From Sphingomonadales bacterium (GTDB taxonomy: Bacteria; Pseudomonadota; Alphaproteobacteria; SMXS01): 64,000 nt of DNA. Where the stretch lies: NCBI GenBank assembly GCA_022844405.1, contig JALHLV010000013.1, forward strand, positions 62,001 through 126,000. The letters are read 5' to 3'. Below are positions 1 through 64,000 of this stretch, in pieces (within the stretch, counting starts at the first letter, position 1; each line of letters begins with the position of its first letter). A program made the position numbers and the translations under genes. The notes below the pieces were generated by a model that saw nothing but the letters and a program-made list of their open reading frames with translations, searched no databases and was not told the DNA's origin.

Positions 1-166
1 TCTCCTCGACGGTCTCGCCGCGCACCCGCAGCGCCATGAGGAACGCGCCCATCTGGGCCGGCGTCACGTCGCCGTCCATCATGGCGCTGAACACCGTGCA
101 GGCTTCGTCCTCGGTGAGGCTCGCCCCGGTCGCGACCCTGGCGATGAAGGGCTTGATGTCGGCCAT
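1..166 (-). CDS. trpD: Anthranilate phosphoribosyltransferase, N-terminal part
   Basis: Only the first 55 codons are in the window. The protein transfers phosphoribosyl from PRPP to anthranilate in the second step of tryptophan synthesis. The reverse strand reads [14 protein letters not shown] and then [17 protein letters not shown], which matches the conserved helical N-terminal domain of TrpD. The ATG (164-166) overlaps the TGA of trpG (166-168), so the two are probably translationally coupled. The glycine-rich PRPP loop lies beyond the window edge and is not seen. The identification rests on the N-terminal domain plus the trpG neighbour. Confidence 0.9.
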
Positions 167-750
167 CAGGCGGCGTCGCGGGTGCGTGCGCGGTCGAGGA
201 AATTGCGCAGCAGGTCGTGGCCGTGCTCGGAGGCGATGCTTTCCGGATGGAACTGCACGCCGTGCACCTCGAACTGGCGGTGCTCCAGCCCCATGATCAG
301 CCCGTCGTCGGTCCAGGCGGTGATGTCGAGGCAGTCGGGCAGGGTGTCGCGCTCGGCGATCAGCGAATGGTAGCGCGTCGCCCGGAAACGCTCGGGCAGG
401 CCGCGGAACAGGCCCTTGCCGGTGTTGCCGATCTCGCTGACCTTGCCGTGCATCAGCGCCGGCGCGCGGATCACCCGGCCGCCGAACGCCTGGGCGATCG
501 CCTGATGGCCCAGGCAGACTCCGAGCAGCGGGATCCTGCCGGCGGCGGCGCCGATCAGGTCGAGGCAGATGCCGGCCTCGTTGGGGGTGCAGGGTCCCGG
601 CGACAGCACGATGCCCTCGGGCTTCAGGGCGATCAGCTCGGCGACGCCGATCTGGTCGTTGCGGTGCACGACGACATCCGCGCCCAGTTCCGCCAGGTAG
701 TGGAACAGGTTGTAGGTGAAGCTGTCGTAGTTATCGATCAGGACGAACAT
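166..750 (-). CDS. trpG: Anthranilate synthase glutamine amidotransferase subunit
   Basis: This is a 194-residue class I glutamine amidotransferase that supplies ammonia to TrpE for anthranilate synthesis. It begins [15 protein letters not shown], the standard start of the family, so the ATG at 750 is preferred over longer in-frame readings up to 1071. The catalytic triad is visible: Cys79 in GVCLGHQ, and His168 and Glu170 in VQFHPES. The oxyanion motif [11 protein letters not shown] is present. It is followed by trpD with an ATGA overlap. Its partner trpE lies about 12.3 kb away at 13067-14587, with unrelated genes between, so the usual trpE-trpG linkage has been broken. Confidence 0.96.
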
Positions 751-976
751 CGCACCCCAACGATTTGGCATTCCTGCGGATGAAGGGCGGTCCGATAACC
801 CGGGCCGGTGCCGCTGTTCCGCCACGTCAGAACGATATAAGGCAGTCGGGCCGGGATGCATAGATTCCATGAGGCGGGCGGCGAAAAAGAACGCGGTGCT
901 GGCACCCTGCGCATTATCGCGCCTATATAAATCCATGGGCCGCTCATCCGCGCCCGCCCGAGAGTGAGAACAGTCG

Positions 977-1990
977 TTGAAATCCCGTTTCGCCTTCAGC
1001 CGTTCCAACCTGCCGCTGCTGCTGGCGGGCGCGGTGACGGCCATCTCGCTGGTCATCGTCGCCGTCGTCATGCTCGCGGGGAGCGAGCCCGAGAAAACCG
1101 CGATCCCGGTCGCCGTCCGGCCGCCGCCGGCGGCGACCGCGCCGGACGCGGAGCAAAAGGGCGCCGACCCGATCGGCGACCTGATCGCCAGCCTGCCGGA
1201 AAAGAGCCCGCATGCCGCGCCGCCGCAGGACGGCCTGCCGACCTTCGAGGGCGAGCCGGCGTGGAAACGCTATGCGACCGCCACCGCCATTCCGGGCGGC
1301 ACGGCGGTGATCGCCGTGGTGATCGACGACGTGGGCCTGAACCGGGCGCGCACCGCCGACGTGATCGCCCTGCCGGCGCCGGTGACGCTGTCGTTCATGC
1401 CCTATGGCGAGGATCTGCAGAACCAGGTGGACAAGGCCCGGACGCTGGGCCACGAGGTCATGCTGCACCTGCCCATGCAGCCCGAGAGCGACAGCGAGGA
1501 CCCGGGCCCGAAGGCGCTGCTCGTCACCCTGCCGCCGCAGGAGCTGCAGGACCGGGTGGTGTGGAACATGGACCGGTTCAGCGGCTATGTGGGCTTCAAC
1601 AACCACATGGGCAGCAAATTCACCGCCGATCAGGAAGGCATGGGCGTGGTGATGCGCGAAGCCGCCAGGCGCGGCCTGATGTTCCTGGATTCGCGCACCA
1701 CGCCGCGCAGCACCGGCCCGGCCTCGGCCGCACGCTTCGGCGTGCCGCTGCTGAAGCGCGACATCTTCATCGACAACGTGGCGACCGAGGCGGCCGTGCG
1801 CGCCCAGCTCGACAAGGCCGCCGAACTGGCCCGCCGGCGCGGCGCGGCCATCGTCATCGGCCACCCCCACAAGGCGACGGTGGCGGCGCTGCACGCCTGG
1901 ATCCCGACCCTGCAGGACGTAACGCTGGTGCCGATCACGGCGCTGCTCAACCGGCCGGCGCAGGAGCCGGCGGTGGCGGAGGGGCGTTGA
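977..1990 (+). CDS. Divergent polysaccharide deacetylase family protein (YibQ/DUF610-like)
   Basis: A 337-residue protein with an N-terminal membrane anchor (about residues 14-35, hydrophobic [17 protein letters not shown]), a Pro/Ala-rich linker, and a C-terminal domain from about residue 110. The motifs [28 protein letters not shown] and IGHPHK match the YibQ-type divergent polysaccharide deacetylase fold. The start is a TTG at 977. The domain faces the periplasm by topology, so a role on cell-wall or envelope glycans is plausible but unproven. It is divergent from trpG, with 226 bp between them. Relatives often sit next to a ctpA protease gene, which is not the case here. Confidence 0.85.
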
Positions 1991-1993
1991 AGT

Positions 1994-2170
1994 TTAGTGA
2001 GCCGCCACCGTGAGATCGCGGTGACGCCGAAGGGCGGCAATGAGCTTCGCGGACGGTTCCGGGGGATTCATCAACGCATCGAGAAATGCCGCCCGATCCG
2101 CGCCGGCCAAGGTCATGCGCTCGCGCTTGATTTCACGGTCCGGTTTTCGGCGGTTTGAAACTGCGGGCAT
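1994..2170 (-). CDS. DUF1778-type antitoxin, orphan
   Basis: A 58-residue reading frame from ATG (2168-2170) to TAA (1994-1996). It reads MPAVSNRRKPDREIKRERM, then AADRAAF-like text ending in FLDALMNPPEPSAKLIAAL. The FxxALxNPPxPxxxL signature is typical of DUF1778 (TacA-type) antitoxins, which pair with GNAT-fold toxins that acetylate aminoacyl-tRNA. A Shine-Dalgarno-like AAAGGAAAA sits just upstream. No GNAT toxin gene follows; the next gene downstream is the convergent deacetylase, 3 bp away. The IS1595 element inserted 14 bp before the start codon, so the original promoter lies about 2.5 kb away beyond the element. It is probably an orphan or silenced antitoxin. Confidence 0.6.
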   Translation of the reverse strand: MPAVSNRRKPDREIKRERMTLAGADRAAFLDALMNPPEPSAKLIAALRRHRDLTVAAH

Positions 2171-2175
2171 GGGTT

Positions 2176-2183
2176 TTCCTTTG
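2176..2183. repeat. 8-bp target-site duplication, left copy
   Basis: TTCCTTTG sits immediately outside the left inverted repeat and is exactly repeated at 4644-4651 outside the right inverted repeat. Eight base pairs is the duplication length known for IS1595-family elements. On the reverse strand it is CAAAGGAA, which is also the ribosome-binding region of the DUF1778 gene. Confidence 0.9.
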
Positions 2184-2206
2184 GGGGCCTATATACCTAA
2201 CTGGCC
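2184..2206 (+). repeat. Left terminal inverted repeat of the IS1595-type element
   Basis: A 23-bp end beginning GGGGCCTATATA and ending CTGGCC. The reverse complement of 4621-4643 begins GGGGCCTATATA and ends CTAGCC, differing at three positions. The terminal run of G residues is usual for the family. Confidence 0.9.
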
Positions 2207-2219
2207 GTCGCCGAATGTG

Positions 2220-2564
2220 TCAGTCATATGGTCTGGCTTCAAGGCAGTGCGGATATGAAATATCAATGACGCTGCCGTCGGTTCTTACAATCCAGAAGCA
2301 CCTAGCCGAGAATGGCGGGGCATCGTCCGGCGGCTCGCGAACTTCGAAGTGGTCGATGCCGCAACCCACTTTTTCCTCCAGTCCTTCGTGTCGTTGAAGC
2401 AGTGCCTCCAAGTCTTCAGCGTCGGCATCTGATAGACGCGCTCCCAGAGGATACCGGTTTAACATTTCCTTAAAAAAGGCTCTTGCGTCCCCAACTTTAT
2501 CAAACGTCCGCGTTCTCAAAACTATGCGTCTTGGCTTCCCCACGGCTAACTCCCTAATTTTCAA
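2220..2564 (-). CDS. DUF3223 family protein (IS passenger)
   Basis: A 114-residue protein matching DUF3223, the domain shared with plant DCL proteins. Visible hallmarks are FFKEMLNRYPLGARLSDADA, LEALLQRHEGLEEKVGCGI and CFWIVRTDGSVIDISY. Its biochemical role is unknown. The reading frame opens with TTG at 2564, overlapping the rhuM stop by 11 bp; a GTG at 2541-2543 is an alternative start that would lose seven residues. It lies wholly inside the IS1595-type element and ends 14 bp inside the left inverted repeat. It is the last gene of a three-gene overlapping operon behind the transposase, so it travels as a passenger. Confidence 0.75.
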   Translation of the reverse strand: MKIRELAVGKPRRIVLRTRTFDKVGDARAFFKEMLNRYPLGARLSDADAEDLEALLQRHEGLEEKVGCGIDHFEVREPPDDAPPFSARCFWIVRTDGSVIDISYPHCLEARPYD

Positions 2565-3636
2565 TTAAAAGATAGTCATAGTCCCCCGCAGCAAGCGCCT
2601 CTTCGTCGTACTCAAGCCCAAGGCTCTCGATCTTCTTGCGTTTTTTGTAGAGGCCCATCTCATTCTTCGCGTGGCTCATCGCCTCAGGCCGCAGGAAATC
2701 CTTATAGCCTTCGAAAACAGGATAGTCGTTGAGCGTCAGCAGGCGGTCGAGTTGCTTGTGAAGAGACTTCATGGTCATTTTCCGCCCCGCGAGCGCGGTG
2801 GATTCCGCGTAGAGCAGGAACTGTTCCGACAGGATATGAAGGCGGTAAAGCTCCTCCTGCTTCAAATAGTTTTTGCCCGTCTGAGCCTCGTGCAGCGTAG
2901 GAAACGCCCCCTCGAAGCTCTGCAATCCCATGTTCTCGTCGTGATGATCGGCTCGATCCAGGATTAGCTTGGAGCTGGTCATGGTCGTCACCGCGTGGTG
3001 GAACTTGTCCTGAAGCAAGGCGTAGAACGTTTTCACCACCTTCGACGACGGATCGTAGTCCGAAGCGCTTATCTTGAAGCATTCTCGGACCTTGGCGTAG
3101 ACCTGCTTCTCTTCAGAACGAAGCGCCCGGATTTCAGCGGCCAGCTTGTTAAGCTTTTCCGGGGATTCCCGAAGCGCCTTCTCATTGATGACGTACCCTT
3201 GCTCAAGGTAAGCCTTAAGCGTCTGGGTCGCCCACTGCCGAAACTTCGTCGCCACCTTGGAATTGACGCGGTAGCCGACGGAGATGACCACGTCCATGCT
3301 GTAGAGAGTGGTAGGCCTAGTAGTAATATGCACTTTTTGCATATTACTATTTTCCTCTAGCTCTTCGTCTCCAAACACGTTCGTTATGTGACGGGACACC
3401 GTTGACTGATCGACGCCAAACACCTCGGCAATCTGCGCCTGTGTCGCCCAGATCCTTTGGGTCTCCGAATCAAACTGTAGAGCTACCGGCTCCTTGCCCT
3501 CGCTGAACACGATGGTGCCCGGTTCATGTTCCATGGGAGGCTTGGTCTCCGTCTTTCGACGCGCCGGAACAATCGCGCCGACGACAGCCTCAAAGCTGGC
3601 GTCGATTGGATCGATGACCTTCTCATCCTTAGGCAT
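2554..3636 (-). CDS. RhuM family protein (IS passenger)
   Basis: A 360-residue RhuM-type protein, named after a gene of Salmonella pathogenicity island 3; the molecular function is not established. A variable 45-residue leader is followed by the family core: a helix-turn-helix-like segment ATQAQIAEVFGVDQSTVSRH, then NMQKVHITTRPTTLYSMDVV, VGYRVNSKVATKFRQWAT and a long helical C-terminus. The ATG (3634-3636) overlaps the transposase stop by 8 bp, and the stop overlaps the DUF3223 gene. It is carried inside the IS1595-type element. The HTH-like part suggests DNA binding or contact with other HTH proteins, which is inference. Confidence 0.85.
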   Translation of the reverse strand: MPKDEKVIDPIDASFEAVVGAIVPARRKTETKPPMEHEPGTIVFSEGKEPVALQFDSETQRIWATQAQIAEVFGVDQSTVSRHITNVFGDEELEENSNMQKVHITTRPTTLYSMDVVISVGYRVNSKVATKFRQWATQTLKAYLEQGYVINEKALRESPEKLNKLAAEIRALRSEEKQVYAKVRECFKISASDYDPSSKVVKTFYALLQDKFHHAVTTMTSSKLILDRADHHDENMGLQSFEGAFPTLHEAQTGKNYLKQEELYRLHILSEQFLLYAESTALAGRKMTMKSLHKQLDRLLTLNDYPVFEGYKDFLRPEAMSHAKNEMGLYKKRKKIESLGLEYDEEALAAGDYDYLLIEN

Positions 3637-4555
3637 TGATCAGTTCCTTGTAGCTGATATGACGCCCGGCCATCTGCTTGATGGTGGCGCCGATGAACTC
3701 CATGGTGCTTAGGTCGATGGTGTTTTGGCGGTTGGAAAACTCCCCGACGTAGCGGTGCAGGTGCTTCACGCTCATGTAGTGATAGATGCCGTAATAGCCG
3801 CGCTTCAGCAGCGACCAGAAGCTCTCGATGCCGTTGGTATGGGCTTGGTCGCGAACGTACTCACCAGCCGAATGGCGCACGGCTAGGTGGGTGTAGCCCT
3901 TAAGGCCCCTGTACGAAGCCAGGTCATCGGTCATCACCGTAGCGCCGGGGCTAACATGGGCAGCGATAAAGCCATGGAGGGACGGCTTGTTGACTGACGC
4001 CATCGGAGCCGCGCGAACCTTCCCGGAACGGTCTTTGACGCCCACAACCGCCGTCTTGCCGACCGCGCCGCGACCCATGTTCAGCTTCTTGTTCGCGTGC
4101 TTGTTGGTTTCCTTGCCGCCGATGTAGGTCTCATCAACCTCGATGGTCGGCCCCATGTCGCCCGTTCCCTCGTTCTGGGCGAGCCAAGTCTCTCGGATAC
4201 GCTGCGCGAGGAACCACGCGGACTTCTGCGTAATCCCCAGCTCGCGGGCCATCTGCGTCGAGGGGATGCCCTTGCGGGCGGTGGTCATCATGTAGATGGC
4301 CATCAGCCACTTGTAGAGTGGAAGGCGAGACTCGGCCAAGACCGTGCCGGTGCGGACGCTGAAGTGCTGGCGGCAATCGCGGCACCGGTAAGCCATGGGC
4401 TTGTGGTCTTTGCACTCGGCAACGGAGAGGCTGCCACAATGTGGGCAGTAGACATTGCCGGCCCAGCGCTTATCCTCAAAAAACTTCCGGGCCGCTTCCT
4501 CAGCAGGAAAACGCTGGAAAAAACCGTACAAGCTCAGGGTTTCGGGGGCAGGCAT
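3629..4555 (-). CDS. IS1595 family (ISXO2-like) transposase
   Basis: A transposase of about 308 residues with an N-terminal zinc ribbon (CPHCGSLSVAEC and CRDC, four cysteines) and an ISXO2-like DDE-type catalytic domain. Catalytic-region motifs visible are IEVDETYIGGKE, VMTDDLASYRGL and NGIESFWSLLKRGYYGIYH. The ATG at 4555 (MPAPETLSLYGFF) is preferred because family proteins usually begin near this point; a TTG at 4594 would add 13 residues. It reads away from the right inverted repeat at 4621-4643 and overlaps rhuM by 8 bp. The frame is intact, so it could be functional. Confidence 0.95.
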   Translation of the reverse strand: MPAPETLSLYGFFQRFPAEEAARKFFEDKRWAGNVYCPHCGSLSVAECKDHKPMAYRCRDCRQHFSVRTGTVLAESRLPLYKWLMAIYMMTTARKGIPSTQMARELGITQKSAWFLAQRIRETWLAQNEGTGDMGPTIEVDETYIGGKETNKHANKKLNMGRGAVGKTAVVGVKDRSGKVRAAPMASVNKPSLHGFIAAHVSPGATVMTDDLASYRGLKGYTHLAVRHSAGEYVRDQAHTNGIESFWSLLKRGYYGIYHYMSVKHLHRYVGEFSNRQNTIDLSTMEFIGATIKQMAGRHISYKELINA

Positions 4556-4620
4556 CGTCTTCCTCTCAAACCGTGTAGGAAGATAATTAGCCAAACCGTC
4601 TCGAATGTCAATTCATTCTT

Positions 4621-4643
4621 GGCTAGTTAAATATATAGGCCCC
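4621..4643 (-). repeat. Right terminal inverted repeat of the IS1595-type element
   Basis: A 23-bp end reading GGCTAGTTAAATATATAGGC plus CCC on the plus strand. It pairs with 2184-2206 at 20 of 23 positions. Confidence 0.9.
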
Positions 4644-4651
4644 TTCCTTTG
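4644..4651. repeat. 8-bp target-site duplication, right copy
   Basis: TTCCTTTG directly abuts the right inverted repeat and is identical to 2176-2183. Joining the two flanks across one copy restores the sequence upstream of the DUF1778 antitoxin. Confidence 0.9.
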
Positions 4652-4791
4652 GGCAAAAGTATGCGTCACAATGCCGTGCAACTTGATTGTTTTCGCCTGA
4701 CAAAGAAGACGCAACCAGAACCGGCAACATAAACCGCCTGGGTCATTATCGCTTCAGAGTTGTTGCCCGGACTTGAATGTCCCCCTATCCA

Positions 4792-4812
4792 TATGTAGAA
4801 ACATACCTACAT
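4792..4812. promoter_or_regulatory. Overlapping palindromes, candidate Phd/VapC autoregulatory operator
   Basis: ATGTAG-N8-CTACAT (4793-4812) and TATGT-N4-ACATA (4792-4805) overlap just upstream of the antitoxin start. Type II antitoxins commonly bind such palindromes to repress their own operon. The placement fits; binding itself is inferred. Confidence 0.45.
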
Positions 4813-4826
4813 CAATGGAGATGTCC

Positions 4827-5084
4827 GTGACCATCACCACGTTTTCCAGCCGCGAATTCAACCAGGATGCCAGCCGCGCCAAGAAGGCGGCCAGCAACGG
4901 GCCGGTTTTTATCACCGACCGCGGCCGCCCGGCTCATGTCCTGCTGACCATCGAGGACTATCAACGGCTGACGGGAGAGCGCATGTCCCTGAGACAGGCG
5001 CTGGAGCAGGGCGGGGAGGCCGCGGACTTTGCTTTCGATCCTCCGCGGATGGAAGGCGTCTTGCGCCCCGTAAATCTCGACTGA
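4827..5084 (+). CDS. Phd/YefM family antitoxin
   Basis: An 85-residue antitoxin. The start is taken as GTG at 4827 because GGAGA (4817-4821) lies at proper Shine-Dalgarno distance and the protein then begins (M)TITTFSSREFNQDASRAKK, the usual Phd start. ATG codons at 4815 and 4821 are alternatives. The N-terminal half (to about residue 50, ending HVLLTIEDYQRL) is the DNA-binding Phd fold; the C-terminal tail FDPPRMEGVLRPVNLD should wrap the toxin. Its TGA overlaps the toxin ATG (TGATG at 5082-5086), the normal coupled arrangement. Confidence 0.9.
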   Translation: MTITTFSSREFNQDASRAKKAASNGPVFITDRGRPAHVLLTIEDYQRLTGERMSLRQALEQGGEAADFAFDPPRMEGVLRPVNLD

Positions 5085-5512
5085 TGTTTATCCTGGACAC
5101 CAACGTCATATCCGAGCTGCGGCGTCCGGAACGCGCCGACCCGAATGTCGTGAAATGGGCGGACGGCATTCCGGCCGCGCAATTTTTCCTATCCGCGATT
5201 TCTCTACTCGAGATCGAGCGCGGCGTCCTGCAGATCGAGCGCAGGGACGCGCGGCAGGGACAGGTGCTGCGGCGCTGGATGGACGAGCAGCTTCTCGTGC
5301 GGTTCGATACGCGCATCCTGCCGGTCGACGCGGCGGTGGCCATCCGCTGCGCCCGGCTCCACATCCCCGATCCACGCTCCGAGCGCGACGCGCTGATCGC
5401 CGCGACGGCGCTGGTTCATGGCATGACGGTGGTGACGCGGAACGTCGGCGATTTCGCCGCTACGGGGGTCGAGCTGCTCGATCCGTGGCAGCCGGAGCGT
5501 AAGGATTTGTAG
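5084..5512 (+). CDS. VapC/FitB-like PIN-domain toxin
   Basis: A 142-residue PIN-domain ribonuclease toxin. Conserved acidic residues are visible: the first Asp in FILDTNVISELRR, a Glu in SAISLLEIERGVLQ, and late acidic residues in DALIAATALVHGMTVVTRN and GDFAATGVELLDPW. Family members cleave RNA (often tRNA) and are neutralised by the antitoxin encoded immediately upstream. Translation is coupled by TGATG. The pair lies between an IS element and a secreted protease in accessory DNA, a common location for toxin-antitoxin loci that stabilise islands. Confidence 0.93.
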   Translation: MFILDTNVISELRRPERADPNVVKWADGIPAAQFFLSAISLLEIERGVLQIERRDARQGQVLRRWMDEQLLVRFDTRILPVDAAVAIRCARLHIPDPRSERDALIAATALVHGMTVVTRNVGDFAATGVELLDPWQPERKDL

Positions 5513-5602
5513 GCTGTATTCAAAGTCTGGTTAAAGTTTGTCTGCCATGCGTGGTACACATATAATCTTTCGTGTAAAGCAGATCGACACGGAGATTTTC
5601 CG

Positions 5603-7510
5603 ATGCTCAAACTTGTTATGCTGACTTTATCACTTTTAGGTCTTATCAGCCATATTGCGCCCGCGAATGCAACTACTACCTGCCCGGCTGAACCGCGACT
5701 TGAACTTAACATTCAAGGGATGACCCAAAAACAAGGTCACGCCGCAATAAAGAAATTTATTGACGATGCAAATAATAAATTGGATGCATGGTGGGATTGT
5801 GAGATTGCCTATATCGAGGAAAATAAGGCAAAACGCGGTAGTGATTGGCTGGGTCAAGAGACAATCTATAGTCAGAGAGAGCTTGAAAAACGTCAAAATA
5901 ATATAGCAAAATTGGCCGAGATAGGCGAAAAATATCTTATGACAGATAGATTGGTGGGATACAATAAAGAATATGATGCAACAAAACATCTTCTTGATAC
6001 TCTCCCAGCCCAATCTCCATCATTGCCCATTGTCCACAAAGCGGTTCCTATGGATGAGGTGCAGCCATCACCCGACCCATGTCCGCAAAGCATAGTGTTG
6101 GCCTATATGAAAGGCCGGGCGGATATAGCTTGGCGCCATGCGTATCTTGCCGATATCGACGACGCCTATCGCCCGTTACTCGCAAAGCCGAAATCGCCGG
6201 AGACTGATCTCGGTCTCCTGTCTTCGTACCGTAGGTGTATTGACCGAGCCATCGTTGCGATAAACCAGGATGAAGATCGGATTATCGACAATATGGAGCA
6301 GTCCGGGACACAGACTTATGGCGATCCGTGGTTATCCGATCTCGCTCTCCAGTTGCCCAGACTTTATGTGCTAAAGGCCATGACATACCTGGTGCCGACT
6401 TCCATAGGCCAACAGCAACCGCAACTCGCCGCGCAGTCATTTCGCGATTCGGCCGAGGCGTATCTCGATGTCCAGTCGGACTACCAGAATACCGCAACGG
6501 ACTACTATGCGGCCCAAGGTAATCTCGCCGCGTCGGAAGCCGCCAGACGACAGCGCATCGCCGACATGTCCACCTTCGCCGCAACAATTATCGCCGGTTC
6601 CGTACTGAAGCGCGATCCCACGGCAATTGTCCAAAAGGCCCAGGAACGCCGTGAAAACGCGATGCAAGCTCTCTCAGAAGACAACGAGGCTCGCCAATCC
6701 GCCGAGGCAGCGCTGTTCGATGAGCTAACAGTGACGTGGTCCGATGACGGTGTACGTATGACGATTCCACGCTATGTCGTCAAAAACAGCGTGGACCCTC
6801 GAAATCCAGGACGAAACGTCTTCTATGCGGCGTTCGGCGCTGCGAACAATCGGGAGCATTTCGATGCCTTAGTTCGGGTGAAAAATAGCATCGGACATTG
6901 CACGGGGGTGCTTGTCGGGCCGAAGCTGGTGCTCACCAATCGTCACTGTGTGATGGATATAGACACTGGTATCCGTTTTGACCCGGTAACATTTGTCATC
7001 AGGCTGGAGGAACTGCAGGTGGAACGCCACTTGGGAGGCAGAATGCAGTTCTCAAGCAAGCCCGTATTCGTATCTGGTGTCCAAGCGGTTCATACGCCGG
7101 ATTTGACTGGTGGCAGTACACAGCGACGCATCGACGATTGGGCGTTCCTGGAACTCACCACCGCATCCCAGTGGTGGGTTGGCATGGCGGATCCAGCAAA
7201 TTTACCAACCGAAAATTTTCCGGTGGCGATCGCCGGGTACTCGGTCGACTTGAATGACGGGTCTTACATTACTTTGGATTGGGGGTGCACGGCTCAAGCC
7301 AGCAAGGATGGCTTGATCACTCACTCCTGCAAAACCTGGAATGGTGCGTCGGGCTCGCCGATCATCGCGGTCGACAACGCGCAACGCGACATGGTGATCG
7401 GGGTCCACAACTCAAAGGGCAGCGGCACGTTTCTGGGGCGCCCCACCAAACATGGTACCGCGAGCCCGGAAATGTACGCGACATATCTCGCGCTTCGCAA
7501 AAACAACTAA
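5603..7510 (+). CDS. Secreted trypsin-like serine protease with uncharacterised N-terminal region
   Basis: A 635-residue protein with a signal peptide (MLKLVMLTLSLLGLISHIAP...ANA, about residues 1-23). Residues 25-380 form a helical, charged region I do not recognise. Residues about 395-630 form a chymotrypsin-fold protease. The triad is His448 (LTNRHCV), Asp512 (IDDWAFLEL) and Ser583 (NGASGSPII). Cys433/Cys449 and Cys562/Cys576 are placed as the fold's usual disulfides. The Ser motif GASGSP resembles V8/glutamyl-endopeptidase types more than GDSGGP. The 5' half is clearly more AT-rich than the flanking core genes, suggesting transfer. It stands alone between the toxin and the trpE fragment; its substrate is unknown. 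Confidence 0.85.
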   Translation: MLKLVMLTLSLLGLISHIAPANATTTCPAEPRLELNIQGMTQKQGHAAIKKFIDDANNKLDAWWDCEIAYIEENKAKRGSDWLGQETIYSQRELEKRQNNIAKLAEIGEKYLMTDRLVGYNKEYDATKHLLDTLPAQSPSLPIVHKAVPMDEVQPSPDPCPQSIVLAYMKGRADIAWRHAYLADIDDAYRPLLAKPKSPETDLGLLSSYRRCIDRAIVAINQDEDRIIDNMEQSGTQTYGDPWLSDLALQLPRLYVLKAMTYLVPTSIGQQQPQLAAQSFRDSAEAYLDVQSDYQNTATDYYAAQGNLAASEAARRQRIADMSTFAATIIAGSVLKRDPTAIVQKAQERRENAMQALSEDNEARQSAEAALFDELTVTWSDDGVRMTIPRYVVKNSVDPRNPGRNVFYAAFGAANNREHFDALVRVKNSIGHCTGVLVGPKLVLTNRHCVMDIDTGIRFDPVTFVIRLEELQVERHLGGRMQFSSKPVFVSGVQAVHTPDLTGGSTQRRIDDWAFLELTTASQWWVGMADPANLPTENFPVAIAGYSVDLNDGSYITLDWGCTAQASKDGLITHSCKTWNGASGSPIIAVDNAQRDMVIGVHNSKGSGTFLGRPTKHGTASPEMYATYLALRKNN

Positions 7511-7538
7511 ATGGGCATTCTGGCGACGGTGTATAAAT

Positions 7539-7857
7539 TCACTGCCCCCGTCCCGGCGTTGCCGCGAACCTGACGGCTTCCTGCGCCGCGCGGACGAGGG
7601 CGCGGGCCTTGGCGCGGCATTCGGCGTCCTCGCTTTCGGGGATGCTGTCGGCGACGATGCCGGCGCCGGCCTGGATGTACATGACGCCGTCCTTCACCAG
7701 CCCGGTGCGCAGCACGATGGCGGTGTCCATGGACCCGCCGGCCGAGAAATAGCCGACGCCGCCGGCATAGATGCCGCGCTTTTCCACCTCCAGCTCGTCG
7801 ATGATCTCCATCGCCCGCACCTTGGGCGCGCCACAGACTGTGCCAGCGGGGAAGCCA
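7539..7857 (-). pseudogene. Truncated second copy of the trpE 3' end
   Basis: The reverse strand encodes [20 protein letters not shown] and continues to the C-terminal PGRGQ, the last ~105 residues of the intact TrpE at 13067-14587. Nucleotides 7541-7856 match 13069-13384 at 302 of 316 positions. Differences cluster at the two edges; 7601-7829 has a single mismatch. Similarity extends roughly 25 bp past the stop codon. The fragment lacks the first 400 TrpE residues and most of the active site, so it cannot be functional. It is in the same orientation as trpE and bounds the catabolic island on its left side. Confidence 0.95.
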
Positions 7858-7872
7858 CGGTGCATCGACGCC

Positions 7873-8493
7873 TCAGCGGATCAACAAGCCCTCAAACAGA
7901 AACTGCCGGATGTATTTTCTCACGATGCGCTGAGTGTGTCCCAGGGCTTCCGCGCGCAGTGCCATCGCCATCTGCATGAATGTCAGCCATGAGATCAACT
8001 CTCGCATGTTGATATCCGTTCGAAGGACACTCGCTTCCATTGCCAGAGTGAGGATTGGTTTCCATCGGGTCTCATGCAGGATGATGATTTCGGCGGCGCG
8101 ATCCGCTTGCTGAGTGGCGTCTTGCGCCGATTGGTTTCGAAGAAGCAGGAGGGAAAGTTTGTTCTGCCGAAGCGCGTTGATGGACGCCATCATGGCTTCC
8201 GCTATTTTGTCCATGGGATCGGTAACTTTCGCGACACGCATTGCAACGAGCCGATTGATTTCTCGCGCCTTTTCAAGTCCCACCTCGTGGACGATATGCT
8301 CCTTGTTTGCGAAGTACCGATAAATGGTCGGTCGAGACAGCCCGCTTTCCTTCATGATGTCTTCGATCGAGGTCTTCTCAATACCATACCGCTCGAAGCA
8401 GTAAATCGACGCCTCCAGGATCGAAGCTTTGGTATTCGTCGTGGATCGGGTGCCGGTCGCGCCGCGGGGTTTGGCTTTGTGCGCTACCGGCAT
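7873..8493 (-). CDS. TetR family transcriptional regulator
   Basis: A 206-residue regulator. The N-terminal HTH is clear: [20 protein letters not shown], then [20 protein letters not shown]. The C-terminal ligand-binding part is variable. It is preceded by a basic, disordered leader ([15 protein letters not shown]). It is encoded alongside, and on the same strand as, acyl-CoA dehydrogenase and synthetase genes, so it most likely represses this cluster and responds to an acyl-CoA or acid intermediate. A palindromic candidate operator lies at 11374-11402 between the divergent synthetase and thiolase genes. Its stop codon is about 17 bp from the trpE-fragment junction. Confidence 0.92.
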
Positions 8494-8568
8494 CTAGGGA
8501 TCCTGAGTTCGTTCGGTATCGTGTTGGCTGTATCGGGCAGAGCCCGTCGCGCCGCTTCGCTCGCAAAT

Positions 8569-9723
8569 TTACAGAGACCGCGCGACAATGAGCTTCATGA
8601 TCTCGCTGGTCCCGCCATAAATGCGTTGAGCGCGGCAGTCTTTGAACATTTGGGCTATCGGAGTATCTGCCATGTAACCTAGCCCTCCAAAAAGTTGCAG
8701 ACAAGCGTCGATGGTCCGGAATTGTGCTTCCGTCGTCCAGTATTTGACTTTAGCGGCCTCGACCCCATCCAGACGGCCCTCGCAATGGCGGCGCACGCAT
8801 TCATCGACATAGGCGCGCCCTGCGGCGACATTCGCCGCGCACTCCGCGAGCACAAACTGCGTGTTCTGATAGTGATGCAGCGCCTTACCAAACGCCGTCC
8901 GCGATTTGGTATATGCGATCGTTTCGGTGATCGCGCGCTCCATCATGGCGACGGCCTGGATTGCGATGACCAGCCGCTCTTGTGGCAGCATGGCGGACAT
9001 TTGCTCAAATCCTTGGCTTGCAATTCCGCCCAGTACGTCTGCCTGCTCGACATACACGTCATCGAAGTACAGTTCCGAGGTGTCCTGCGCTTCCAGGCCG
9101 ATTTTTTTGAGATTGCGTCCCCGACTTACCCCTGGCGCCCCCGAACCGACCAGCAACAGCGAAATGTCTTCTCGACCGCCGACTTCGCCTGTTTTTGCAA
9201 CGACAAGAATGAGATCCGCAGACTGACCATTGCTAATGAAGGTCTTGGACCCATTCAGTAGATAGCCGGTGCCGGACTCTCTTGCGTGGGTTCGAATGCC
9301 TCGAAGGTCGGATCCCGTTTGAGGTTCGGTCATGGCAAGAGCTGTGATGATCTCACCGGAGCAGATTCCCGGCAGCCAGCGCCGCTTCTGTTCTTCTGTC
9401 CCGAAGTGAGTGAGATAGGGGGCGAAGACCGAATTCTGGAAGGTGATACTGAAACTTTCAGCGCCTCGCCAACTAACCTCCTCCATAAGTGCCACGTCAT
9501 ACCGAAAGTCACCGCCCGCCCCACCGTATTCTGAAGGAACAGATACTCCCAAAAGGCCCGCTGCCCCCGCCAGTCGCCAGGCGAAGCGGTCCACTAAACC
9601 GGCCTCGCGCCACTGGGCAAAGTGGTCCGCGCTCGCGTGCCGATCGAGAAACTTGCCGATCGAGTCACGAAAGAGCGTCAGCTCGGAATCCTCCGGACGT
9701 GATGGTCGGGTCAACGCGGGCAT
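8569..9723 (-). CDS. Acyl-CoA dehydrogenase
   Basis: A 384-residue FAD-dependent acyl-CoA dehydrogenase of normal length. Visible signatures are ITALAMTEPQTGSDLRGIRT (N-terminal/middle domain), YLLNGSKTFISNGQSADLIL, LGGLGYMADTPIAQMFKDCR and RIYGGTSEIMKLIVARSL near the C-terminus. The MCAD-type catalytic Glu position (YEGT) is Gly here (YGGT), as in many members that place the base on another helix. It should catalyse alpha,beta-dehydrogenation of an acyl-CoA in the membrane-proximal cytoplasm, passing electrons to ETF. Neighbours supply CoA activation and C-C cleavage; no hydratase or 3-hydroxyacyl-CoA dehydrogenase is in the cluster. Confidence 0.93.
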   Translation of the reverse strand: MPALTRPSRPEDSELTLFRDSIGKFLDRHASADHFAQWREAGLVDRFAWRLAGAAGLLGVSVPSEYGGAGGDFRYDVALMEEVSWRGAESFSITFQNSVFAPYLTHFGTEEQKRRWLPGICSGEIITALAMTEPQTGSDLRGIRTHARESGTGYLLNGSKTFISNGQSADLILVVAKTGEVGGREDISLLLVGSGAPGVSRGRNLKKIGLEAQDTSELYFDDVYVEQADVLGGIASQGFEQMSAMLPQERLVIAIQAVAMMERAITETIAYTKSRTAFGKALHHYQNTQFVLAECAANVAAGRAYVDECVRRHCEGRLDGVEAAKVKYWTTEAQFRTIDACLQLFGGLGYMADTPIAQMFKDCRAQRIYGGTSEIMKLIVARSL

Positions 9724-9796
9724 CTTGGCTTCCTTGCGGCATTCGCCCTTCTCGGGCCATCAACTGTCGCCTGTGCTTGCGCACGCAAAGGCTTCC

Positions 9797-11284
9797 CTAG
9801 GCAATCGCCCGAGCGACCCCTTCCCAATAGGGAGCCCTGAGTGCGCGCTTGAGCACTTTGCCGGTCGCGCTTAGGGGAAGTTGTTCGCGAAACTCAATGC
9901 TCTTTGGGCACTTGTAGGCGGCAAGACGCTCGCGGCAAAACGCGAGCAACGCCGCATCCGCGACTGGTTCTCGCACCACCAGAATGGCATGCACTTGCTC
10001 ACCCCACACTGCGCTGGGGACGCCGAGGACGGCTGCTTGGACGATGGCCGGGTGTTGTTCGAGAACGCGCTCCACCTCGACCGAGTAAACGTTCTCGCCT
10101 CCGGTGATGATCATGTCTTTTGCGCGATCGAGCAGGTATACGTAGCCTGCGTCGTCCAGCCGACCGATATCGCCGGTGCGAAACCAGCGGCTACTCTCAT
10201 CCATATGATCGCCCCAGTACCCAGCAGCCATCCAAGGTGCGCTAAACTCGATCTCCCCTTCGCCTTCGCCGACGTCCCGCCCAATTCTCAACCGAACGCC
10301 GGGAAGCGGCCGTCCAGCGGATCGAAGCAAGGATCCACCCAAGAGGTGATCCGCATCGGTCAATACGGTCAATGCACCACCCGATTCCGTCATGCCATAA
10401 GCCTGCACGATGCGCACATGAGGAAGAGCGCGGCGCAGGCGATCGAGCGTGTCCGGGCTTACAGGCGATCCCCCGTAGGAGACGTAGCGCAAACTCGTGA
10501 ATCCCGCGTCGTCCATCGCCGCCCCGCCGATTAGCGCTTCCAGCATGGACGGGACCAGCGCCACATGAGTCAACTGCTGCGAGCGAATGTCCTGGAGCAT
10601 GTTCTCAGCGCTGAAGCGAGGCTGAACGAATACTTCTGCGCCAGCGGCAGGCGCCGCGATGAGCCCGTTGAACCCGGAAACGTGAAACAACGGTGTCGCC
10701 TGATACAGGTGGGCGGGGCGCGACATGAGATCCCAGAGGCAGTTCAACGCCAGGGCCGAGTGCGCGAGCCCCGCCTGCGTCTGGCAGACGCCTCGCGCCG
10801 CTCCGGTTGTACCGTTGGTGTAAACCATGGCGGCGACTTCGCCCGATTTAGGCGACGGTAAGTCAACACCACCTTCGCTAGATTCTAGCTTCAAGGAGGA
10901 AAAGGCTCGGGCGGGGCAAGCATCAGTTGCGACTTGCTGTGCAAGCGTTGCAAATGCATCGTCATGGAGCAGGAGGCGTGGCCGTGCATCGGCAAGGATC
11001 GCAGCGATCTCGCCTGGCGACAGCCGCACATTGACCGGCACAATTGTAAACCAGCCGAGAAGAGCGGCATGCCAGACTGAAATGTACTCAATGGATGTTG
11101 CCATGAGTACAGCAACTCGAAGGTCGGTCTTGCCGCCGCACAACGTTTCAATGGTCCTTCCGAAGGCCTCGGCATCGGCCATGTGCTCTCCGTAACGCAC
11201 GACGCTGGTCGCGCTACGGTAGGCAATTTGCGACCTGTAGCGCTCCCCGGACGCACGCAGGATGTCGGCTATGATCAAGCTCAT
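9797..11284 (-). CDS. Acyl-CoA synthetase (AMP-forming)
   Basis: A 495-residue ANL-superfamily adenylating enzyme. The P-loop reads MVYTNGTTGAARGV, where the usual P-K before G is A-R. Further motifs are YGMTESGG (A5), FRTGDIGRLDDAGYVYLLDR (A7/A8), MIITGGENVYSVEVE and the C-terminal catalytic lysine in LSATGKVLKR. It should activate a carboxylic acid to acyl-CoA as the entry step of the island's catabolic route. The substrate cannot be read from sequence. The start ATG at 11284 faces a divergent promoter region shared with the thiolase-like gene. Confidence 0.92.
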   Translation of the reverse strand: MSLIIADILRASGERYRSQIAYRSATSVVRYGEHMADAEAFGRTIETLCGGKTDLRVAVLMATSIEYISVWHAALLGWFTIVPVNVRLSPGEIAAILADARPRLLLHDDAFATLAQQVATDACPARAFSSLKLESSEGGVDLPSPKSGEVAAMVYTNGTTGAARGVCQTQAGLAHSALALNCLWDLMSRPAHLYQATPLFHVSGFNGLIAAPAAGAEVFVQPRFSAENMLQDIRSQQLTHVALVPSMLEALIGGAAMDDAGFTSLRYVSYGGSPVSPDTLDRLRRALPHVRIVQAYGMTESGGALTVLTDADHLLGGSLLRSAGRPLPGVRLRIGRDVGEGEGEIEFSAPWMAAGYWGDHMDESSRWFRTGDIGRLDDAGYVYLLDRAKDMIITGGENVYSVEVERVLEQHPAIVQAAVLGVPSAVWGEQVHAILVVREPVADAALLAFCRERLAAYKCPKSIEFREQLPLSATGKVLKRALRAPYWEGVARAIA

Positions 11285-11373
11285 TGCTAAGGCCTCATGA
11301 CCGCGCCGACCGCCGCGTCCGGCAAAAATCTTCTGGTGCCGACTGCCATATTGTCCTCTCCGACTATGTTATG

Positions 11374-11402
11374 ATATTATGTTATTTGTAACATCATAAT
11401 AT
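11374..11402. promoter_or_regulatory. AT-rich inverted repeat, candidate TetR operator
   Basis: ATATTATGTTA (11374-11384) pairs with TAACATcATAATAT (11389-11402). The core ATGTTA-N4-TAACAT (11379-11394) is a perfect palindrome. It lies in the 156-bp gap between the divergent synthetase (leftward) and thiolase-like (rightward) genes, next to a cognate-looking TetR gene in the same island. Both size and position fit a TetR operator; binding is inferred. Confidence 0.55.
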
Positions 11403-11440
11403 TTCCCAATCGTCCTTGTCAACGAGGGAAGGAGTGCCGG

Positions 11441-12607
11441 GTGTCGGGTCTCACGGCGGTCATACAAGGGGTCGGAACGAGCGACCTGCCGCGCGCGCCT
11501 CAGCTAAGCGCCCTCGGTCACATGCTTCAGGCGAGTCACCGTGCATTGGCGGACGCCCGACTTTTGCCGGGCGATATCGATGGCTTCATGTGCGCTGGTA
11601 TTCAGGGGCAGCTGTTTGATGATGTCGTTACGGCAGCCGACTATGCCGGACTGCGGCCTGACCACCTGAACGGCACGATGACTGGCGGGTCTGCGTTCGA
11701 GTTCCACCTGCAAGACGCGGTCAGGCTCGTTGAGTCGGGGGCGGCCCGGCACGTTCTCATCGCTTACGGCAGCGACCTCGCGAGTAACAGGAGCATCAAG
11801 CTTTCCTTCGGCGCGGAGCGGGGTGGCCGGCCGGCCGGCCCGATGATGTGGGATAGTCTTTCAGGCCTCACGATAGTGGGAGGCTATGCTCTGGCGCTAC
11901 GCCGGCACATGTGGAAGTTCGGAACCACGCATGCGCAACTTGACGAAATCGCGCGTTCAGCGCGCCTGCACGCCGCGCGTACACCCGAAGGCGTTCTGAG
12001 AGAGCCGTTAACGGAAGATGCAATCGCGGAATCGCCAATGATTGCCGACCCCTTGCGAGCGATCGATTGTTGTCTTGTTTCGGATGGCGGGGCTGCAGTG
12101 GTGGTCAGCGCCATTGAGCGTATTGACCGGCCTACGCCCCCGCCAATCTATATTCTGGGCACCGGCTGTTGTCAGACTCACTGGAACATCGGCCAAAGCG
12201 ATGAGCCTGATGTGACGGGTGCTGGACGAGCGGCGCAGACCGCCATGCGTCAGGCGGAGCGCGTCTTGCAGGACATTGACATACTGCAGCTGTATGATTC
12301 GTTCACCATTACGCCCCTGCTGCTCTTCGAGGACATGGGCTTCTGCCCCAAAGGCGAGGCCGGACGCTTCGTCTCCGACGGCCGCCTTCGGCCCGGTGGC
12401 GCATTGCCGATGAACACCGACGGTGGCGGCCTCGCTACCTGCCATCCAGGCATGCGCGGCCCTTTTCTGGTCGTCGAAGCCGTTCGACAGCTGCGTGGCG
12501 ACGCAGGTCAGCGCCAGATCCCCAATGCAACGACATGTCTGGTCGCCGGCTCCGGAGGCATATTGTCGGCGATCGGCGTCGGCATCCTGTCGAAGGTGCC
12601 ACGGTAA
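11441..12607 (+). CDS. Thiolase-like (SCP-x/lipid-transfer, Ltp type) protein
   Basis: A 388-residue thiolase-superfamily protein. The start is GTG at 11441 with GAAGGAG about 8 bp upstream. Motifs include DIDGFMCAGI, TMTGGSAFEFHLQDAV, YDSFTITPLLLFEDMGFCPK, NTDGGGLATCHPGMRG and VAGSGGILSAIGVGIL. The segment where classical thiolases carry the nucleophilic Cys reads TGGSAFEF, with no Cys. In that respect it resembles Ltp-type proteins that act as aldolases with a DUF35 partner. The DUF35 gene follows with TAATG overlap. The likely role is C-C bond cleavage of an acyl-CoA intermediate, by thiolysis or retro-aldol cleavage. Confidence 0.85.
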   Translation: MSGLTAVIQGVGTSDLPRAPQLSALGHMLQASHRALADARLLPGDIDGFMCAGIQGQLFDDVVTAADYAGLRPDHLNGTMTGGSAFEFHLQDAVRLVESGAARHVLIAYGSDLASNRSIKLSFGAERGGRPAGPMMWDSLSGLTIVGGYALALRRHMWKFGTTHAQLDEIARSARLHAARTPEGVLREPLTEDAIAESPMIADPLRAIDCCLVSDGGAAVVVSAIERIDRPTPPPIYILGTGCCQTHWNIGQSDEPDVTGAGRAAQTAMRQAERVLQDIDILQLYDSFTITPLLLFEDMGFCPKGEAGRFVSDGRLRPGGALPMNTDGGGLATCHPGMRGPFLVVEAVRQLRGDAGQRQIPNATTCLVAGSGGILSAIGVGILSKVPR

Positions 12608-13038
12608 TGAACTCAACCGATTTGTCACGGCTTGCGTTTGCTGCGCCTGAACCGCAGCCGGAATGGAGTCCATTCTTTCGCGGTTGCGCTGAAGGTAGGC
12701 TGCTGATCGAGCGCTGCTCCGAGTGCGGCCACGCTCAGTTCTATCCGCGCGGACGTTGCATCCGCTGCATGGGAGGCGTCGCTTGGGCTGAAACGACAGG
12801 TCGGGGTCGGATTTTCAGCTTCACGATTGTGCGTGTGACACGGGACCCACGATTCAAACCCCTTCTTCCATACACGGTCGCTCTTATCGACCTTCCCGAA
12901 GGTGTGAGAATGACCGGTCTTGTGCTCCCCGACGATCTGAGCGTGACGATCGGTACCGAGGTGACCGCGGGTTTCGTCTCGTTTATCGACGATGCGCAGA
13001 GCGCCTTCCCCATCTGGCGGGTGTCCGGATTCCGGTGA
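12607..13038 (+). CDS. Zn-ribbon/OB-fold DUF35 protein
   Basis: A 143-residue protein with the DUF35 architecture. An N-terminal helix (PQPEWSPFFRGCAEGRLLIE) is followed by a rubredoxin-like zinc ribbon with four cysteines (CSECGHAQFYPRGRCIRC), then an OB fold (GRGRIFSFTIVRV...). The ATG overlaps the thiolase stop (TAATG at 12605-12609), so the two are coupled. DUF35 proteins bind thiolase-like partners and channel acyl-CoA substrates, for example the ChsH2 DUF35 domain with Ltp2 in steroid side-chain degradation. The gene ends 28 bp before the trpE stop, at the right edge of the island. Confidence 0.88.
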   Translation: MNSTDLSRLAFAAPEPQPEWSPFFRGCAEGRLLIERCSECGHAQFYPRGRCIRCMGGVAWAETTGRGRIFSFTIVRVTRDPRFKPLLPYTVALIDLPEGVRMTGLVLPDDLSVTIGTEVTAGFVSFIDDAQSAFPIWRVSGFR

Positions 13039-13058
13039 CGGATTCCGGTGACGGTGCA
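13028..13058. repeat. 13-bp tandem repeat and ACGGTGCA at the right island junction
   Basis: GATTCCGGTGACG occurs twice in tandem (13028-13040, 13041-13053), and the second copy runs into ACGGTGCA (13051-13058). ACGGTGCA also marks the left junction (7857-7864), exactly where trpE homology stops. A related sequence follows the trpE-fragment stop at 7513-7538. The pattern resembles REP-like or element-end sequences, but the family is not identified. Confidence 0.55.
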
Positions 13059-13066
13059 CTTAACCC

Positions 13067-14587
13067 CTACTGCCCCCGGCCCGGCGCCGCCGCGAACCTC
13101 ACCGCTTCCTGCGCCGCGCGGACCAGCGCGCGGGCCTTGGCGCGGCATTCGGCGTCCTCGCTTTCGGGGATGCTGTCGGCGACGATGCCGGCGCCGGCCT
13201 GGATGTACATGACGCCGTCCTTGACCAGCCCGGTGCGCAGCACGATGGCGGTGTCCATGGACCCGCCGGCCGAGAAATAGCCGACGCCGCCGGCATAGAT
13301 GCCGCGCTTTTCCACCTCCAGCTCGTCGATGATCTCCATCGCCCGCACCTTGGGCGCACCCGAGACGGTGCCGGCCGGGAAGCCGCCGCACAGCGCGTCG
13401 ATGCCGTCATGTTTGGGGTCGATCTCGCCGCGCACGTTGGAGACGATGTGCATGACGTGGGAATAGAGCTCGATGGTGTTCCGCTCGGTCACCTCGACGG
13501 TGCCGGGCCTGGCGACGCGGCCGACGTCGTTGCGGCCCAGATCGAGCAGCATCAGGTGCTCGGACAGCTCCTTGGGGTCGGCCAGCAGGCCGTCCATCAG
13601 CTCCCTGTCCTCGGCGGCGGTGGCGCCGCGCGGCCTTGTGCCGGCGATGGGGCGGATGGTGACCTCGCCGTCCTTGAGCCGCACCAGGATCTCGGGACTG
13701 GAGCCGGTCACCGCGAAGCCGTCCATGTCCATGTAGTACATGTAGGGCGACGGGTTGGTGCGCCTGAGCGCCCGGTAGAGCGCGAAGGGCGGCAGGTCGA
13801 ACGGCACGGAAAAACGCTGCGACAGCACCACCTGGAAGATGTCGCCGGCGGCGATGTACTCCTGCGCCTTGCGGACCATGTCGAGATAGCGCTCGCGCGG
13901 CGTGTTGGAGACCGGCTCGGGCAGGGCAGGGACCTCGATGCCGGCGCTGTGCGCGGCGGGCACCGGCGCGTCGAGCGCGTCGATGCCCAGCCACAGCCGG
14001 TCCAGCGCGCGGCTGTAGGCGGCCTCGGCGGTCACGCCGGGTCGCGGGCGCACCGGCGTCACCAGGATCACCAGGTCCTTGACGCTGTCGAACACCGCCA
14101 TCAGCGTCGGCCGCACGAACAGGCCGTCGGGCGTGCCGATGGGATCGGGGTTGGGCGGGGGCAGCTTTTCCATCAGCCGCACCATGTCGTAGCCCATGTA
14201 GCCGACGAGGCCGGCGGCCATGGGCGGCAGCGCCTCGGGCAGGTCGATCAGCGATTCAGCGATCAGCGCGCGCATGGACTGCAGCGGGTGGCCCGCCTCG
14301 GGCTTGAACGCGGCGGTGTCGTCGAGGGCGTGGCGGTTGATCTCGGCCTTCTCGCCAACGCAGCGCCAGATCACGTCGGGCAGCAGGCCGATGATCGAAT
14401 AGCGGCCGCGGATGGCGCCGCCTTCCACCGATTCCAGCAGGAAGGTGTGGCTACGGCCGTGGGTCAGCTTCAGGAAGGCCGAGACCGGCGTTTCAAGATC
14501 GGCGACCAGCGTGGTCCAGACGACCTGCGGCCTGCCGGCCTGATAGGCGGCGCGGAAGGCGTCCGGCTCGGGCGAGAAGTCGGTCAT
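13067..14587 (-). CDS. trpE: Anthranilate synthase component I
   Basis: A 506-residue chorismate-utilising enzyme that makes anthranilate from chorismate with TrpG-derived ammonia. The N-terminal half carries the feedback region (FLLESVEGGAIRGRYSIIG). The C-terminal chorismate-binding domain shows RFSVPFDLPPFALYRALRRT, SSPEILVRL, RPIAGTRPRGAT, LVDLGRNDVGRV-like MLLDLGRNDVGRV and [15 protein letters not shown]. The full length is intact. Its last 316 bp are duplicated at 7541-7856. It no longer adjoins trpG; an accessory block follows its stop codon. ppiD lies 43 bp upstream on the same strand. Confidence 0.97.
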   Translation of the reverse strand: MTDFSPEPDAFRAAYQAGRPQVVWTTLVADLETPVSAFLKLTHGRSHTFLLESVEGGAIRGRYSIIGLLPDVIWRCVGEKAEINRHALDDTAAFKPEAGHPLQSMRALIAESLIDLPEALPPMAAGLVGYMGYDMVRLMEKLPPPNPDPIGTPDGLFVRPTLMAVFDSVKDLVILVTPVRPRPGVTAEAAYSRALDRLWLGIDALDAPVPAAHSAGIEVPALPEPVSNTPRERYLDMVRKAQEYIAAGDIFQVVLSQRFSVPFDLPPFALYRALRRTNPSPYMYYMDMDGFAVTGSSPEILVRLKDGEVTIRPIAGTRPRGATAAEDRELMDGLLADPKELSEHLMLLDLGRNDVGRVARPGTVEVTERNTIELYSHVMHIVSNVRGEIDPKHDGIDALCGGFPAGTVSGAPKVRAMEIIDELEVEKRGIYAGGVGYFSAGGSMDTAIVLRTGLVKDGVMYIQAGAGIVADSIPESEDAECRAKARALVRAAQEAVRFAAAPGRGQ

Positions 14588-14630
14588 GCCAGCGCCATCC
14601 GTCCTGCCCGTCCATGTCCGCCCACCGGTC

Positions 14631-16535
14631 TCACGGCATCTGCGAGATGATCTGGTCGACGAGCTTCTGGTTCCGGCTGACGGAATGTTTGTCGAACAGA
14701 TAGGTCTGGTACTGCGCGAAGACGTCGAGCTTCAGGCTTTCGCCGAGGGAGTCCCTGATCTGCTTGTAGTCGTCGCTGTTCTGGTCGATGGGCATGGCCT
14801 TCACCTCGGCCACCTGGACGACGAAATAGCCGTCGGCGCGCGCGGAGGGGCCGAACACGACGCCGTCCTTGCGGGCGTCGAACATGGCGATCAGCAGCTC
14901 GCGGGAGAAGGCGCCGGCCAGTTTCCCGGCTTCGGCGCGGCTGACGATCGGGGTCGAGGACACCGTGGCGCCGATCTCCAGGGCGGCGTCAGACAGCGAG
15001 GCGCCGGCGCGCACCTTCTCCACCATCTTCTGCGCGACCGAACGGGCCGCGGTGCTGCGCGCATCGCGCGTCCAGTCGGCGCGGACCTGATCCTTGATCT
15101 GGTCGAGCGGCCGGACGCGGGCGGGGAGGATCTTGTCGAGCTGGGTGATGAAATAGCCGTTCTCGCCGTCATCCTCCAGGTCGATGAACTCGCCCTCGGT
15201 CTTGGCGAACAGGGATTCGGCGAAGGCCTTGCCTGGCGGCAGCCCGGTCACCGACATGCCCAGATCGTCCAGGCCCTCGCGGCTCATCGTCTTGACGGTG
15301 CGCAGCGGCAGGTCGAGCGACCTGGCGACCGCCTCGATGGGCGCGCCGGTCGCGACCTGGGCGCGCGCCTTGGCGGCGAGGTCGTCGAGGGCGGCGGCGA
15401 CCTGCCTGTCGACGATGTCCTTCATGAGCTGCGGGCGGGCTTCCTCCAGCGAGACCTCGCGGCCCGCCGTGACGGCATCGACCTTGAAGATCACCCAGCC
15501 CAGCTTGCTGGCCACCGGATCGCCGACGGCGCCCCTGGCCAGCGAGAAGGCCTTGTTCGCGGCCTCGTCGCCCAGATAGGACAATGTCGACTTCTCGGCG
15601 GCGGGCAGCGCGGTCTCGGCCGCGGACATGCCCGCCGACTTGGCGACGGCGGCGAAGTCCTCGCCGGCGTCGAGCCGCTGCTTCAGCGTCTTCGCCGCGG
15701 CCTCGGTGGGCACGGTGATCTGCTTCAGGTCGCGCTTTTCCGGGGTCGACAGCGCCGCCTTGCGCGCTTCGTACTCGGTCTTCAGCGCCGCTTCGGTCAC
15801 CTGGGTGCGCGCCGCCAGCTCGGCCTGGTTCAGCACGATGAACCGGAACGCGCGGTATTCGGGCTGGGAGTAGGCCTGCTTGTGGGAATCGTAATAGGCC
15901 TTGATGTCCTTGTCGCCCGGTTCGGGGACATTGGTCATGGCGGCGGCGGGGATGCCCACATAATGCGCCCAGCGCACTTCCGAGCCATAGGAGTACAGCG
16001 CCTGGACCACCGCCTCCGGCACGATGACGCCGCTGCGCAGGGTGCCGAGCAGGTCGGCGCGCTCCATCAGGCGGCGGATTTCCTGCTCGTACATGGCCTC
16101 GGTCATGTCGCGCTGGCGCAGGCCTTCCCGGTAGATCGCCCGGTCGAACGTCCCGCCGGGGTCGTGGAACTGCGGCGCTTCGTGGATGGCCGTGGCGATG
16201 CGCTTGTCGGACGCGCGCACGCCCAGGCCGTCGGCCGCGTTGTCGAGCGCCGCGCCCATCACCAGCCGCTCCAGCGTCAGCTTGTCAATGCCGTCGGCCA
16301 CGGCCTGCGCCGCGCTATAGGGCTGCGACGGATCCCTGGTGCGCTGCATCTGCTCGGCCCGGAACGCGCGCTGGAATTCGGCCTGGGTCACGTGCACGCT
16401 GTCGACGTTCGCCACGGTCGCCGGACCCGCGAGATGCGCCGACTGAACGCCGAAAAGCACGAAGCTGGCGATGATCAGGATCAGCAGGCCCCGCAGGAGC
16501 CAGGAATTCACGCCTTTGCGCAGCGCAGTCAGCAT
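14631..16535 (-). CDS. ppiD: Periplasmic folding chaperone/peptidyl-prolyl isomerase, PpiD type
   Basis: A 634-residue SurA/PpiD-type protein. ATG at 16535 gives [16 protein letters not shown] and a single N-terminal membrane anchor ([16 protein letters not shown]), then a SurA_N-like helical domain and a parvulin-like rotamase domain (about residues 240-360, including [40 protein letters not shown] and [13 protein letters not shown]). It is expected at the periplasmic face of the inner membrane, assisting folding of secreted and outer-membrane proteins. It is divergent from tpiA and just upstream of trpE, an arrangement found in other alphaproteobacteria. Confidence 0.93.
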
Positions 16536-16696
16536 CGACGGTGTTCTCCCCAAGGGGCGGAGGCCCGGCGGTTCGGGCTGGATTGGGCGCGCATCATAGT
16601 CACGCCGGCCACCCCTCGCAACCGGCAAGCCGGGACTGGAAACCGGTCCGCCGGTCTGCTATCGGGAAATCCGGTCAGCAACGTCAGGAACAGCCG

Positions 16697-17455
16697 ATGA
16701 GCGACGCACCCAAGCCGCTGGTGGCGGGCAACTGGAAGATGAACGGAACGGTCGCCGGCGCGGGCGAGGCGCGGCGCATGGCCGACGGGCTGGCGGCGAC
16801 GGGCGGCCTGCGCTGCGACGCCATGATCTGCCCGCCATTCCCGCTGATCGGCCTGTTCGCCCGGGTGCTGTCGGGCACCGCGCTCGCGGTGGGCGCGCAG
16901 GACTGCCATCCCGAGGCAGGCGGCGCGCATACCGGCGACGTCAGCGCCGAACTGCTCGCCGAGGTGGGCGCGTCGGCGGTCATCGTCGGCCACTCCGAGC
17001 GCCGGCAGGACCACGGCGAAACCGACGCGCTGGTGGCCGCCAAGGCCCAGGCGGCGTGGCGCGCCGTCCTGACCGCCATCATCTGCGTCGGCGAGACCGA
17101 GGCCGAGCGCGCCGCCGGCCGCACCCTCGACGTCATCGGCCGCCAGATCGCCGGTTCGGTGCCGGCCGCCGCGCGGCCCGACACCACGGTCGTCGCCTAC
17201 GAGCCGGTCTGGGCCATCGGCACCGGCCGGACGCCGACGCCAGGGGATGTCGCCGAGGTGCACGCCTTCATCCGCGAGACGCTCGCCCGGCAACTGGGCG
17301 AGGCGGGCAGGGGCATCCGCCTGCTCTATGGCGGCTCGGTCAAGCCATCCAACGCCGCCGAGCTGATGGCGGTCGCCAATGTGGACGGCGCGCTGGTCGG
17401 CGGCGCGAGCTTGAAGGCGGACGATTTTCTGGGGATTATGGCAGCGTACCGATAA
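16697..17455 (+). CDS. tpiA: Triosephosphate isomerase
   Basis: A 252-residue TIM-barrel enzyme interconverting dihydroxyacetone phosphate and glyceraldehyde 3-phosphate. Catalytic residues are visible: Lys in VAGNWKMNG, His in VGHSERR and Glu in [14 protein letters not shown]; the phosphate loop is [10 protein letters not shown]. The ATG at 16697 has AGGAACAG upstream and fits the family start better than the longer upstream reading. Relatives place secG directly downstream; here secG is 6.4 kb away with accessory genes between. A 58-bp stretch of the 3' end (17384-17441) recurs at 21595-21652. Confidence 0.97.
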
Positions 17456-17552
17456 AGCAAGCCGGCGCCACCAGTTGTCCGGCATGGGTGATTGATTTCG
17501 CTTGGTTTTTCCACGCCCAGGACGGCGTAGGTGCGCCTGCGTCCTCCGGCGG

Positions 17553-18257
17553 CTAGCCTGACAACCCATCGCTCCGGGAAGCGCCTTCGACGCGGCCGTC
17601 CCGCAAGGTGATGCGGCGCGTGCAGCGGGCGGCAACCTGTTCGTCGTGCGTGCAGATCAGAAACGTCGCCTTGTCCTCCCGGTTGACCTGGCGCATCAGA
17701 TCGAGGACCTGCTCGGCGGCGACGCGATCAAGGCTTCCCGTCGGTTCATCGGCCAGCACGAGTTCCGGGTTGTTCATCAGTGCACGCGCGATCGCGACGC
17801 GCTGCTTCTGGCCACCGGAAAGGCGCGTGGCGGGAAAGTCCATGCGGTCCGCCAGGCCCACGCGCGCGAGCAGGTCCCGCGCGCGGCTGCGCATCGCGGG
17901 CGAAATGCCGCCCGCCGGCGCCGCTGCCGGGAAAGCCACGTTCTCCGTCGCGGTGAAGTCGGGCAGAAGGTGGTGAAACTGGAAAATGAAACCCAGACGC
18001 CTGTTGCGAAACAGCGCGCGCTCCACCTCCGACAGGCCTTCGATGGGTTGGCCAGCGATCGTGATCGTGCCCGTTGTCGGCCGAAGCAGCAGGCCGACAA
18101 TCGATAGCAGCGTCGACTTGCCCGAACCCGAAGCGCCCAGAAGAGCCGCCAATTCTCCGGGCTCCAGCATGAGATCCACACCCTTCAGCACGTCGGTCGG
18201 TTCGTCGCCGTTGCGAAACGTCATGCCGATCCCGCGCGCATCGAGGACGGCGCTCAT
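17553..18257 (-). CDS. ABC transporter ATP-binding protein (LolD/MacB-like)
   Basis: A 234-residue ATPase with Walker A GASGSGKST, signature LSGGQKQRVAIARAL and Walker B LVLADEPTGSLD, followed by an H-loop (ICTHDEQVAARC). These fit the LolD/MacB/FtsE group that powers mechanotransmission-type exporters rather than solute importers. Its ATG (18255-18257) overlaps the permease TGA (ATGA). It is the last gene of a three-gene leftward operon: adaptor, permease, ATPase. It is probably an efflux or envelope-export system; the substrate cannot be inferred. Confidence 0.92.
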   Translation of the reverse strand: MSAVLDARGIGMTFRNGDEPTDVLKGVDLMLEPGELAALLGASGSGKSTLLSIVGLLLRPTTGTITIAGQPIEGLSEVERALFRNRRLGFIFQFHHLLPDFTATENVAFPAAAPAGGISPAMRSRARDLLARVGLADRMDFPATRLSGGQKQRVAIARALMNNPELVLADEPTGSLDRVAAEQVLDLMRQVNREDKATFLICTHDEQVAARCTRRITLRDGRVEGASRSDGLSG

Positions 18258-19459
18258 TGCTGGATCGCCTCCAGCGGGTCGAGCCGCGCGGCCGATCGGG
18301 CGGGAATGACCGACGCCAAGACGGCGCCGAGCGTCGTCAGCACAATGACGGCGATATAGCCGCCTTCGCTTGGCGCGATCGGCAGCACCATGCTTCCGTC
18401 CGGCTTGGTCAACGTCGCCAACCACGAGCAAAGGGCAAAGCCGGCGGCGCAGCCGATTCCGGCGCCGACCATGCCGATGAGCAGGCCCTGCAGAACGAAG
18501 ACACTGGCGATGAACCTCTTCGATACGCCGAACGCGCGCATGATGCCGATTTCCCCGCGGTGCCGGTTGGCCGAAAGGCTCAAGGCGCTGGAGATGCCGA
18601 TGAGGACGGATATCAGCGAGAATGTCTGGATGAGCGTGCCGGTCTGCGCCTGAGCGGCGAGCCCGTTTTCCAGGTTTGCATTGCTTTCCTGCCAGGATGT
18701 GGCGCGCAGTCCGGTCGCCTCGTGCAGGAAGGCGGCGACCTCCCGCGCGCGATGGGGATCGACCAGCTTGACCTCGATATTCGTCACGCCTTCGGGCAGA
18801 CGGAAGAGCGGACGAGCGGTTTGGAGGGAGAGATAGGCCACTCGCTCATCTAGGCTCTGCAATCCGGTCTCGAATATGCCGCGCACGGTCAGCAGCCGAT
18901 CGATACCGCGATCGGTGCGAAACAGCACGGGCTGACCGGCTGACAGACCGAGATTCTCCGCCAACCTGACGCCGATCAGAATGCCGTCGGCGCCAAGGCC
19001 GGCATCGCCGCGGACGATTTCCGTGCTGATCGGCGAGATGGCGTCGAGCCCCGACGGGTCGATCGCCGTCACCGCGACCGGCGCAACCGCTTCCCCCTTC
19101 ACCAGAAACGCGCTGCCGGAAATCTGCGGGCTGATGGCCGAGACCGAAGCCTGGCTGCGCAACAGCGCAACCGTGGAAGCCCAGGCGCGGATCTGCCGGC
19201 GCTGAAAGGTCGAGACGAGGGCGACGGATGCCACGTCGGCGTCGGGGCTGGGCAGAACCCGCGCGACGCGGGTCAGGGGTTCGAGTGACACATGCGCGCT
19301 GTTGGCGGTGACATCGTCGGTCAGGCGTATGGCCAGTCCCTGGATCAGCGCGGTGATGAAGACGAATGCGGTTACGCCGAGCGCCACGCCCGCGATGAGG
19401 AGCGCCGTCTGGGCGGGGTTTGAAAGAAGATAGCGGCGAGCGACGGCGAAGGCGAACAC
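18254..19459 (-). CDS. ABC transporter permease (FtsX/MacB-like)
   Basis: A 401-residue permease. The start is taken as GTG at 19457-19459 (VFAFAVARRYLLSNPAQTAL), 4 bp after the adaptor stop. Longer in-frame readings run into the adaptor gene. The topology is one N-terminal membrane segment (LLIAGVALGVTAFVFITALI), a large periplasmic domain, then three C-terminal segments (SLISVLIGISSALSLSA; VFVLQGLLIGMVGAGIGCAA; AVIVLTTLGAVLASVIPA). The FtsX motif is near the C-terminus (PARSAARLDPLEAI). It pairs with the downstream ATPase and the upstream HlyD-type adaptor. Confidence 0.88.
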   Translation of the reverse strand: MFAFAVARRYLLSNPAQTALLIAGVALGVTAFVFITALIQGLAIRLTDDVTANSAHVSLEPLTRVARVLPSPDADVASVALVSTFQRRQIRAWASTVALLRSQASVSAISPQISGSAFLVKGEAVAPVAVTAIDPSGLDAISPISTEIVRGDAGLGADGILIGVRLAENLGLSAGQPVLFRTDRGIDRLLTVRGIFETGLQSLDERVAYLSLQTARPLFRLPEGVTNIEVKLVDPHRAREVAAFLHEATGLRATSWQESNANLENGLAAQAQTGTLIQTFSLISVLIGISSALSLSANRHRGEIGIMRAFGVSKRFIASVFVLQGLLIGMVGAGIGCAAGFALCSWLATLTKPDGSMVLPIAPSEGGYIAVIVLTTLGAVLASVIPARSAARLDPLEAIQQ

Positions 19460-19463
19460 TGGC

Positions 19464-20648
19464 CTAGCGCTCCGGCGTCGGTGCGCGCTGCACGCGCGCG
19501 CGCACTCTGGTGGACGGCCCGGTCTCCGCGGGCGCCAGCACGACCCGGTCGCCGGCCGCAAGGCCGCTTTCGATGATCGCGTCAAGAGACGGCCAATCGG
19601 CGATCTCAATGGATCGTGTCCGCACGACGCCGCCTTGATCGACGACATACACCTTGGGCGCCGTCGTGGCGTCGACCACGGCTTGTCGCGGCACGACGAT
19701 CCCGGCCTCGTGCCGGGCGACGATGATCGTCACATCCACGGATCGCCCCGGCGGAATGCTCATCCTCTGGACCGGAGCGAGCTTGATCAGGCGTCCGCCG
19801 GTAGTGGGGTCGACGCGCGGAGAGACTTCGGTGATGCGCGCCGCAAAGGTGTCGTCCGACCCCGAAAGAGCGGCGCGCGCCGACATGCCCGGACGCAGCG
19901 CGTCGGCGTAGGATTCATCCACGTCCGCCTGCAGTTCCACGCCATCGCGCGAGCCGAGCTGAAACAAAAGTGTCTCTGGCGAAATCACCTGGCCATTGTC
20001 TATCGGGCGTACCAGCACGACACCCGCCATCGGCGCCCGGATCGTGAACTCTCCGGTCAGTGCTGCGGCGGCGCGGCGGTCGGCAGAGGCGGCGGCGAGG
20101 CCCGCTTCGGCGGATTGCAGGGCGGCACGCGCCTCATCGAGAGCGGCGGTCGAGGCAACCCCGCGTTCCGCCAGAGTGCGTGTCCGGTTGAACGCCAGCC
20201 CCGCGCGTCGCGCTTCAGCGCGCGCCGCCGTCACTCGAGCGCTGCCCGCCTCTGTTTGGGCCTGTTCCACCATGGATCGGACGATCGCCAACGGCGCGTC
20301 CAGTGCGACGACATCACCGTCGTCGTGCAACAGCCGCACGATCTGCCCCGCATTCGGGGAGCGGACATCGACCAGATTTTCAGGTCGAACCCGCCCGACC
20401 ACCGAGAGCGCAACCTCGACGCTTCCGGGTTCGATCCTCAGAACAGCCACGTCGGGCGGTCGCATGAACCACCAACCGAGCGCGGCGAGAAGGATGGCGC
20501 CGAGCAAGGCTCCTGCGACAACGAAATGCCGTCGCTTGCCATCCGCGGGCAAAAGACCAGCGCGGCGCCCCAACCGGTCGGCGAGCGCGCGCACGGGACT
20601 TTTAGGTGGCGGCGACGTTTCTTCAGGAGCGTTGGGTGTGTCGTCCAT
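19464..20648 (-). CDS. HlyD/RND-type periplasmic adaptor
   Basis: A 394-residue membrane-fusion protein. A proline-rich cytoplasmic leader precedes one membrane anchor (FVVAGALLGAILLAALGWWF, about residues 42-61). The lipoyl/barrel-sandwich halves are visible as VDVRSPNAGQIVRLLHDDGD and FTIRAPMAGVVLVRPIDNGQ, separated by an Ala-rich coiled-coil hairpin. It should link the ABC permease to an outer-membrane channel; no TolC-like gene is nearby. It is the first gene of the adaptor-permease-ATPase operon located in the insert between tpiA and secG. Confidence 0.9.
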   Translation of the reverse strand: MDDTPNAPEETSPPPKSPVRALADRLGRRAGLLPADGKRRHFVVAGALLGAILLAALGWWFMRPPDVAVLRIEPGSVEVALSVVGRVRPENLVDVRSPNAGQIVRLLHDDGDVVALDAPLAIVRSMVEQAQTEAGSARVTAARAEARRAGLAFNRTRTLAERGVASTAALDEARAALQSAEAGLAAASADRRAAAALTGEFTIRAPMAGVVLVRPIDNGQVISPETLLFQLGSRDGVELQADVDESYADALRPGMSARAALSGSDDTFAARITEVSPRVDPTTGGRLIKLAPVQRMSIPPGRSVDVTIIVARHEAGIVVPRQAVVDATTAPKVYVVDQGGVVRTRSIEIADWPSLDAIIESGLAAGDRVVLAPAETGPSTRVRARVQRAPTPER

Positions 20649-20901
20649 CCGCCGTACAGCCTAGGCGCCGGCAAACGGAACCAGGATCAGCGCCGGCGAA
20701 CTGGCTCCCGCGAGCACGACACGTCTCACCACAATCCGATGTTTTATCCGTGCGGGTCCCATCCGGAGCCACGGGCAGGCGCACCCGTCGATGCCGAAGG
20801 CCATCACGACGACCACCCGTTCGAGCGCGGTTTGGCCCACGGGCGTTTCCCGCTCCGCCAGCCCTGCCGCGGCAGGGCGCGGCGGCCTTGTGGCGGCCCC
20901 C

Positions 20902-21525
20902 TCAACGGGACTTCTCGATCGGAATCCAGACTTCGTTGCGCCGCATGAACCAGGGTGTCCATGGCGGATTGTAGCGCGCGAGCGACGGCGCGCCCGCGGC
21001 GCGAAGCTGCCGGCGTTCCACGAACGCCCTCAGGGTCGCTGTCTTGCGTTCAACGTCGGCGGCTCGCGCCAATCCGGAAAACCGCACCACGGCATGACGC
21101 TGTGGTGGGACGGCGGCGAGACGGACGCGCGTATCATTCGGCACCGGCAGCGTCTCGAGCGTGTATGTGCCGGGCATCGTGAAGCGAACAACCCAGGCCG
21201 TGTCCCCGCCGGATTGCATGACCGGCGCGGTCATGGCAATGGTTTCGCCGGTTGCGCGCTGTTGCACGACGGGCGCCGTCATCGCGATGCTCTGACGGCG
21301 CGTGTTGCCGCCGAAAATGTAGGCCGCGAGCAACCGGAAGCCCGCGTTCGCCGCTTCATCGCGACTGCCGCCGACACTGACTTCGGCCACGACGAGGGCA
21401 GGATAATCGCGTAGTTCGAGGTCGCCCTCGCGCAGCACCACGGTGAATGCTGGTTCCTCGGTCGCCATGGCCACGCCCCCAAACAAGAACAACGCGCACA
21501 CCAGGCTCAGCAATGCGTTTTTCAT
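20902..21525 (-). CDS. SOUL family heme-binding protein
   Basis: A 207-residue protein with a signal peptide (MKNALLSLVCALFLFGGVAM, cleavage near ATE). The SOUL/HBP fold shows in EPAFTVVLREGDLELRDYPA, AAYIFGGNTRRQSIAMTAPV and FTMPGTYTLETLPVPNDTRV. Relatives bind heme or tetrapyrroles; export to the periplasm is predicted here. ATG at 21525 is preferred because it opens the signal peptide. It is on the same strand as the exporter operon but separated by 253 bp in which I see no convincing gene; that gap holds an 18-bp perfect palindrome at 20861-20878. It lies next to the tpiA tail fragment. Confidence 0.9.
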   Translation of the reverse strand: MKNALLSLVCALFLFGGVAMATEEPAFTVVLREGDLELRDYPALVVAEVSVGGSRDEAANAGFRLLAAYIFGGNTRRQSIAMTAPVVQQRATGETIAMTAPVMQSGGDTAWVVRFTMPGTYTLETLPVPNDTRVRLAAVPPQRHAVVRFSGLARAADVERKTATLRAFVERRQLRAAGAPSLARYNPPWTPWFMRRNEVWIPIEKSR

Positions 21526-21594
21526 CGCAAGCCAACGCGCGCCGCCTTCGATTGGTTCCATGCCGCCGCACAACGCGAGGCGAAATTGGTTTCC

Positions 21595-21652
21595 GACGGT
21601 GCCCTGGCGGACAGCGCGAGCTTGAAGGCGAGCGACTTTATGGGGATCATGG
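21595..21652 (+). pseudogene. Second copy of the tpiA 3' end (remnant)
   Basis: Read on the plus strand, this encodes DGALADSASLKASDFMGIM, against [19 protein letters not shown] at the TpiA C-terminus. Nucleotides 21595-21652 match 17384-17441 without gaps at 47 of 58 positions, including a 17-bp exact run (20 to 36 in the alignment). Weaker similarity extends upstream. There is no stop where tpiA stops; the frame continues into unrelated sequence. It is interpreted as a displaced or duplicated 3' end that marks the far side of the insert behind tpiA. Confidence 0.7.
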
Positions 21653-21715
21653 GGCGTAAAACGACCGGCTCCGCGGCCGTCGCGGCAGGCCGGTGCGGTT
21701 TCGGAGGCAACCGTC

Positions 21716-23716
21716 GTGAGAAAAGTCATCTCCCTGGGCTTGTTGCTGGCCGGCGCCTGCGTCGGCCTGCCCGCCGCCGCTCACGACCCGCTCCCGGTGA
21801 ACTACTTCGCCCGGCTGCCGGCCATCGGCGGACCGAACGAATGGACGACTGTCGTGCTGTCGCCAAGCGGCGCCCATTTCGCGGCCATCATCGACGTCAA
21901 TGGCCAGCCGGCGCTGGCATCTGTCCCTACCGATGGCTCCAAGGACATCAAGTTCACCTTTTATGGCGAGTTCACACCTCTCGAGATCGAATGGGCGACT
22001 GACCGCTACCTGCTTATTCACTGCGCCTTTGCGACCAAACGTGGCGGCGTGGCGACCACGGAGACCAGGCTGGCGGTTTTCGACATCGAAACCGGCAAGC
22101 TGGACAATCTCATCGGCTATGACGATGCGCATGAACTGTCGGCGCCCCTGAATGTCTCGCAAATCCAGAACAGCGTCGTCAGCCGGCTTCCCGTGGCCGG
22201 TGACGACGTGCTCGTGGAACTCGACCGCGAGGAATGGGGCAGCAGAAGCGTCTTCAGTTTTTCGCTGGCCGGCGGTTCGACGGGAAAGCGCGTCCTAAAG
22301 TTCCGCAACGGCATACAGGGATGGCTTCAGGATTCCAGGGGCGTCATCCGGCTTGGCTATGGCTTCAAACGCCAGCAGTCGAACAAGATTCTGCCCGAAC
22401 TGCGGCTGATCTTTCGAACGTCCGCGGATGACGACTTCTCGACCCTCGCTCGATTCGATCCGCGTGATCTGGAGGGCGACGGCTTCGAGGTCGTTGGTTT
22501 CACCGAAGATCCGAAGGTCATCGTCATCAGGGACCTCAACGAGCAGGGGCGGCTCGCGCTGTATAGCTTCGACACGTCCACGTCGCAGGTCGTCGAGACG
22601 TTGTTCTCGGATCGGAAATACGATGTGGGAGGCGTGCAATACGCACCCGGTACGGATCGCCTTGTCTCGGCCTCCTATATCGCCGACGTACGCAGGAAAG
22701 TGTTTTTCGACGATGGCGAACGCAAGGACCACGAGACGCTGGCGCGGCTTTATCCAGGGCTGATCAGCGGCATCGTCAGCCGCGACCAGTCGGGAGCCAA
22801 GGTGATCGCCCGCGCGTCGAGCGAAGCGTCACCGCCAGCGTACTACTACTTCGACATCGGCAAGAACGTCTATCAGCCGCTGGGCAGCGCCTATCCCGAG
22901 CTTGCCGGCCGGGTGCTGACGCATACCAGCGTCATCTCCTACGAGGCCCGCGACGGTACCCGCATTGATGGCTACCTGACCGTTCCCCAAGGCGCCGAGT
23001 CCAGGAACCTGCCGATGATCGTCTATCCGCATGGCGGGCCGGCGGCGCGCGACTATCTGCGCTACGACTACTGGGTCCAGTATTTCGCCAGCCGCGGCTG
23101 GGCGGTGCTGCAGATGAATTTCCGAGGGTCCGACGGCTATGGGCGGACGTTCGAGAAGCTGGGCGAGCACCAGTGGGGCAAGGCCATGCAGGACGACATC
23201 ACAGACGGCGTCAGATGGGCGATTGCCGGGGGTGTTGCCGATCCGTCGCGCATCTGCATCGTCGGCGGCAGCTTCGGCGGGTATGCCGCGCTTCAGGGTG
23301 CCGTCGCCACGCCCGAACTATAGAGGTGCGCGGTGTCGCTCAACGGCGTGTCGGACATGGACAAACTGATTTCCGACAAGCGTTTCTACAGCAGCTACCT
23401 GCTGCTGAAGGAGTATTGGGCGCAGGGCGACCCGAAGGAGGTTTCGCCGGTCTACCACGCGAACAAAGCCGTCGCGCCCATCCTGATCGCCTACGGTACC
23501 AAGGACCGGATCGTCGAATACGACCAGAGCACCGACATGATCTCGGCGCTGAGGCGGGCGGGCAAGACCGTGGTCGACGTCAAGCTCGAGGGCGGCGACC
23601 ACCATCTGACACTGGCTGCCAACCGGATTGAATTCTTCGAAGCGATGGACAAATTCCTGACCGAGAACCTCGGCCTCGGTCCGGTTCCCGATCCGACGCC
23701 CGCCGCGGTGAAATAA
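21716..23716 (+). pseudogene. S9 family peptidase (prolyl oligopeptidase type) with in-frame amber stop
   Basis: A 666-codon frame with a signal peptide (MRKVISLGLLLAGACVGLPA), a beta-propeller-like N-terminal domain and a C-terminal alpha/beta hydrolase domain. Ser519 (GGSFGGY) lies before a TAG at codon 536 (23321-23323); Asp597 (GTKD) and His629 (GGDHH) lie after it. Both sides share one frame. The text ...ATPEL-stop-RCAVSLNGVSD fits the family, where Tyr is usual at that position, so a single TAC-to-TAG change is likely. A GGAGG lies about 10 bp before the GTG start. It is probably inactive unless the stop is suppressed. Confidence 0.88.
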
Positions 23717-23824
23717 CAGTGCAGGGCTGCCTTGGCAGTTCAACGTCCGGAAGGCCAAATAACGGTATGGCACCACCGGTACAGTTGGTGTAAAAGCCCC
23801 CAAACCCTGACCCGTGAAAGCGCC

Positions 23825-24175
23825 ATGCAAGAAGTCGTACTCATCATCCTGTTGGCGGTCGCCCTCGCGTTGGTGGCGGTGATCCTGTTGCAGAAGTCCG
23901 AAGGCGGCGCGGCTACCCTCACGGGCGGCTCGTCCTCGGGCAGCTTCATGTCGGTGCGCGGCACGACCAACCTGCTGACCCGGGCGACGGCGATCCTGGC
24001 CACCGTCTTCATGGGGCTGTGCCTGGTGCTGGCGGTGCTGGCCGCGCGCGGCGGCGACAATACCGGTTCGGTCATGGACAAGGCCAAGGTGCCGGCCGCT
24101 CCCGCGGGTTCGGGCCCGGCGGCGCCCGCCGCGCCGGCCAAGCCCGCGGCGCCGAGCGTGCCGTACCAGGAGTAG
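23825..24175 (+). CDS. secG: Preprotein translocase subunit SecG
   Basis: A 116-residue inner-membrane subunit of the SecYEG channel. There are two membrane segments ([19 protein letters not shown], about 4-22; [20 protein letters not shown], about 55-74) with the conserved loop [18 protein letters not shown] between them, then an Ala/Pro-rich tail. The order secG-pyrG-eno is conserved with other alphaproteobacteria, where tpiA normally precedes it. Here tpiA has been pushed 6.4 kb upstream by an accessory block. Confidence 0.95.
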
Positions 24176-24219
24176 TCCTAAACCCGTCCCCTCAACAACC
24201 GCATGCGTGCCCCCGGTCC

Positions 24220-27170
<2,951 letters not shown>

Positions 27171-27279
27171 GGGGTTGAGGCCGCATCCTGCCGCGAGGAC
27201 TCGCGGACTCTCCACAAGTCGCTGAATCGATGAAGAATTCCGTTTGACCCGGTGACTCGCGTGTGATTCACTATTTCAC

Positions 27280-27603
27280 ATGCGCAAAGGGGCAATCAGG
27301 CAGATGACACTCGACTCGATCCTCCCGGGGGTCGTCATGTGTCTCATCGCGTATTTTTGCTACCATGCGGTGCAGGGCGAGTTGGGCCTGCTGTCCTATG
27401 TGCGCCTGGAGCGGCAGGAGTCCGCGCTCGAGGCCGAGGCGGCGGCTGTTTCCGCCCAGCGCGCCGCGCTGGAGCACCGGGTGCGGCTGATGGCGCCCGA
27501 CAAGGTCGATCCTGACCTGCTCGACGAACTGGCCCGTTACGAACTCGGTTTTGCCCACCCGGACGAAATCGTGATTCTGAACGAGACCCTGAAAACGAAC
27601 TGA
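27280..27603 (+). CDS. Septum formation initiator (FtsB/DivIC) family protein
   Basis: A 107-residue bitopic protein. A short cytoplasmic leader is followed by one membrane segment (about residues 14-28, ILPGVVMCLIAYFCYHA), then a heptad-rich coiled coil (ERQESALEAEAAAVSAQRAA) and a short C-terminal segment (DLLDELARYELGF). The length, topology and eno-pdhA position match the FtsB/DivIC family that forms the FtsQLB division complex. It starts at ATG 27280, 109 bp after eno. The 27604-27804 gap to pdhA holds no gene. Confidence 0.88.
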   Translation: MRKGAIRQMTLDSILPGVVMCLIAYFCYHAVQGELGLLSYVRLERQESALEAEAAAVSAQRAALEHRVRLMAPDKVDPDLLDELARYELGFAHPDEIVILNETLKTN

Positions 27604-27804
27604 TCCCCCTTATTTTCTTTCTTGCGAACGCCTCGCGGCGAAACATCCGTACGCGGCCCGGTGCCAATCCCTAACAAACTGGCGAACTGGAAACCGTCAC
27701 CGATCCGCGATTGATTTTCGCTGGCGAAGCGTCGGTAATAAGGCCGACAGGGCCGCGCCGCCGGATCGGCAACCGGCGCGCCACCCGGCGTGGAAGGGGA
27801 CTGC

Positions 27805-28832
27805 ATGACGACCAGGAAACCGGCGACCAAGGCCAGGCAGCGCGCCGCGCGCGCCTCGGCGCCGCCGCCCTACAAGGCCAAGCCGAAGGAACTGCTTGAG
27901 TTTTACCGCGAGATGCTGCTGATCCGCCGCTTCGAGGAGCGCGCCGGCCAGATGTACGGCATGGGCCTGATCGGCGGCTTCTGCCACCTCTATATCGGCC
28001 AGGAAGCGGTCATCACCGGCGTCCGCGCGGCCATGAAGGACGGCGATTCCCTGATCACCGCCTACCGTGACCATGGCCATATCCTGGCTGTGGGCACCAG
28101 CCCCAACGCCGTCATGGCCGAACTGACCGGCCGCAGCGGCGGCGTGTCCAAGGGCAAGGGCGGCTCCATGCACATGTTCGACGTCAAGGCGAACTTCTAC
28201 GGCGGCCACGGTATCGTCGGCGCGCAGATCCCGCTGGGGGCAGGCATCGCCTTTGCCCACAAATACAAGGGCGACGGCGGCGTCTCGGTGACCTTCTTCG
28301 GCGAGGGCGCCGCCAATCAGGGCCAGGTCTACGAAGCCTTCAACATGGCCGAGCTGTGGGGGCTGCCCGTCGTGTTCATCATCGAGAACAACCAGTACGC
28401 CATGGGCACGTCGGCGGAGCGCGCGTCCTCCGAGACCCATTTCTACAAGCGCGGCACCAGCTTCCGCATCCCCGGCTACGAGGTCGACGGCATGGACGTG
28501 CTGGCGGTGCGCGCGGCGGCCGAGGATGCCATCGGCTTCGTCCGCGACGGCAACGGGCCGATCATCCTGGAGATGAAGACCTATCGTTACCGCGGCCATT
28601 CCATGTCCGACCCGGCCAAGTACCGCAGCCGCGACGAGGTGCAGAAGATGCGCGCCGACCGCGATCCCATCGACCACCTCGGCGAGATGCTGGTCGCCAC
28701 CGGCGCGGCCAGCGAGGACGACCTGAAGGCCGTCGACCGCGAGATCAAGGACATCGTCTCCGACGCCGCCGATTTCGCCCAGGACAGCCCCGAACCCGAC
28801 GCCGCCGAACTGTTCACCGAGGTGTACGCCTG

Positions 28833-28833
<1 letters not shown>
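27805..28833 (+). CDS. pdhA: Pyruvate dehydrogenase E1 component, alpha subunit
   Basis: A 342-residue TPP-dependent E1-alpha that decarboxylates pyruvate and passes the acetyl group to the E2 lipoyl arm. Motifs are [51 protein letters not shown] and the TPP motif [20 protein letters not shown] ending in IIENN. The phosphorylation-loop region is [18 protein letters not shown] at 27805 has GGAAGGGGA about 6 bp upstream and is preferred over an upstream GTG. Its stop overlaps the pdhB start (TGATG). Confidence 0.97.
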
Positions 28834-30203
<1,370 letters not shown>

Positions 30204-30208
30204 TCCAA

Positions 30209-31564
30209 ATGGCCATATCGATCACCATGCCGGCGCTCTCGCCCACCATGGAAGAGGGCACCCTCTCCAAATGGCGGGTGAAGGAGGGCGACACGGTCAA
30301 GGCCGGCGACATCATCGCCGAGATCGAGACCGACAAGGCCACCATGGAAGTGGAAGCGGTCGACGAGGGCGTCGTCGGCAAGCTGCTGGTGCCGGAAGGC
30401 GCCGAGGGCGTGAAGGTCAATTCGGTCATCGCCATGCTGCTGGAGGACGGCGAGAAGGCCGCCGACCTGAAGGCGCCCGCCGCGCCCGCGCCGAAGGCGC
30501 AAGCCAAGGCCGCGCCCGCCGAGGATCACGACGTTCTCGCCAATCCGTCGGCGCGCCGCCTCGCCGAGGAAGAGGGCATCGACCTCGCCACCGTGAAGGG
30601 CAGCGGTCCCGATGGCCGGATCACCAAGGGCGACGTGCTCGCCGCCGTCGCGGGCGGACCGGTGCCCGCCGCGAAGCCGGTACCCGAAACGGCCGATGCG
30701 TCCGGCCGCGTCTTCGCCAGCCCTCTCGCCCGCAAGCTGGCGGCCGAGAAGGGCGTCGCACTGGCCGAAATCGGCGGGTCCGGACCCAATGGCCGGGTGA
30801 TCAAGGCCGACGTGATCGCGTTCGTGCCGAAGGCCAAGCCCGCCGGCGCGCCGTCATTTGCGCCCGTGACCGGCGACGCGCCGTTCGAGGAAGTCCGGCT
30901 GTCGACCATGCGCAAGACCATCGCCAGGCGCATGACCGAGGCCAAGCAGACGGTGCCGCATTTCTACCTGACCATCGAGGTGGAGATCGACAAGCTGCTG
31001 GACGTCCGCAAGGACCTGAACGACGTGGCCGGCGAAGGCCCCAAGCTGTCGGTCAACGACTTCATCATCCGCGCCGCCGCGCTGGCGCTGCGCCAGTTCC
31101 CCGATGCCAACGTGCAGTTCGCCGGCGACACGCTGCGCCGCTTCAGCCGCGCCGATGTTGCCGTGGCCGTGGCCATCGACGGCGGCCTGATCACGCCCAT
31201 CGTCAAGGGCGCCGAGAGCAAGACCGTCGCAGCCATCTCCACCGAGATGAAGGACCTGGCGGACCGGGCGCGCAAGGGCAAGCTGGCGCCCGAGGAATAC
31301 CAGGGCGGCACCATCTCGATCTCCAATCTGGGCATGTTCGGGATCAAGGAATTCCTGGCCGTCATCAACCCGCCGCAGGCGTCGATCCTCGCCATCGGCG
31401 CGGGCGAGAAGCGGCCGGTGGTGAAGAACGACCAGCTCGCCATCGCCACGGTGATGAGCGTCACCATGGCCTGCGATCACCGCGCCATGGACGGCGCCAT
31501 CGGCGCGCAATATCTTCAGATATTCAAGGCTCTCCTGGAGCATCCGGTCAGGCTGCTGGTTTAA
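30209..31564 (+). CDS. pdhC: Pyruvate dehydrogenase E2, dihydrolipoyllysine acetyltransferase
   Basis: A 451-residue E2. The lipoyl domain is at 1-80 (Lys43 in ETDKATME). Two E3-binding-type domains follow in tandem: about 109-146 ([20 protein letters not shown]...[11 protein letters not shown]) and about 168-205 ([20 protein letters not shown]...[11 protein letters not shown]). The acyltransferase domain starts near residue 225 and ends with the catalytic His424 in DHRAMDG. Most alphaproteobacterial E2 chains have one E3-binding domain, so the pair is notable. The complex needs E3 (lpd), which is not encoded in this operon. Confidence 0.97.
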
Positions 31565-31630
31565 TCGGGGGAGCCATTCGGGAAGCGTCACGTCTGTTCA
31601 GGTAAACTCTTAGACAGGCGAGATAAGCAC

Positions 31631-31867
31631 ATGACGAAGCAGCTCCTTCACCTGGTCCTGGGTGGCCGGGTCAAGAATACGAAGTCGTCCGAGTTCGAGA
31701 ATATCAACGATGTGGACATCGTCGGCCTTTTCCCCAACTACGCCGAGGCGCTGAAGGCCTGGCGCGGCAAGGCCCAGTCCACCGTGGACGATGCGCGCAT
31801 GCGCTATTTCGTCGTCCATCTGCATCGGCTGATGGAGCCGGAGCAAGACCATGATCACGACCATTAA
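31631..31867 (+). CDS. DUF4170 domain protein
   Basis: A 78-residue protein beginning MTKQLLHLVLGGRVKNTKSS and containing DVDIVGLFPNYAEALKAWRG plus RMRYFVVHLHRLMEP, the DUF4170 pattern, with a His/Asp-rich tail (QDHDHDH) that could bind metal. Function is unknown. In alphaproteobacteria DUF4170 genes are often found beside pdh/lipA genes, as here. It starts 66 bp after pdhC. Confidence 0.8.
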   Translation: MTKQLLHLVLGGRVKNTKSSEFENINDVDIVGLFPNYAEALKAWRGKAQSTVDDARMRYFVVHLHRLMEPEQDHDHDH

Positions 31868-31877
31868 CCTCCGTGAC

Positions 31878-31960
31878 TTTGCGAGCGCAGCGAAGCAATC
31901 CAGCCATGCCGTTGATAGCTGTATGGCGGGTTGGCTAGATTGCTTCGCGTTGCTCGCAAA
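31878..31960. repeat. Imperfect palindromic intergenic repeat (GCGAGCGCAGCGAAGCAATC type)
   Basis: A left arm (31878-31906) TTTGCGAGCGCAGCGAAGCA... pairs with a right arm (31932-31960) at 25 of 29 positions around a 25-nt loop. The sequence type TTGCGAGCGNAGCGAAGCAATC is, from general knowledge, a recurrent palindromic repeat in alphaproteobacterial genomes. It sits between the DUF4170 gene and lipA, where many relatives have lpd. There is no T-run, so it is not a classical terminator. Confidence 0.75.
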
Positions 31961-32023
31961 ATCGGGTTGGGGAATGCGACCATGCGTTGGACATAATCGA
32001 CCCTTTGGCCTATGTGGTAATCC

Positions 32024-32950
32024 ATGAGCAACGTCGAGGTCATCAAGGGCGAGAAGCCCGAGCACGTCCGCAAGCCGGACTGGCTGCGCGTCAAGGCGCC
32101 GGGCTCTCCCGAGTACATGAAGACGCGCAAGCTGATGCGCGATCTCAAGCTCAACACGGTCTGCGAAGAGGCGGCCTGCCCGAATATCGGCGAGTGCTGG
32201 AGCCAGAAGCACGCCACCGTCATGATCCTGGGCGACATCTGCACCCGGGCCTGCGCGTTCTGCAACATCAAGACCGGCATGCCGCGCACCGTCGACCATG
32301 ACGAGCCCGAGCATGTGGCGACGGCGGTCGGCGAGCTGGGCCTCGAGCATGTGGTGATCACCTCGGTGGACCGCGACGATTTGCCGGACGGCGGCGCCAG
32401 CCAGTTCGTCAAGGTCATCATGAAGATCCGCGAGCATTCGCCCGGCACCACCATCGAGGTGCTGACGCCCGATTTCCTGCGCAAGAAGGGCGCCATCGAG
32501 GCGGTCGTCGAGGCGCGGCCCGACGTCTACAATCACAACCTCGAGACCGTGCCGCGGCTCTACACCTCGATCCGGCCGGGCGCGCGCTACTACAATTCGC
32601 TGCGCCTGCTGGATACGGTCAAGCGGCTCGATCCGTCGATCTTCACCAAGTCGGGCCTCATGGCCGGTCTGGGCGAGGACAAGCGCGAGGTCTATCAGGT
32701 GATGGACGACATGCGCGCCGCCGACGTCGATTTCCTGACCATCGGCCAGTATCTGCGGCCGACGCCGCGCCATGCCGAGGTCGCCCGCTACGTGACGCCG
32801 GACGAGTTCGCGTCCTATGCCAGGATGGCGCGGGCCAAGGGTTTCCTGATGGTGTCGGCGTCGCCGCTGACCCGGTCGAGCTACCACGCCGGGCAGGATT
32901 TCGCACAACTCCGGGCCAACCGGGAAGCACAACTGGCGACGGCGCGCTGA
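32024..32950 (+). CDS. lipA: Lipoyl synthase
   Basis: A 308-residue radical-SAM enzyme that inserts two sulfurs into octanoyl groups on lipoyl domains such as those of PdhB and PdhC encoded just upstream. Both iron-sulfur clusters are visible: the auxiliary cluster in [12 protein letters not shown] and the radical-SAM CxxxCxxC in [10 protein letters not shown]. The C-terminal RSSYHA-type motif reads [19 protein letters not shown] at 32024 follows the palindromic repeat by 63 bp. Confidence 0.98.
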
Positions 32951-32983
32951 CCGCCGCTTTCGCCGATAAACATCGTGGGGGAA

Positions 32984-33439
32984 ATGCACAGGCACGCGGA
33001 GAAGCGGGTGCTGCCGCACACGGCCGAACAGATGTTCGCGGTCGTCGCCGACGTCGAGCACTATGACGATTTCCTCCCCTGGTGCACCGGCGTGCGCGTG
33101 TTCAAGCGCGAAGAGGGCATGTTCCTCGCCGACCTGATGATCGGCTACAAGGCGATCCGCGAGAAATTCAGCTCCCGGGTCGAGCTGTTCCCCCACGAGC
33201 GGATCAAGGTCACCTATTTGACCGGCCCCATGCGGCACCTGAACAACGACTGGCGGTTCATCGCCAATCCGGACGGCAGCTCCACCGTGGATTTCTCGAT
33301 CGAGTTCGAGTTCCGCAGCCGGCTGCTCGAGAAGCTGATCGGCGGCGTGTTCGACGAGATCGTCAGGCGCATGGTCAGCGCCTTCGTCGCCCGCGCCGAC
33401 GCGCTCTACGGCTCAGAAAAGCGACTGCATCAGCTCTAG
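32984..33439 (+). CDS. RatA-like/COQ10 START-domain protein
   Basis: A 151-residue START/SRPBCC-fold protein of the RatA/COQ10 family. The motifs HAEKRVLPHTAEQMFAVVAD, YDDFLPWCTGVRV and VDFSIEFEFRSRLLEKLIGG are typical. Family members are linked to ubiquinone binding (COQ10) or, in E. coli, named RatA for a ribosome-association effect; which applies here is uncertain. ATG at 32984 fits the family start, with GTG 32975 as an alternative. Its last 27 bp overlap the convergent cinA-type gene. Confidence 0.85.
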   Translation: MHRHAEKRVLPHTAEQMFAVVADVEHYDDFLPWCTGVRVFKREEGMFLADLMIGYKAIREKFSSRVELFPHERIKVTYLTGPMRHLNNDWRFIANPDGSSTVDFSIEFEFRSRLLEKLIGGVFDEIVRRMVSAFVARADALYGSEKRLHQL

Positions 33440-33907
33440 CGCCAGCTCCACCGACTTGCGGCGGACCACGGAACGGCCCTGGTCGCCGAACTGCATCTTG
33501 CGGTGGATGGTCTCGCCGTTCCGCCGCGCGGCGGCGAAATGCACCAGCCCCACGGACTTGTCGGTATCGTCCTTGGGCGGCCCGGCGATGCCGGTAATGG
33601 CGACGGCCACGTCGGCGCCCGAACGAGCCAATACACCGGCGACCATGGCGCGGGCGCAGGGTTCGCTCACCGCGCCGGGACCGGGACGGTTGAGGATGTC
33701 CCAGGACACGCCGAGCAGTTCGTTCTTGGCGTGGTTGCTGTAGGTGATGAAGCCCCGGTCGACCACGTCGGACGAGCCGGGCACCTCGGTGAGGCAGGCC
33801 ATCACCAGGCCGCCGGTACAGGATTCGGCGGCAGCCAGCTTCAGGCCTTTGGCGCGGGCGGCCGCCAGTACCTCGGCGGCGCGCGGGATCAGAGCGTCGG
33901 TATCCAT
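33413..33907 (-). CDS. CinA family protein (nicotinamide-nucleotide amidase, PncC type)
   Basis: A 164-residue CinA C-terminal-domain protein. Signatures are KLAAAESCTGGLVMACLTEV, FITYSNHAKNELLGV, CARAMVAGVLARSGADVAVA and ITGIAGP. The Ser of AESCTGG is the family nucleophile. It deamidates NMN to nicotinic acid mononucleotide in NAD recycling. The start overlaps the pgpA 3' end by 19 bp, and the 3' end overlaps the convergent ratA-like gene by 27 bp. It forms a leftward unit ispDF-pgpA-cinA. Confidence 0.93.
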   Translation of the reverse strand: MDTDALIPRAAEVLAAARAKGLKLAAAESCTGGLVMACLTEVPGSSDVVDRGFITYSNHAKNELLGVSWDILNRPGPGAVSEPCARAMVAGVLARSGADVAVAITGIAGPPKDDTDKSVGLVHFAAARRNGETIHRKMQFGDQGRSVVRRKSVELALELMQSLF

Positions 33908-34383
33908 GGTCCACCTGCGAACAAGATCAGGAAAAGCTGCAACAGGACGAAGGCGAACAGGCCGGCCAGCATGTCGTCCTGCATGATGCCGATGCCGCCC
34001 CGCCCATGCTTGTCGAGTAGATGGATCGGCCACGGCTTGAAGATGTCGAAGATGCGAAACAGCACGAAGGCGGCCAGGTACGCCCACAGCAGGTGCGGCG
34101 GTATCAGCAGGCACGCGATCCACTGGCCGGCGACCTCGTCGATCACCACCTCGCCGGGATCGGTCTGATCGAAATCCTGGATGTAGCGGGCCGACGACCA
34201 GCAGCCCAGCCCGAACACCAGCAGCGCGCCCGCGAGCAGCGCCAGCGGCCCCAGGAAGGTCTGGATGGCCCAGGCGAGGGGCAGGGCGGCCAGCGAACCG
34301 AAGGTGCCTGGCGCCGTCGGAATCCGCCCGACCCAGAACCAGGTGGACAGCCATGTGGCGGGATGCAGGAGGGGCGGTCTCAT
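33889..34383 (-). CDS. pgpA: Phosphatidylglycerophosphatase A
   Basis: A 164-residue membrane phosphatase that makes phosphatidylglycerol from phosphatidylglycerophosphate. Visible family motifs are STWFWVGRIPTAPGTFGSLA, DFDQTDPGEVVIDEVAGQWI and FRIFDIFKPWPI, with a late GGIGIMQDDMLAGLFA. It has about four membrane segments. Its ATG (34381-34383) overlaps the ispDF stop (ATGA). Confidence 0.95.
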   Translation of the reverse strand: MRPPLLHPATWLSTWFWVGRIPTAPGTFGSLAALPLAWAIQTFLGPLALLAGALLVFGLGCWSSARYIQDFDQTDPGEVVIDEVAGQWIACLLIPPHLLWAYLAAFVLFRIFDIFKPWPIHLLDKHGRGGIGIMQDDMLAGLFAFVLLQLFLILFAGGPWIPTL

Positions 34384-35531
34384 GAGGCCGTGTCGGGCAG
34401 CAGCACGCTGGCCGTCGCCTGCGCCGCGATGCCTTCGCCACGCCCGGTAAAGCCGAGCTTCTCGGTCGTCGTCGCCTTGACGTTGATGCGCCGGGCCGGG
34501 ATGCCGAGGATCTCGGCCAGCACGGCGGTCATCGGCGCCACATGGGGCGTCACCCTGGGCGCCTCGCAGATGATGGTCACGTCCACATTGGCGATGCGGC
34601 CGCCCTGGTCACGCACCAGCCGGACGGCTTCCTCGAGGAACAGCCGGGACGGCGCGCCTTTCCACTGCGGATCGCTGGGCGGGAAGTGCCGGCCGATATC
34701 GCCGGCGCCGACCGCGCCCAGGATCGCATCGACCAGCGCGTGCAGCGCCACGTCGGCGTCCGAATGGCCGATCAGGCCATGGGTATGGGGAATCCGGTGG
34801 CCACACAGCATCACATGGTCGCCCGGCCCCAGACGGTGGACGTCGAAGCCGGTGCCGCTGCACGGCAGCATGGCACGCGCCGACAGCGCGGCGACGTCTT
34901 CCGAGGTCGTCACCTTGATATTCCTCTCGTCGCCGTCGACCACATGCACGGCGTGGCCGGCCCGTTCCGCCACCGCCGCATCATCGGTCAGGTCGGCCAC
35001 ATCCGCCAGCGCCCGGTGCGCGGCGAGGATGATCTTGTAGCGGAAGCCCTGCGGCGTCTGCGCCCGGCGCAGGCTGTCGCGGTCGATGTTGCCGGTGACG
35101 ATCTCGCCGTCGACCTGCTTGATGGTGTCGGTCACCGCGAGGCCCGGAATGACTGCCTCATTATTGGACAGCGCATCGACGATGGCGCGGATCAGCCATT
35201 CGGAAACGAACGGGCGCGCGGCGTCGTGGATCAGCACCAGATCGGGGGTCTCGGCGGCCAGCGCCTCCAGGCCCAGCCGCACGGATTCCTGGCGGCTCGC
35301 GCCGCCCGTGCACGGCTCGGCGATGATCAATCCGATCGTCGACTCGTCGTAGAGCGGCCGGTCGCCGGGATGAATCACCACCTGAACGATATCGACCAAG
35401 CCACTGTCGAGAAAAGCCTTCACCGAATGACGCAGGATCGGTTGGCCATTCAGGTCCAGGTACTGCTTGGGCAGCGGTCCGCCGGCCCTCTGGCCTCGGC
35501 CCGCAGCGACGATCAGGGCTGCAACTTTCAC
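34380..35531 (-). CDS. ispDF: Bifunctional IspD/IspF enzyme of the MEP isoprenoid pathway
   Basis: A 383-residue fusion. The N-terminal cytidylyltransferase (about 1-220) has LIVAAGRGQRAGGPLPKQY, LIHDAARPFVSEWLI and RAQTPQGFRY. The C-terminal 2C-methyl-D-erythritol 2,4-cyclodiphosphate synthase (about 228-383) has GFDVHRLGPGD, LIGHSDADVALHALVDAIL and NVKATTTEKLGFTGRGEGIA. The fusion is common in alphaproteobacteria, and joins steps 3 and 5 of isoprenoid precursor synthesis. It is divergent from dusB with a 141-bp shared upstream region. Confidence 0.97.
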   Translation of the reverse strand: MKVAALIVAAGRGQRAGGPLPKQYLDLNGQPILRHSVKAFLDSGLVDIVQVVIHPGDRPLYDESTIGLIIAEPCTGGASRQESVRLGLEALAAETPDLVLIHDAARPFVSEWLIRAIVDALSNNEAVIPGLAVTDTIKQVDGEIVTGNIDRDSLRRAQTPQGFRYKIILAAHRALADVADLTDDAAVAERAGHAVHVVDGDERNIKVTTSEDVAALSARAMLPCSGTGFDVHRLGPGDHVMLCGHRIPHTHGLIGHSDADVALHALVDAILGAVGAGDIGRHFPPSDPQWKGAPSRLFLEEAVRLVRDQGGRIANVDVTIICEAPRVTPHVAPMTAVLAEILGIPARRINVKATTTEKLGFTGRGEGIAAQATASVLLPDTAS

Positions 35532-35615
35532 GATTGGTCCGGGTGTTGCTGTAAGCTAAGGTTCGCACCCAGTGTGTGCGAGAGTTTTCATCGGCGGTCA
35601 ACTGTGTGATAACAC

Positions 35616-35634
35616 TTGCACCAAATGGCATCTT
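35616..35634 (+). promoter_or_regulatory. Candidate NtrC-binding site upstream of dusB-ntrBC
   Basis: TTGCACCAAATGGCATCTT closely resembles the E. coli NtrC strong-site form TTGCACCAACATGGTGCTT, with the left half intact and the right half degenerate. It lies 38 bp before the dusB start. Autoregulation of nifR3-ntrBC by NtrC is known in alphaproteobacteria, which supports the assignment, but binding is not shown. Confidence 0.45.
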
Positions 35635-35672
35635 TGCTTAGGAAAACAGCAACCCTAGAGGTTGCATAAAAA

Positions 35673-36659
35673 ATGACCATCAAGATCGGCCAGCTTTCCA
35701 TCGAAGACCCCGTCGTGCTCGCGCCCATGTCCGGCGTGACCGACATGCCGTTCCGCAGGCTGGTGAAGCGCTACGGCGCCGGCCTGGTCGTGTCGGAGAT
35801 GATCGCCAGCGAGGCGATGATCCGCGAGACCCGCCGCACGCGCCAGATGGTCGCCAAGTCGGCCGAGGAGCAGCCGCTGTCCATGCAGCTCGCCGGCTGC
35901 GAGCCCAGGGTGATGGGCGAGGCGGCCAGGCTGAACGAGGATCTGGGCGCCGCGATCATCGATATCAACATGGGCTGCCCGGTGAAGAAGGTGGTCAACG
36001 GCGACGCCGGCTCGGCGCTGATGCGCGACCTGGACAATGCCTCGCGCATCATCGAGGGCACGGTCGAGGCCGTCTCGGTGCCGGTGACGCTGAAGATGCG
36101 CACGGGCTGGGATTACAATTGCCGCAACGCGCCCGAGCTGGCGCGGATTGCCCAGGACCGCGGTGTGAAGATGGTCACCGTCCATGGCCGCACCCGCAAC
36201 CAGCTTTACAAGGGCCATGCCGACTGGTCGTTCGTGCGCCAGGTGAAGGACGCGGTGAGCATCCCGGTGATCGTCAACGGCGACATCAACACGTTCGACG
36301 ACGTCGACGAGGCGCTGAAGCAGTCCGGCGCCGACGGCGTGATGATCGGCCGCGGCGCCTATGGCCGGCCCTGGTTCCCCGGGCAGGTGGTGCACTATCT
36401 GCGCACCGGCGAGAAGCTGCCCGATCCACCGCTCGCCGAGCAGCTCGACGTGCTGCTGGAGCACTACGAGGACATGCTGAGCCACTACGGCGCCGAGACT
36501 GGCGTGCGCGTGGCGCGCAAGCATATCGGCTGGTATTCCAAGGGCATGGTGGATTCGGGTGAGTTCCGCGACCGGGTCAACCGGCTGGACGACCCGCAAC
36601 AGGTCCGCGCCATGGTGCGCGCCTTCTACGAACCCCGGCTCGAAAGGCTGGCGGCCTGA
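35673..36659 (+). CDS. dusB: tRNA-dihydrouridine synthase (NifR3)
   Basis: A 328-residue FMN-dependent TIM-barrel enzyme reducing uridine in tRNA. It begins [20 protein letters not shown]. The catalytic Cys is in [19 protein letters not shown], and substrate/FMN motifs are [32 protein letters not shown] and [13 protein letters not shown]. It heads the conserved nifR3-ntrB-ntrC operon and is coupled to ntrB by TGATG (36657-36661). Confidence 0.97.
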
Positions 36660-37789
36660 TGCCGTCCGTGGCCAACCTGTTCCGCGGCAAGGGACAATCG
36701 CCGGTCAGCACCGAGGTGCTGATCAACGCGCTGCCCGATCCGCTGCTGGTGGTCGACCAGTCGGACCGCATCCGCTTCGCCAACCTGGCCGCCGAGCAGT
36801 TCTTCCAGTCCAGCGCCAAGATGCTGCAGACCCAGGGGTTGAGCGAGATCATCCCGTTCGACAGTCCGCTGATCGCTCTGGTCGGGCAGGTGCGCAACCG
36901 CGGGTCCTCGGTGTCCGAATACGGCCTGGTGGTGGCGACGCCGCGCATCGGCGTCCATAACCTTGACGTGCAGATATCGCCCATCGCCGAGGATCCGTCG
37001 CTGCTGGTGGTGACCCTGCGCGAGCGCGGCATCGCCAGCAAGATCGATCACCAGTTGCTGCACCGGGGCGCTAACCGCTCCATCGTCTCCATGGCAGCGG
37101 TGCTGGCGCACGAGATCAAGAACCCGCTGTCCGGCATCCGTGGCGCTGCCCAGCTCGTCGAAAGTTCGGTGGGCTCCGAGGACAAGGCGCTGCTGCGGCT
37201 GATCTGCGAGGAAACCGACCGCATCGTCGCTCTGGTCGACCGCATGGAGGTGTTCTCCGACCCGCGTCCCATCGACCGGGCGCCGGTCAACATCCACGAG
37301 GTGCTCGAGCATGTCCGCCGGGTGGCCGAGAACGGCTTTGCCCGCAGCGTGAAGTTCAGCGAGCTCTACGATCCGTCGCTGCCGCCGGTGCAGGGTGACC
37401 GCAACCTGCTGATCCAGGTGTTCCTCAACCTGGTGAAGAACGCCGCCGAGGCGGCGCCCGAAGACGGCGGCGAGATCACCCTGACGACAGCCTACCGCCA
37501 CGGCGTGCGCGTCGCGGTGCCCGGGACGCGCGAGCGGATCAACCTGCCGCTCGAGATCTGCGTCGTCGACAACGGGTCGGGCGTGCCCGACGACCTGCAA
37601 TCTCACCTGTTCGACCCGTTCGTGACCACCAAGCCCGGCGGCACCGGCCTGGGCCTGGCACTGGTCGCCAAGATCGTCGGCGACCATGGCGGCGTCATCG
37701 AATGCGACTCCGTGCCGCGGAAGACCATTTTCCGCGTGCTGCTGCCGACCGGACCAAGACCCACCAAAACCGATAGGCGGCACCCATGA
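36659..37789 (+). CDS. ntrB: Nitrogen regulation sensor histidine kinase NtrB
   Basis: A 376-residue soluble kinase/phosphatase. A PAS-like sensor domain (about 15-125) is followed by the phosphoacceptor His151 in [20 protein letters not shown] and the ATP-binding boxes ([50 protein letters not shown]). It controls NtrC phosphorylation in response to PII/nitrogen status. The start overlaps dusB (TGATG) and the stop overlaps ntrC (ATGA), so the three are tightly coupled. Confidence 0.97.
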
Positions 37790-39225
37790 GCGAGGGAACC
37801 ATCCTGATAGCCGACGACGACCGTGCGATCCGCACGGTGCTGAATCAGGCGCTCGGCCGGCTGGGATACGACGTGCGCACCACCGGTAACGCGGCGACGC
37901 TGTGGAGCTGGATATCGAATGGCGAGGGCGACCTGGTCATCACCGATGTGATCATGCCCGACGAGAACGGCCTCGACCTGCTGCCGCGCATTCGCAAGGT
38001 GCGCGGCGACCTGCCGATCATCGTCATGAGCGCCCACAACACGTTGAGCACGGCGCTGAAGGCCACTGAGCGCGGCGCCTACGACTACCTGGCCAAGCCG
38101 TTCGACCTGACCGAGCTGACCAATGTGGTCAAGCGCGCGCTGGCGCGTCCCAAGCGCAACGATACCCCCGAGCAGGCGCCCGACGACGACGGCATGCCGC
38201 TGGTCGGCCGGTCGCCGGCCATGCAGGAAATCTACCGCGTGCTGGCGCGCCTGGTGCCCACCGACCTGACCGTGATGATCTTCGGCGAGTCGGGCACCGG
38301 CAAGGAGCTGATCGCCCGGGCGCTGCACCAGTTCGGCAAGCGCCGCAACGGGCCGTTCGTCGCCATCAACATGGCCGCGATCCCGCGCGAGCTGATCGAG
38401 AGCGAGCTGTTCGGCCACGAGAAAGGCGCCTTCACCGGCGCCACCTCGCGCCATAGCGGCCGTTTCGAGCAGGCTCAGGGCGGCACTCTGTTCCTCGACG
38501 AGATCGGTGACATGCCGCCCGAAGCACAGACCCGGCTGCTGCGCGTGCTGCAGGAAGGCGAGTACACCACGGTCGGCGGCCGCACGCCGATCTCGACCGA
38601 CGTGCGCATCATCGCCGCCACCAACCGCGACCTGCGCCAGCAGATCCACCAGGGCCTGTTCCGCGAGGACCTGTTCTACCGCCTGAACGTGGTGCCGCTG
38701 CGCCTGCCGCCGCTGCGCGACCGGCTCGACGACATTCCGGACCTGGTGCGCCACTTTCTCAACCAGGCCGGCCTGGAGGGGCTGCCGCAGAAGTCGCTCG
38801 ACAGTTTCGCGCTGGAGCGGCTGAAGCGTCACAACTGGCCCGGCAACGTCCGCGAGCTCGAGAACGTGGTCAAGCGCATCGTCGCGCTCTATTCCGAGGA
38901 ACTCATCGGCGTCGAGGTGGTCAGCGCCGAACTCGCCGAAACCGAGCGCCGGGTGGCGCCGGCCGCCGGCGTCGAGGCCGACAATCTGGCCGGCGCGGTG
39001 GAGAACCATCTCGAGCGCTACTTCGCCGCCCATGGTGACGGCCTCCCACCCAAGGGTCTCTACGACCGGATCATCAAGGAAGTGGAGCGGCCGCTGCTCA
39101 ACATCGTGCTGTCGTCGACGCGGGGCAACCAGATCCGCGCCGCCGAGCTGCTGGGCCTCAACCGCAACACCCTGCGCAAGAAGATACGCGAGCTGGACAT
39201 TCCGGTGAACCGGGGCCTGAAATAG
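37786..39225 (+). CDS. ntrC: Nitrogen regulation response regulator NtrC
   Basis: A 479-residue sigma-54 activator. The receiver domain has Asp54 in [13 protein letters not shown]. The AAA+ domain has Walker [16 protein letters not shown], an intact GAFTGA loop ([17 protein letters not shown]) and [15 protein letters not shown]-terminal Fis-type HTH reads [20 protein letters not shown]. It activates nitrogen-assimilation promoters when phosphorylated by NtrB. A 109-bp gap with a perfect palindrome (39253-39264) separates it from ntrY. Confidence 0.98.
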
Positions 39226-39252
39226 GCGCCGGCCACCCGCCAAATCGGGTGA

Positions 39253-39264
39253 TGCAAATTTGCA
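39253..39264. promoter_or_regulatory. Perfect 12-bp palindrome in the ntrC-ntrY gap
   Basis: TGCAAATTTGCA lies 71 bp before the ntrY start. The TGCA...TGCA ends recall NtrC half-sites, but the spacing is shorter than the consensus TGCACC-N5-GGTGCA. It is offered as a possible operator only. Confidence 0.3.
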
Positions 39265-39334
39265 ACATTATGTTACCCTGCGCCCGCGTCCGCTCCGGGC
39301 GCGCTGGTTGATCCGGGATCTGAAGCCCCACTGA

Positions 39335-41590
39335 ATGTCGAGCCTCGGCATCACGTCTGATAGACCCAAGCGGGCACTGTTCCCCGGCTGGGTAAAACAG
39401 CTTACGCATAATCGCTGGGTTCCCGCCGCGCTGGCGGTGATCGCCGTCGTCTGGGGCGTGGTGACCTATGTGCTGCTGAGCCGCGGGCTGGTGGCCATGG
39501 ACTCCAGCGGTGCCATCGCGTTGATCTTCGGCAACCTGGCCATCGTCACCATTCTGGCCGTGCTGATCACCCGCCGGGTCGTGCGGCTGTGGGTGGCGCG
39601 GCGGACCGGCCTCGCCGGATCGCGGCTGCATGTTCGGCTGGTGACACTGCTCAGCCTCGTCGCCATCATCCCGACCATCATCGTCGCCATGTTCTCGGCG
39701 CTGTACTTCAATCTCGGCCTGCAGAACTGGTTCTCCGACCAGGTCCGCGGCGCGGTGCACAACTCGGTGCGCATCGCCGAGGACTACATGGACGAGCACA
39801 AGAAGAGCATCTCGCGCGACCTGATCGAAATGTCCTCGGTGCTCAACAGCCGCGCCGACGAGTTCCGCTTCGAGCCGCAGAAGTTCGACGAGGAGATGCA
39901 GAACCAGGCACGCAGCCGGTCGTTCAGCGAGGCCATCATCCTGTCGCGCAACGGCACCATCTATTCCAAGTATAACGGCCTGTTCGGCGATACGCTGGCG
40001 CGCACCTCGGCGCTGCCGCGCCGCGCCATGGCCCAGGCCGAAGCCGGCGGCGTCGCCGCCATGACCAATTCCAACGACGACTATGTCGGCGCGCTGATCA
40101 AGCTCAGCGGCTACTGGGACCGCTATCTCTATGTCGGCCGCAACGTGGAGCAGCGGGTGGTCGAGCAGCTCGAGCGGACGCGCCATCACGCGACCGAATA
40201 CGAGGAGCTGGAACAGCGGCGGGGATCGCTGCAGACCAACATCAACATCACCTTCGTGGTGCTGGCGCTGTTGATGCTGATGGTGGCGGTGTTCGTCGGC
40301 ATCTGGTTCGCCAGCCGGCTGATCGCGCCGATCACCGACCTGGTGCGCGCCTCCGAGCGCATCCGCGAGGGCGACCTGTCGATCCGCGTGCCGGAAGGCG
40401 AGGGCGATGACGAGATCACCGTACTGTCGCGCACCTTCAACCGCATGACCGATCAGCTCCAGAGCCAGCGCGACGACCTGATCGACGCCAACATCCAGCT
40501 CGACCAGCGCCGCCGCTTCACCGAGGCGGTGCTGGAAGGCGTGCTGGTGGGCGTCGTCGGCCTCAACGCCCGCGGCGAGGTGGACCTGTCGAACCGGGCC
40601 GCGCTCGCCATGCTGGAGGAGACCGAGGTATCGCTGAAAGGCAACCGGCTGGTCGCCGCCGTGCCCGAACTGGTCGAGCTGCTGACCGAGGCCGAGGAAA
40701 ACCCCGACGAGTTCGTGCAGCAGCAGATCAACATCCTCCGCGACGGCCAGCCGAAGAACCTGCTGGTGCGCATTTCGTCCGAGCGGGTCGAGGGCGAGAT
40801 CACCGGCTTCGTCGTCACCTTCGACGACATCACCGAACTGGTCGCCGCCCAGCGCACCGCTGCCTGGGCCGACGTGGCGCGGCGCATCGCCCACGAGATC
40901 AAGAACCCGCTGACGCCGATCCAGCTTTCGGCCGAGCGGCTCAAGCGCAAGTACCGCAAGGAAATCATCACCGATCCGGACGTGTTCAGCCACTGCACCG
41001 ACACCATCATCCGCCAGGTCGGCGATATCCGCCGCATGGTGGACGAGTTCTCCGGCTTCGCGCGGATGCCCGCGCCCACGTTCCGGCCGGAGAACGTCAC
41101 CGAGATCGCCCGGCAGACACTGCTGTTTCTCGAAGTGTCGTCGCCCGACATCCGCTTCGATTTCCACGCCGGCGAGCAGCCGGTGACGCTGAACTGCGAT
41201 GGCCGCCAGGTGGCGCAGGCGCTGACCAACATCATCAAGAACGCGTCCGAATCCATTCACGGCCGCAAGTGCCCGGAGGACGGCAGCCTGCCGCCGGGTC
41301 GCATCGACCTCACCGTGACCGCGGATGCGGCGTCGGTGATCGTCTGCGTCGAGGACAACGGCCTGGGCCTGCCCAGGGAGCACCGCGACCGGCTGACCGA
41401 ACCTTATGTGACCACGCGCGAGAAAGGCACCGGATTGGGACTGGCCATCGTCAAGAAAATCATGAGCGACCATGGCGGCGAGCTGCTGCTCGAGGACCGC
41501 CCGCTGGGCGGCGTGCGGGTCCGGCTGGTGTTCTCGCGCGAATTCGTGGGTGAACTGGCGCCCGAAGCCAGGACGGCCACGGTGGGCTGA
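39335..41590 (+). CDS. ntrY: Membrane sensor histidine kinase NtrY
   Basis: A 751-residue kinase. N-terminal membrane segments (about 30-110) and a periplasmic sensor loop are followed by a late membrane segment (FVVLALLMLMVAVFVGIWFA) and HAMP (RLIAPITDLVRASERIREGD). A PAS domain precedes His520 in [19 protein letters not shown], then the HATPase boxes (NIIKNASESI, EDNGLGLP, GTGLGLAIVKKIMSDHGGEL). With NtrX it forms a second nitrogen/redox-related two-component system typical of alphaproteobacteria. It is separated from ntrX by 3 bp. Confidence 0.96.
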   Translation: MSSLGITSDRPKRALFPGWVKQLTHNRWVPAALAVIAVVWGVVTYVLLSRGLVAMDSSGAIALIFGNLAIVTILAVLITRRVVRLWVARRTGLAGSRLHVRLVTLLSLVAIIPTIIVAMFSALYFNLGLQNWFSDQVRGAVHNSVRIAEDYMDEHKKSISRDLIEMSSVLNSRADEFRFEPQKFDEEMQNQARSRSFSEAIILSRNGTIYSKYNGLFGDTLARTSALPRRAMAQAEAGGVAAMTNSNDDYVGALIKLSGYWDRYLYVGRNVEQRVVEQLERTRHHATEYEELEQRRGSLQTNINITFVVLALLMLMVAVFVGIWFASRLIAPITDLVRASERIREGDLSIRVPEGEGDDEITVLSRTFNRMTDQLQSQRDDLIDANIQLDQRRRFTEAVLEGVLVGVVGLNARGEVDLSNRAALAMLEETEVSLKGNRLVAAVPELVELLTEAEENPDEFVQQQINILRDGQPKNLLVRISSERVEGEITGFVVTFDDITELVAAQRTAAWADVARRIAHEIKNPLTPIQLSAERLKRKYRKEIITDPDVFSHCTDTIIRQVGDIRRMVDEFSGFARMPAPTFRPENVTEIARQTLLFLEVSSPDIRFDFHAGEQPVTLNCDGRQVAQALTNIIKNASESIHGRKCPEDGSLPPGRIDLTVTADAASVIVCVEDNGLGLPREHRDRLTEPYVTTREKGTGLGLAIVKKIMSDHGGELLLEDRPLGGVRVRLVFSREFVGELAPEARTATVG

Positions 41591-41593
41591 GCC

Positions 41594-43003
41594 ATGTCCC
41601 GAGACATCCTGATCGTCGACGATGAAGCCGACATCCGCGACCTGGTCGCGGGCCTGCTGGAGGACGAGGGCTACGAAACCCGCAGCGCCGGCGACAGCGA
41701 CAGCGCGCTGGCCCAGATCGAGCAGCGCCGCCCCAACCTGGTGATCCTGGACATCTGGCTGCAGGGCAGCCGGCTCGACGGGTTGGAGCTGCTGGACTTC
41801 ATCCGGCGCGACCATCCGGAGGTGCCGGTGATCATCATCAGCGGCCACGGCAATGTCGAAACCGCGGTCTCGGCGATCAAGCGCGGTGCGTCCAACTTTA
41901 TCGAAAAGCCTTTCAAGACCGATCACTTGCTGCATCTCGTTCAGGCGGCGACGGAGGCCGCGAGGCTCCGCCGCGAGAACGAGGAGTTGCGCGCGCGCTA
42001 CCTGCCGGCCGACGAGGTGGTCGGCATCTCGCCGGCCATCAACAGCGTGCGCCAGATCGTCGAGCGCGTGGCGCCCGCCAACAGCCGCGTGCTGATCGCC
42101 GGGCCGACCGGCTCGGGCAAGGAGGTGATCGCCCGGCAGATCCACAAGCTGTCGGCGCGCGCCAACGGCCCGTTCGTCGTCGTCAACGCCGCCAACATCG
42201 CGCCCGAGCGCATGGAGGTCGAGCTGTTCGGCATCGAGCGCAAGCAGGTGGGGCAGGTGCAGAGCCGCAAGATCGGCCTGTTCGAGCAGGCCCACGGCGG
42301 CACCCTTTTCCTCGACGAGGTCGGCGACATGCCGATGGAGACCCAGAACAAGATCCTGCGCGTCCTCGTCGAGCAGATGTTCGAGCGGGTCGAGGGCAGC
42401 CGCAAGGTGCAGGTCGACGTCCGGGTGATGAGCTCGACCACCAAGGACCTGCGCCAGCTCATCGACGCCGGCCGCTTTCGCGAGGACCTCTATCACCGGC
42501 TCAACGTGGTGCCGATCATCGTGCCGCCGCTGAGCGCGCGGCGCGACGACATTCCGCTGCTGATCGACTACTTCATGGATCGGCTGACCACCGCCGGCGG
42601 CATGGCGCGGCGTGAGATCAACGCCGACGTGATCGCCGCGCTGCAGGCCTATGAATGGCCGGGCAATGTGCGCCAGCTGCGCAACATCGTCGAGCGCATG
42701 CTGATCATGGCGGCCGAGGACGTGCTGGAGCAGATCGGCGCCGACATGCTGCCGTCGGAGATCAACGGCTCGGGTTCGACGCTGGTACGCGCCGGCCAGG
42801 GCGAGGCGATCATGTCGGTACCGCTGCGCGAGGCCCGCGAGGCGTTCGAGAAGGAATATCTGCAGGCGCAGATCACCCGCTTCGGCGGCAACATCTCGCG
42901 CACCGCCAGCTTCGTCGGCATGGAGCGGTCGGCGCTGCACCGCAAGCTGAAGTCTCTGGGGCTGCAGACCGGCGAACGACGGGCCGGCGAAGAGGACGAA
43001 TGA
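41594..43003 (+). CDS. ntrX: Response regulator NtrX
   Basis: A 469-residue NtrC-family regulator. Receiver Asp53 is in LVILDIWLQGSRLDG; Walker A is IAGPTGSGKEVIARQ; the Fis HTH is ISRTASFVGMERSALHRKLK. The sigma-54-contact loop that reads GAFTGA in NtrC is replaced (ELFGIERKQVGQVQSRKIGL), so it is unlikely to activate sigma-54 promoters and probably acts as a sigma-70 regulator or repressor. The loss of GAFTGA is known for NtrX in several alphaproteobacteria. It overlaps trkA by ATGA. Confidence 0.96.
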   Translation: MSRDILIVDDEADIRDLVAGLLEDEGYETRSAGDSDSALAQIEQRRPNLVILDIWLQGSRLDGLELLDFIRRDHPEVPVIIISGHGNVETAVSAIKRGASNFIEKPFKTDHLLHLVQAATEAARLRRENEELRARYLPADEVVGISPAINSVRQIVERVAPANSRVLIAGPTGSGKEVIARQIHKLSARANGPFVVVNAANIAPERMEVELFGIERKQVGQVQSRKIGLFEQAHGGTLFLDEVGDMPMETQNKILRVLVEQMFERVEGSRKVQVDVRVMSSTTKDLRQLIDAGRFREDLYHRLNVVPIIVPPLSARRDDIPLLIDYFMDRLTTAGGMARREINADVIAALQAYEWPGNVRQLRNIVERMLIMAAEDVLEQIGADMLPSEINGSGSTLVRAGQGEAIMSVPLREAREAFEKEYLQAQITRFGGNISRTASFVGMERSALHRKLKSLGLQTGERRAGEEDE

Positions 43004-44376
43004 ACATCATTGTCTGCGGGGCGGGGCAGGTGGGCGCGTCGATCGCGCGGCATCTGGCCGACGAGCATCACGACATCACCCTGATCGACACTTCGGCCGA
43101 GCTGATCAACCGCCTGACCAGCACTCTGGACGTGCAGGGCGTCGTCGGCCACGCGTCCCATCCGGACGTGCTGGAATTGGCGGGCGCCGCCCAGGCCGAC
43201 ATGCTGATCGCGGCGACCCATTCGGACGAGGTCAACATGGTCGCCTGCCAGGTGGCGCACACGCTGTTCAGCGTGCCGACCAAGGTCGCCCGGCTGCGTG
43301 CCCAGTGCTACCTGAACCGCGACTGGCACACGCTGTTTGGTCCCCAGCATCTGGCCATCGACCTGATCATCTCACCCGAGCTGGAAGTGGCCAAGGCGAT
43401 CCGCCGCCGGGTCGACACGCCGGGCGCGTTCGAGGTGGTGCCGTTCGCCGAGGACCGGGTCTATCTGATGGGCATCGCCATCGGCCCCGACTGCCCGGTG
43501 ATCGACACGCCGCTGCGGCAGCTCACCGAGCTGTTCCCGGACCTCAACGTGCAGGTCGTCGGCATCAGGCGCGGCGAGACCACCATCGTGCCGGACGCCG
43601 GGGAGCAGCTGCTGCCGGGCGACCGGGTCTATGTGGTGACCGAAAAGGCCATGCGGAACCGGGTGCTGGCCGCATATGGCCACGAGGAGCCCGAGGCGCA
43701 CCGCATCATCATCGTCGGCGGCGGCCATGTCGGGCTCTACCTGGCGAAGGAATTGGAGGCGAGCGAAGGCGACTTCAATCTGCGCATCATCGAGCGCTCC
43801 GAGGCGCGCGCCCGGTTCGTCGCCGACCAGCTCGAGCGGACCGTGGTGCTGAACGGCGACGCCCTCGACCAGGATATCCTGCGCGAGGCCCATGTCCACA
43901 TGACCGACACCGTGATCGCCGTCGCCAACGACGACGAGACCAACATCCTGTCGTCGCTGCTGGCCAAGCGGGAAGGGGCCAAGCAGGCGATCACCCTGGT
44001 CAACAACCCGGTTTACGGTCCGCTGCTGCCGTCGCTGGGGATCGACGTGTATATCGACCCGCGCGCGACCACGGTGTCGACCATCCTGCGCCATGTCCGC
44101 CGCGGCCGCATCCGCGGGCTGCACTCGCTCGGCACCGCCGGCGCCGAGCTGATCGAGGCCGAGGCGCTGGAGACGCTCGATATCCTGGATACGCCGCTGC
44201 GCGACGCCAGGATCCCGCCCGGCGTCCGCTTCGGCGCCATCGTGCGCGGCGACCAGGTGATCATCCCGCGCGGCGACACGGTGATCCGGACCGGCGACCG
44301 GGTGATCATCTTCGCGCTGGTGCAGCAGATCAGGAAGGTCGAGCAGATGTTCTCGGTGCAGCTCGGCTACTTCTGA
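43000..44376 (+). CDS. trkA: Trk potassium uptake regulatory protein TrkA
   Basis: A 458-residue cytoplasmic gating subunit with duplicated RCK halves. The first NAD-binding fold starts NIIVCGAGQVGASIARHLAD; the second is IIIVGGGHVGLYLAKELEAS; each is followed by a TrkA_C domain (for example FEVVPFAEDRVYLMGIAIGP). It controls TrkH/TrkG potassium channels; no trkH is in the window. It overlaps ntrX (ATGA) and precedes hfq, a conserved alphaproteobacterial order. Confidence 0.97.
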   Translation: MNIIVCGAGQVGASIARHLADEHHDITLIDTSAELINRLTSTLDVQGVVGHASHPDVLELAGAAQADMLIAATHSDEVNMVACQVAHTLFSVPTKVARLRAQCYLNRDWHTLFGPQHLAIDLIISPELEVAKAIRRRVDTPGAFEVVPFAEDRVYLMGIAIGPDCPVIDTPLRQLTELFPDLNVQVVGIRRGETTIVPDAGEQLLPGDRVYVVTEKAMRNRVLAAYGHEEPEAHRIIIVGGGHVGLYLAKELEASEGDFNLRIIERSEARARFVADQLERTVVLNGDALDQDILREAHVHMTDTVIAVANDDETNILSSLLAKREGAKQAITLVNNPVYGPLLPSLGIDVYIDPRATTVSTILRHVRRGRIRGLHSLGTAGAELIEAEALETLDILDTPLRDARIPPGVRFGAIVRGDQVIIPRGDTVIRTGDRVIIFALVQQIRKVEQMFSVQLGYF

Positions 44377-44511
44377 TCCCGGTTTGCACCGCGCGACGGT
44401 CTTCCATTCGCGTGATGATCGCACCTTGTCCTCGGGCGCAAAACGCCCCATTTTGAGAAAGTACCCTCCCAAGGTGCCCCCGGAAATAATAAGAGAAGGA
44501 ACAACCCCTCA

Positions 44512-44766
44512 ATGGCTTCGGACCGGTCGCAAAACGTTCAGGACGTGTTTCTCAACCACGTCCGCAAAGAGAAGACCCCGGTTACCGTCTTCCTGATGAA
44601 TGGTGTAAAGCTGCAGGGCGTCATCACCTGGTTCGACAATTTCTGCATCCTCCTGCGCCGCGACCGGCACTCCCAACTGGTCTACAAGCATGCCATCTCG
44701 ACGGTCATGCCTTCGGCGCCGATCCAGCTGTTCGAACCGGCCGATGGTGAGGCCGACGGAGAATAA
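44512..44766 (+). CDS. hfq: RNA chaperone Hfq
   Basis: An 84-residue Sm-like hexameric RNA chaperone. It begins [20 protein letters not shown]; Sm1 is [20 protein letters not shown] and the Sm2 signature is YKHAIST. AGAGAAGG lies about 10 bp upstream of the ATG. The 135-bp gap after trkA suggests its own promoter. It is followed 3 bp later by hflX, as in many proteobacteria. Confidence 0.98.
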
Positions 44767-44769
44767 GGT

Positions 44770-46158
44770 TTGACCCAGACCACCGGGACGCGGGGCGATT
44801 CCCGCGCCCAAAATGGCGCTTCCCCCAATGGCGCTTCCACCGCATTCGACGACCGTCAGTCGGTCACCAAGGGCACCCGTGCGCTGTTGCTTCATCCCTA
44901 TCTCAAGGGCGGAAGCGGCCGCCGGTCGCCCGAGGCGGCGCTCGACGAGTTGAAGGGGCTTGCGCATGCCATCTCGCTCGACGTCGTCGGGGCTGAATCC
45001 TCGCCGCTGTCGTCGATCCGCCCGCGCACCTATGTGGGCGAGGGCAAGGTCGAGGAGCTGACCGCCGCCGTCAAGCAGGCCGATGCCGAGCTGCTGGTGG
45101 TCGATGCGTCGCTCAGCCCCGGTCAGCAGCGCAATCTGGAAAAGGCGCTGTCGGCCAAGGTCATCGACCGCACCGGACTGATCCTGGAAATCTTCGGCGA
45201 GCGGGCGCAGACCCGCGAGGGCGTGCTGCAGGTGGAACTGGCCCATCTCAATTACCAGAAGGGTCGGCTGGTCCGGTCCTGGACCCATCTGGAGCGCCAG
45301 CGCGGCGGCGCCGGCTTCCTCGGCGGTCCCGGCGAGCGCCAGATCGAGGCCGACCGGCGGCTTTTGCGCGAGCGCATCGCCAAGCTCAGGCGCGAGCTGG
45401 AGACGGTGACCCGCACGCGCCTGCTGCACCGCGAGCGGCGCGAGAAGGTGCCGCATCCGGTGGTGGCGCTGGTCGGCTATACCAATGCGGGCAAGTCGAC
45501 CCTGTTCAACCGGCTTTCCAGCGACGACGTCATGGCCGAGGACATGCTGTTCGCCACCCTGGATCCGACCATGCGCGGCCTGACCCTGCCGTCGGGCCGG
45601 CGGATCATCCTGTCCGACACGGTCGGCTTCGTGTCCAACCTGCCGACCCATCTGGTCGCCGCGTTCCGCGCCACGCTGGAAGAGGTGATCGAGGCCGACA
45701 TCGTCGTCCACGTCCGCGACATCTCCCATCCCGACACCGATTTCCAGCGCCAGGACGTGATCGACGTGCTGACCAGCCTGGGCGTGCCGGACGAGGAGGA
45801 ACAGGTGCTGATCGACGTGGAGAACAAGATCGACCTGCTCGATGCCGAGCAGCGCGCCCAGACCGAGGCCCGCGTCGCGCGCCACGAATCGCTGATTCCC
45901 GTTTCCGCCGTGACCGGCGAGGGCATCGGCCGGCTGCTGGAGCGGCTCGACAGCCTGCTGGCGCGCGCCGAGCGGACAGTGACCCTGCGCGTGCCCTATG
46001 CCGACGGCGCGCTGATGGCCTGGCTCTACGACCACGGCGAGGTGCTCAAGCGCACCGACGCGGGCGAGGGTGCCGAGTTCGAGGTCCGCCTGTCGGACCA
46101 GGACGTGGGCAAGCTGCGCAAGCAGTCGCCCGCCATCTTCGCCGAGGCCGCCGAATAG
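44770..46158 (+). CDS. hflX: Ribosome-associated GTPase HflX
   Basis: A 462-residue Obg-HflX GTPase that splits stalled or heat-damaged ribosomes. The N-terminal HflX domain (SSIRPRTYVGEGKVEELTAA; DASLSPGQQRNLEKAL) and the glycine-rich GGAGFLGGPGERQIEADRR linker precede the G domain: G1 GYTNAGKST, G3 DTVGFVSNLP, G4 ENKIDLLD. A TTG at 44770 is the probable start, 3 bp after hfq, with GAATAAGG upstream. Confidence 0.96.
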   Translation: MTQTTGTRGDSRAQNGASPNGASTAFDDRQSVTKGTRALLLHPYLKGGSGRRSPEAALDELKGLAHAISLDVVGAESSPLSSIRPRTYVGEGKVEELTAAVKQADAELLVVDASLSPGQQRNLEKALSAKVIDRTGLILEIFGERAQTREGVLQVELAHLNYQKGRLVRSWTHLERQRGGAGFLGGPGERQIEADRRLLRERIAKLRRELETVTRTRLLHRERREKVPHPVVALVGYTNAGKSTLFNRLSSDDVMAEDMLFATLDPTMRGLTLPSGRRIILSDTVGFVSNLPTHLVAAFRATLEEVIEADIVVHVRDISHPDTDFQRQDVIDVLTSLGVPDEEEQVLIDVENKIDLLDAEQRAQTEARVARHESLIPVSAVTGEGIGRLLERLDSLLARAERTVTLRVPYADGALMAWLYDHGEVLKRTDAGEGAEFEVRLSDQDVGKLRKQSPAIFAEAAE

Positions 46159-46171
46159 CGCTCTACGCTTG

Positions 46172-46211
46172 TTGACTTGGCCCAGTTGACTTAGCACCTG
46201 CGGCTTTCTAT
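46172..46211 (+). promoter_or_regulatory. Candidate groES promoter region
   Basis: TTGACTT occurs twice (46172-46178, 46186-46192), and TTCTAT (46206-46211) could serve as a -10 element. TTAGCAC (46191-46197) matches one half of a CIRCE site, but no complementary half follows. It fits a heat-shock gene promoter loosely; the sigma factor is not determined. Confidence 0.35.
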
Positions 46212-46265
46212 CGTCGCCACCGAAACGGCGCCCGGCGCGCCTGAACCAGTGACGGGAGATCACCA

Positions 46266-46556
46266 ATGAGCAATTTCAAGCCGCTGCACGACCGGGTCCT
46301 GGTCAAGCGCCTGCCGTCGGAGGAGAAGACCGCCGGCGGCATCATCATTCCGGACTCGGTGCAGGAGAAGCCGCAGCAGGGCGAGATCGTCGCCGCCGGC
46401 TCCGGCAGCCGCCGCGCCGACGGCAACATCGACCCGCTGGGCGTAAAGGTCGGCGACAAGATCCTGTTCGGCAAATATGCCGGCAGCGAGGTGAAGATGC
46501 AGGGCGTCGAGTACATCATCATGAAGGAATCCGACATCCTCGGCGTGCTCGAATAG
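46266..46556 (+). CDS. groES: Co-chaperonin GroES, monocistronic
   Basis: A 96-residue 10-kDa chaperonin lid. It reads [20 protein letters not shown], with the mobile loop [20 protein letters not shown] and later [20 protein letters not shown] ribosome-binding GGGAG lies 9 bp before the ATG. A strong intrinsic terminator follows at 46578-46604 and no groEL gene lies downstream, which is unusual because groES is normally the first gene of a groESL operon. It may be one of several groES copies in the genome. Confidence 0.97.
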
Positions 46557-46577
46557 GCGGCGCCTCACCGTCGATGA

Positions 46578-46604
46578 AAGGGCCGCCTCGCGCGGCCCTT
46601 TTTT
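46578..46604 (+). terminator. Rho-independent terminator after groES
   Basis: AAGGGCCGC (46578-46586) pairs perfectly with GCGGCCCTT (46592-46600) around a 5-nt loop, followed by a T-run to 46604. It ends the groES transcript 21 bp after the stop codon. Confidence 0.9.
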
Positions 46605-46678
46605 GTTGGACGAACCCCGCGCATTCAGTTTCCGTTCAGCGCGCCGGCGCGATGATCGGGGCGTTCAGGGAGTTCGCC

Positions 46679-46768
46679 ATGAGACACGCCATGTACAGAT
46701 TCGCCGCCCCCGCCACGCTGCTGTTCCTGGGCATCGCGTTCACCGCGCTGGCGCGTCTGGCGCCATGA
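46679..46768 (+). CDS. Possible 29-residue membrane peptide
   Basis: ATG at 46679, preceded by CAGGGAG at 6-bp spacing, opens a frame of 29 codons: MRHAMYRFAAPATLLFLGIA, then FTALARLAP. It is one predicted membrane helix with a basic N-terminus. Its TGA overlaps an ATG at 46765 in the frame of the next gene. Size makes it uncertain; the ribosome-binding site and helix are the only support. Confidence 0.35.
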   Translation: MRHAMYRFAAPATLLFLGIAFTALARLAP

Positions 46769-46785
46769 CCATCAGGGAAAAGCAC

Positions 46786-47091
46786 ATGCACAAAATCCTC
46801 GGGATTTTTCCGGCCATGGGCGCCGCCCTCCTGGCCCTGTCGTTCGCCGGTGCGCCGGCGTTCGCGGACGATCATGAATGGAAGCGCGAATACCGCGACG
46901 GCGCCGGCGAGCACAAATACGAATCGAAGCCGGGCGAATGGAAGGAAGAGCACAAGGACGGCGGCCGCGAGCACAAATACGAGGCCAAGGCCGACGGCGA
47001 ATGGAAAGAGGAATACAAGGACGGTCGCTGCGAGATCAAGCGCGAGCAGAAGAAGGACGGCGAGTACAAGGAAGAGAGGAAGTGCCAGTAG
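46786..47091 (+). CDS. Secreted repeat protein with GEWKEE-type repeats
   Basis: A 101-residue exported protein. It has a signal peptide (MHKILGIFPAMGAALLALSF...AFA) and then about 3.5 copies of a ~20-residue charged repeat with consensus GEWKEEYKDG..EHKYE.K. The final units hold two cysteines (GRCEIKRE and EERKC at the C-terminus) that could pair. ATG 46786 has AGGGA at good distance; ATG 46765 is an alternative. It resembles, from memory, small uncharacterised periplasmic proteins ending in YKEERKC. No function is assigned. Confidence 0.75.
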   Translation: MHKILGIFPAMGAALLALSFAGAPAFADDHEWKREYRDGAGEHKYESKPGEWKEEHKDGGREHKYEAKADGEWKEEYKDGRCEIKREQKKDGEYKEERKCQ

Positions 47092-47099
47092 GCGATCGC

Positions 47100-47459
47100 C
47101 TACCCGGCCATTTCCTTGAACACCTCGCGGGCGACGCGGATGCCGTTCACCGCGCAGGGCCAGCCCGCATAATGAGCCAGGTGGATCATCATCTCCTCCA
47201 CCTCCTGGTGCGACACGCCCTGGTTCAGCAGGCCCTTCAGATGCACCTTCAGTTGCGCCTCCTTGCCCAGCGCCACCAGCGTGGCGCAGGTGATCAGCGA
47301 CCGGTCGCGCAGCGCCAGCCCCGGCCGCGTCCAGACGTCGCCGAACAGGTGGTCGATCGTCACCTCGATCAGCGGATCGGCCAGGTTGGGCGCATCGCCA
47401 TCGCCCCACAGCTGCTTCCTGATCTCAAGCCCCCGTTTCCTGCGTTCGCTATCTGCCAT
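47100..47459 (-). CDS. Carboxymuconolactone decarboxylase family protein
   Basis: A 119-residue helical protein of the PcaC/AhpD-like CMD family. It starts MADSERRKRGLEIRKQLWG (ATG at 47459) and contains LRDRSLITCATLVALGKEAQ, GVSHQEVEEMMIHLAHYAG and WPCAVNGIRVAREVF. It lacks the CxxC redox pair of AhpD, so a PcaC-like decarboxylase or an unknown role is more likely. Its start overlaps the GNAT gene stop by 11 bp. Confidence 0.87.
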   Translation of the reverse strand: MADSERRKRGLEIRKQLWGDGDAPNLADPLIEVTIDHLFGDVWTRPGLALRDRSLITCATLVALGKEAQLKVHLKGLLNQGVSHQEVEEMMIHLAHYAGWPCAVNGIRVAREVFKEMAG

Positions 47460-47961
47460 TGTCCGTCTCCCCGGTTCGGCTTCCGGTTGCCAGTCTAGCC
47501 AGATCATCGCCGGTAAGGCGATAGATCAGCCATTCGCCGTGACGCTTCGCGCCCAGATTCTCGTAGAACCGGATCGACGGTTCGTTCCAGTCCAGCACGG
47601 TCCATTCGAAGCGGCTGCAGTCGTTCTCGACGGCGATGCCCGCCAGATGGGCGAGGAGGGCGCGGCCGATGCCTTTGCCGCGGTGCTCGGGCAGCACGAA
47701 CAGGTCTTCCAGATACAGGCCCGGGCGGCCCTTGAACGTGGAAAAGATGTAGAAGTAGAGCGCGAAGCCCACCGGTATGCCGCCCCGGTCGGCGATCACG
47801 GCTTCGGCGTAGGGACGGGCACCGAACAGCGCACGGTCGATGTCGTCCTCGGTGGCCAGCATTTCGTGGCGCAGCTTTTCGTATTCGGCCAGCGCGTCGA
47901 TGAAGAACCACACCAGTCCGGCATCGCCGGGCGCCGCTTTCCTGATGACGAGCTGTTCCAT
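47449..47961 (-). CDS. GNAT family N-acetyltransferase (SSAT-like)
   Basis: A 170-residue acetyltransferase. The acetyl-CoA loop is LPEHRGKGIGRALLAHLAGI, and the surrounding text (IFSTFKGRPGLYLEDLFVL; FEWTVLDWNEPSIRFYENLG) closely follows the diamine/thialysine acetyltransferase (SSAT/SAT2) group. It is likely to acetylate a small amine; the substrate is not determined. It is upstream of, and overlapping, the CMD-family gene. Confidence 0.9.
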   Translation of the reverse strand: MEQLVIRKAAPGDAGLVWFFIDALAEYEKLRHEMLATEDDIDRALFGARPYAEAVIADRGGIPVGFALYFYIFSTFKGRPGLYLEDLFVLPEHRGKGIGRALLAHLAGIAVENDCSRFEWTVLDWNEPSIRFYENLGAKRHGEWLIYRLTGDDLARLATGSRTGETDNGR

Positions 47962-48047
47962 GCCGTTCCCTCCGGTCGGCCTGTTATACGGCCTGGCGCT
48001 CGCAAATGCTGCTTCTCGCGTGCCGGGCGCGCCGGTATCCTCGCGCC

Positions 48048-48425
48048 ATGATGTCCTATTTCATCGTGTTCCTCGGCGCCGGCATCGGCGGCATGATGCG
48101 CCACGGCGCCAACATCGCCGTCACGCGCGCGGTAGGCACCGGCTTTCCGCTGGGCATCATGGCGGTCAACGTCATCGGCTGCCTGCTGATGGGCCTGATC
48201 GCGGGATGGTTCGCGCTGAAGGGGCAGGCGGGGCAGGAGTGGCGGCTGTTCCTGGCCACCGGCATCCTGGGCGGCTTCACCACCTTCTCGGCGTTCTCGC
48301 TCGACACGGCGCTGCTCTGGGAGCGCGGCGAGTTGGGGCTGGCCGCACTTTATGTCGTCGGATCGGTCGTGCTGTCGCTGGCCGGCGTGTTCGCGGGGTT
48401 GTGGGCGATCCGGCAGATCGGCTAA
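48048..48425 (+). CDS. crcB: Fluoride ion channel CrcB/FluC
   Basis: A 125-residue four-helix membrane protein that exports fluoride as a dual-topology dimer. The family signatures are FLGAGIGGMMRHGANI, FPLGIMAVNVIGCLLMGLIA and TGILGGFTTFSAFSLDTALL. Two adjacent ATGs (48048 and 48051) could start it. I find no fluoride riboswitch in the short upstream gap. Confidence 0.95.
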   Translation: MMSYFIVFLGAGIGGMMRHGANIAVTRAVGTGFPLGIMAVNVIGCLLMGLIAGWFALKGQAGQEWRLFLATGILGGFTTFSAFSLDTALLWERGELGLAALYVVGSVVLSLAGVFAGLWAIRQIG

Positions 48426-48742
48426 TGCCTTATATCTAAAACTGTATTGTCATCCGCGCGTGCGTGCATGGGCGTCAACTTAAAGCGCCGGCCTCCCCTT
48501 TTTTTGTCATCCCCGCCAAGCGAAGCGCGCGCGGGGACCCATGTCTCCGCAGGCCTGTACGTCGATTTGGTTCGGTACATACGGTGATGCTGGATGGCAA
48601 GGCCGTAGCCGACATAGATATGGGTCCCCGCGCAAGAAAGGGGCGGGGATGACAAGATTTAATGGAGGGTTCAGGGCAGGGTCCGGACGACGGCCATGCC
48701 GACGAATCCGGAGCCGCCGATGACGGGGGCGTGCGCGTCGGA
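48426..48742. other. Gene-free 317-bp gap with palindromic repeat
   Basis: No convincing gene is seen. It holds the inverted repeat described at 48506-48653. On the reverse strand near 48680-48735 there is a short scrap reading DAHAPVIGGSGFVGMAVVRT, which resembles a Rossmann GGSGFVG motif but is closed by a stop after LP and has no room for a gene. It may be a degraded dehydrogenase/epimerase remnant. Confidence 0.5.
48506..48653. repeat. Inverted repeat with GTCATCCCCGCC / GGCGGGGATGAC ends
   Basis: The left arm (48506-48543) runs from GTCATCCCCGCC to CGCGGGGACCCAT; the right arm (48620-48653) runs from ATGGGTCCCCGCG to GGCGGGGATGAC. About 76 bp lie between. The arms each contain an inner stem, giving a cruciform-like plan. 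Such TCATCCCCGC...GGGGACCCAT elements are common dispersed intergenic repeats in proteobacteria (general knowledge). Confidence 0.75.
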
Positions 48743-49402
48743 TTAGAGCTCATATTTCGCGATCACCGTCTGTTCCGCCGCCGCATCCGCCAGCCATGCC
48801 TTCACCGCCGGGAGTTCCCATACCGCGTCCGCATAGGCCGCTGAAACCGCGTCCATCGTCACGCCATAGGTGCGGAACCGGCTGATCACCGGCGCGAACA
48901 TGGCGTCGGCGGCGCAGAACGGGCCGAACAGGAACGGGCCGCCGGAGCGCGCCAGGCAGTCGGCCCACAGCTGCTGCACGCGGGCGATGTCGGCGCCGGT
49001 CTCGGCGCCATACGAGAAATCTTCATACTTCCGGCGGGTATTCATCGGCATCTCGCCCCGCAGGCTCGAAAAACCCGCATGCATCTCGGCGCTGACGGCG
49101 CGGGCGAGGGCGCGCGCACCGCTATCCGCCGGCCAGATCGCCTTGCCGGGGAACTTGTCCGCCAGATATTCGATGATGGCGATGCTTTCCCACACGGTCA
49201 GGTCGCCGTCGCGCAGCACCGGCACCTTGCCGGCGGCGGACCAGTCGTCGATGAACTCGGTGGCGATCTCGTTGGTGACGTCGACCGATTTCAGCCGGCC
49301 GCGCACCAGGTCGTAGGGGATGCCGAAATGGTCGAGAACGAGCAGCGCCCGAACCGACCAGGACGAATAATTCTTATTGGCGATCAGTAGTTTGAGACTC
49401 AT
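48743..49402 (-). CDS. Glutathione S-transferase family protein
   Basis: A 219-residue GST. The thioredoxin-fold N-terminus reads MSLKLLIANKNYSSWSVRAL, with Ser in the catalytic position (NYSSWS), then VPVLRDGDLTVWESIAIIEY. A helical C-terminal domain follows. A role in detoxification or reductive conjugation is expected; the substrate is unknown. The start overlaps the 3' end of mazG by 29 bp. Confidence 0.93.
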   Translation of the reverse strand: MSLKLLIANKNYSSWSVRALLVLDHFGIPYDLVRGRLKSVDVTNEIATEFIDDWSAAGKVPVLRDGDLTVWESIAIIEYLADKFPGKAIWPADSGARALARAVSAEMHAGFSSLRGEMPMNTRRKYEDFSYGAETGADIARVQQLWADCLARSGGPFLFGPFCAADAMFAPVISRFRTYGVTMDAVSAAYADAVWELPAVKAWLADAAAEQTVIAKYEL

Positions 49403-50216
49403 TCCTCAACTCCTTTTTGGCCCGCTGCCATAAATCTTCCAGCTCTTCCAATGACTTGTCCTGCGGGCGCTCGCCGCGCGCCGCCAGAATGCTCTCGATG
49501 CGCCGGAACCGCTGCTCGAACCGCCGGTTGGTGCCGCGCAGCGCCCGTTCCGGGTCCACCTTCAGGAAACGCGCCAGATTGGTATAGGCGAACAGGATAT
49601 CGCCCAGCTCGCTCTCCAGCTTCTCGTGGTTGTCGGCGCCGGCCTTGGCGTCGGCCATTTCCACCGCCAGCTCGATGGTTTCCTCCTGGATTTTGTCGAG
49701 AACCTGGGACGCGTCCGGCCAGTCGAAACCGACCGTCGCCGCGCGCTTGGCCAGCTTCACCGAGCGCATCAGGGCAGGGTAGCCGTAGGCCACGCCGTCC
49801 AGCACGCTGGGCACGCGGCCTTCGGTACGGGCCTTCTCGTCGCGCTCGCGCTTCTTGTGGTCTTCCCAGGCGACGGTCTGGGCGTCGGCGTCCTCGACGG
49901 TGGCGTCGCTGAACACGTGCGGATGGCGGCGCAGCATCTTGCCGCAGATGGCGTCGACGACGTCGCCGAAGTCGAAGTCACCGGCTTCCGCCGCCATCTG
50001 CGCGTGGAACACCACCTGGAACAGCAGGTCGCCCAGCTCGTCCTTCAGCGATGTCATATCCTTGTCGGCGATGGCCTCGGCCACCTCGTAGGATTCCTCG
50101 ATGGTATAGGGCGCGATGGTGTCGAAGTTCTGCTCCTTATCCCACGGACAACCGTCCTTGGGGTCGCGCAGCCGGCGCATGATCGTGAGCAGGTCGTCGA
50201 TGCTGTGCCGTGCCAT
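49374..50216 (-). CDS. mazG: Nucleoside triphosphate pyrophosphohydrolase MazG
   Basis: A 280-residue protein with two MazG repeats. Metal-binding motifs are EESYEVAEAI plus ELGDLLFQVVFHAQMAAEAG in the first, and EETIELAVEM plus ESELGDILFAYTNLAR in the second. RLRDPKDGCPWDKEQNFDTI is the standard start. It hydrolyses (d)NTPs to monophosphates, cleaning non-canonical nucleotides and lowering ppGpp in E. coli. It is often near hflX in alphaproteobacteria. Confidence 0.96.
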   Translation of the reverse strand: MARHSIDDLLTIMRRLRDPKDGCPWDKEQNFDTIAPYTIEESYEVAEAIADKDMTSLKDELGDLLFQVVFHAQMAAEAGDFDFGDVVDAICGKMLRRHPHVFSDATVEDADAQTVAWEDHKKRERDEKARTEGRVPSVLDGVAYGYPALMRSVKLAKRAATVGFDWPDASQVLDKIQEETIELAVEMADAKAGADNHEKLESELGDILFAYTNLARFLKVDPERALRGTNRRFEQRFRRIESILAARGERPQDKSLEELEDLWQRAKKELRNESQTTDRQ

Positions 50217-50288
50217 GGAATACCTGTGGGGAAGGGGGTGGAAGCGCCCGTCTCCCTCCTATACCATCCCGGCAACAGGGGAGAAACC

Positions 50289-51071
50289 ATGAGCCGTCTG
50301 CTGTCGCTCGCCACCGGCAACCTGCCTGAATTCACGCCCATCGAGGTCGTCGAAGCCGCCGCCGCGGCCGGCTGGACGGCGTGCGGCATCTGGTTCGATC
50401 CCGAAAAATGGACCGCCCGGACCACGCGCGACACCCGCAACGCGTTCGAGCGCACCGGCCTGAAGCCGTTCGACATCGAGGTGGTGTGGATCCGGCCGGG
50501 CGAGGCGGACCCGAACCACGAACGCCTGCTGGCCGCGGGCGGCGAGATCGGCGTCGCCAACGCGCTGATGGTCAGCTCGGACCCGGACATGGACGCCACC
50601 AAGCGGCGCTTCGAGGCGCTGTGCCGGATCGCCGACAAATACGGCATCAACGCCTGCTTCGAGTTCCTGCCGATCACCGAGGTAAAGAGCCTGCCGGCCG
50701 GCCTCGATATCGTGCAGTCGGTCGGCCATCCGCGCGGCAAGCTGCTGGTCGACGCGCTGCACCTGGCGCGCTCCGGCGGTCACCCGGACATGCTGAAGGG
50801 CCTGCCGGCCGACCTGTTCACCTACGCCCAGATCTGCGACGCGCCGGCCAAACTGCCCGACATGGAGTTCAACACCATCCTGTATGAAGCCGTCGACGGA
50901 CGGCTGATGCCGGGCGAGGGTGAGTTGCCGGTGCGGGAAATGGTGGCGAACCTTCCTAAGGATTTGCCGCTCGCGCCGGAGCAGCGCTCCAAACCACTGC
51001 GCGACCAGCATCCGGACGCCACGGACCGGGCAAAGGCGATCCTCGAGGCGACGATCAGATTCCTGGGCTGA
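50289..51071 (+). CDS. Sugar phosphate isomerase/epimerase family (xylose isomerase-like TIM barrel)
   Basis: A 260-residue AP-endonuclease-2/xylose-isomerase-like barrel. It starts MSRLLSLATGNLPEFTPIEV; metal-ligand-type segments are ACFEFLPITEVKSL, KLLVDALHLARSGGHP and FTYAQICDAP. The C-terminus LRDQHPDATDRAKAILEATI is less typical. It is likely a sugar or polyol isomerase/epimerase; the substrate is not deduced. ATG at 50289 with AGGGGAGA upstream. It stands alone, divergent from mazG. Confidence 0.85.
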   Translation: MSRLLSLATGNLPEFTPIEVVEAAAAAGWTACGIWFDPEKWTARTTRDTRNAFERTGLKPFDIEVVWIRPGEADPNHERLLAAGGEIGVANALMVSSDPDMDATKRRFEALCRIADKYGINACFEFLPITEVKSLPAGLDIVQSVGHPRGKLLVDALHLARSGGHPDMLKGLPADLFTYAQICDAPAKLPDMEFNTILYEAVDGRLMPGEGELPVREMVANLPKDLPLAPEQRSKPLRDQHPDATDRAKAILEATIRFLG

Positions 51072-51113
51072 GTTCCTCAGGTCGGCTTTTCCCGGGCCGC
51101 CGGCGTTTCCCAC

Positions 51114-51211
51114 AGCCGTCATCCCGCTGAAGAGCGGGATCCAGACCTGCCTTACGAACAACCAGTGCTGATTGCCAAGTCTGGATCCCGGCCGTCGCCG
51201 GGATGACGGCT
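51114..51211. repeat. Inverted repeat with CGTCATCCCG ends
   Basis: AGCCGTCATCCCG and CGGGATCCAGAC (51114-51146) are mirrored by GTCTGGATCCCG and CGGGATGACGGCT (51179-51211). Each arm is itself a hairpin (CATCCCGctgaagaGCGGGAT; GATCCCGgccgtcgCCGGGAT). This is a typical GTCATCCCG-class dispersed repeat, lying between convergent genes. Confidence 0.8.
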
Positions 51212-51276
51212 GATGATGTGTGATGCTCTAGAGAGAGGGGCGCAGAGAAACGCGTGAGAAGTGGCCCAATCCCCTA

Positions 51277-51318
51277 ATCCATAAATCGCATAATATATAT
51301 TATGTTAAATAATGGATT
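51277..51318. repeat. AT-rich 42-bp imperfect palindrome
   Basis: AATCCAT (51277-51283) and ATGGATT (51312-51318) enclose the perfect 16-bp palindrome CATAATATATATTATG (51289-51304). The base composition contrasts sharply with the ~67% GC surroundings. It could be an operator, a cruciform or an insertion scar; there is no direct evidence for any of these. Confidence 0.6.
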
Positions 51319-51408
51319 GGTTAATGCTGTCAAAGGCTTAGGGTCTCTCTGATTGCGTTATCGCTGAGGACGGCAAGCGTGAAACCGGTCGCCCGCCGTC
51401 GCGGCCGC

Positions 51409-52161
51409 TCAGAGGTCGAGCACCATGCCGTCATAGGCCGGCTCGATGCCGGCCGGCAGCTGGCGCTTCAGCGTCTCGTAGTCCATGTCCCAGGTCATGT
51501 GGGTCAGCACGGCGCGTTTCGGCTTCACGCGCTCGATCCAGCCCAGGGTCATGTCGAGATGCGCGTGCGTCGGATGCGGCTCGTAGCGCAGCGCATCGAC
51601 GATCCACAGCTCGATGCCGGACAGCGCTTCGAACGCGGCCTCGCCGAGCCCGTTCAGGTCGGTGGAATATGCGGCTTTTCCAAAGCGATAGCCGAGCGAC
51701 TTGAGATCGCCGTGGGCCTGCTCGAACGGCGTCACCGGGATTTCGCCGACATGGAACGGCCCGCCGATCAGGCGCTGCTCACAGATCGCCGGATAGCCGT
51801 GCTGGGAGACGAACACATAGTCGAACCGCTGCATCAGCGTATCGAGCGTGGCCTGGTCGCCATAGACCGGAATCCGGCCGCCCATGGCCCAGGACAGGCC
51901 GCGCAGATCGTCGATGCCGTGGGTGTGATCGGCGTGGTCGTGGGTGTAAAGCACGCCGTCCAACCTATTGATATGGGCTGAAAGGCACTGCTCGCGCAGG
52001 TCGGGCGAGGTGTCGACGATCAGGCGCGTGGCGCCCTGCTCCACCGCGATCGACACGCGCCGCCGCCGGTTCTTCGGATTGTCCGGATCGCACGCGCCCC
52101 AATGGTTGCCGATGCGCGGCACGCCGCCCGAGGTACCGCAGCCCAGCACGGTGATCCTCAC
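51409..52161 (-). CDS. MBL-fold metallohydrolase (PhnP-like)
   Basis: A 250-residue metallo-beta-lactamase-fold hydrolase. It starts MRITVLGCGTSGGVPRIGNH, the hallmark of this subgroup. The metal motif THDHADHTHGIDDLRG is followed by later ligands in ALRYEPHPTHAHLDMTLGWI and VLTHMTWDMDY. Relatives are phosphodiesterases acting on small phosphates or nucleotides. ATGA overlap with tatD shows co-translation within the metG-tatD-MBL unit. Confidence 0.92.
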   Translation of the reverse strand: MRITVLGCGTSGGVPRIGNHWGACDPDNPKNRRRRVSIAVEQGATRLIVDTSPDLREQCLSAHINRLDGVLYTHDHADHTHGIDDLRGLSWAMGGRIPVYGDQATLDTLMQRFDYVFVSQHGYPAICEQRLIGGPFHVGEIPVTPFEQAHGDLKSLGYRFGKAAYSTDLNGLGEAAFEALSGIELWIVDALRYEPHPTHAHLDMTLGWIERVKPKRAVLTHMTWDMDYETLKRQLPAGIEPAYDGMVLDL

Positions 52162-52952
52162 GGCCCCACGACTCCGGGTCGAGGAACCTTGGTGAAGAGG
52201 CGCAGGAAATTCTCGGTGGTTCGCGCCGCAAGCTCTTCCAGAGACAGGTCTTTCAGCCCGGCTACAATGTTCGCCGTGTGCACCACGAAGGACGGCTCGT
52301 TGTCCTTGCCGCGGAACGGGATCGGCGCCAGGTAGGGCGAATCCGTCTCGACCAGCAGCCGGTCCAGCGGCAGCGCGCGGATGGTGTCGCGCAGCGCCTC
52401 CGCCTTCTTGAAGGTGGCGATGCCGGAAATCGAGATGTACAGGCCCAGTTCCACCGATTTCTCCGCCAGTTCGCGGCTCGAGCTGAAGCAGTGGATCAGG
52501 CCGGGATAGGCGCCCTGCCCCATTTCCTCGGCCAGGATGCGGGTGGTGTCGTCGTCGGCGTCGCGGGTGTGGACGATCAGCGGCAGGCCGGTCTCCCGCG
52601 CCGCCTTGATGTGCTCGCGGAATACGTGCTGCTGGATGTCGCGCGGGCTGTGCTCGTAGAAATAGTCGAGCCCGGTCTCGCCGATGCCGACCACTTTCGG
52701 ATGCCTGGCCCGCTCGATCAGCTGGCGCGCCACCGTGTCCGGTTCGGTTTCCGCCTCATGGGGATGCACGCCGACGCTGCAGTAGATGTTGTCGTAGCGC
52801 TCGGCGATGGCGAGCACCTTGTCGAACCGGCTGAGCGCCGTGGAAATGGTCAGCATCATGCCGACGCCGGCCGCCTCGGCGCGCGCGACCACGCCGTCGA
52901 TATCCGCGATTAGCTGCGGGAAATCCAGGTGACAATGTGAATCAACAAGCAT
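52158..52952 (-). CDS. TatD family hydrolase (3'-5' DNase)
   Basis: A 264-residue metal-dependent TIM-barrel hydrolase. Metal ligands are in MLVDSHCHLDFPQL, SVGVHPHEAE, GIGETGLDYFYEHS, PLIVHTRDADDD and LIHCFSSS, with LLVETDSPYLAP near the end. Family enzymes are nucleases or deacylases. It is situated between metG and the MBL gene as in many bacteria; 12 bp separate it from metG. Confidence 0.95.
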   Translation of the reverse strand: MLVDSHCHLDFPQLIADIDGVVARAEAAGVGMMLTISTALSRFDKVLAIAERYDNIYCSVGVHPHEAETEPDTVARQLIERARHPKVVGIGETGLDYFYEHSPRDIQQHVFREHIKAARETGLPLIVHTRDADDDTTRILAEEMGQGAYPGLIHCFSSSRELAEKSVELGLYISISGIATFKKAEALRDTIRALPLDRLLVETDSPYLAPIPFRGKDNEPSFVVHTANIVAGLKDLSLEELAARTTENFLRLFTKVPRPGVVGP

Positions 52953-52964
52953 CCGTAAGCCGTT

Positions 52965-54509
52965 CTAGGAGGCCGCTTCTTCGACAAAACGCGGAAACAG
53001 GCCCTGCGGTTGCCCGATAGGCGTCCCGGCCGCGAGGCGACCCGCCTCACCCAGCGAACTAAAGTCGCGGTTGCCCGTGGCAACCCCCAGCATGTCCAGC
53101 AGCTTTCCGGCCGCGTCCGGGATGACCGGCTGGCTTAGGATGGCGATGTTGCGCAGCGTCTCGGCCACCAGATAGAGCACCGTTCCCATCCGCGCCGGAT
53201 CGGTTTTCTTGAGCGCCCAGGGCTCGGTGCGCGCGATATAGACGTCACCTTCGGCAATAAGCGCCCACAACACGCTGAGCGCATTATGGATTTCCTGGCT
53301 TTCCATGGCTTCGCGCATGGCCGCAGCCGTCGCATCGATGGACGCGAGCAGCGCCGTGTCGCCGGCGTCGAACGCGCCCGGCGCCGGCAGCGACCCGTCG
53401 CAGTTCTTGAAGATCATGCTCAGCGTGCGCTGGGCCAAATTGCCGATGCCGTTCGCGAGGTCGCCGTTGATCCGGTGGATGATGCCTTCGCGCGAGAAGC
53501 TGCCATCCTTGCCGAACGGCACCTCGCGGGCGAGGAAATAGCGGATCTGGTCGAGGCCGAACTCGTCGACCAGCGCCTCGGGCGTGATCACGTTGCCCAG
53601 CGACTTCGACATCTTCACGCCTTCCAGGTTGAGGAATCCGTGGGCGAAGACGCGCCTGGGCAGCGGCAGCTCGGCCGACATCAGGAACGCCGGCCAATAG
53701 ACTGTATGGAAACGGATAATGTCCTTGCCGATCACATGAAGATCGGCCGGCCACCGGCGCGCGAACTTCTCGGCGTCCGACGGGAATCCGGCACCGGTAA
53801 TGTAGTTGGTCAGCGCATCGAGCCAGACATAGACGATGTGCTCGGGATCGTTCGGGACCGGGATGCCCCAGGTGAAGCTGGTGCGCGACACCGACAGGTC
53901 TTTCAGGCCGCCCCTCACGAAGCTGACGATCTCGTTGCGGCGCGTATCAGGCAGGAGGAAGTCCGGCTGGCTCTCGTAGAGCGCCAGCAGCCTGTCCTCG
54001 TAGGCCGACAGCCGGAAGAAGTAGCTTGGCTCCTCGACCCATTGCACCGCCTTGCCTTCTTCCGTGCGGAACTGGCCGTCCTCGCCCTTCTCCAGCTCGG
54101 ATTCGGGGAAGAATGCCTCGTCGCTAACCGAATACCAGCCGGCGTATTTGTCGAGGTAGATGTCGCCTTTGGCGAGCATCCGGTTCCACATCTCCTCCAC
54201 GGCCGCGTAGTGGCGCGGCTGGGTGGTGCGGATGAAGTCGTCGTTGGAGATGCCGAGCATGGCGCACATCGCTTCGAACTTGGCCGCGTTCTCACCAGCG
54301 AACTCCAGCGGTGTCTTGCCCGCCTTTTCCGCCGACTGCTCGACCTTCTCGCCATGCTCGTCCGTGCCGGTCAGGAACAGCACGTCGTAGCCGTCCAGCC
54401 GCTTGAACCGGGCGATGATGTCGGTGGTGATCTTCTCGTACGCGTGGCCCAGATGCGGCGCGCCATTCACGTAATCGATGGCGGTGGTGATAGTGAAAGT
54501 CTTTGTCAT
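52965..54509 (-). CDS. metG: Methionyl-tRNA synthetase
   Basis: A 514-residue class I synthetase. It starts [20 protein letters not shown]; the HIGH box is APHLGHAY and the KMSKS box is VKMSKSLGN. The connective region ([20 protein letters not shown]) lacks the CxxC zinc knuckles, as in the short bacterial type, and there is no C-terminal tRNA-binding OB domain. ATG at 54509 overlaps the holB stop (ATGA). Confidence 0.97.
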
Positions 54510-55609
54510 GCCGTGATGGCCTGGAGCCTGCTGAATACCGTGAGCGTCACCTGCTTGGGGTCGAGGTTGACCGCCTCGCCCCGGGCAAACAGGTGGCCGG
54601 TGTTCTCCCATACCTCGATCCATTGATCAAGACCGCCACGCCCGGCGAGCCGCGCGAACACGTCCGTCTCGCCGGCCGTCAGTCCCGGTTCGGCGCCCCG
54701 CGTGGCGGCGAAGGCGATCAGCCGCTTGAGAATGCCGTCGAGCAGCTCCCCCAGCAGGCGGAAGTCGTCGATGGCCTGCCGGCCGGCGACCGCGTCGCCC
54801 AGCGCGTGCAGCGCCTGCGGGTTCACCCCGGGCAACTCGGCCAGCAGCGCCATGGCCTTGCGGTAGAGCTCGGCGCCGCCCGCGTCGGCCAGCGCCATGG
54901 CGCGCCCGGGGCTGCCGTCCGACAGGGCAACGATCAGATCGCGGTCCTCGGGCGGCAGCACGACACCCTGGTTCGCCAGGGCGGCGGCCACCTGATTGCC
55001 CGCCAGTGGCCGCAGGGCCAGCGTCTGGCAGCGCGAGCGGATGGTGGGCAGCAGCCGGCCCGGCGCATGGGCAAGCAGCAGCAGGGCGGCGCGCTTGGGC
55101 GGCTCCTCGAGCATCTTCAGCAGCGCGTTGGCCGACTGCCGGTTCATCTCGTCGGCGCTGTCGATGATGGCGATGCGCCACGGCGCGTCGGCGGTCATGC
55201 CGAAGAAGCCGTGCAACTTGCGGATGTCGTCGACGACGATCTCGCCGCGCAGGCGATTTCCCTTGTCGTCCCAGGCGCGGGCGATGGACGTCAGGCCGGG
55301 ATGACCGCCCTGCGCTACGAGCCGCCAGGCGCGCGAGTCCGTCGCTACATCGAGGCTGGTTGGCGCCGGCGCGCCAAACAGGCCGCCCGCGTCCGCCGGA
55401 TCGCCGGTCTCCAGCAGGAAGCGCGCGAAGCGGTAGGCGAGTGTCGCCTTGCCGACACCGCGCGGACCGCTGATCAGCCACGCATGGGGCAGCCGGCCGC
55501 CCGCGTGGGCCGACAGCAGCAGCTCTTCCGCCGCGCCGTGGCCGATCAGCGCTCCGGTCAGCCGCGGGTGGCGCGGATCTTCCTCGGGTTTCAGGGCGCG
55601 GTCGGCCAT
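54506..55609 (-). CDS. holB: DNA polymerase III subunit delta'
   Basis: A 367-residue clamp-loader subunit. The AAA+ fold shows a Walker A-like [40 protein letters not shown] (sensor/Walker B region) and [20 protein letters not shown] with the SRC-type motif in [13 protein letters not shown]. Delta' is the rigid stator of the clamp loader. It is coupled to tmk upstream (overlap at 55609) and to metG downstream (ATGA). Confidence 0.95.
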
Positions 55610-56229
55610 CAGCCCACCTTGAGGCGTTCTTTGACCGTGGCCCAGATCGCCTCGTGGACCGTCTCGACAGGCCGGTTGGCGTCGATCACCACGCAGCGCG
55701 CCGGCTCGCGGGCGGCGATGTCGAGGAACGCCTGGCGCACGGCTTCGTGGAAATCCCGGCCCATCAGCTCGTAGCGCGTCTCGTGGTTGACGTGCCGCCG
55801 GAGCGACCGGTCGAGGCCGATGCCGATGGGCATGTCCAGGACCAGGGTCAGATCGGGCTTCAACCGTCCGGCGACCAGGCGGTAGAGCTTTTCCACCGTC
55901 GGCCGGCCGAGCGCCTGCGCATAGCCCTGATAGGCCATGCTGGAATCGGCGAACCGGTCGCACAGCACCCACGACCCCTCCTCCAGCGACGGCAGGATGG
56001 TCTCCTGCAGATGCTCGGCGCGGGCGGCGAAATGCAGCAGCGTCTCGGCCATTGGCGTCCAGTTCCGGTCGCCCTGCACCAACAGGTTGCGGATCGGGCC
56101 GTTGGGCTCGCGGGTCTCGACGACGCCGATGCCATGGGTCTTGAGCCGCGCCGACAGCAGGCCGAGCTGTGTCGACTTCCCGGCGCCCTCGCCGCCCTCG
56201 AACGTGACGAAGGTGCCGCGGCGGGGCAT
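55609..56229 (-). CDS. tmk: Thymidylate kinase
   Basis: A 206-residue dTMP kinase. The P-loop is TFEGGEGAGKSTQLGLL, and the DRF motif is VLCDRFADSSMAYQGYA. The dTMP-binding stretch usually reading TREPGGTPxAE is shortened to TREPNGPIRNLLVQ, apparently lacking about four residues, with WTPMAETLLHFAARAEHLQE after it. It probably remains active because the other motifs are intact. ATG overlaps the dacA stop; the same operon is tmk-holB-metG-tatD. Confidence 0.94.
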   Translation of the reverse strand: MPRRGTFVTFEGGEGAGKSTQLGLLSARLKTHGIGVVETREPNGPIRNLLVQGDRNWTPMAETLLHFAARAEHLQETILPSLEEGSWVLCDRFADSSMAYQGYAQALGRPTVEKLYRLVAGRLKPDLTLVLDMPIGIGLDRSLRRHVNHETRYELMGRDFHEAVRQAFLDIAAREPARCVVIDANRPVETVHEAIWATVKERLKVG

Positions 56230-57401
56230 CACTTTTCGCCCGACGAGCCCGACAGCAGATAATCGATGGCCGAGCCGATCTTGCCGGTGGCGCCGACCTT
56301 TTCCACGTCCTCGGCGACCACCAGCGGCACCTGGATCGCGTCCATGCCGGGAAGCGTCACGGTGACGGTGCCGACCTGGGCGCCTTTCCTGGTGCCGGCC
56401 TTCACCGGGGCGGTGTACTTGATCCGGGCCTTCGCGCCCATCTTGGCCTCGCGGCTCAGGGTCAGGGTGACGTCCTTGGCGACGGTCAGGCCGACCTTCG
56501 CCTTCACGCCCAGCCACACCGGCGCCTCCTCGATCACCGTGCCCGCCTTCAGCAGCGTATAGGTGTCGAAGTTGCGGAAGCCCCATTCCATCAGACCGCG
56601 CGATTCCTCGGCGCGGGCCTTGGTGCTGGGCAGGCCGTTGATCACCAGGATCAGCCGGGTCTGGCCGCGCTTGCCGGAAACGGTGACGCCGTAACCGCCC
56701 TCCTCGGTGTAGCCGGTCTTGAGGCCGTCGACGCCATCGACCACGCCGAGCGTCGGATTGCGGTTCTGCTGGCTGATCGGCGCGCCGGTCTTCAGGTTCT
56801 CGCCATAGGCGAACTCGCGCTGCGCGTAATACGGATAGTATTCGGGGAAATCTCGGATGATATGTCCGGCCAGGATCGCCAGATCCCGCGCCGACGAATA
56901 GTGCTCCGGCTCGGCCAAGCCGTGCGGGTTGACGAAATGCGAGTTCTTCATGCCGAGCTGGGCCGCCATCTGGTTCATCATGTTGCCGAAGCCTTCGACC
57001 GAGCCGCCCAGCCCTTCGGCCAGCGCCACGCAGGCGTCGTTGCCGGAGACGATGATGGTGCCCTTCAGCAGGTCCTCGACCTTTACCCGGTCGCCGACCT
57101 TCAGGAACATGGTCGAGCCGCCCATCTTCCAGGCGCGCTCGCTGACCGTCAGCTCCTCGTCCAGCTTCATCGCCTTCTTCTTCAGCGCGTCGAAGATGAC
57201 GTAGTCGGTCATCATCTTGGTCATCGACGACGGCGCCATGCGCTCGTCGGGCGCCTTCTCCATCAGCACTGCCCCCGTCGTATAGTCGATCATGATCGCC
57301 TGCTTGGCCTGGATATCGTAGGGCGGCGGCGCGGCATGGGCGGCGAGCGGCGCGCCGACGAGAACGGAAAGCAGAAGCGTCAAGCAGCGAAGTCGCGGCA
57401 T
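56229..57401 (-). CDS. dacA: D-alanyl-D-alanine carboxypeptidase (PBP5/6 type)
   Basis: A 390-residue penicillin-binding protein. The signal peptide is at 1-23 (MPRLRCLTLLLSVLVGAPLA...A). The active-site triad of motifs is SxxK at Ser59-Lys62 (PSSMTK), SGN (IVSGNDACVAL) and KTG (DGLKTGYTEEGG). A C-terminal beta domain (GAQVGTVTVTLPGMDAIQVP) and a short tail complete it. It trims pentapeptide stems in the periplasm. It is separated from rlpA, its usual neighbour, by the 3.3-kb TadG/TadE insert. Confidence 0.96.
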   Translation of the reverse strand: MPRLRCLTLLLSVLVGAPLAAHAAPPPYDIQAKQAIMIDYTTGAVLMEKAPDERMAPSSMTKMMTDYVIFDALKKKAMKLDEELTVSERAWKMGGSTMFLKVGDRVKVEDLLKGTIIVSGNDACVALAEGLGGSVEGFGNMMNQMAAQLGMKNSHFVNPHGLAEPEHYSSARDLAILAGHIIRDFPEYYPYYAQREFAYGENLKTGAPISQQNRNPTLGVVDGVDGLKTGYTEEGGYGVTVSGKRGQTRLILVINGLPSTKARAEESRGLMEWGFRNFDTYTLLKAGTVIEEAPVWLGVKAKVGLTVAKDVTLTLSREAKMGAKARIKYTAPVKAGTRKGAQVGTVTVTLPGMDAIQVPLVVAEDVEKVGATGKIGSAIDYLLSGSSGEK

Positions 57402-57763
57402 AAGTGTGGTTCCGTGTGGTTGATGCGGGGTGATTCTAGGCGTCCGGACCGGCTACCGCAAGCCGCGCGGCACAATCCATTGTGGTTTCGCGCGGAGTTA
57501 TCCACCACAATCTGAGGCGCCGCACCGCTTTCCGGCATGGATCGCGAAATGCGGCGCGAGCGTGTCCGGGTCAGTCCAGTTTGATGGCGAAGGCGCCGGG
57601 ACTCAGTAACGGTAATTTGATTAAAATGTAATCCGGAGGGTCGGACCCCTGCTGTTGCGTCGCAGCAAATTGCGGTGGCAACAATCTCCGAATACTGTTA
57701 TTGGATTGATCGGGCTGGATTTTGCGTGAGGCTTCGTCGAGTCGCCGACGGCTGGGATAGATC
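57402..57763. other. 362-bp divergent intergenic region
   Basis: It separates dacA (leftward) from the TadG-like gene (rightward). No gene is seen. It becomes AT-rich near 57600-57720 (AATTTGATTAAAATGTAATC; TACTGTTATTGGATTGAT), consistent with a promoter for the TadG-like operon, but no clear -35/-10 pair can be assigned. Weak GGGA precedes the ATG at 57764. Confidence 0.5.
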
Positions 57764-59707
57764 ATGGGTATCCATCAAGCGTTCGTGAACTGCCGCCAGG
57801 CGAGTGTGGTCACCGTCTTCGCGCTCGTGCTCCCCGTCCTCCTCGGCTTCACCGCCCTCATCGCCGAATATGGCAGCATTCTGGTGACCGAGGCGCAGAA
57901 TCAGCGGGTCGCCGACCTGGCGTCCTACTCGGGCGCGCTCGCCTATAATTCGGTTAGCTCGGGCAAGGAAGCGGCGGCGCTGGCGGCGGCCAATCGCATG
58001 GCCACCATGAACGGCGTGCCCACCTCCTACCTGACCGTGACCTATCCGACGTCGATCAAGACCTCGGGCGCGGTCTCGGTGAGGGCAAGCATCACCGCGC
58101 CCTACACGCTGCTGGTCGCGCGGGCGCTGAACAGCACCGCGTCGGTGCCGGTGACCACCGACGCCTTCACGGAAATCAGCGGTGGCGCATCGAGTTGCAT
58201 CCTGGCGCTGAGCAGCACCGGCACGGGCGTAACCCTGACCGGAGGCACGGCGCTGACGGCGACCACCTGTGCCGTGAACTCGAACAACAAGGTTTCGGCC
58301 ACCTGCGGCACCTCGATCACGGCATCCGTGGTGACCTATGGAACGACGCTGACCGAAGGATGCAGCAACATCACCGCGACGACCAAGGTGCAGCAGGTGA
58401 CGACGGATCCGTTCCTCGGCAACACGGGTATATCGACCCTGAACTCGCGCCTCTCGACGGTAAACTCCATGACGGCGCCAGCCGCGCCGACGGTCGTGAC
58501 CGGCACCAACCTGGCCCTGGGCTATTCGAACCCGCCGGCATCCTATGCGGCCACCGGCTGCACGTTCGCGCGCTCGGGCGGCAACTGGACCGTCACTTGC
58601 CCGAATGGCGGCACCTACAATTTCGGCTCGCTGACGATGCAGGGCGGCACCAGCCTCACATGGGCCACCGCCGGCAACGGCACCAGCACCTACAACTTTT
58701 CGGGCAGGCTGGACCTGAACGGCTCGACCCATACCTTCGGCAAGGGTACCTACAATCTGGCGCGGGGCATCAATCCCGGCGGCGGCAGCACCACGACGTT
58801 CGACAGCGGCACCTTCAACATGGGAGCCAGCACCACCGCATGCAGCGGCGGCGGCTTCTACAGCATCTGCGCGACCGGAACGACCTTGGTTTTCCGTGGT
58901 CCCAGCACCTTCGTGCTGTCGGCCGGTATCAGCGTTCCGGGCGGCTATACATTGTGGATGGGCTTCGACAACACCACCGGCGGCCTTACGGGCAGCAACA
59001 ATCTCACCGGCAACAGCTACCGGATCGGCGCGGCCGCCACCGGCCACGCGATCAACATCGGCGGAGGTGCCAAGGTGTATATGGCCGATGCAACGGCAAC
59101 GGGCAAGGTGTTCGAACTCGACGGGAACTTCAACGGCGGCGGCGGCGGCAGCTGCAGCTGGGTGCCGGCCGCCACCCAGCACGATATCGACGGCAACGTG
59201 CTGATCACCGGCGCGGTCTATTTCGGCGCCGGCGTCTATACGGTCGATGGATACATGGCCCTGGGCGCGAGCGGCGGCGGCGGCGGCACCTGCAACGGCG
59301 CCACGGTCAGCTTCAATGCCGTGAACGTGAACATCATGCTGTCCGGGACGGCGACGCCGTCCAGCGGCGGCTGCGCGGGCATGGTCTTCTGCGTTGGTGC
59401 AGGTTACAACAACATCGTCATCAAGGCGCCGACCACCGGAACCCTGGCGGACCTGGCGGTGATCGGCCCACAGAGCTCCAGCTTTTCCGGAGGCGCCTCA
59501 ATGACCGAGGGTGGTACGGGCGCGACCATCAACGGCGCGTTCTATTTTCCGCATGGGACCGTTACGCTATCCGGAGGCGCCAGCGCAGCCGACGCCGGCG
59601 ATTGCCTGCAGATCGTCGGCACCAGCATATCGCTGACCGGGGGAACCTCGCTGGCGTCGTCCTGCGTCGGCGGCTCGGGCAGCGTTACCGCGAAGCTGGT
59701 GCGATGA
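57764..59707 (+). CDS. TadG-like putative Flp-pilus-associated protein with Gly/Ser/Thr-rich beta region
   Basis: A 647-residue protein. The N-terminal TadG/TadE-type segment (residues about 12-40, VVTVFALVLPVLLGFTALIA then EYG) is a single membrane anchor followed by an amphipathic helix (RVADLASYSGALAYNS). The long remainder is Gly/Ser/Thr/Asn-rich, with repeated short beta-like units (GGTYNFGSLTMQGGTSLTWA; STYNFSGRLDLNGSTHTFGK) suggesting a beta-helix or adhesin-like surface region. It heads a three-gene rightward operon. No Tad secretion ATPase (cpaF) or prepilin peptidase is nearby, so assembly partners must be elsewhere. Confidence 0.78.
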   Translation: MGIHQAFVNCRQASVVTVFALVLPVLLGFTALIAEYGSILVTEAQNQRVADLASYSGALAYNSVSSGKEAAALAAANRMATMNGVPTSYLTVTYPTSIKTSGAVSVRASITAPYTLLVARALNSTASVPVTTDAFTEISGGASSCILALSSTGTGVTLTGGTALTATTCAVNSNNKVSATCGTSITASVVTYGTTLTEGCSNITATTKVQQVTTDPFLGNTGISTLNSRLSTVNSMTAPAAPTVVTGTNLALGYSNPPASYAATGCTFARSGGNWTVTCPNGGTYNFGSLTMQGGTSLTWATAGNGTSTYNFSGRLDLNGSTHTFGKGTYNLARGINPGGGSTTTFDSGTFNMGASTTACSGGGFYSICATGTTLVFRGPSTFVLSAGISVPGGYTLWMGFDNTTGGLTGSNNLTGNSYRIGAAATGHAINIGGGAKVYMADATATGKVFELDGNFNGGGGGSCSWVPAATQHDIDGNVLITGAVYFGAGVYTVDGYMALGASGGGGGTCNGATVSFNAVNVNIMLSGTATPSSGGCAGMVFCVGAGYNNIVIKAPTTGTLADLAVIGPQSSSFSGGASMTEGGTGATINGAFYFPHGTVTLSGGASAADAGDCLQIVGTSISLTGGTSLASSCVGGSGSVTAKLVR

Positions 59708-60267
59708 CCGGACCGGCGACTTCCGGGACCGTCCCCCGCCGCGCGTTCTGGCGTGACCGGCGCGGCGTGGCGGCCATAGAATTCGCCTTCATCGTGCCGA
59801 TCCTGGCGCTGATCATGGTGGCGATGGTCGATTTCGGGCTGGTTCTCTATGTCCGCTTCGGCCTCAACGAGAACGTGTCCGCCAGCGCCAACTACGCCAT
59901 CGTCGGCGCCTCGAGCGTGTCCTCGGCGGGCGGGGCGACGCTGGCCTCCAATCTCACCGCGATCGTGCCCACCAACGTCAACATGACGGTGGTGGTCAAC
60001 AACGGCCCTTCGGTCACCCGTACAGGCGGCGTTGCGAGTTCATCGGGCACCGCCTCGAACGCGGATTCGTGTTACTGCCCGTCGGTCAGCGGCTCGACCG
60101 TCACCTGGGGCAGCGCGACGACCTGCGCATCGACCTGCGGCGGCGGCGGCCTTGCCGGCAAGTTCGTGTCCATCAACGCCAGCGTGTCGCACTCGCCGTT
60201 GTTCGGGAACTATGGCCTGGTTCAGAACGGGACGGTGTCCACCTTCACCGTCGTCCAGGTGCAGTAG
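59704..60267 (+). CDS. TadE-like minor pseudopilin
   Basis: A 187-residue protein. A basic leader RRAFWRDRRGVAAIEFAFIV is followed by one hydrophobic segment (PILALIMVAMVDFGLVLYV), the TadE pattern with Glu near the start of the helix. The C-terminal domain has six cysteines (for example SCYCPSV and CASTC), likely disulfide-linked outside. The ATG overlaps the TadG-like stop (ATGA), and 3 bp separate it from the next TadE-like gene. Confidence 0.85.
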   Translation: MTGPATSGTVPRRAFWRDRRGVAAIEFAFIVPILALIMVAMVDFGLVLYVRFGLNENVSASANYAIVGASSVSSAGGATLASNLTAIVPTNVNMTVVVNNGPSVTRTGGVASSSGTASNADSCYCPSVSGSTVTWGSATTCASTCGGGGLAGKFVSINASVSHSPLFGNYGLVQNGTVSTFTVVQVQ

Positions 60268-60270
60268 GCG

Positions 60271-60708
60271 ATGCGGGCGCCGGGAGGATTTTTCGGCGAT
60301 CGCGGCGGCGCCGCGGCGGTGGAGTTCTCGCTCGTCGTGTTGCCGCTGCTGCTGTTCATCTTCGGCACCATCGAGTTCTCCCGGCTGTTGTGGACGCGGC
60401 AGTCCATGCAGTCGCTGTCGATTTCCGCCGCCCGCTGCATGGGCATCCTGCAACCGGCCTGCATCAGCGGCACCAGCTACAACGAGACCAATACCAAGAA
60501 CTACATCATCGCCCGGGCATCGGGGTTCGGCGTGCCGCTGGTGGCCTCCAACATCACGCTGAACAACAGCACGACCTGCAACGGGGTCTCGGGGTTCTCG
60601 ACCGTCACGATCAACTATACGTTCAGCTCGATCGCGCCCAAGCTGATCGCGGCGCTGACGTCGTCAAAGAGCCTGACGACCAGCGCCTGCTTTCCCAACC
60701 AGGTGTAA
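60271..60708 (+). CDS. TadE-like minor pseudopilin
   Basis: A 145-residue protein with the TadE signature GDRGGAAAVEFSLVVLPLLL, then FIFGTIEFSRLLWTRQSMQS. It has four cysteines in the extracellular part. It is the last gene of the TadG-TadE-TadE set; its stop lies 3 bp from the convergent rlpA stop. The tight packing against rlpA suggests the set was inserted precisely between rlpA and dacA. Confidence 0.85.
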   Translation: MRAPGGFFGDRGGAAAVEFSLVVLPLLLFIFGTIEFSRLLWTRQSMQSLSISAARCMGILQPACISGTSYNETNTKNYIIARASGFGVPLVASNITLNNSTTCNGVSGFSTVTINYTFSSIAPKLIAALTSSKSLTTSACFPNQV

Positions 60709-60711
60709 TGC

Positions 60712-61554
60712 CTACTTCTCGACCACGATCAGCGCGTTGACCTCGCCGAGGCCGACCACCTGCGCCATGGCCAGGTCGGCGTCTTCCACCCCGGCGAACG
60801 GGCCGAGCCTGACGCGGTAGAAGGTGGCGCCGTTGACCGTGGCGCTGCGCACCTCGGTCGGGGCGATGGCCCGCAGCCTGTCCTTCAGCCGGTTGGCGTT
60901 GGCCGGGTTGCCGAACGCGCCGGCCTGGACGTAGATGCCCCGGGGCTCGGCGGCGAGCGCCTTCGGCGCCTGCTGTCTGACCGCGACGGCGACGGGCGCG
61001 CCCTCCTCCAGCGGCGCCCGGCCGACATATTCGACCCGCACCATGGCGGTGCCGGCGCCGTGAAAGCCCAGCAGTTCGGACGCCCGCTTCGACATGTCGA
61101 TGATCCGGCCGCGGGCGTAGGGGCCGCGGTCGTTGAGGCGCACCACCATGGACCTGCCGTTCTCGAGGTTGGTGACCCGCACCAGCGACGGCATGGGCAG
61201 CGTGCGGTGGGCGGCGCTGACCAGCTCCATGTCGAAGATCTCGCCATTGGCGGTGCGCTCGCCGTGGAACTGGGGGCCGTACCACGAGGCTATGCCGGTC
61301 TCGGAATAATTCGGGTCCTCGCGCGGCACATAGGTGACGCCGTTGATCACATAGGGGTTGCCCACCTTGTAGATGCCGCCCTTCCCGCTCGGTTGGGGCG
61401 CCTCGCCCCACGGGGGCGTCGTGGTTACGGTGTCCCTAGGCTTGGACGGCGCGGCGACAGGACCGGTATAGGACGGCGCCGGCTTCTTCGGCTGGGCGGC
61501 GCACGCGGCGAGAAACGCGCAGGCGGCCGCCAGGACGAGCCCCCGCCCCCACAT
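60712..61554 (-). CDS. rlpA: Septal ring lytic transglycosylase RlpA-type lipoprotein
   Basis: A 280-residue lipoprotein. The lipobox FLAAC places lipidation on Cys18. The double-psi beta-barrel RlpA domain follows (ETGIASWYGPQFHGERTANG; HRTLPMPSLVRVTNLENGRS; VVRLNDRGPYARGRIIDMSK), then a linker and a C-terminal SPOR domain (GIYVQAGAFGNPANANRLKD) that binds denuded septal glycan. It cleaves naked glycan strands. 1 bp separates it from mltB upstream. Confidence 0.95.
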   Translation of the reverse strand: MWGRGLVLAAACAFLAACAAQPKKPAPSYTGPVAAPSKPRDTVTTTPPWGEAPQPSGKGGIYKVGNPYVINGVTYVPREDPNYSETGIASWYGPQFHGERTANGEIFDMELVSAAHRTLPMPSLVRVTNLENGRSMVVRLNDRGPYARGRIIDMSKRASELLGFHGAGTAMVRVEYVGRAPLEEGAPVAVAVRQQAPKALAAEPRGIYVQAGAFGNPANANRLKDRLRAIAPTEVRSATVNGATFYRVRLGPFAGVEDADLAMAQVVGLGEVNALIVVEK

Positions 61555-61555
61555 G

Positions 61556-62566
61556 TTACTGCTTCACGAGGTCGGCCAGCCGGCCGACGGCGATGGCATA
61601 GAAGTTCGCGCAGTTGTAGCGAAGGATCGCCCGGTAGTTGCCGAAGGTCAGGAATGCGCGGCCGGTCTGGCCGTCCGGCTCGACCATCGTCGCCTCCAGG
61701 TCGCCCGCCGGCAGGTCGTTGCCCTCGCGGTCGCGCACGCCCATGGCCTGCCATTCGGACAGCTTCAAGGCCTTCGAATGCTGGTTCATCGCCCGGCAGC
61801 CGCCCTGGTCGTACATGCCGACGTCATGCAGCCTGGCGGCGAATCCTTCGGGCAGACTGACCTCCAGACCCCAGGTCTGGTCGCCCCGCCACTTGTAGCT
61901 GCGCAGATAGTTGGCGACCGAGCCGAAGATGTCGCCCTTGTTGTTCCAGATGTCCTTGTGGCCGTCGCCGTCGAAGTCGTCGGCATATTGCAGGTAGCTG
62001 GTTGGCATGAACTGGGGCTGCCCCATGGCGCCGGCCCACGACGCCTTCATTTCCGGCGGCGTGATGAAGTCGTCGTTCAGGATCTCCAGCGCCGCGAACA
62101 GCTCCTTGCGGAAATAGGCGCTGCGCCGCGGATCGTAGGCCAGCGTCGCCAGCGCCTGGATCGCGTCCTCGCTGGGGAAGAACTTGCCGTAATTGGTCTC
62201 CATGCCCCAGATGGCGACGATGTATTCGGGTTGCACGCCGTGCTTCTCGGCCACCTGGCGCAGCAGGTCGGCGTGCTCCTGCATCATCTTGCGGCCGCCG
62301 TCGATGCGCGCCTGGCTGACCCGCTTGGCCAGGTAGGTTTCCAGCGTCTCGACGAACTCGGCCTGGTTCTGGTCGGCCTTGATCACCCGCTCCAGCGGGG
62401 TGAGGCCGGTCAGCGTTTCGTCGAGGATCGCGGCGCGGATGCCCTTCGCCTCGGCTTCCTTGCGCACGCCCTTCAACCAGTCCTCCCATTTGGGCTGGGC
62501 ATCCTGGGCGAAGGCAGAGGGGATCAGGATCAGGGGCAGAAGCAGCAGAACCGGCAGCAGGCGCAT
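61556..62566 (-). CDS. Lytic murein transglycosylase (MltB type)
   Basis: A 336-residue exported transglycosylase. The signal peptide is at 1-20 (MRLLPVLLLLPLILIPSAFA). The SLT family-3 core shows IVAIWGMETNYGKFFPSEDA with catalytic Glu in METNYG, ASWAGAMGQPQFMPTSYLQY and DIWNNKGDIFGSVANYL, with a C-terminal peptidoglycan-related region. It cleaves glycan strands to 1,6-anhydro ends. It is cotranscribed with rlpA. Confidence 0.95.
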   Translation of the reverse strand: MRLLPVLLLLPLILIPSAFAQDAQPKWEDWLKGVRKEAEAKGIRAAILDETLTGLTPLERVIKADQNQAEFVETLETYLAKRVSQARIDGGRKMMQEHADLLRQVAEKHGVQPEYIVAIWGMETNYGKFFPSEDAIQALATLAYDPRRSAYFRKELFAALEILNDDFITPPEMKASWAGAMGQPQFMPTSYLQYADDFDGDGHKDIWNNKGDIFGSVANYLRSYKWRGDQTWGLEVSLPEGFAARLHDVGMYDQGGCRAMNQHSKALKLSEWQAMGVRDREGNDLPAGDLEATMVEPDGQTGRAFLTFGNYRAILRYNCANFYAIAVGRLADLVKQ

Positions 62567-62759
62567 AATGGGCGGCGATCCCTCTTGGGTTATCTGGAAT
62601 ACCGGCAGGAACTGGCTTTTCCGCCCGTCGGACGCAACCGCGCCAGCACCGGTTCTGGTCGATCGTCACCGAGTTTTAGCCCGCGCGCCGGCAAGACGCC
62701 AGCCCTCGGCCCACGCAAATTTGCACCGTCCGCCAGAACCGGCTAGAAACGGCGCGAAC

Positions 62760-62849
62760 GGATGGGTGGCCGAGCGGTTGAAGGCACCGGTCTTGAAAAC
62801 CGGCGTGCGTGCAAGCGTACCGTGGGTTCGAATCCCACCCCATCCGCCA
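62760..62849 (+). tRNA. tRNA-Ser (anticodon UGA)
   Basis: The acceptor stem GGATGGG (62760-62766) pairs with CCCATCC (62839-62845), followed by G and encoded CCA (62847-62849). The anticodon stem CCGGT/ACCGG encloses CTTGAAA, giving anticodon TGA. The long variable arm is typical of serine tRNA. The T arm is GTGGG-TTCGAAT-CCCAC. tRNA genes are frequent island integration sites, and foreign-looking DNA begins right after this one. Confidence 0.97.
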
Positions 62850-62860
62850 CCTTGCGCTTG

Positions 62861-62920
62861 TATAGACCGGAGACATAGGTAACGGTTTGTACCTAAGACA
62901 TGGGTAAGAGTCCCATGCCG
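62861..62920. mobile_element. Insertion-sequence end remnant with internal direct repeats
   Basis: AGACATAGGTAACGGTT (62871-62887) and AGACATGGGTAAGAGTC (62896-62912) are imperfect direct repeats 25 bp apart. Repeated GACATGGGTAA units of this kind are, from memory, found in the ends of IS481-type elements. No transposase is present, so only an end survives. It begins about 12 bp after the tRNA-Ser gene. Confidence 0.4.
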
Positions 62921-63006
62921 ACCGCGAAGTCAGTTGGGTATCGATCTGTCTGGCATCGATATTGAGTGAACTTTCATCGGAATCCTGATCCTGGATTGGA
63001 CTGAAC

Positions 63007-64000
63007 ATGGATTTTCGGCGGAGGCGCCTCATTGATTTGATCAACTATGTCGAGGCCACTGAGCGCGACAAGTTGAAGACCGTTCTTGATGTGGCGCAGC
63101 ACAATGGATTTCTGTACGCCGAACCCGATTTGGCGGGTCTGCCGGGTGTAATTCTTGATCGCCAGCTTCCGGATGATGTGATTTGGCTGCAAGTTGATCG
63201 CCTCTCAAGACGCCCACCACCGCTTCCGGACGATGCCAAATTGCGGTGTTGGTTGCCTGTCCGCGACACACCGGAAGGGCCACCGAAGCTTGCTTCAGAA
63301 GCGGTAGGGCAATTGCTGGCCGAAGCAGGGCTAATCGAAACCGACCCCATCCCGATGGCCGTGCGGTTCGACGATTATCACCACTCGGACCGGGTTCAGG
63401 CGACTTTAGCTGATTATCTTGCCGGTCCGTGGGCGCAATGGTCGGCCGAAGAGCGTCCTCGCCGACGAACGATCGCGCTCTACAACGCCTTATTCGCTCT
63501 TCGACAAATGCTCGAAGGTACTACTGAAACGCCTACCGAATTGGTGTGCGGTATCGGATTTTCGACGGTATTTCGTGCGAGCCAACGGATGCGCCATCCG
63601 CTGCTCTCCGTGCAGATGGAAATCGCGCTCAACGACCTTTCTCATGCCATCGAGTTGCGCCCTAGGATGGAAGCGCCACCTGGCATTGAGGCCGACGTTC
63701 TGGACAAACTGGAGTTCGCCTCTGTCGATGAATGGCAGAACTTTGCAGACAAATATCTGAACGCGCTGGAGGACGAGCCGTTATCGCCATTTGCACGGGA
63801 GAGCTTTGAGCCTGTGCTGCGACGGGCGGTGGCGCTGCTCGATCCCGACGCTCGCTATGTGCCAGATCATCGTGAAGATTTTGATCGCTCAATCCCGGCA
63901 GTGGAACCGATATTGCAGGTGAGCGACGTTTTCTGTTTCTTTCAGCGTGATCGCCGGGCAACTCAACTCATGGAAGATTTGCGTCGGTTCCGGCAGGTCA
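63007..64000 (+). CDS. Large unknown protein, 5' part (possible SF1-helicase-type island protein)
   Basis: An open frame of 331 codons from ATG 63007 to the window end, with no stop. An in-frame TGA at 62986 limits the start. It begins MDFRRRRLIDLINYVEATER; other segments are LRCWLPVRDTPEGPPKLASE, RRRTIALYNALFALRQMLEG, ELVCGIGFSTVF and MRHPLLSVQMEIALNDLSHA. From memory this resembles the N-terminal region of very large SF1 (COG1112-like) helicases of defence or genomic islands, but no helicase motif is reached in the window. Base composition is clearly lower in GC than the core genes. The identification is tentative. Confidence 0.45.
   Translation, partial: MDFRRRRLIDLINYVEATERDKLKTVLDVAQHNGFLYAEPDLAGLPGVILDRQLPDDVIWLQVDRLSRRPPPLPDDAKLRCWLPVRDTPEGPPKLASEAVGQLLAEAGLIETDPIPMAVRFDDYHHSDRVQATLADYLAGPWAQWSAEERPRRRTIALYNALFALRQMLEGTTETPTELVCGIGFSTVFRASQRMRHPLLSVQMEIALNDLSHAIELRPRMEAPPGIEADVLDKLEFASVDEWQNFADKYLNALEDEPLSPFARESFEPVLRRAVALLDPDARYVPDHREDFDRSIPAVEPILQVSDVFCFFQRDRRATQLMEDLRRFRQV

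What the first reader, a model, noticed from the sequence alone, without database searches (positions are those of the whole stretch)
17384..21652. Second case: the tpiA 3' tail recurs behind an accessory block
The final coding part of tpiA (17384-17441) reappears at 21595-21652 (47/58 identical, ungapped). The exporter operon and SOUL gene lie between, and secG, the normal tpiA neighbour, is displaced. This parallels the trpE case 3 kb away on the other side of ppiD. Two 3'-tail duplications next to accessory DNA in one 25-kb stretch suggest a shared insertion mode that uses ends of housekeeping genes.
Basis: partly seen in the sequence, partly recalled or inferred. Interest (0 to 1): 0.72.

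Follow-up and report, generated by a model that had tools for sequence, protein, structure and literature searches.

The report
Core-gene tails stranded by gene insertions
In this alphaproteobacterium and some close relatives, blocks of extra genes have been inserted right behind core genes, leaving the old end of the gene stranded on the far side of the block, probably because incoming DNA recombined with the gene at one end and was joined without homology at the other.

Summary
tpiA's last coding bases (17384-17441) recur at 21595-21652 at 47/58, far above chance (E 6.9e-9 genome-wide). Between them lies one operon, SOUL-MFP-permease-ATPase. In most relatives an S9 peptidase, not secG, follows tpiA; the stranded tail lies 63 bases before it. 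G006 and G007 also carry tpiA tail stubs, behind different inserts; G001 has the same insert and a decayed stub. None was seen at 78 other tpiA loci. In 876 kb of this genome (23%) I found three tail-stub insertions: trpE, tpiA and a nitronate monooxygenase gene, NMO.

No integrase or transposase was recognised among the genes scanned in the five blocks. Stubs share alleles with congeners where the intact tail differs, suggesting that the intact 3' end came in with the insert; support is moderate. Best reading: homology-anchored insertion with one illegitimate joint. That mechanism is known, and displaced 3' ends of this kind have been proposed at toxin loci. New here are scars at core genes and a hotspot around trpE-ppiD-tpiA. 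A dedicated insertion system is neither shown nor excluded.

The parts
16697..17455 (+). tpiA, intact
   Evidence: open frame; matches in 38 of 41 genomes searched, own genome included; the 150-nt window at nt 600-750 is 97.3% identical to G003 against 85.3-90.7% in the four windows before
17384..17441 (+). intact copy of the duplicated tpiA tail
17456..21594 (.). inserted block between tpiA and its stranded tail
   Evidence: exporter genes and SOUL absent from the tpiA locus of G002, G003, G005, G006, G007 and G008, present in G001
17553..18257 (-). ABC transporter ATPase (PF00005)
18254..19462 (-). MacB/FtsX-type permease (PF12704, PF02687)
19464..20648 (-). HlyD-type membrane fusion protein (PF16576, PF13437)
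20902..21525 (-). SOUL haem-binding protein (PF04832), first gene of the inserted operon
   Evidence: same gene order in G003 at another locus
21595..21652 (+). stranded tpiA 3' tail (stub), 47/58 identical to the intact tail
21716..23716 (+). S9 peptidase, the usual neighbour of tpiA in this family; broken by an in-frame TAG at 23321-23323
23825..24175 (+). secG
14631..16538 (-). ppiD, between the two affected genes
13067..14587 (-). trpE, intact
13069..13368 (-). intact copy of the duplicated trpE tail
7873..13038 (.). inserted block behind trpE: OB-fold (ChsH2-type) protein, thiolase-like, AMP-binding ligase, acyl-CoA dehydrogenase, TetR; 56-62% GC against 68-71% in 13-17 kb
   Evidence: at E 1e-60 the thiolase-like protein matches only 3 of 20 other genomes, at 37-40% identity, none of them in the genus
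7541..7840 (-). stranded trpE 3' tail (stub), 96% identical; protein match runs on to 7856
1991..7540 (.). second block between the trpE stub and its usual neighbour: RhuM, IS1595-type transposase, trypsin-like gene; no second trpE stub detected in 1991-2560 or 4595-5602
977..1990 (+). divergent polysaccharide deacetylase, usual convergent neighbour of trpE (its match ends within about 30 nt of the trpE match in G002, G003 and G005)

Best explanation
Each case is the scar of an insertion by one-sided homology (homology-facilitated illegitimate recombination). Incoming DNA from a related cell carried the 3' part of a core gene plus the donor's downstream genes. It recombined homologously inside the recipient's gene, so the gene stayed whole but took the donor's 3' tip. 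The far end was joined without homology upstream of the recipient's own stop codon, leaving the recipient's original 3' tail as a decaying stub behind the new genes. Shown: the duplicated tails, the NMO stub at the native place, recurrence in relatives, no recombinase recognised among the block genes scanned, allele differences between stub and intact tail. Inferred: that the intact tip is the incoming copy, the form of the donor DNA, and the order of steps.
For: Anatomy (gene - block - 3' tail) in trpE and tpiA, in NMO of the same genome (75 nt of tail plus 49 nt behind the stop, 77%; a terminator-like hairpin lies behind the stub) and in tpiA of G006 and G007. The NMO stub is at the native place: DNA behind it matches DNA behind NMO in G001, G003 and G004, and the insert ORF is absent from 1.5 kb behind NMO in the 6 congeners compared and from the 20 other genomes searched. 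Where stub and intact tail differ, the stub agrees with at least one of six congeners at 8 of 14 (trpE), 4 of 11 (tpiA) and 9 of 17 (NMO) sites; the other 6, 7 and 8 are private to the stub. Changes of similarity along the intact genes: tpiA vs G003 break at nt 606, 12.0% to 2.0% differences, 8 of 500 permutations as strong; NMO vs G001 break at nt 800, 4.3% to 11.4%, 5 of 500, and vs G004 at nt 920, 5.2% to 16.4%, 13 of 500; in trpE 4 of 15 matches private to G005 lie in the last 31 of 1518 nt. In G007 the stub is fused on its left to a 45-nt copy (87%) of the S9 3' end, a joint that homologous pairing alone would not make. No integrase or transposase among the block genes scanned.
Against: No donor genome with a block behind the gene but without a stub was found. 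The trpE break tests put their strongest breaks at nt 292-663, not at the 3' tip, and G004 has no trpE sequence for the last 120 nt, which favours G005-only sites there. tpiA becomes more like G005 too (18.5% to 8.1% at nt 593, 15 of 500), so part of the rise may be conservation. Not significant: tpiA vs G001 353 of 500, tpiA vs G004 126, NMO vs G005 439, NMO vs G003 118. These tests are post hoc and uncorrected. In trpE the middle 230 nt of stub and intact copy differ at one site only, which needs later gene conversion or low parental divergence. At tpiA of G000 it is not settled which copy is native: the spacer behind the intact gene resembles G003's by eye, and the S9 gene is of another type than in G001 and G003. 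Two of the three tpiA stubs start close together (see rivals). Two block ORFs have no Pfam match, so an unknown recombinase is not excluded.
Confidence: 0.52

Rival explanations
1. Insertion with long target duplication, or a tandem duplication followed by replacement of one unit: both tails come from the same genome and differ now only by decay and later exchange.
For: Long, variable target duplications are proposed for restriction-modification insertions (PMC3031569, passages). In G007 the joint 'S9 end | tpiA tail' is what a tandem duplication from the tpiA tail to the S9 end would leave, and the two G007 tails are 98% identical in protein.
Against: Stubs share alleles with congeners at many sites where the intact tail does not. 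No significant copy of nearby DNA was found to the left of the trpE, NMO or G000 tpiA stubs; left of the G006 stub there is only a 26-nt match (E 0.001), not followed up.
Confidence: 0.18
2. Campbell-type single crossover of a circular DNA carrying a 3' gene fragment and the accessory genes.
For: Gives a whole chimeric gene, the insert, and a 5'-truncated tail in the order observed (reasoning from established recombination).
Against: No plasmid or replication gene among the block genes scanned.
Confidence: 0.15
3. Site-specific integration of elements that attach in gene 3' ends and carry a replacement end, with the integrase since lost or acting in trans.
For: Same gross anatomy. All five cases are at 3' ends; the 5'-end cases flagged in the scan looked like paralogues or overlapping calls, though I was looking for tails. 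By DNA match the tpiA stubs of G000 and G006 start only about 11 nt apart (tpiA nt 688 and 677), and by protein match near codons 220 and 217.
Against: No integrase among the genes scanned in the five blocks; the TetR protein also matches a resolvase helix-turn-helix model (HTH_7) over its DNA-binding part, read here as TetR. The G007 stub starts about 70 nt earlier (nt 611) and is fused to S9 sequence. No tRNA in the fetched pieces with the G001, G006 and G007 tpiA loci; the window's only tRNA is at 62760.
Confidence: 0.09
4. Chance similarity or a paralogous domain.
For: The tpiA match in G000 is short and imperfect.
Against: E 6.9e-9 genome-wide, right frame and position, stubs in G006 and G007 and a decayed one in G001.
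Confidence: 0.01

Closest known systems
Homology-facilitated illegitimate recombination proposed for displaced genes and 3' ends at Vibrio cholerae T6SS loci (PMC5361080, passages read; it says the same was hypothesised for Rhs loci)
   Same: One homologous anchor, one illegitimate joint; new genes inserted, old 3' region shifted downstream and kept.
   Different: There the displaced parts belong to effector/immunity genes under special selection; here they are ends of tpiA, trpE and a nitronate monooxygenase gene, and the inserts are unrelated to one another.
Insertion with long target duplication (Nobusato et al. 2000, known here only from text and reference list of PMC3031569)
   Same: Insert flanked by long direct repeats of variable length.
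   Different: Described for restriction-modification genes, with both repeats from the target; here stub and intact tail carry different alleles.
Minimal mobile elements of Neisseria (definition read in passages of PMC3082526)
   Same: Different gene cassettes between two conserved genes, incorporated by homologous recombination.
   Different: Tail stubs are not part of the definition quoted there.
Small variable segments of bacterial genomes (PMC2884548, passages read)
   Same: Small segments between conserved DNA; 10-18% are flanked by repeats; illegitimate recombination is discussed.
   Different: Stubs of gene 3' ends were not among the passages I saw.
Prophages and islands integrated in gene 3' ends (recalled, no call)
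   Same: Gene restored by a carried 3' end, old tail on the far side.
   Different: An integrase and a fixed attachment core would be expected; no integrase was recognised and the core is undecided.

Membership tests
Homology-facilitated illegitimate recombination scar | homologous anchor on one side of the insert | tested here: inconclusive
   Changes of similarity near the intact 3' tip in tpiA and NMO; in trpE only a cluster of sites, with breaks placed elsewhere
Homology-facilitated illegitimate recombination scar | illegitimate joint on the other side | tested here: met
   Block end followed directly by a truncated tail; in G007 S9 end fused to tpiA tail
Homology-facilitated illegitimate recombination scar | donor DNA taken up and inserted in one step | not testable with these tools
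   needs a transfer experiment
Insertion with long target duplication | both repeats derived from the target sequence | tested here: inconclusive
   stub and intact tail carry different alleles, but later exchange could produce this
Integrase-mediated island | recombinase gene in the element | tested here: not met
   Pfam scan of 13 block genes: none recognised, two ORFs without a match
Integrase-mediated island | constant attachment core | tested here: inconclusive
   tpiA stubs start at about nt 688, 677 and 611 in G000, G006 and G007; two are close, and ends of decayed matches do not fix the joints
Minimal mobile element | different cassettes between the same two conserved genes | tested here: met
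   tpiA-S9 interval: SOUL/ABC operon (G000, G001), one ORF (G006), MBL-like gene + TylF-type gene (G007), no insert (G002, G003, G008)
Minimal mobile element | exchange by homologous recombination in both flanks | not tested
   -

The most novel reading that the evidence does not exclude
A lineage-specific insertion system, with an unknown recombination function acting in trans, that places gene cassettes at 3' ends of core genes and restores the gene with a carried end, most active around the trpE-ppiD-tpiA block of this alphaproteobacterial family.
Probability: 0.07. Interest if true: 0.8.

Novelty: new variant of a known kind. Interest (0 to 1): 0.45.

Why it matters
How operons without mobility genes enter chromosomes is usually guessed. 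Tail stubs are directional footprints that decay with time: they show which gene served as anchor, roughly where the joint fell, and that the core gene itself may have become chimeric. Counting them across genomes would measure one-sided insertion in nature, and the tpiA locus of this family offers a place to study it.

Tried and rejected
Chance: rejected. Other apparent tail copies in the genome sample: C1 38764-38872/51150-51258 and C2 97439/107771 are intergenic palindromic repeats misread as genes; C6 39705/48317 (43 nt) and C1 49328/55193 (46 nt) lie inside other genes and were not followed. Weaker protein hits, for example behind C1 163584-165437 of G000 and several in the control genome G037, were set aside by eye as low-complexity noise. 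A second trpE stub next to the deacetylase: not found (1991-2560: score 25, 87 of 200 shuffles reach it; with the G003 tail 26, 59 of 200; 4595-5602: 35, 8 of 200, and 32, 31 of 200). Gene transfer agent: the one marker searched, GTA_TIM, is absent; ComEC is present but also in E. coli, so uninformative. Head (5') duplications: the cases flagged look by eye like paralogues or overlapping calls. The gene caller was home-made, and the G000 tpiA case itself was not flagged in its second version, so counts are lower bounds.

On rechecking I corrected the NMO site count (9 of 17, not 10) and the stub starts: two of the three tpiA stubs begin close together. For that reason I lowered the best explanation slightly and raised the site-specific rival and the novel case.
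Full report
Observation. The last coding part of tpiA, 17384-17441, recurs at 21595-21652 with 47 of 58 bases identical and no gap. In the whole 3.78 Mb genome the second copy has E 6.9e-9; the next place, which is neither tpiA nor the stub, has 5.2e-4. Control places in this and 11 other genomes, upstream, downstream and on the other strand, score 26-34 of 58 apart from true second tails. The trpE case is 300 nt at 96%.

What lies between. The block behind tpiA is one operon read from right to left: SOUL haem-binding protein, HlyD-type fusion protein, MacB/FtsX-type permease, ABC ATPase. G003 has the same four genes in the same order at another place in its genome (SOUL 80%, MFP 74%, permease 85%, ATPase 84%; found through), so the block is a unit that occurs at different loci. 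The block behind trpE holds an OB-fold protein, a thiolase-like protein, an AMP-binding ligase, an acyl-CoA dehydrogenase and a TetR regulator and has 56-62% GC against 68-71% in the trpE-ppiD-tpiA stretch. The tpiA block differs less (65-69%).

Usual order. In G001, G002, G003, G006, G007 and G008 an S9 peptidase lies between tpiA and secG; G005 lacks it, G009 keeps a fragment, and the G004 contig ends inside tpiA. In G003 the tpiA match ends at 6908 and the S9 match begins at 6974. In the window the stub ends at 21652 and the S9 frame begins at 21716. The stub therefore sits where tpiA's own end is expected. The operon is also at this place in G001, where a more decayed tail is detectable before S9: alignment score 46 with the G003 tail (at most 34 in 500 shuffles), 42 with the G000 tail (0 of 500 reach it), 34 with the G000 stub (1 of 500), 32 with G001's own tail (4 of 500), 30 with the G005 tail (7 of 500).

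Recurrence. G006 (same genus) has a 103-nt tpiA tail copy, 88%, behind a 0.8-kb insert with one ORF without a Pfam match; G007 (same family) has a 146-nt copy, 92%, behind 2.4 kb with an MBL-like gene (below the Pfam cut-off) and a TylF-type methyltransferase. I take the G000/G001, G006 and G007 events as separate, because the inserts differ and each stub is most like tails of its own lineage (G006 stub 88% to its own tpiA; G000 stub 81-83% to G000 and G001, but 73% to the G006 stub). Against full separateness, the G000 and G006 stubs start close together and both precede the same type of S9 gene. Of 92 tpiA loci examined, 6 were dropped for less than 1 kb downstream; of the 86 left, 8 are from this family and 78 are others (75 from genome contigs, whose family I did not check, and 3 fetched genomes). 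The only same-strand downstream copies with E below 1e-5 were those of G006 and G007; the window was not in that set, and the G001 stub was not detected there. Of 144 genomes across the class, 141 with tpiA, none gave a second C-terminal piece beside tpiA at E 0.001; one (G086) has a weak partial match on another contig and one (G041) two long copies. That search misses stubs as short as the one in G000.

Genome scan. I examined 876 kb of G000: 76 kb around the window and 800 kb elsewhere. Real tail copies: trpE, tpiA and a nitronate monooxygenase gene (NMO) at G000:C1 120984-121961, whose tail with the stop recurs at 122614-122737 behind a 160-aa ORF without a Pfam match. In 200 kb each of G002, G005 and G037, about 215 kb of G003 and 19 kb of G001 none was flagged; G007 (200 kb) and G006 (88 kb) gave only their tpiA cases. 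Outside the tpiA/trpE region this is one case in 800 kb of G000, so two at genes whose 3' ends lie 4.4 kb apart is unusual. The scan is a lower bound because gene calling was crude.

Which copy is native. For NMO, DNA behind the stub matches DNA that follows NMO in G001, G003 and G004, and the insert ORF is missing within 1.5 kb behind NMO in the six congeners compared: the stub is the native end. For trpE the usual neighbour, a polysaccharide deacetylase, directly follows trpE in G002, G003 and G005, but in the window a second block (RhuM, IS1595-type transposase, trypsin-like gene) lies between it and the stub. For tpiA in G000 the question is open: the S9 gene here is closer to G006's first S9 copy (69%) than to those of G001 and G003 (59%), and by eye the spacer behind the intact gene resembles G003's.

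Ancestry of the tails. At sites where stub and intact tail differ, the stub agrees with at least one of six congeners at 8 of 14 (trpE), 4 of 11 (tpiA) and 9 of 17 (NMO) sites; the rest (6, 7, 8) are private to the stub. The intact tpiA is 97.3% identical to G003 in the window at nt 600-750 but 85.3-90.7% before; a break at nt 606 is reached by 8 of 500 permutations, but the same region is also more like G005 (15 of 500), so conservation may contribute. NMO becomes less like G001 after nt 800 (5 of 500) and less like G004 after nt 920 (13 of 500); against G003 and G005 nothing significant (118 and 439 of 500). In trpE four of 15 G005-only matches fall in the last 31 of 1518 nt (my rough binomial by hand, about 2e-4, post hoc, and G004 has no sequence there), while the break tests placed breaks at nt 292-663. 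These results fit an imported 3' tip, with moderate support and no correction for multiple tests.

Joint. In G007 the stub is preceded by a 45-nt copy (87%) of the S9 gene's 3' end, fused directly to the tpiA tail. This is an illegitimate joint, and it suggests that the inserted DNA came from, or passed through, a tpiA-S9 locus. It can also be read as a relic of a tandem duplication.

Reading. The best single account is one-sided homologous insertion. No recombinase was recognised among the 13 block genes scanned. The tpiA stubs start at about nt 688, 677 and 611, so a fixed site is neither shown nor cleanly excluded. The 3' bias is expected, since replacing a 3' end spares promoter and start (inference). 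The mechanism type is known and has been proposed for displaced gene ends at T6SS loci. My paper searches listed nothing recognisable as a description of such stubs in housekeeping genes, but I read passages of only four papers, in a limited open library and with few terms.

Noticed in passing
window 23321-23323: The S9 peptidase next to the stub has an in-frame TAG in its catalytic part; the matched stretches of its homologues in G001, G002, G003, G006 (two copies), G007 and G008 hold no stop.
   Followed up: partly
L120 (G006), oriented 9488-13454: Two tandem S9 peptidases, 61% identical; the window's S9 resembles the first (69%), those of G001 and G003 the second slightly more (63-64% vs 59-60%), suggesting differential loss.
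   Followed up: partly
window 1991-7540: A second accessory block at the trpE-deacetylase junction: RhuM-family gene, IS1595-type transposase, trypsin-like protein, 53-61% GC, no trpE stub of its own detected.
   Followed up: partly
L121 (G007) about 11418-11462: 45-nt copy of the S9 3' end fused to the tpiA stub.
   Followed up: yes
L243 (G003:C24) 8259-12109: SOUL-MFP-permease-ATPase as a four-gene operon at a different locus.
   Followed up: partly
G000:C1 38764-38872 and 51150-51258; C2 97439 and 107771: Intergenic palindromic repeats that imitate gene-tail duplications in automatic scans.
   Followed up: partly
L121 (G007) 2555-4612: About 2 kb between the deacetylase and trpE in G007, a further insertion at that junction, without a detected trpE stub.
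   Followed up: no
L120 (G006), oriented 9220-9245 and 3507-3532: 26-nt match (85%, E 0.001) between the insert's end left of the G006 stub and a place 5.7 kb upstream.
   Followed up: no
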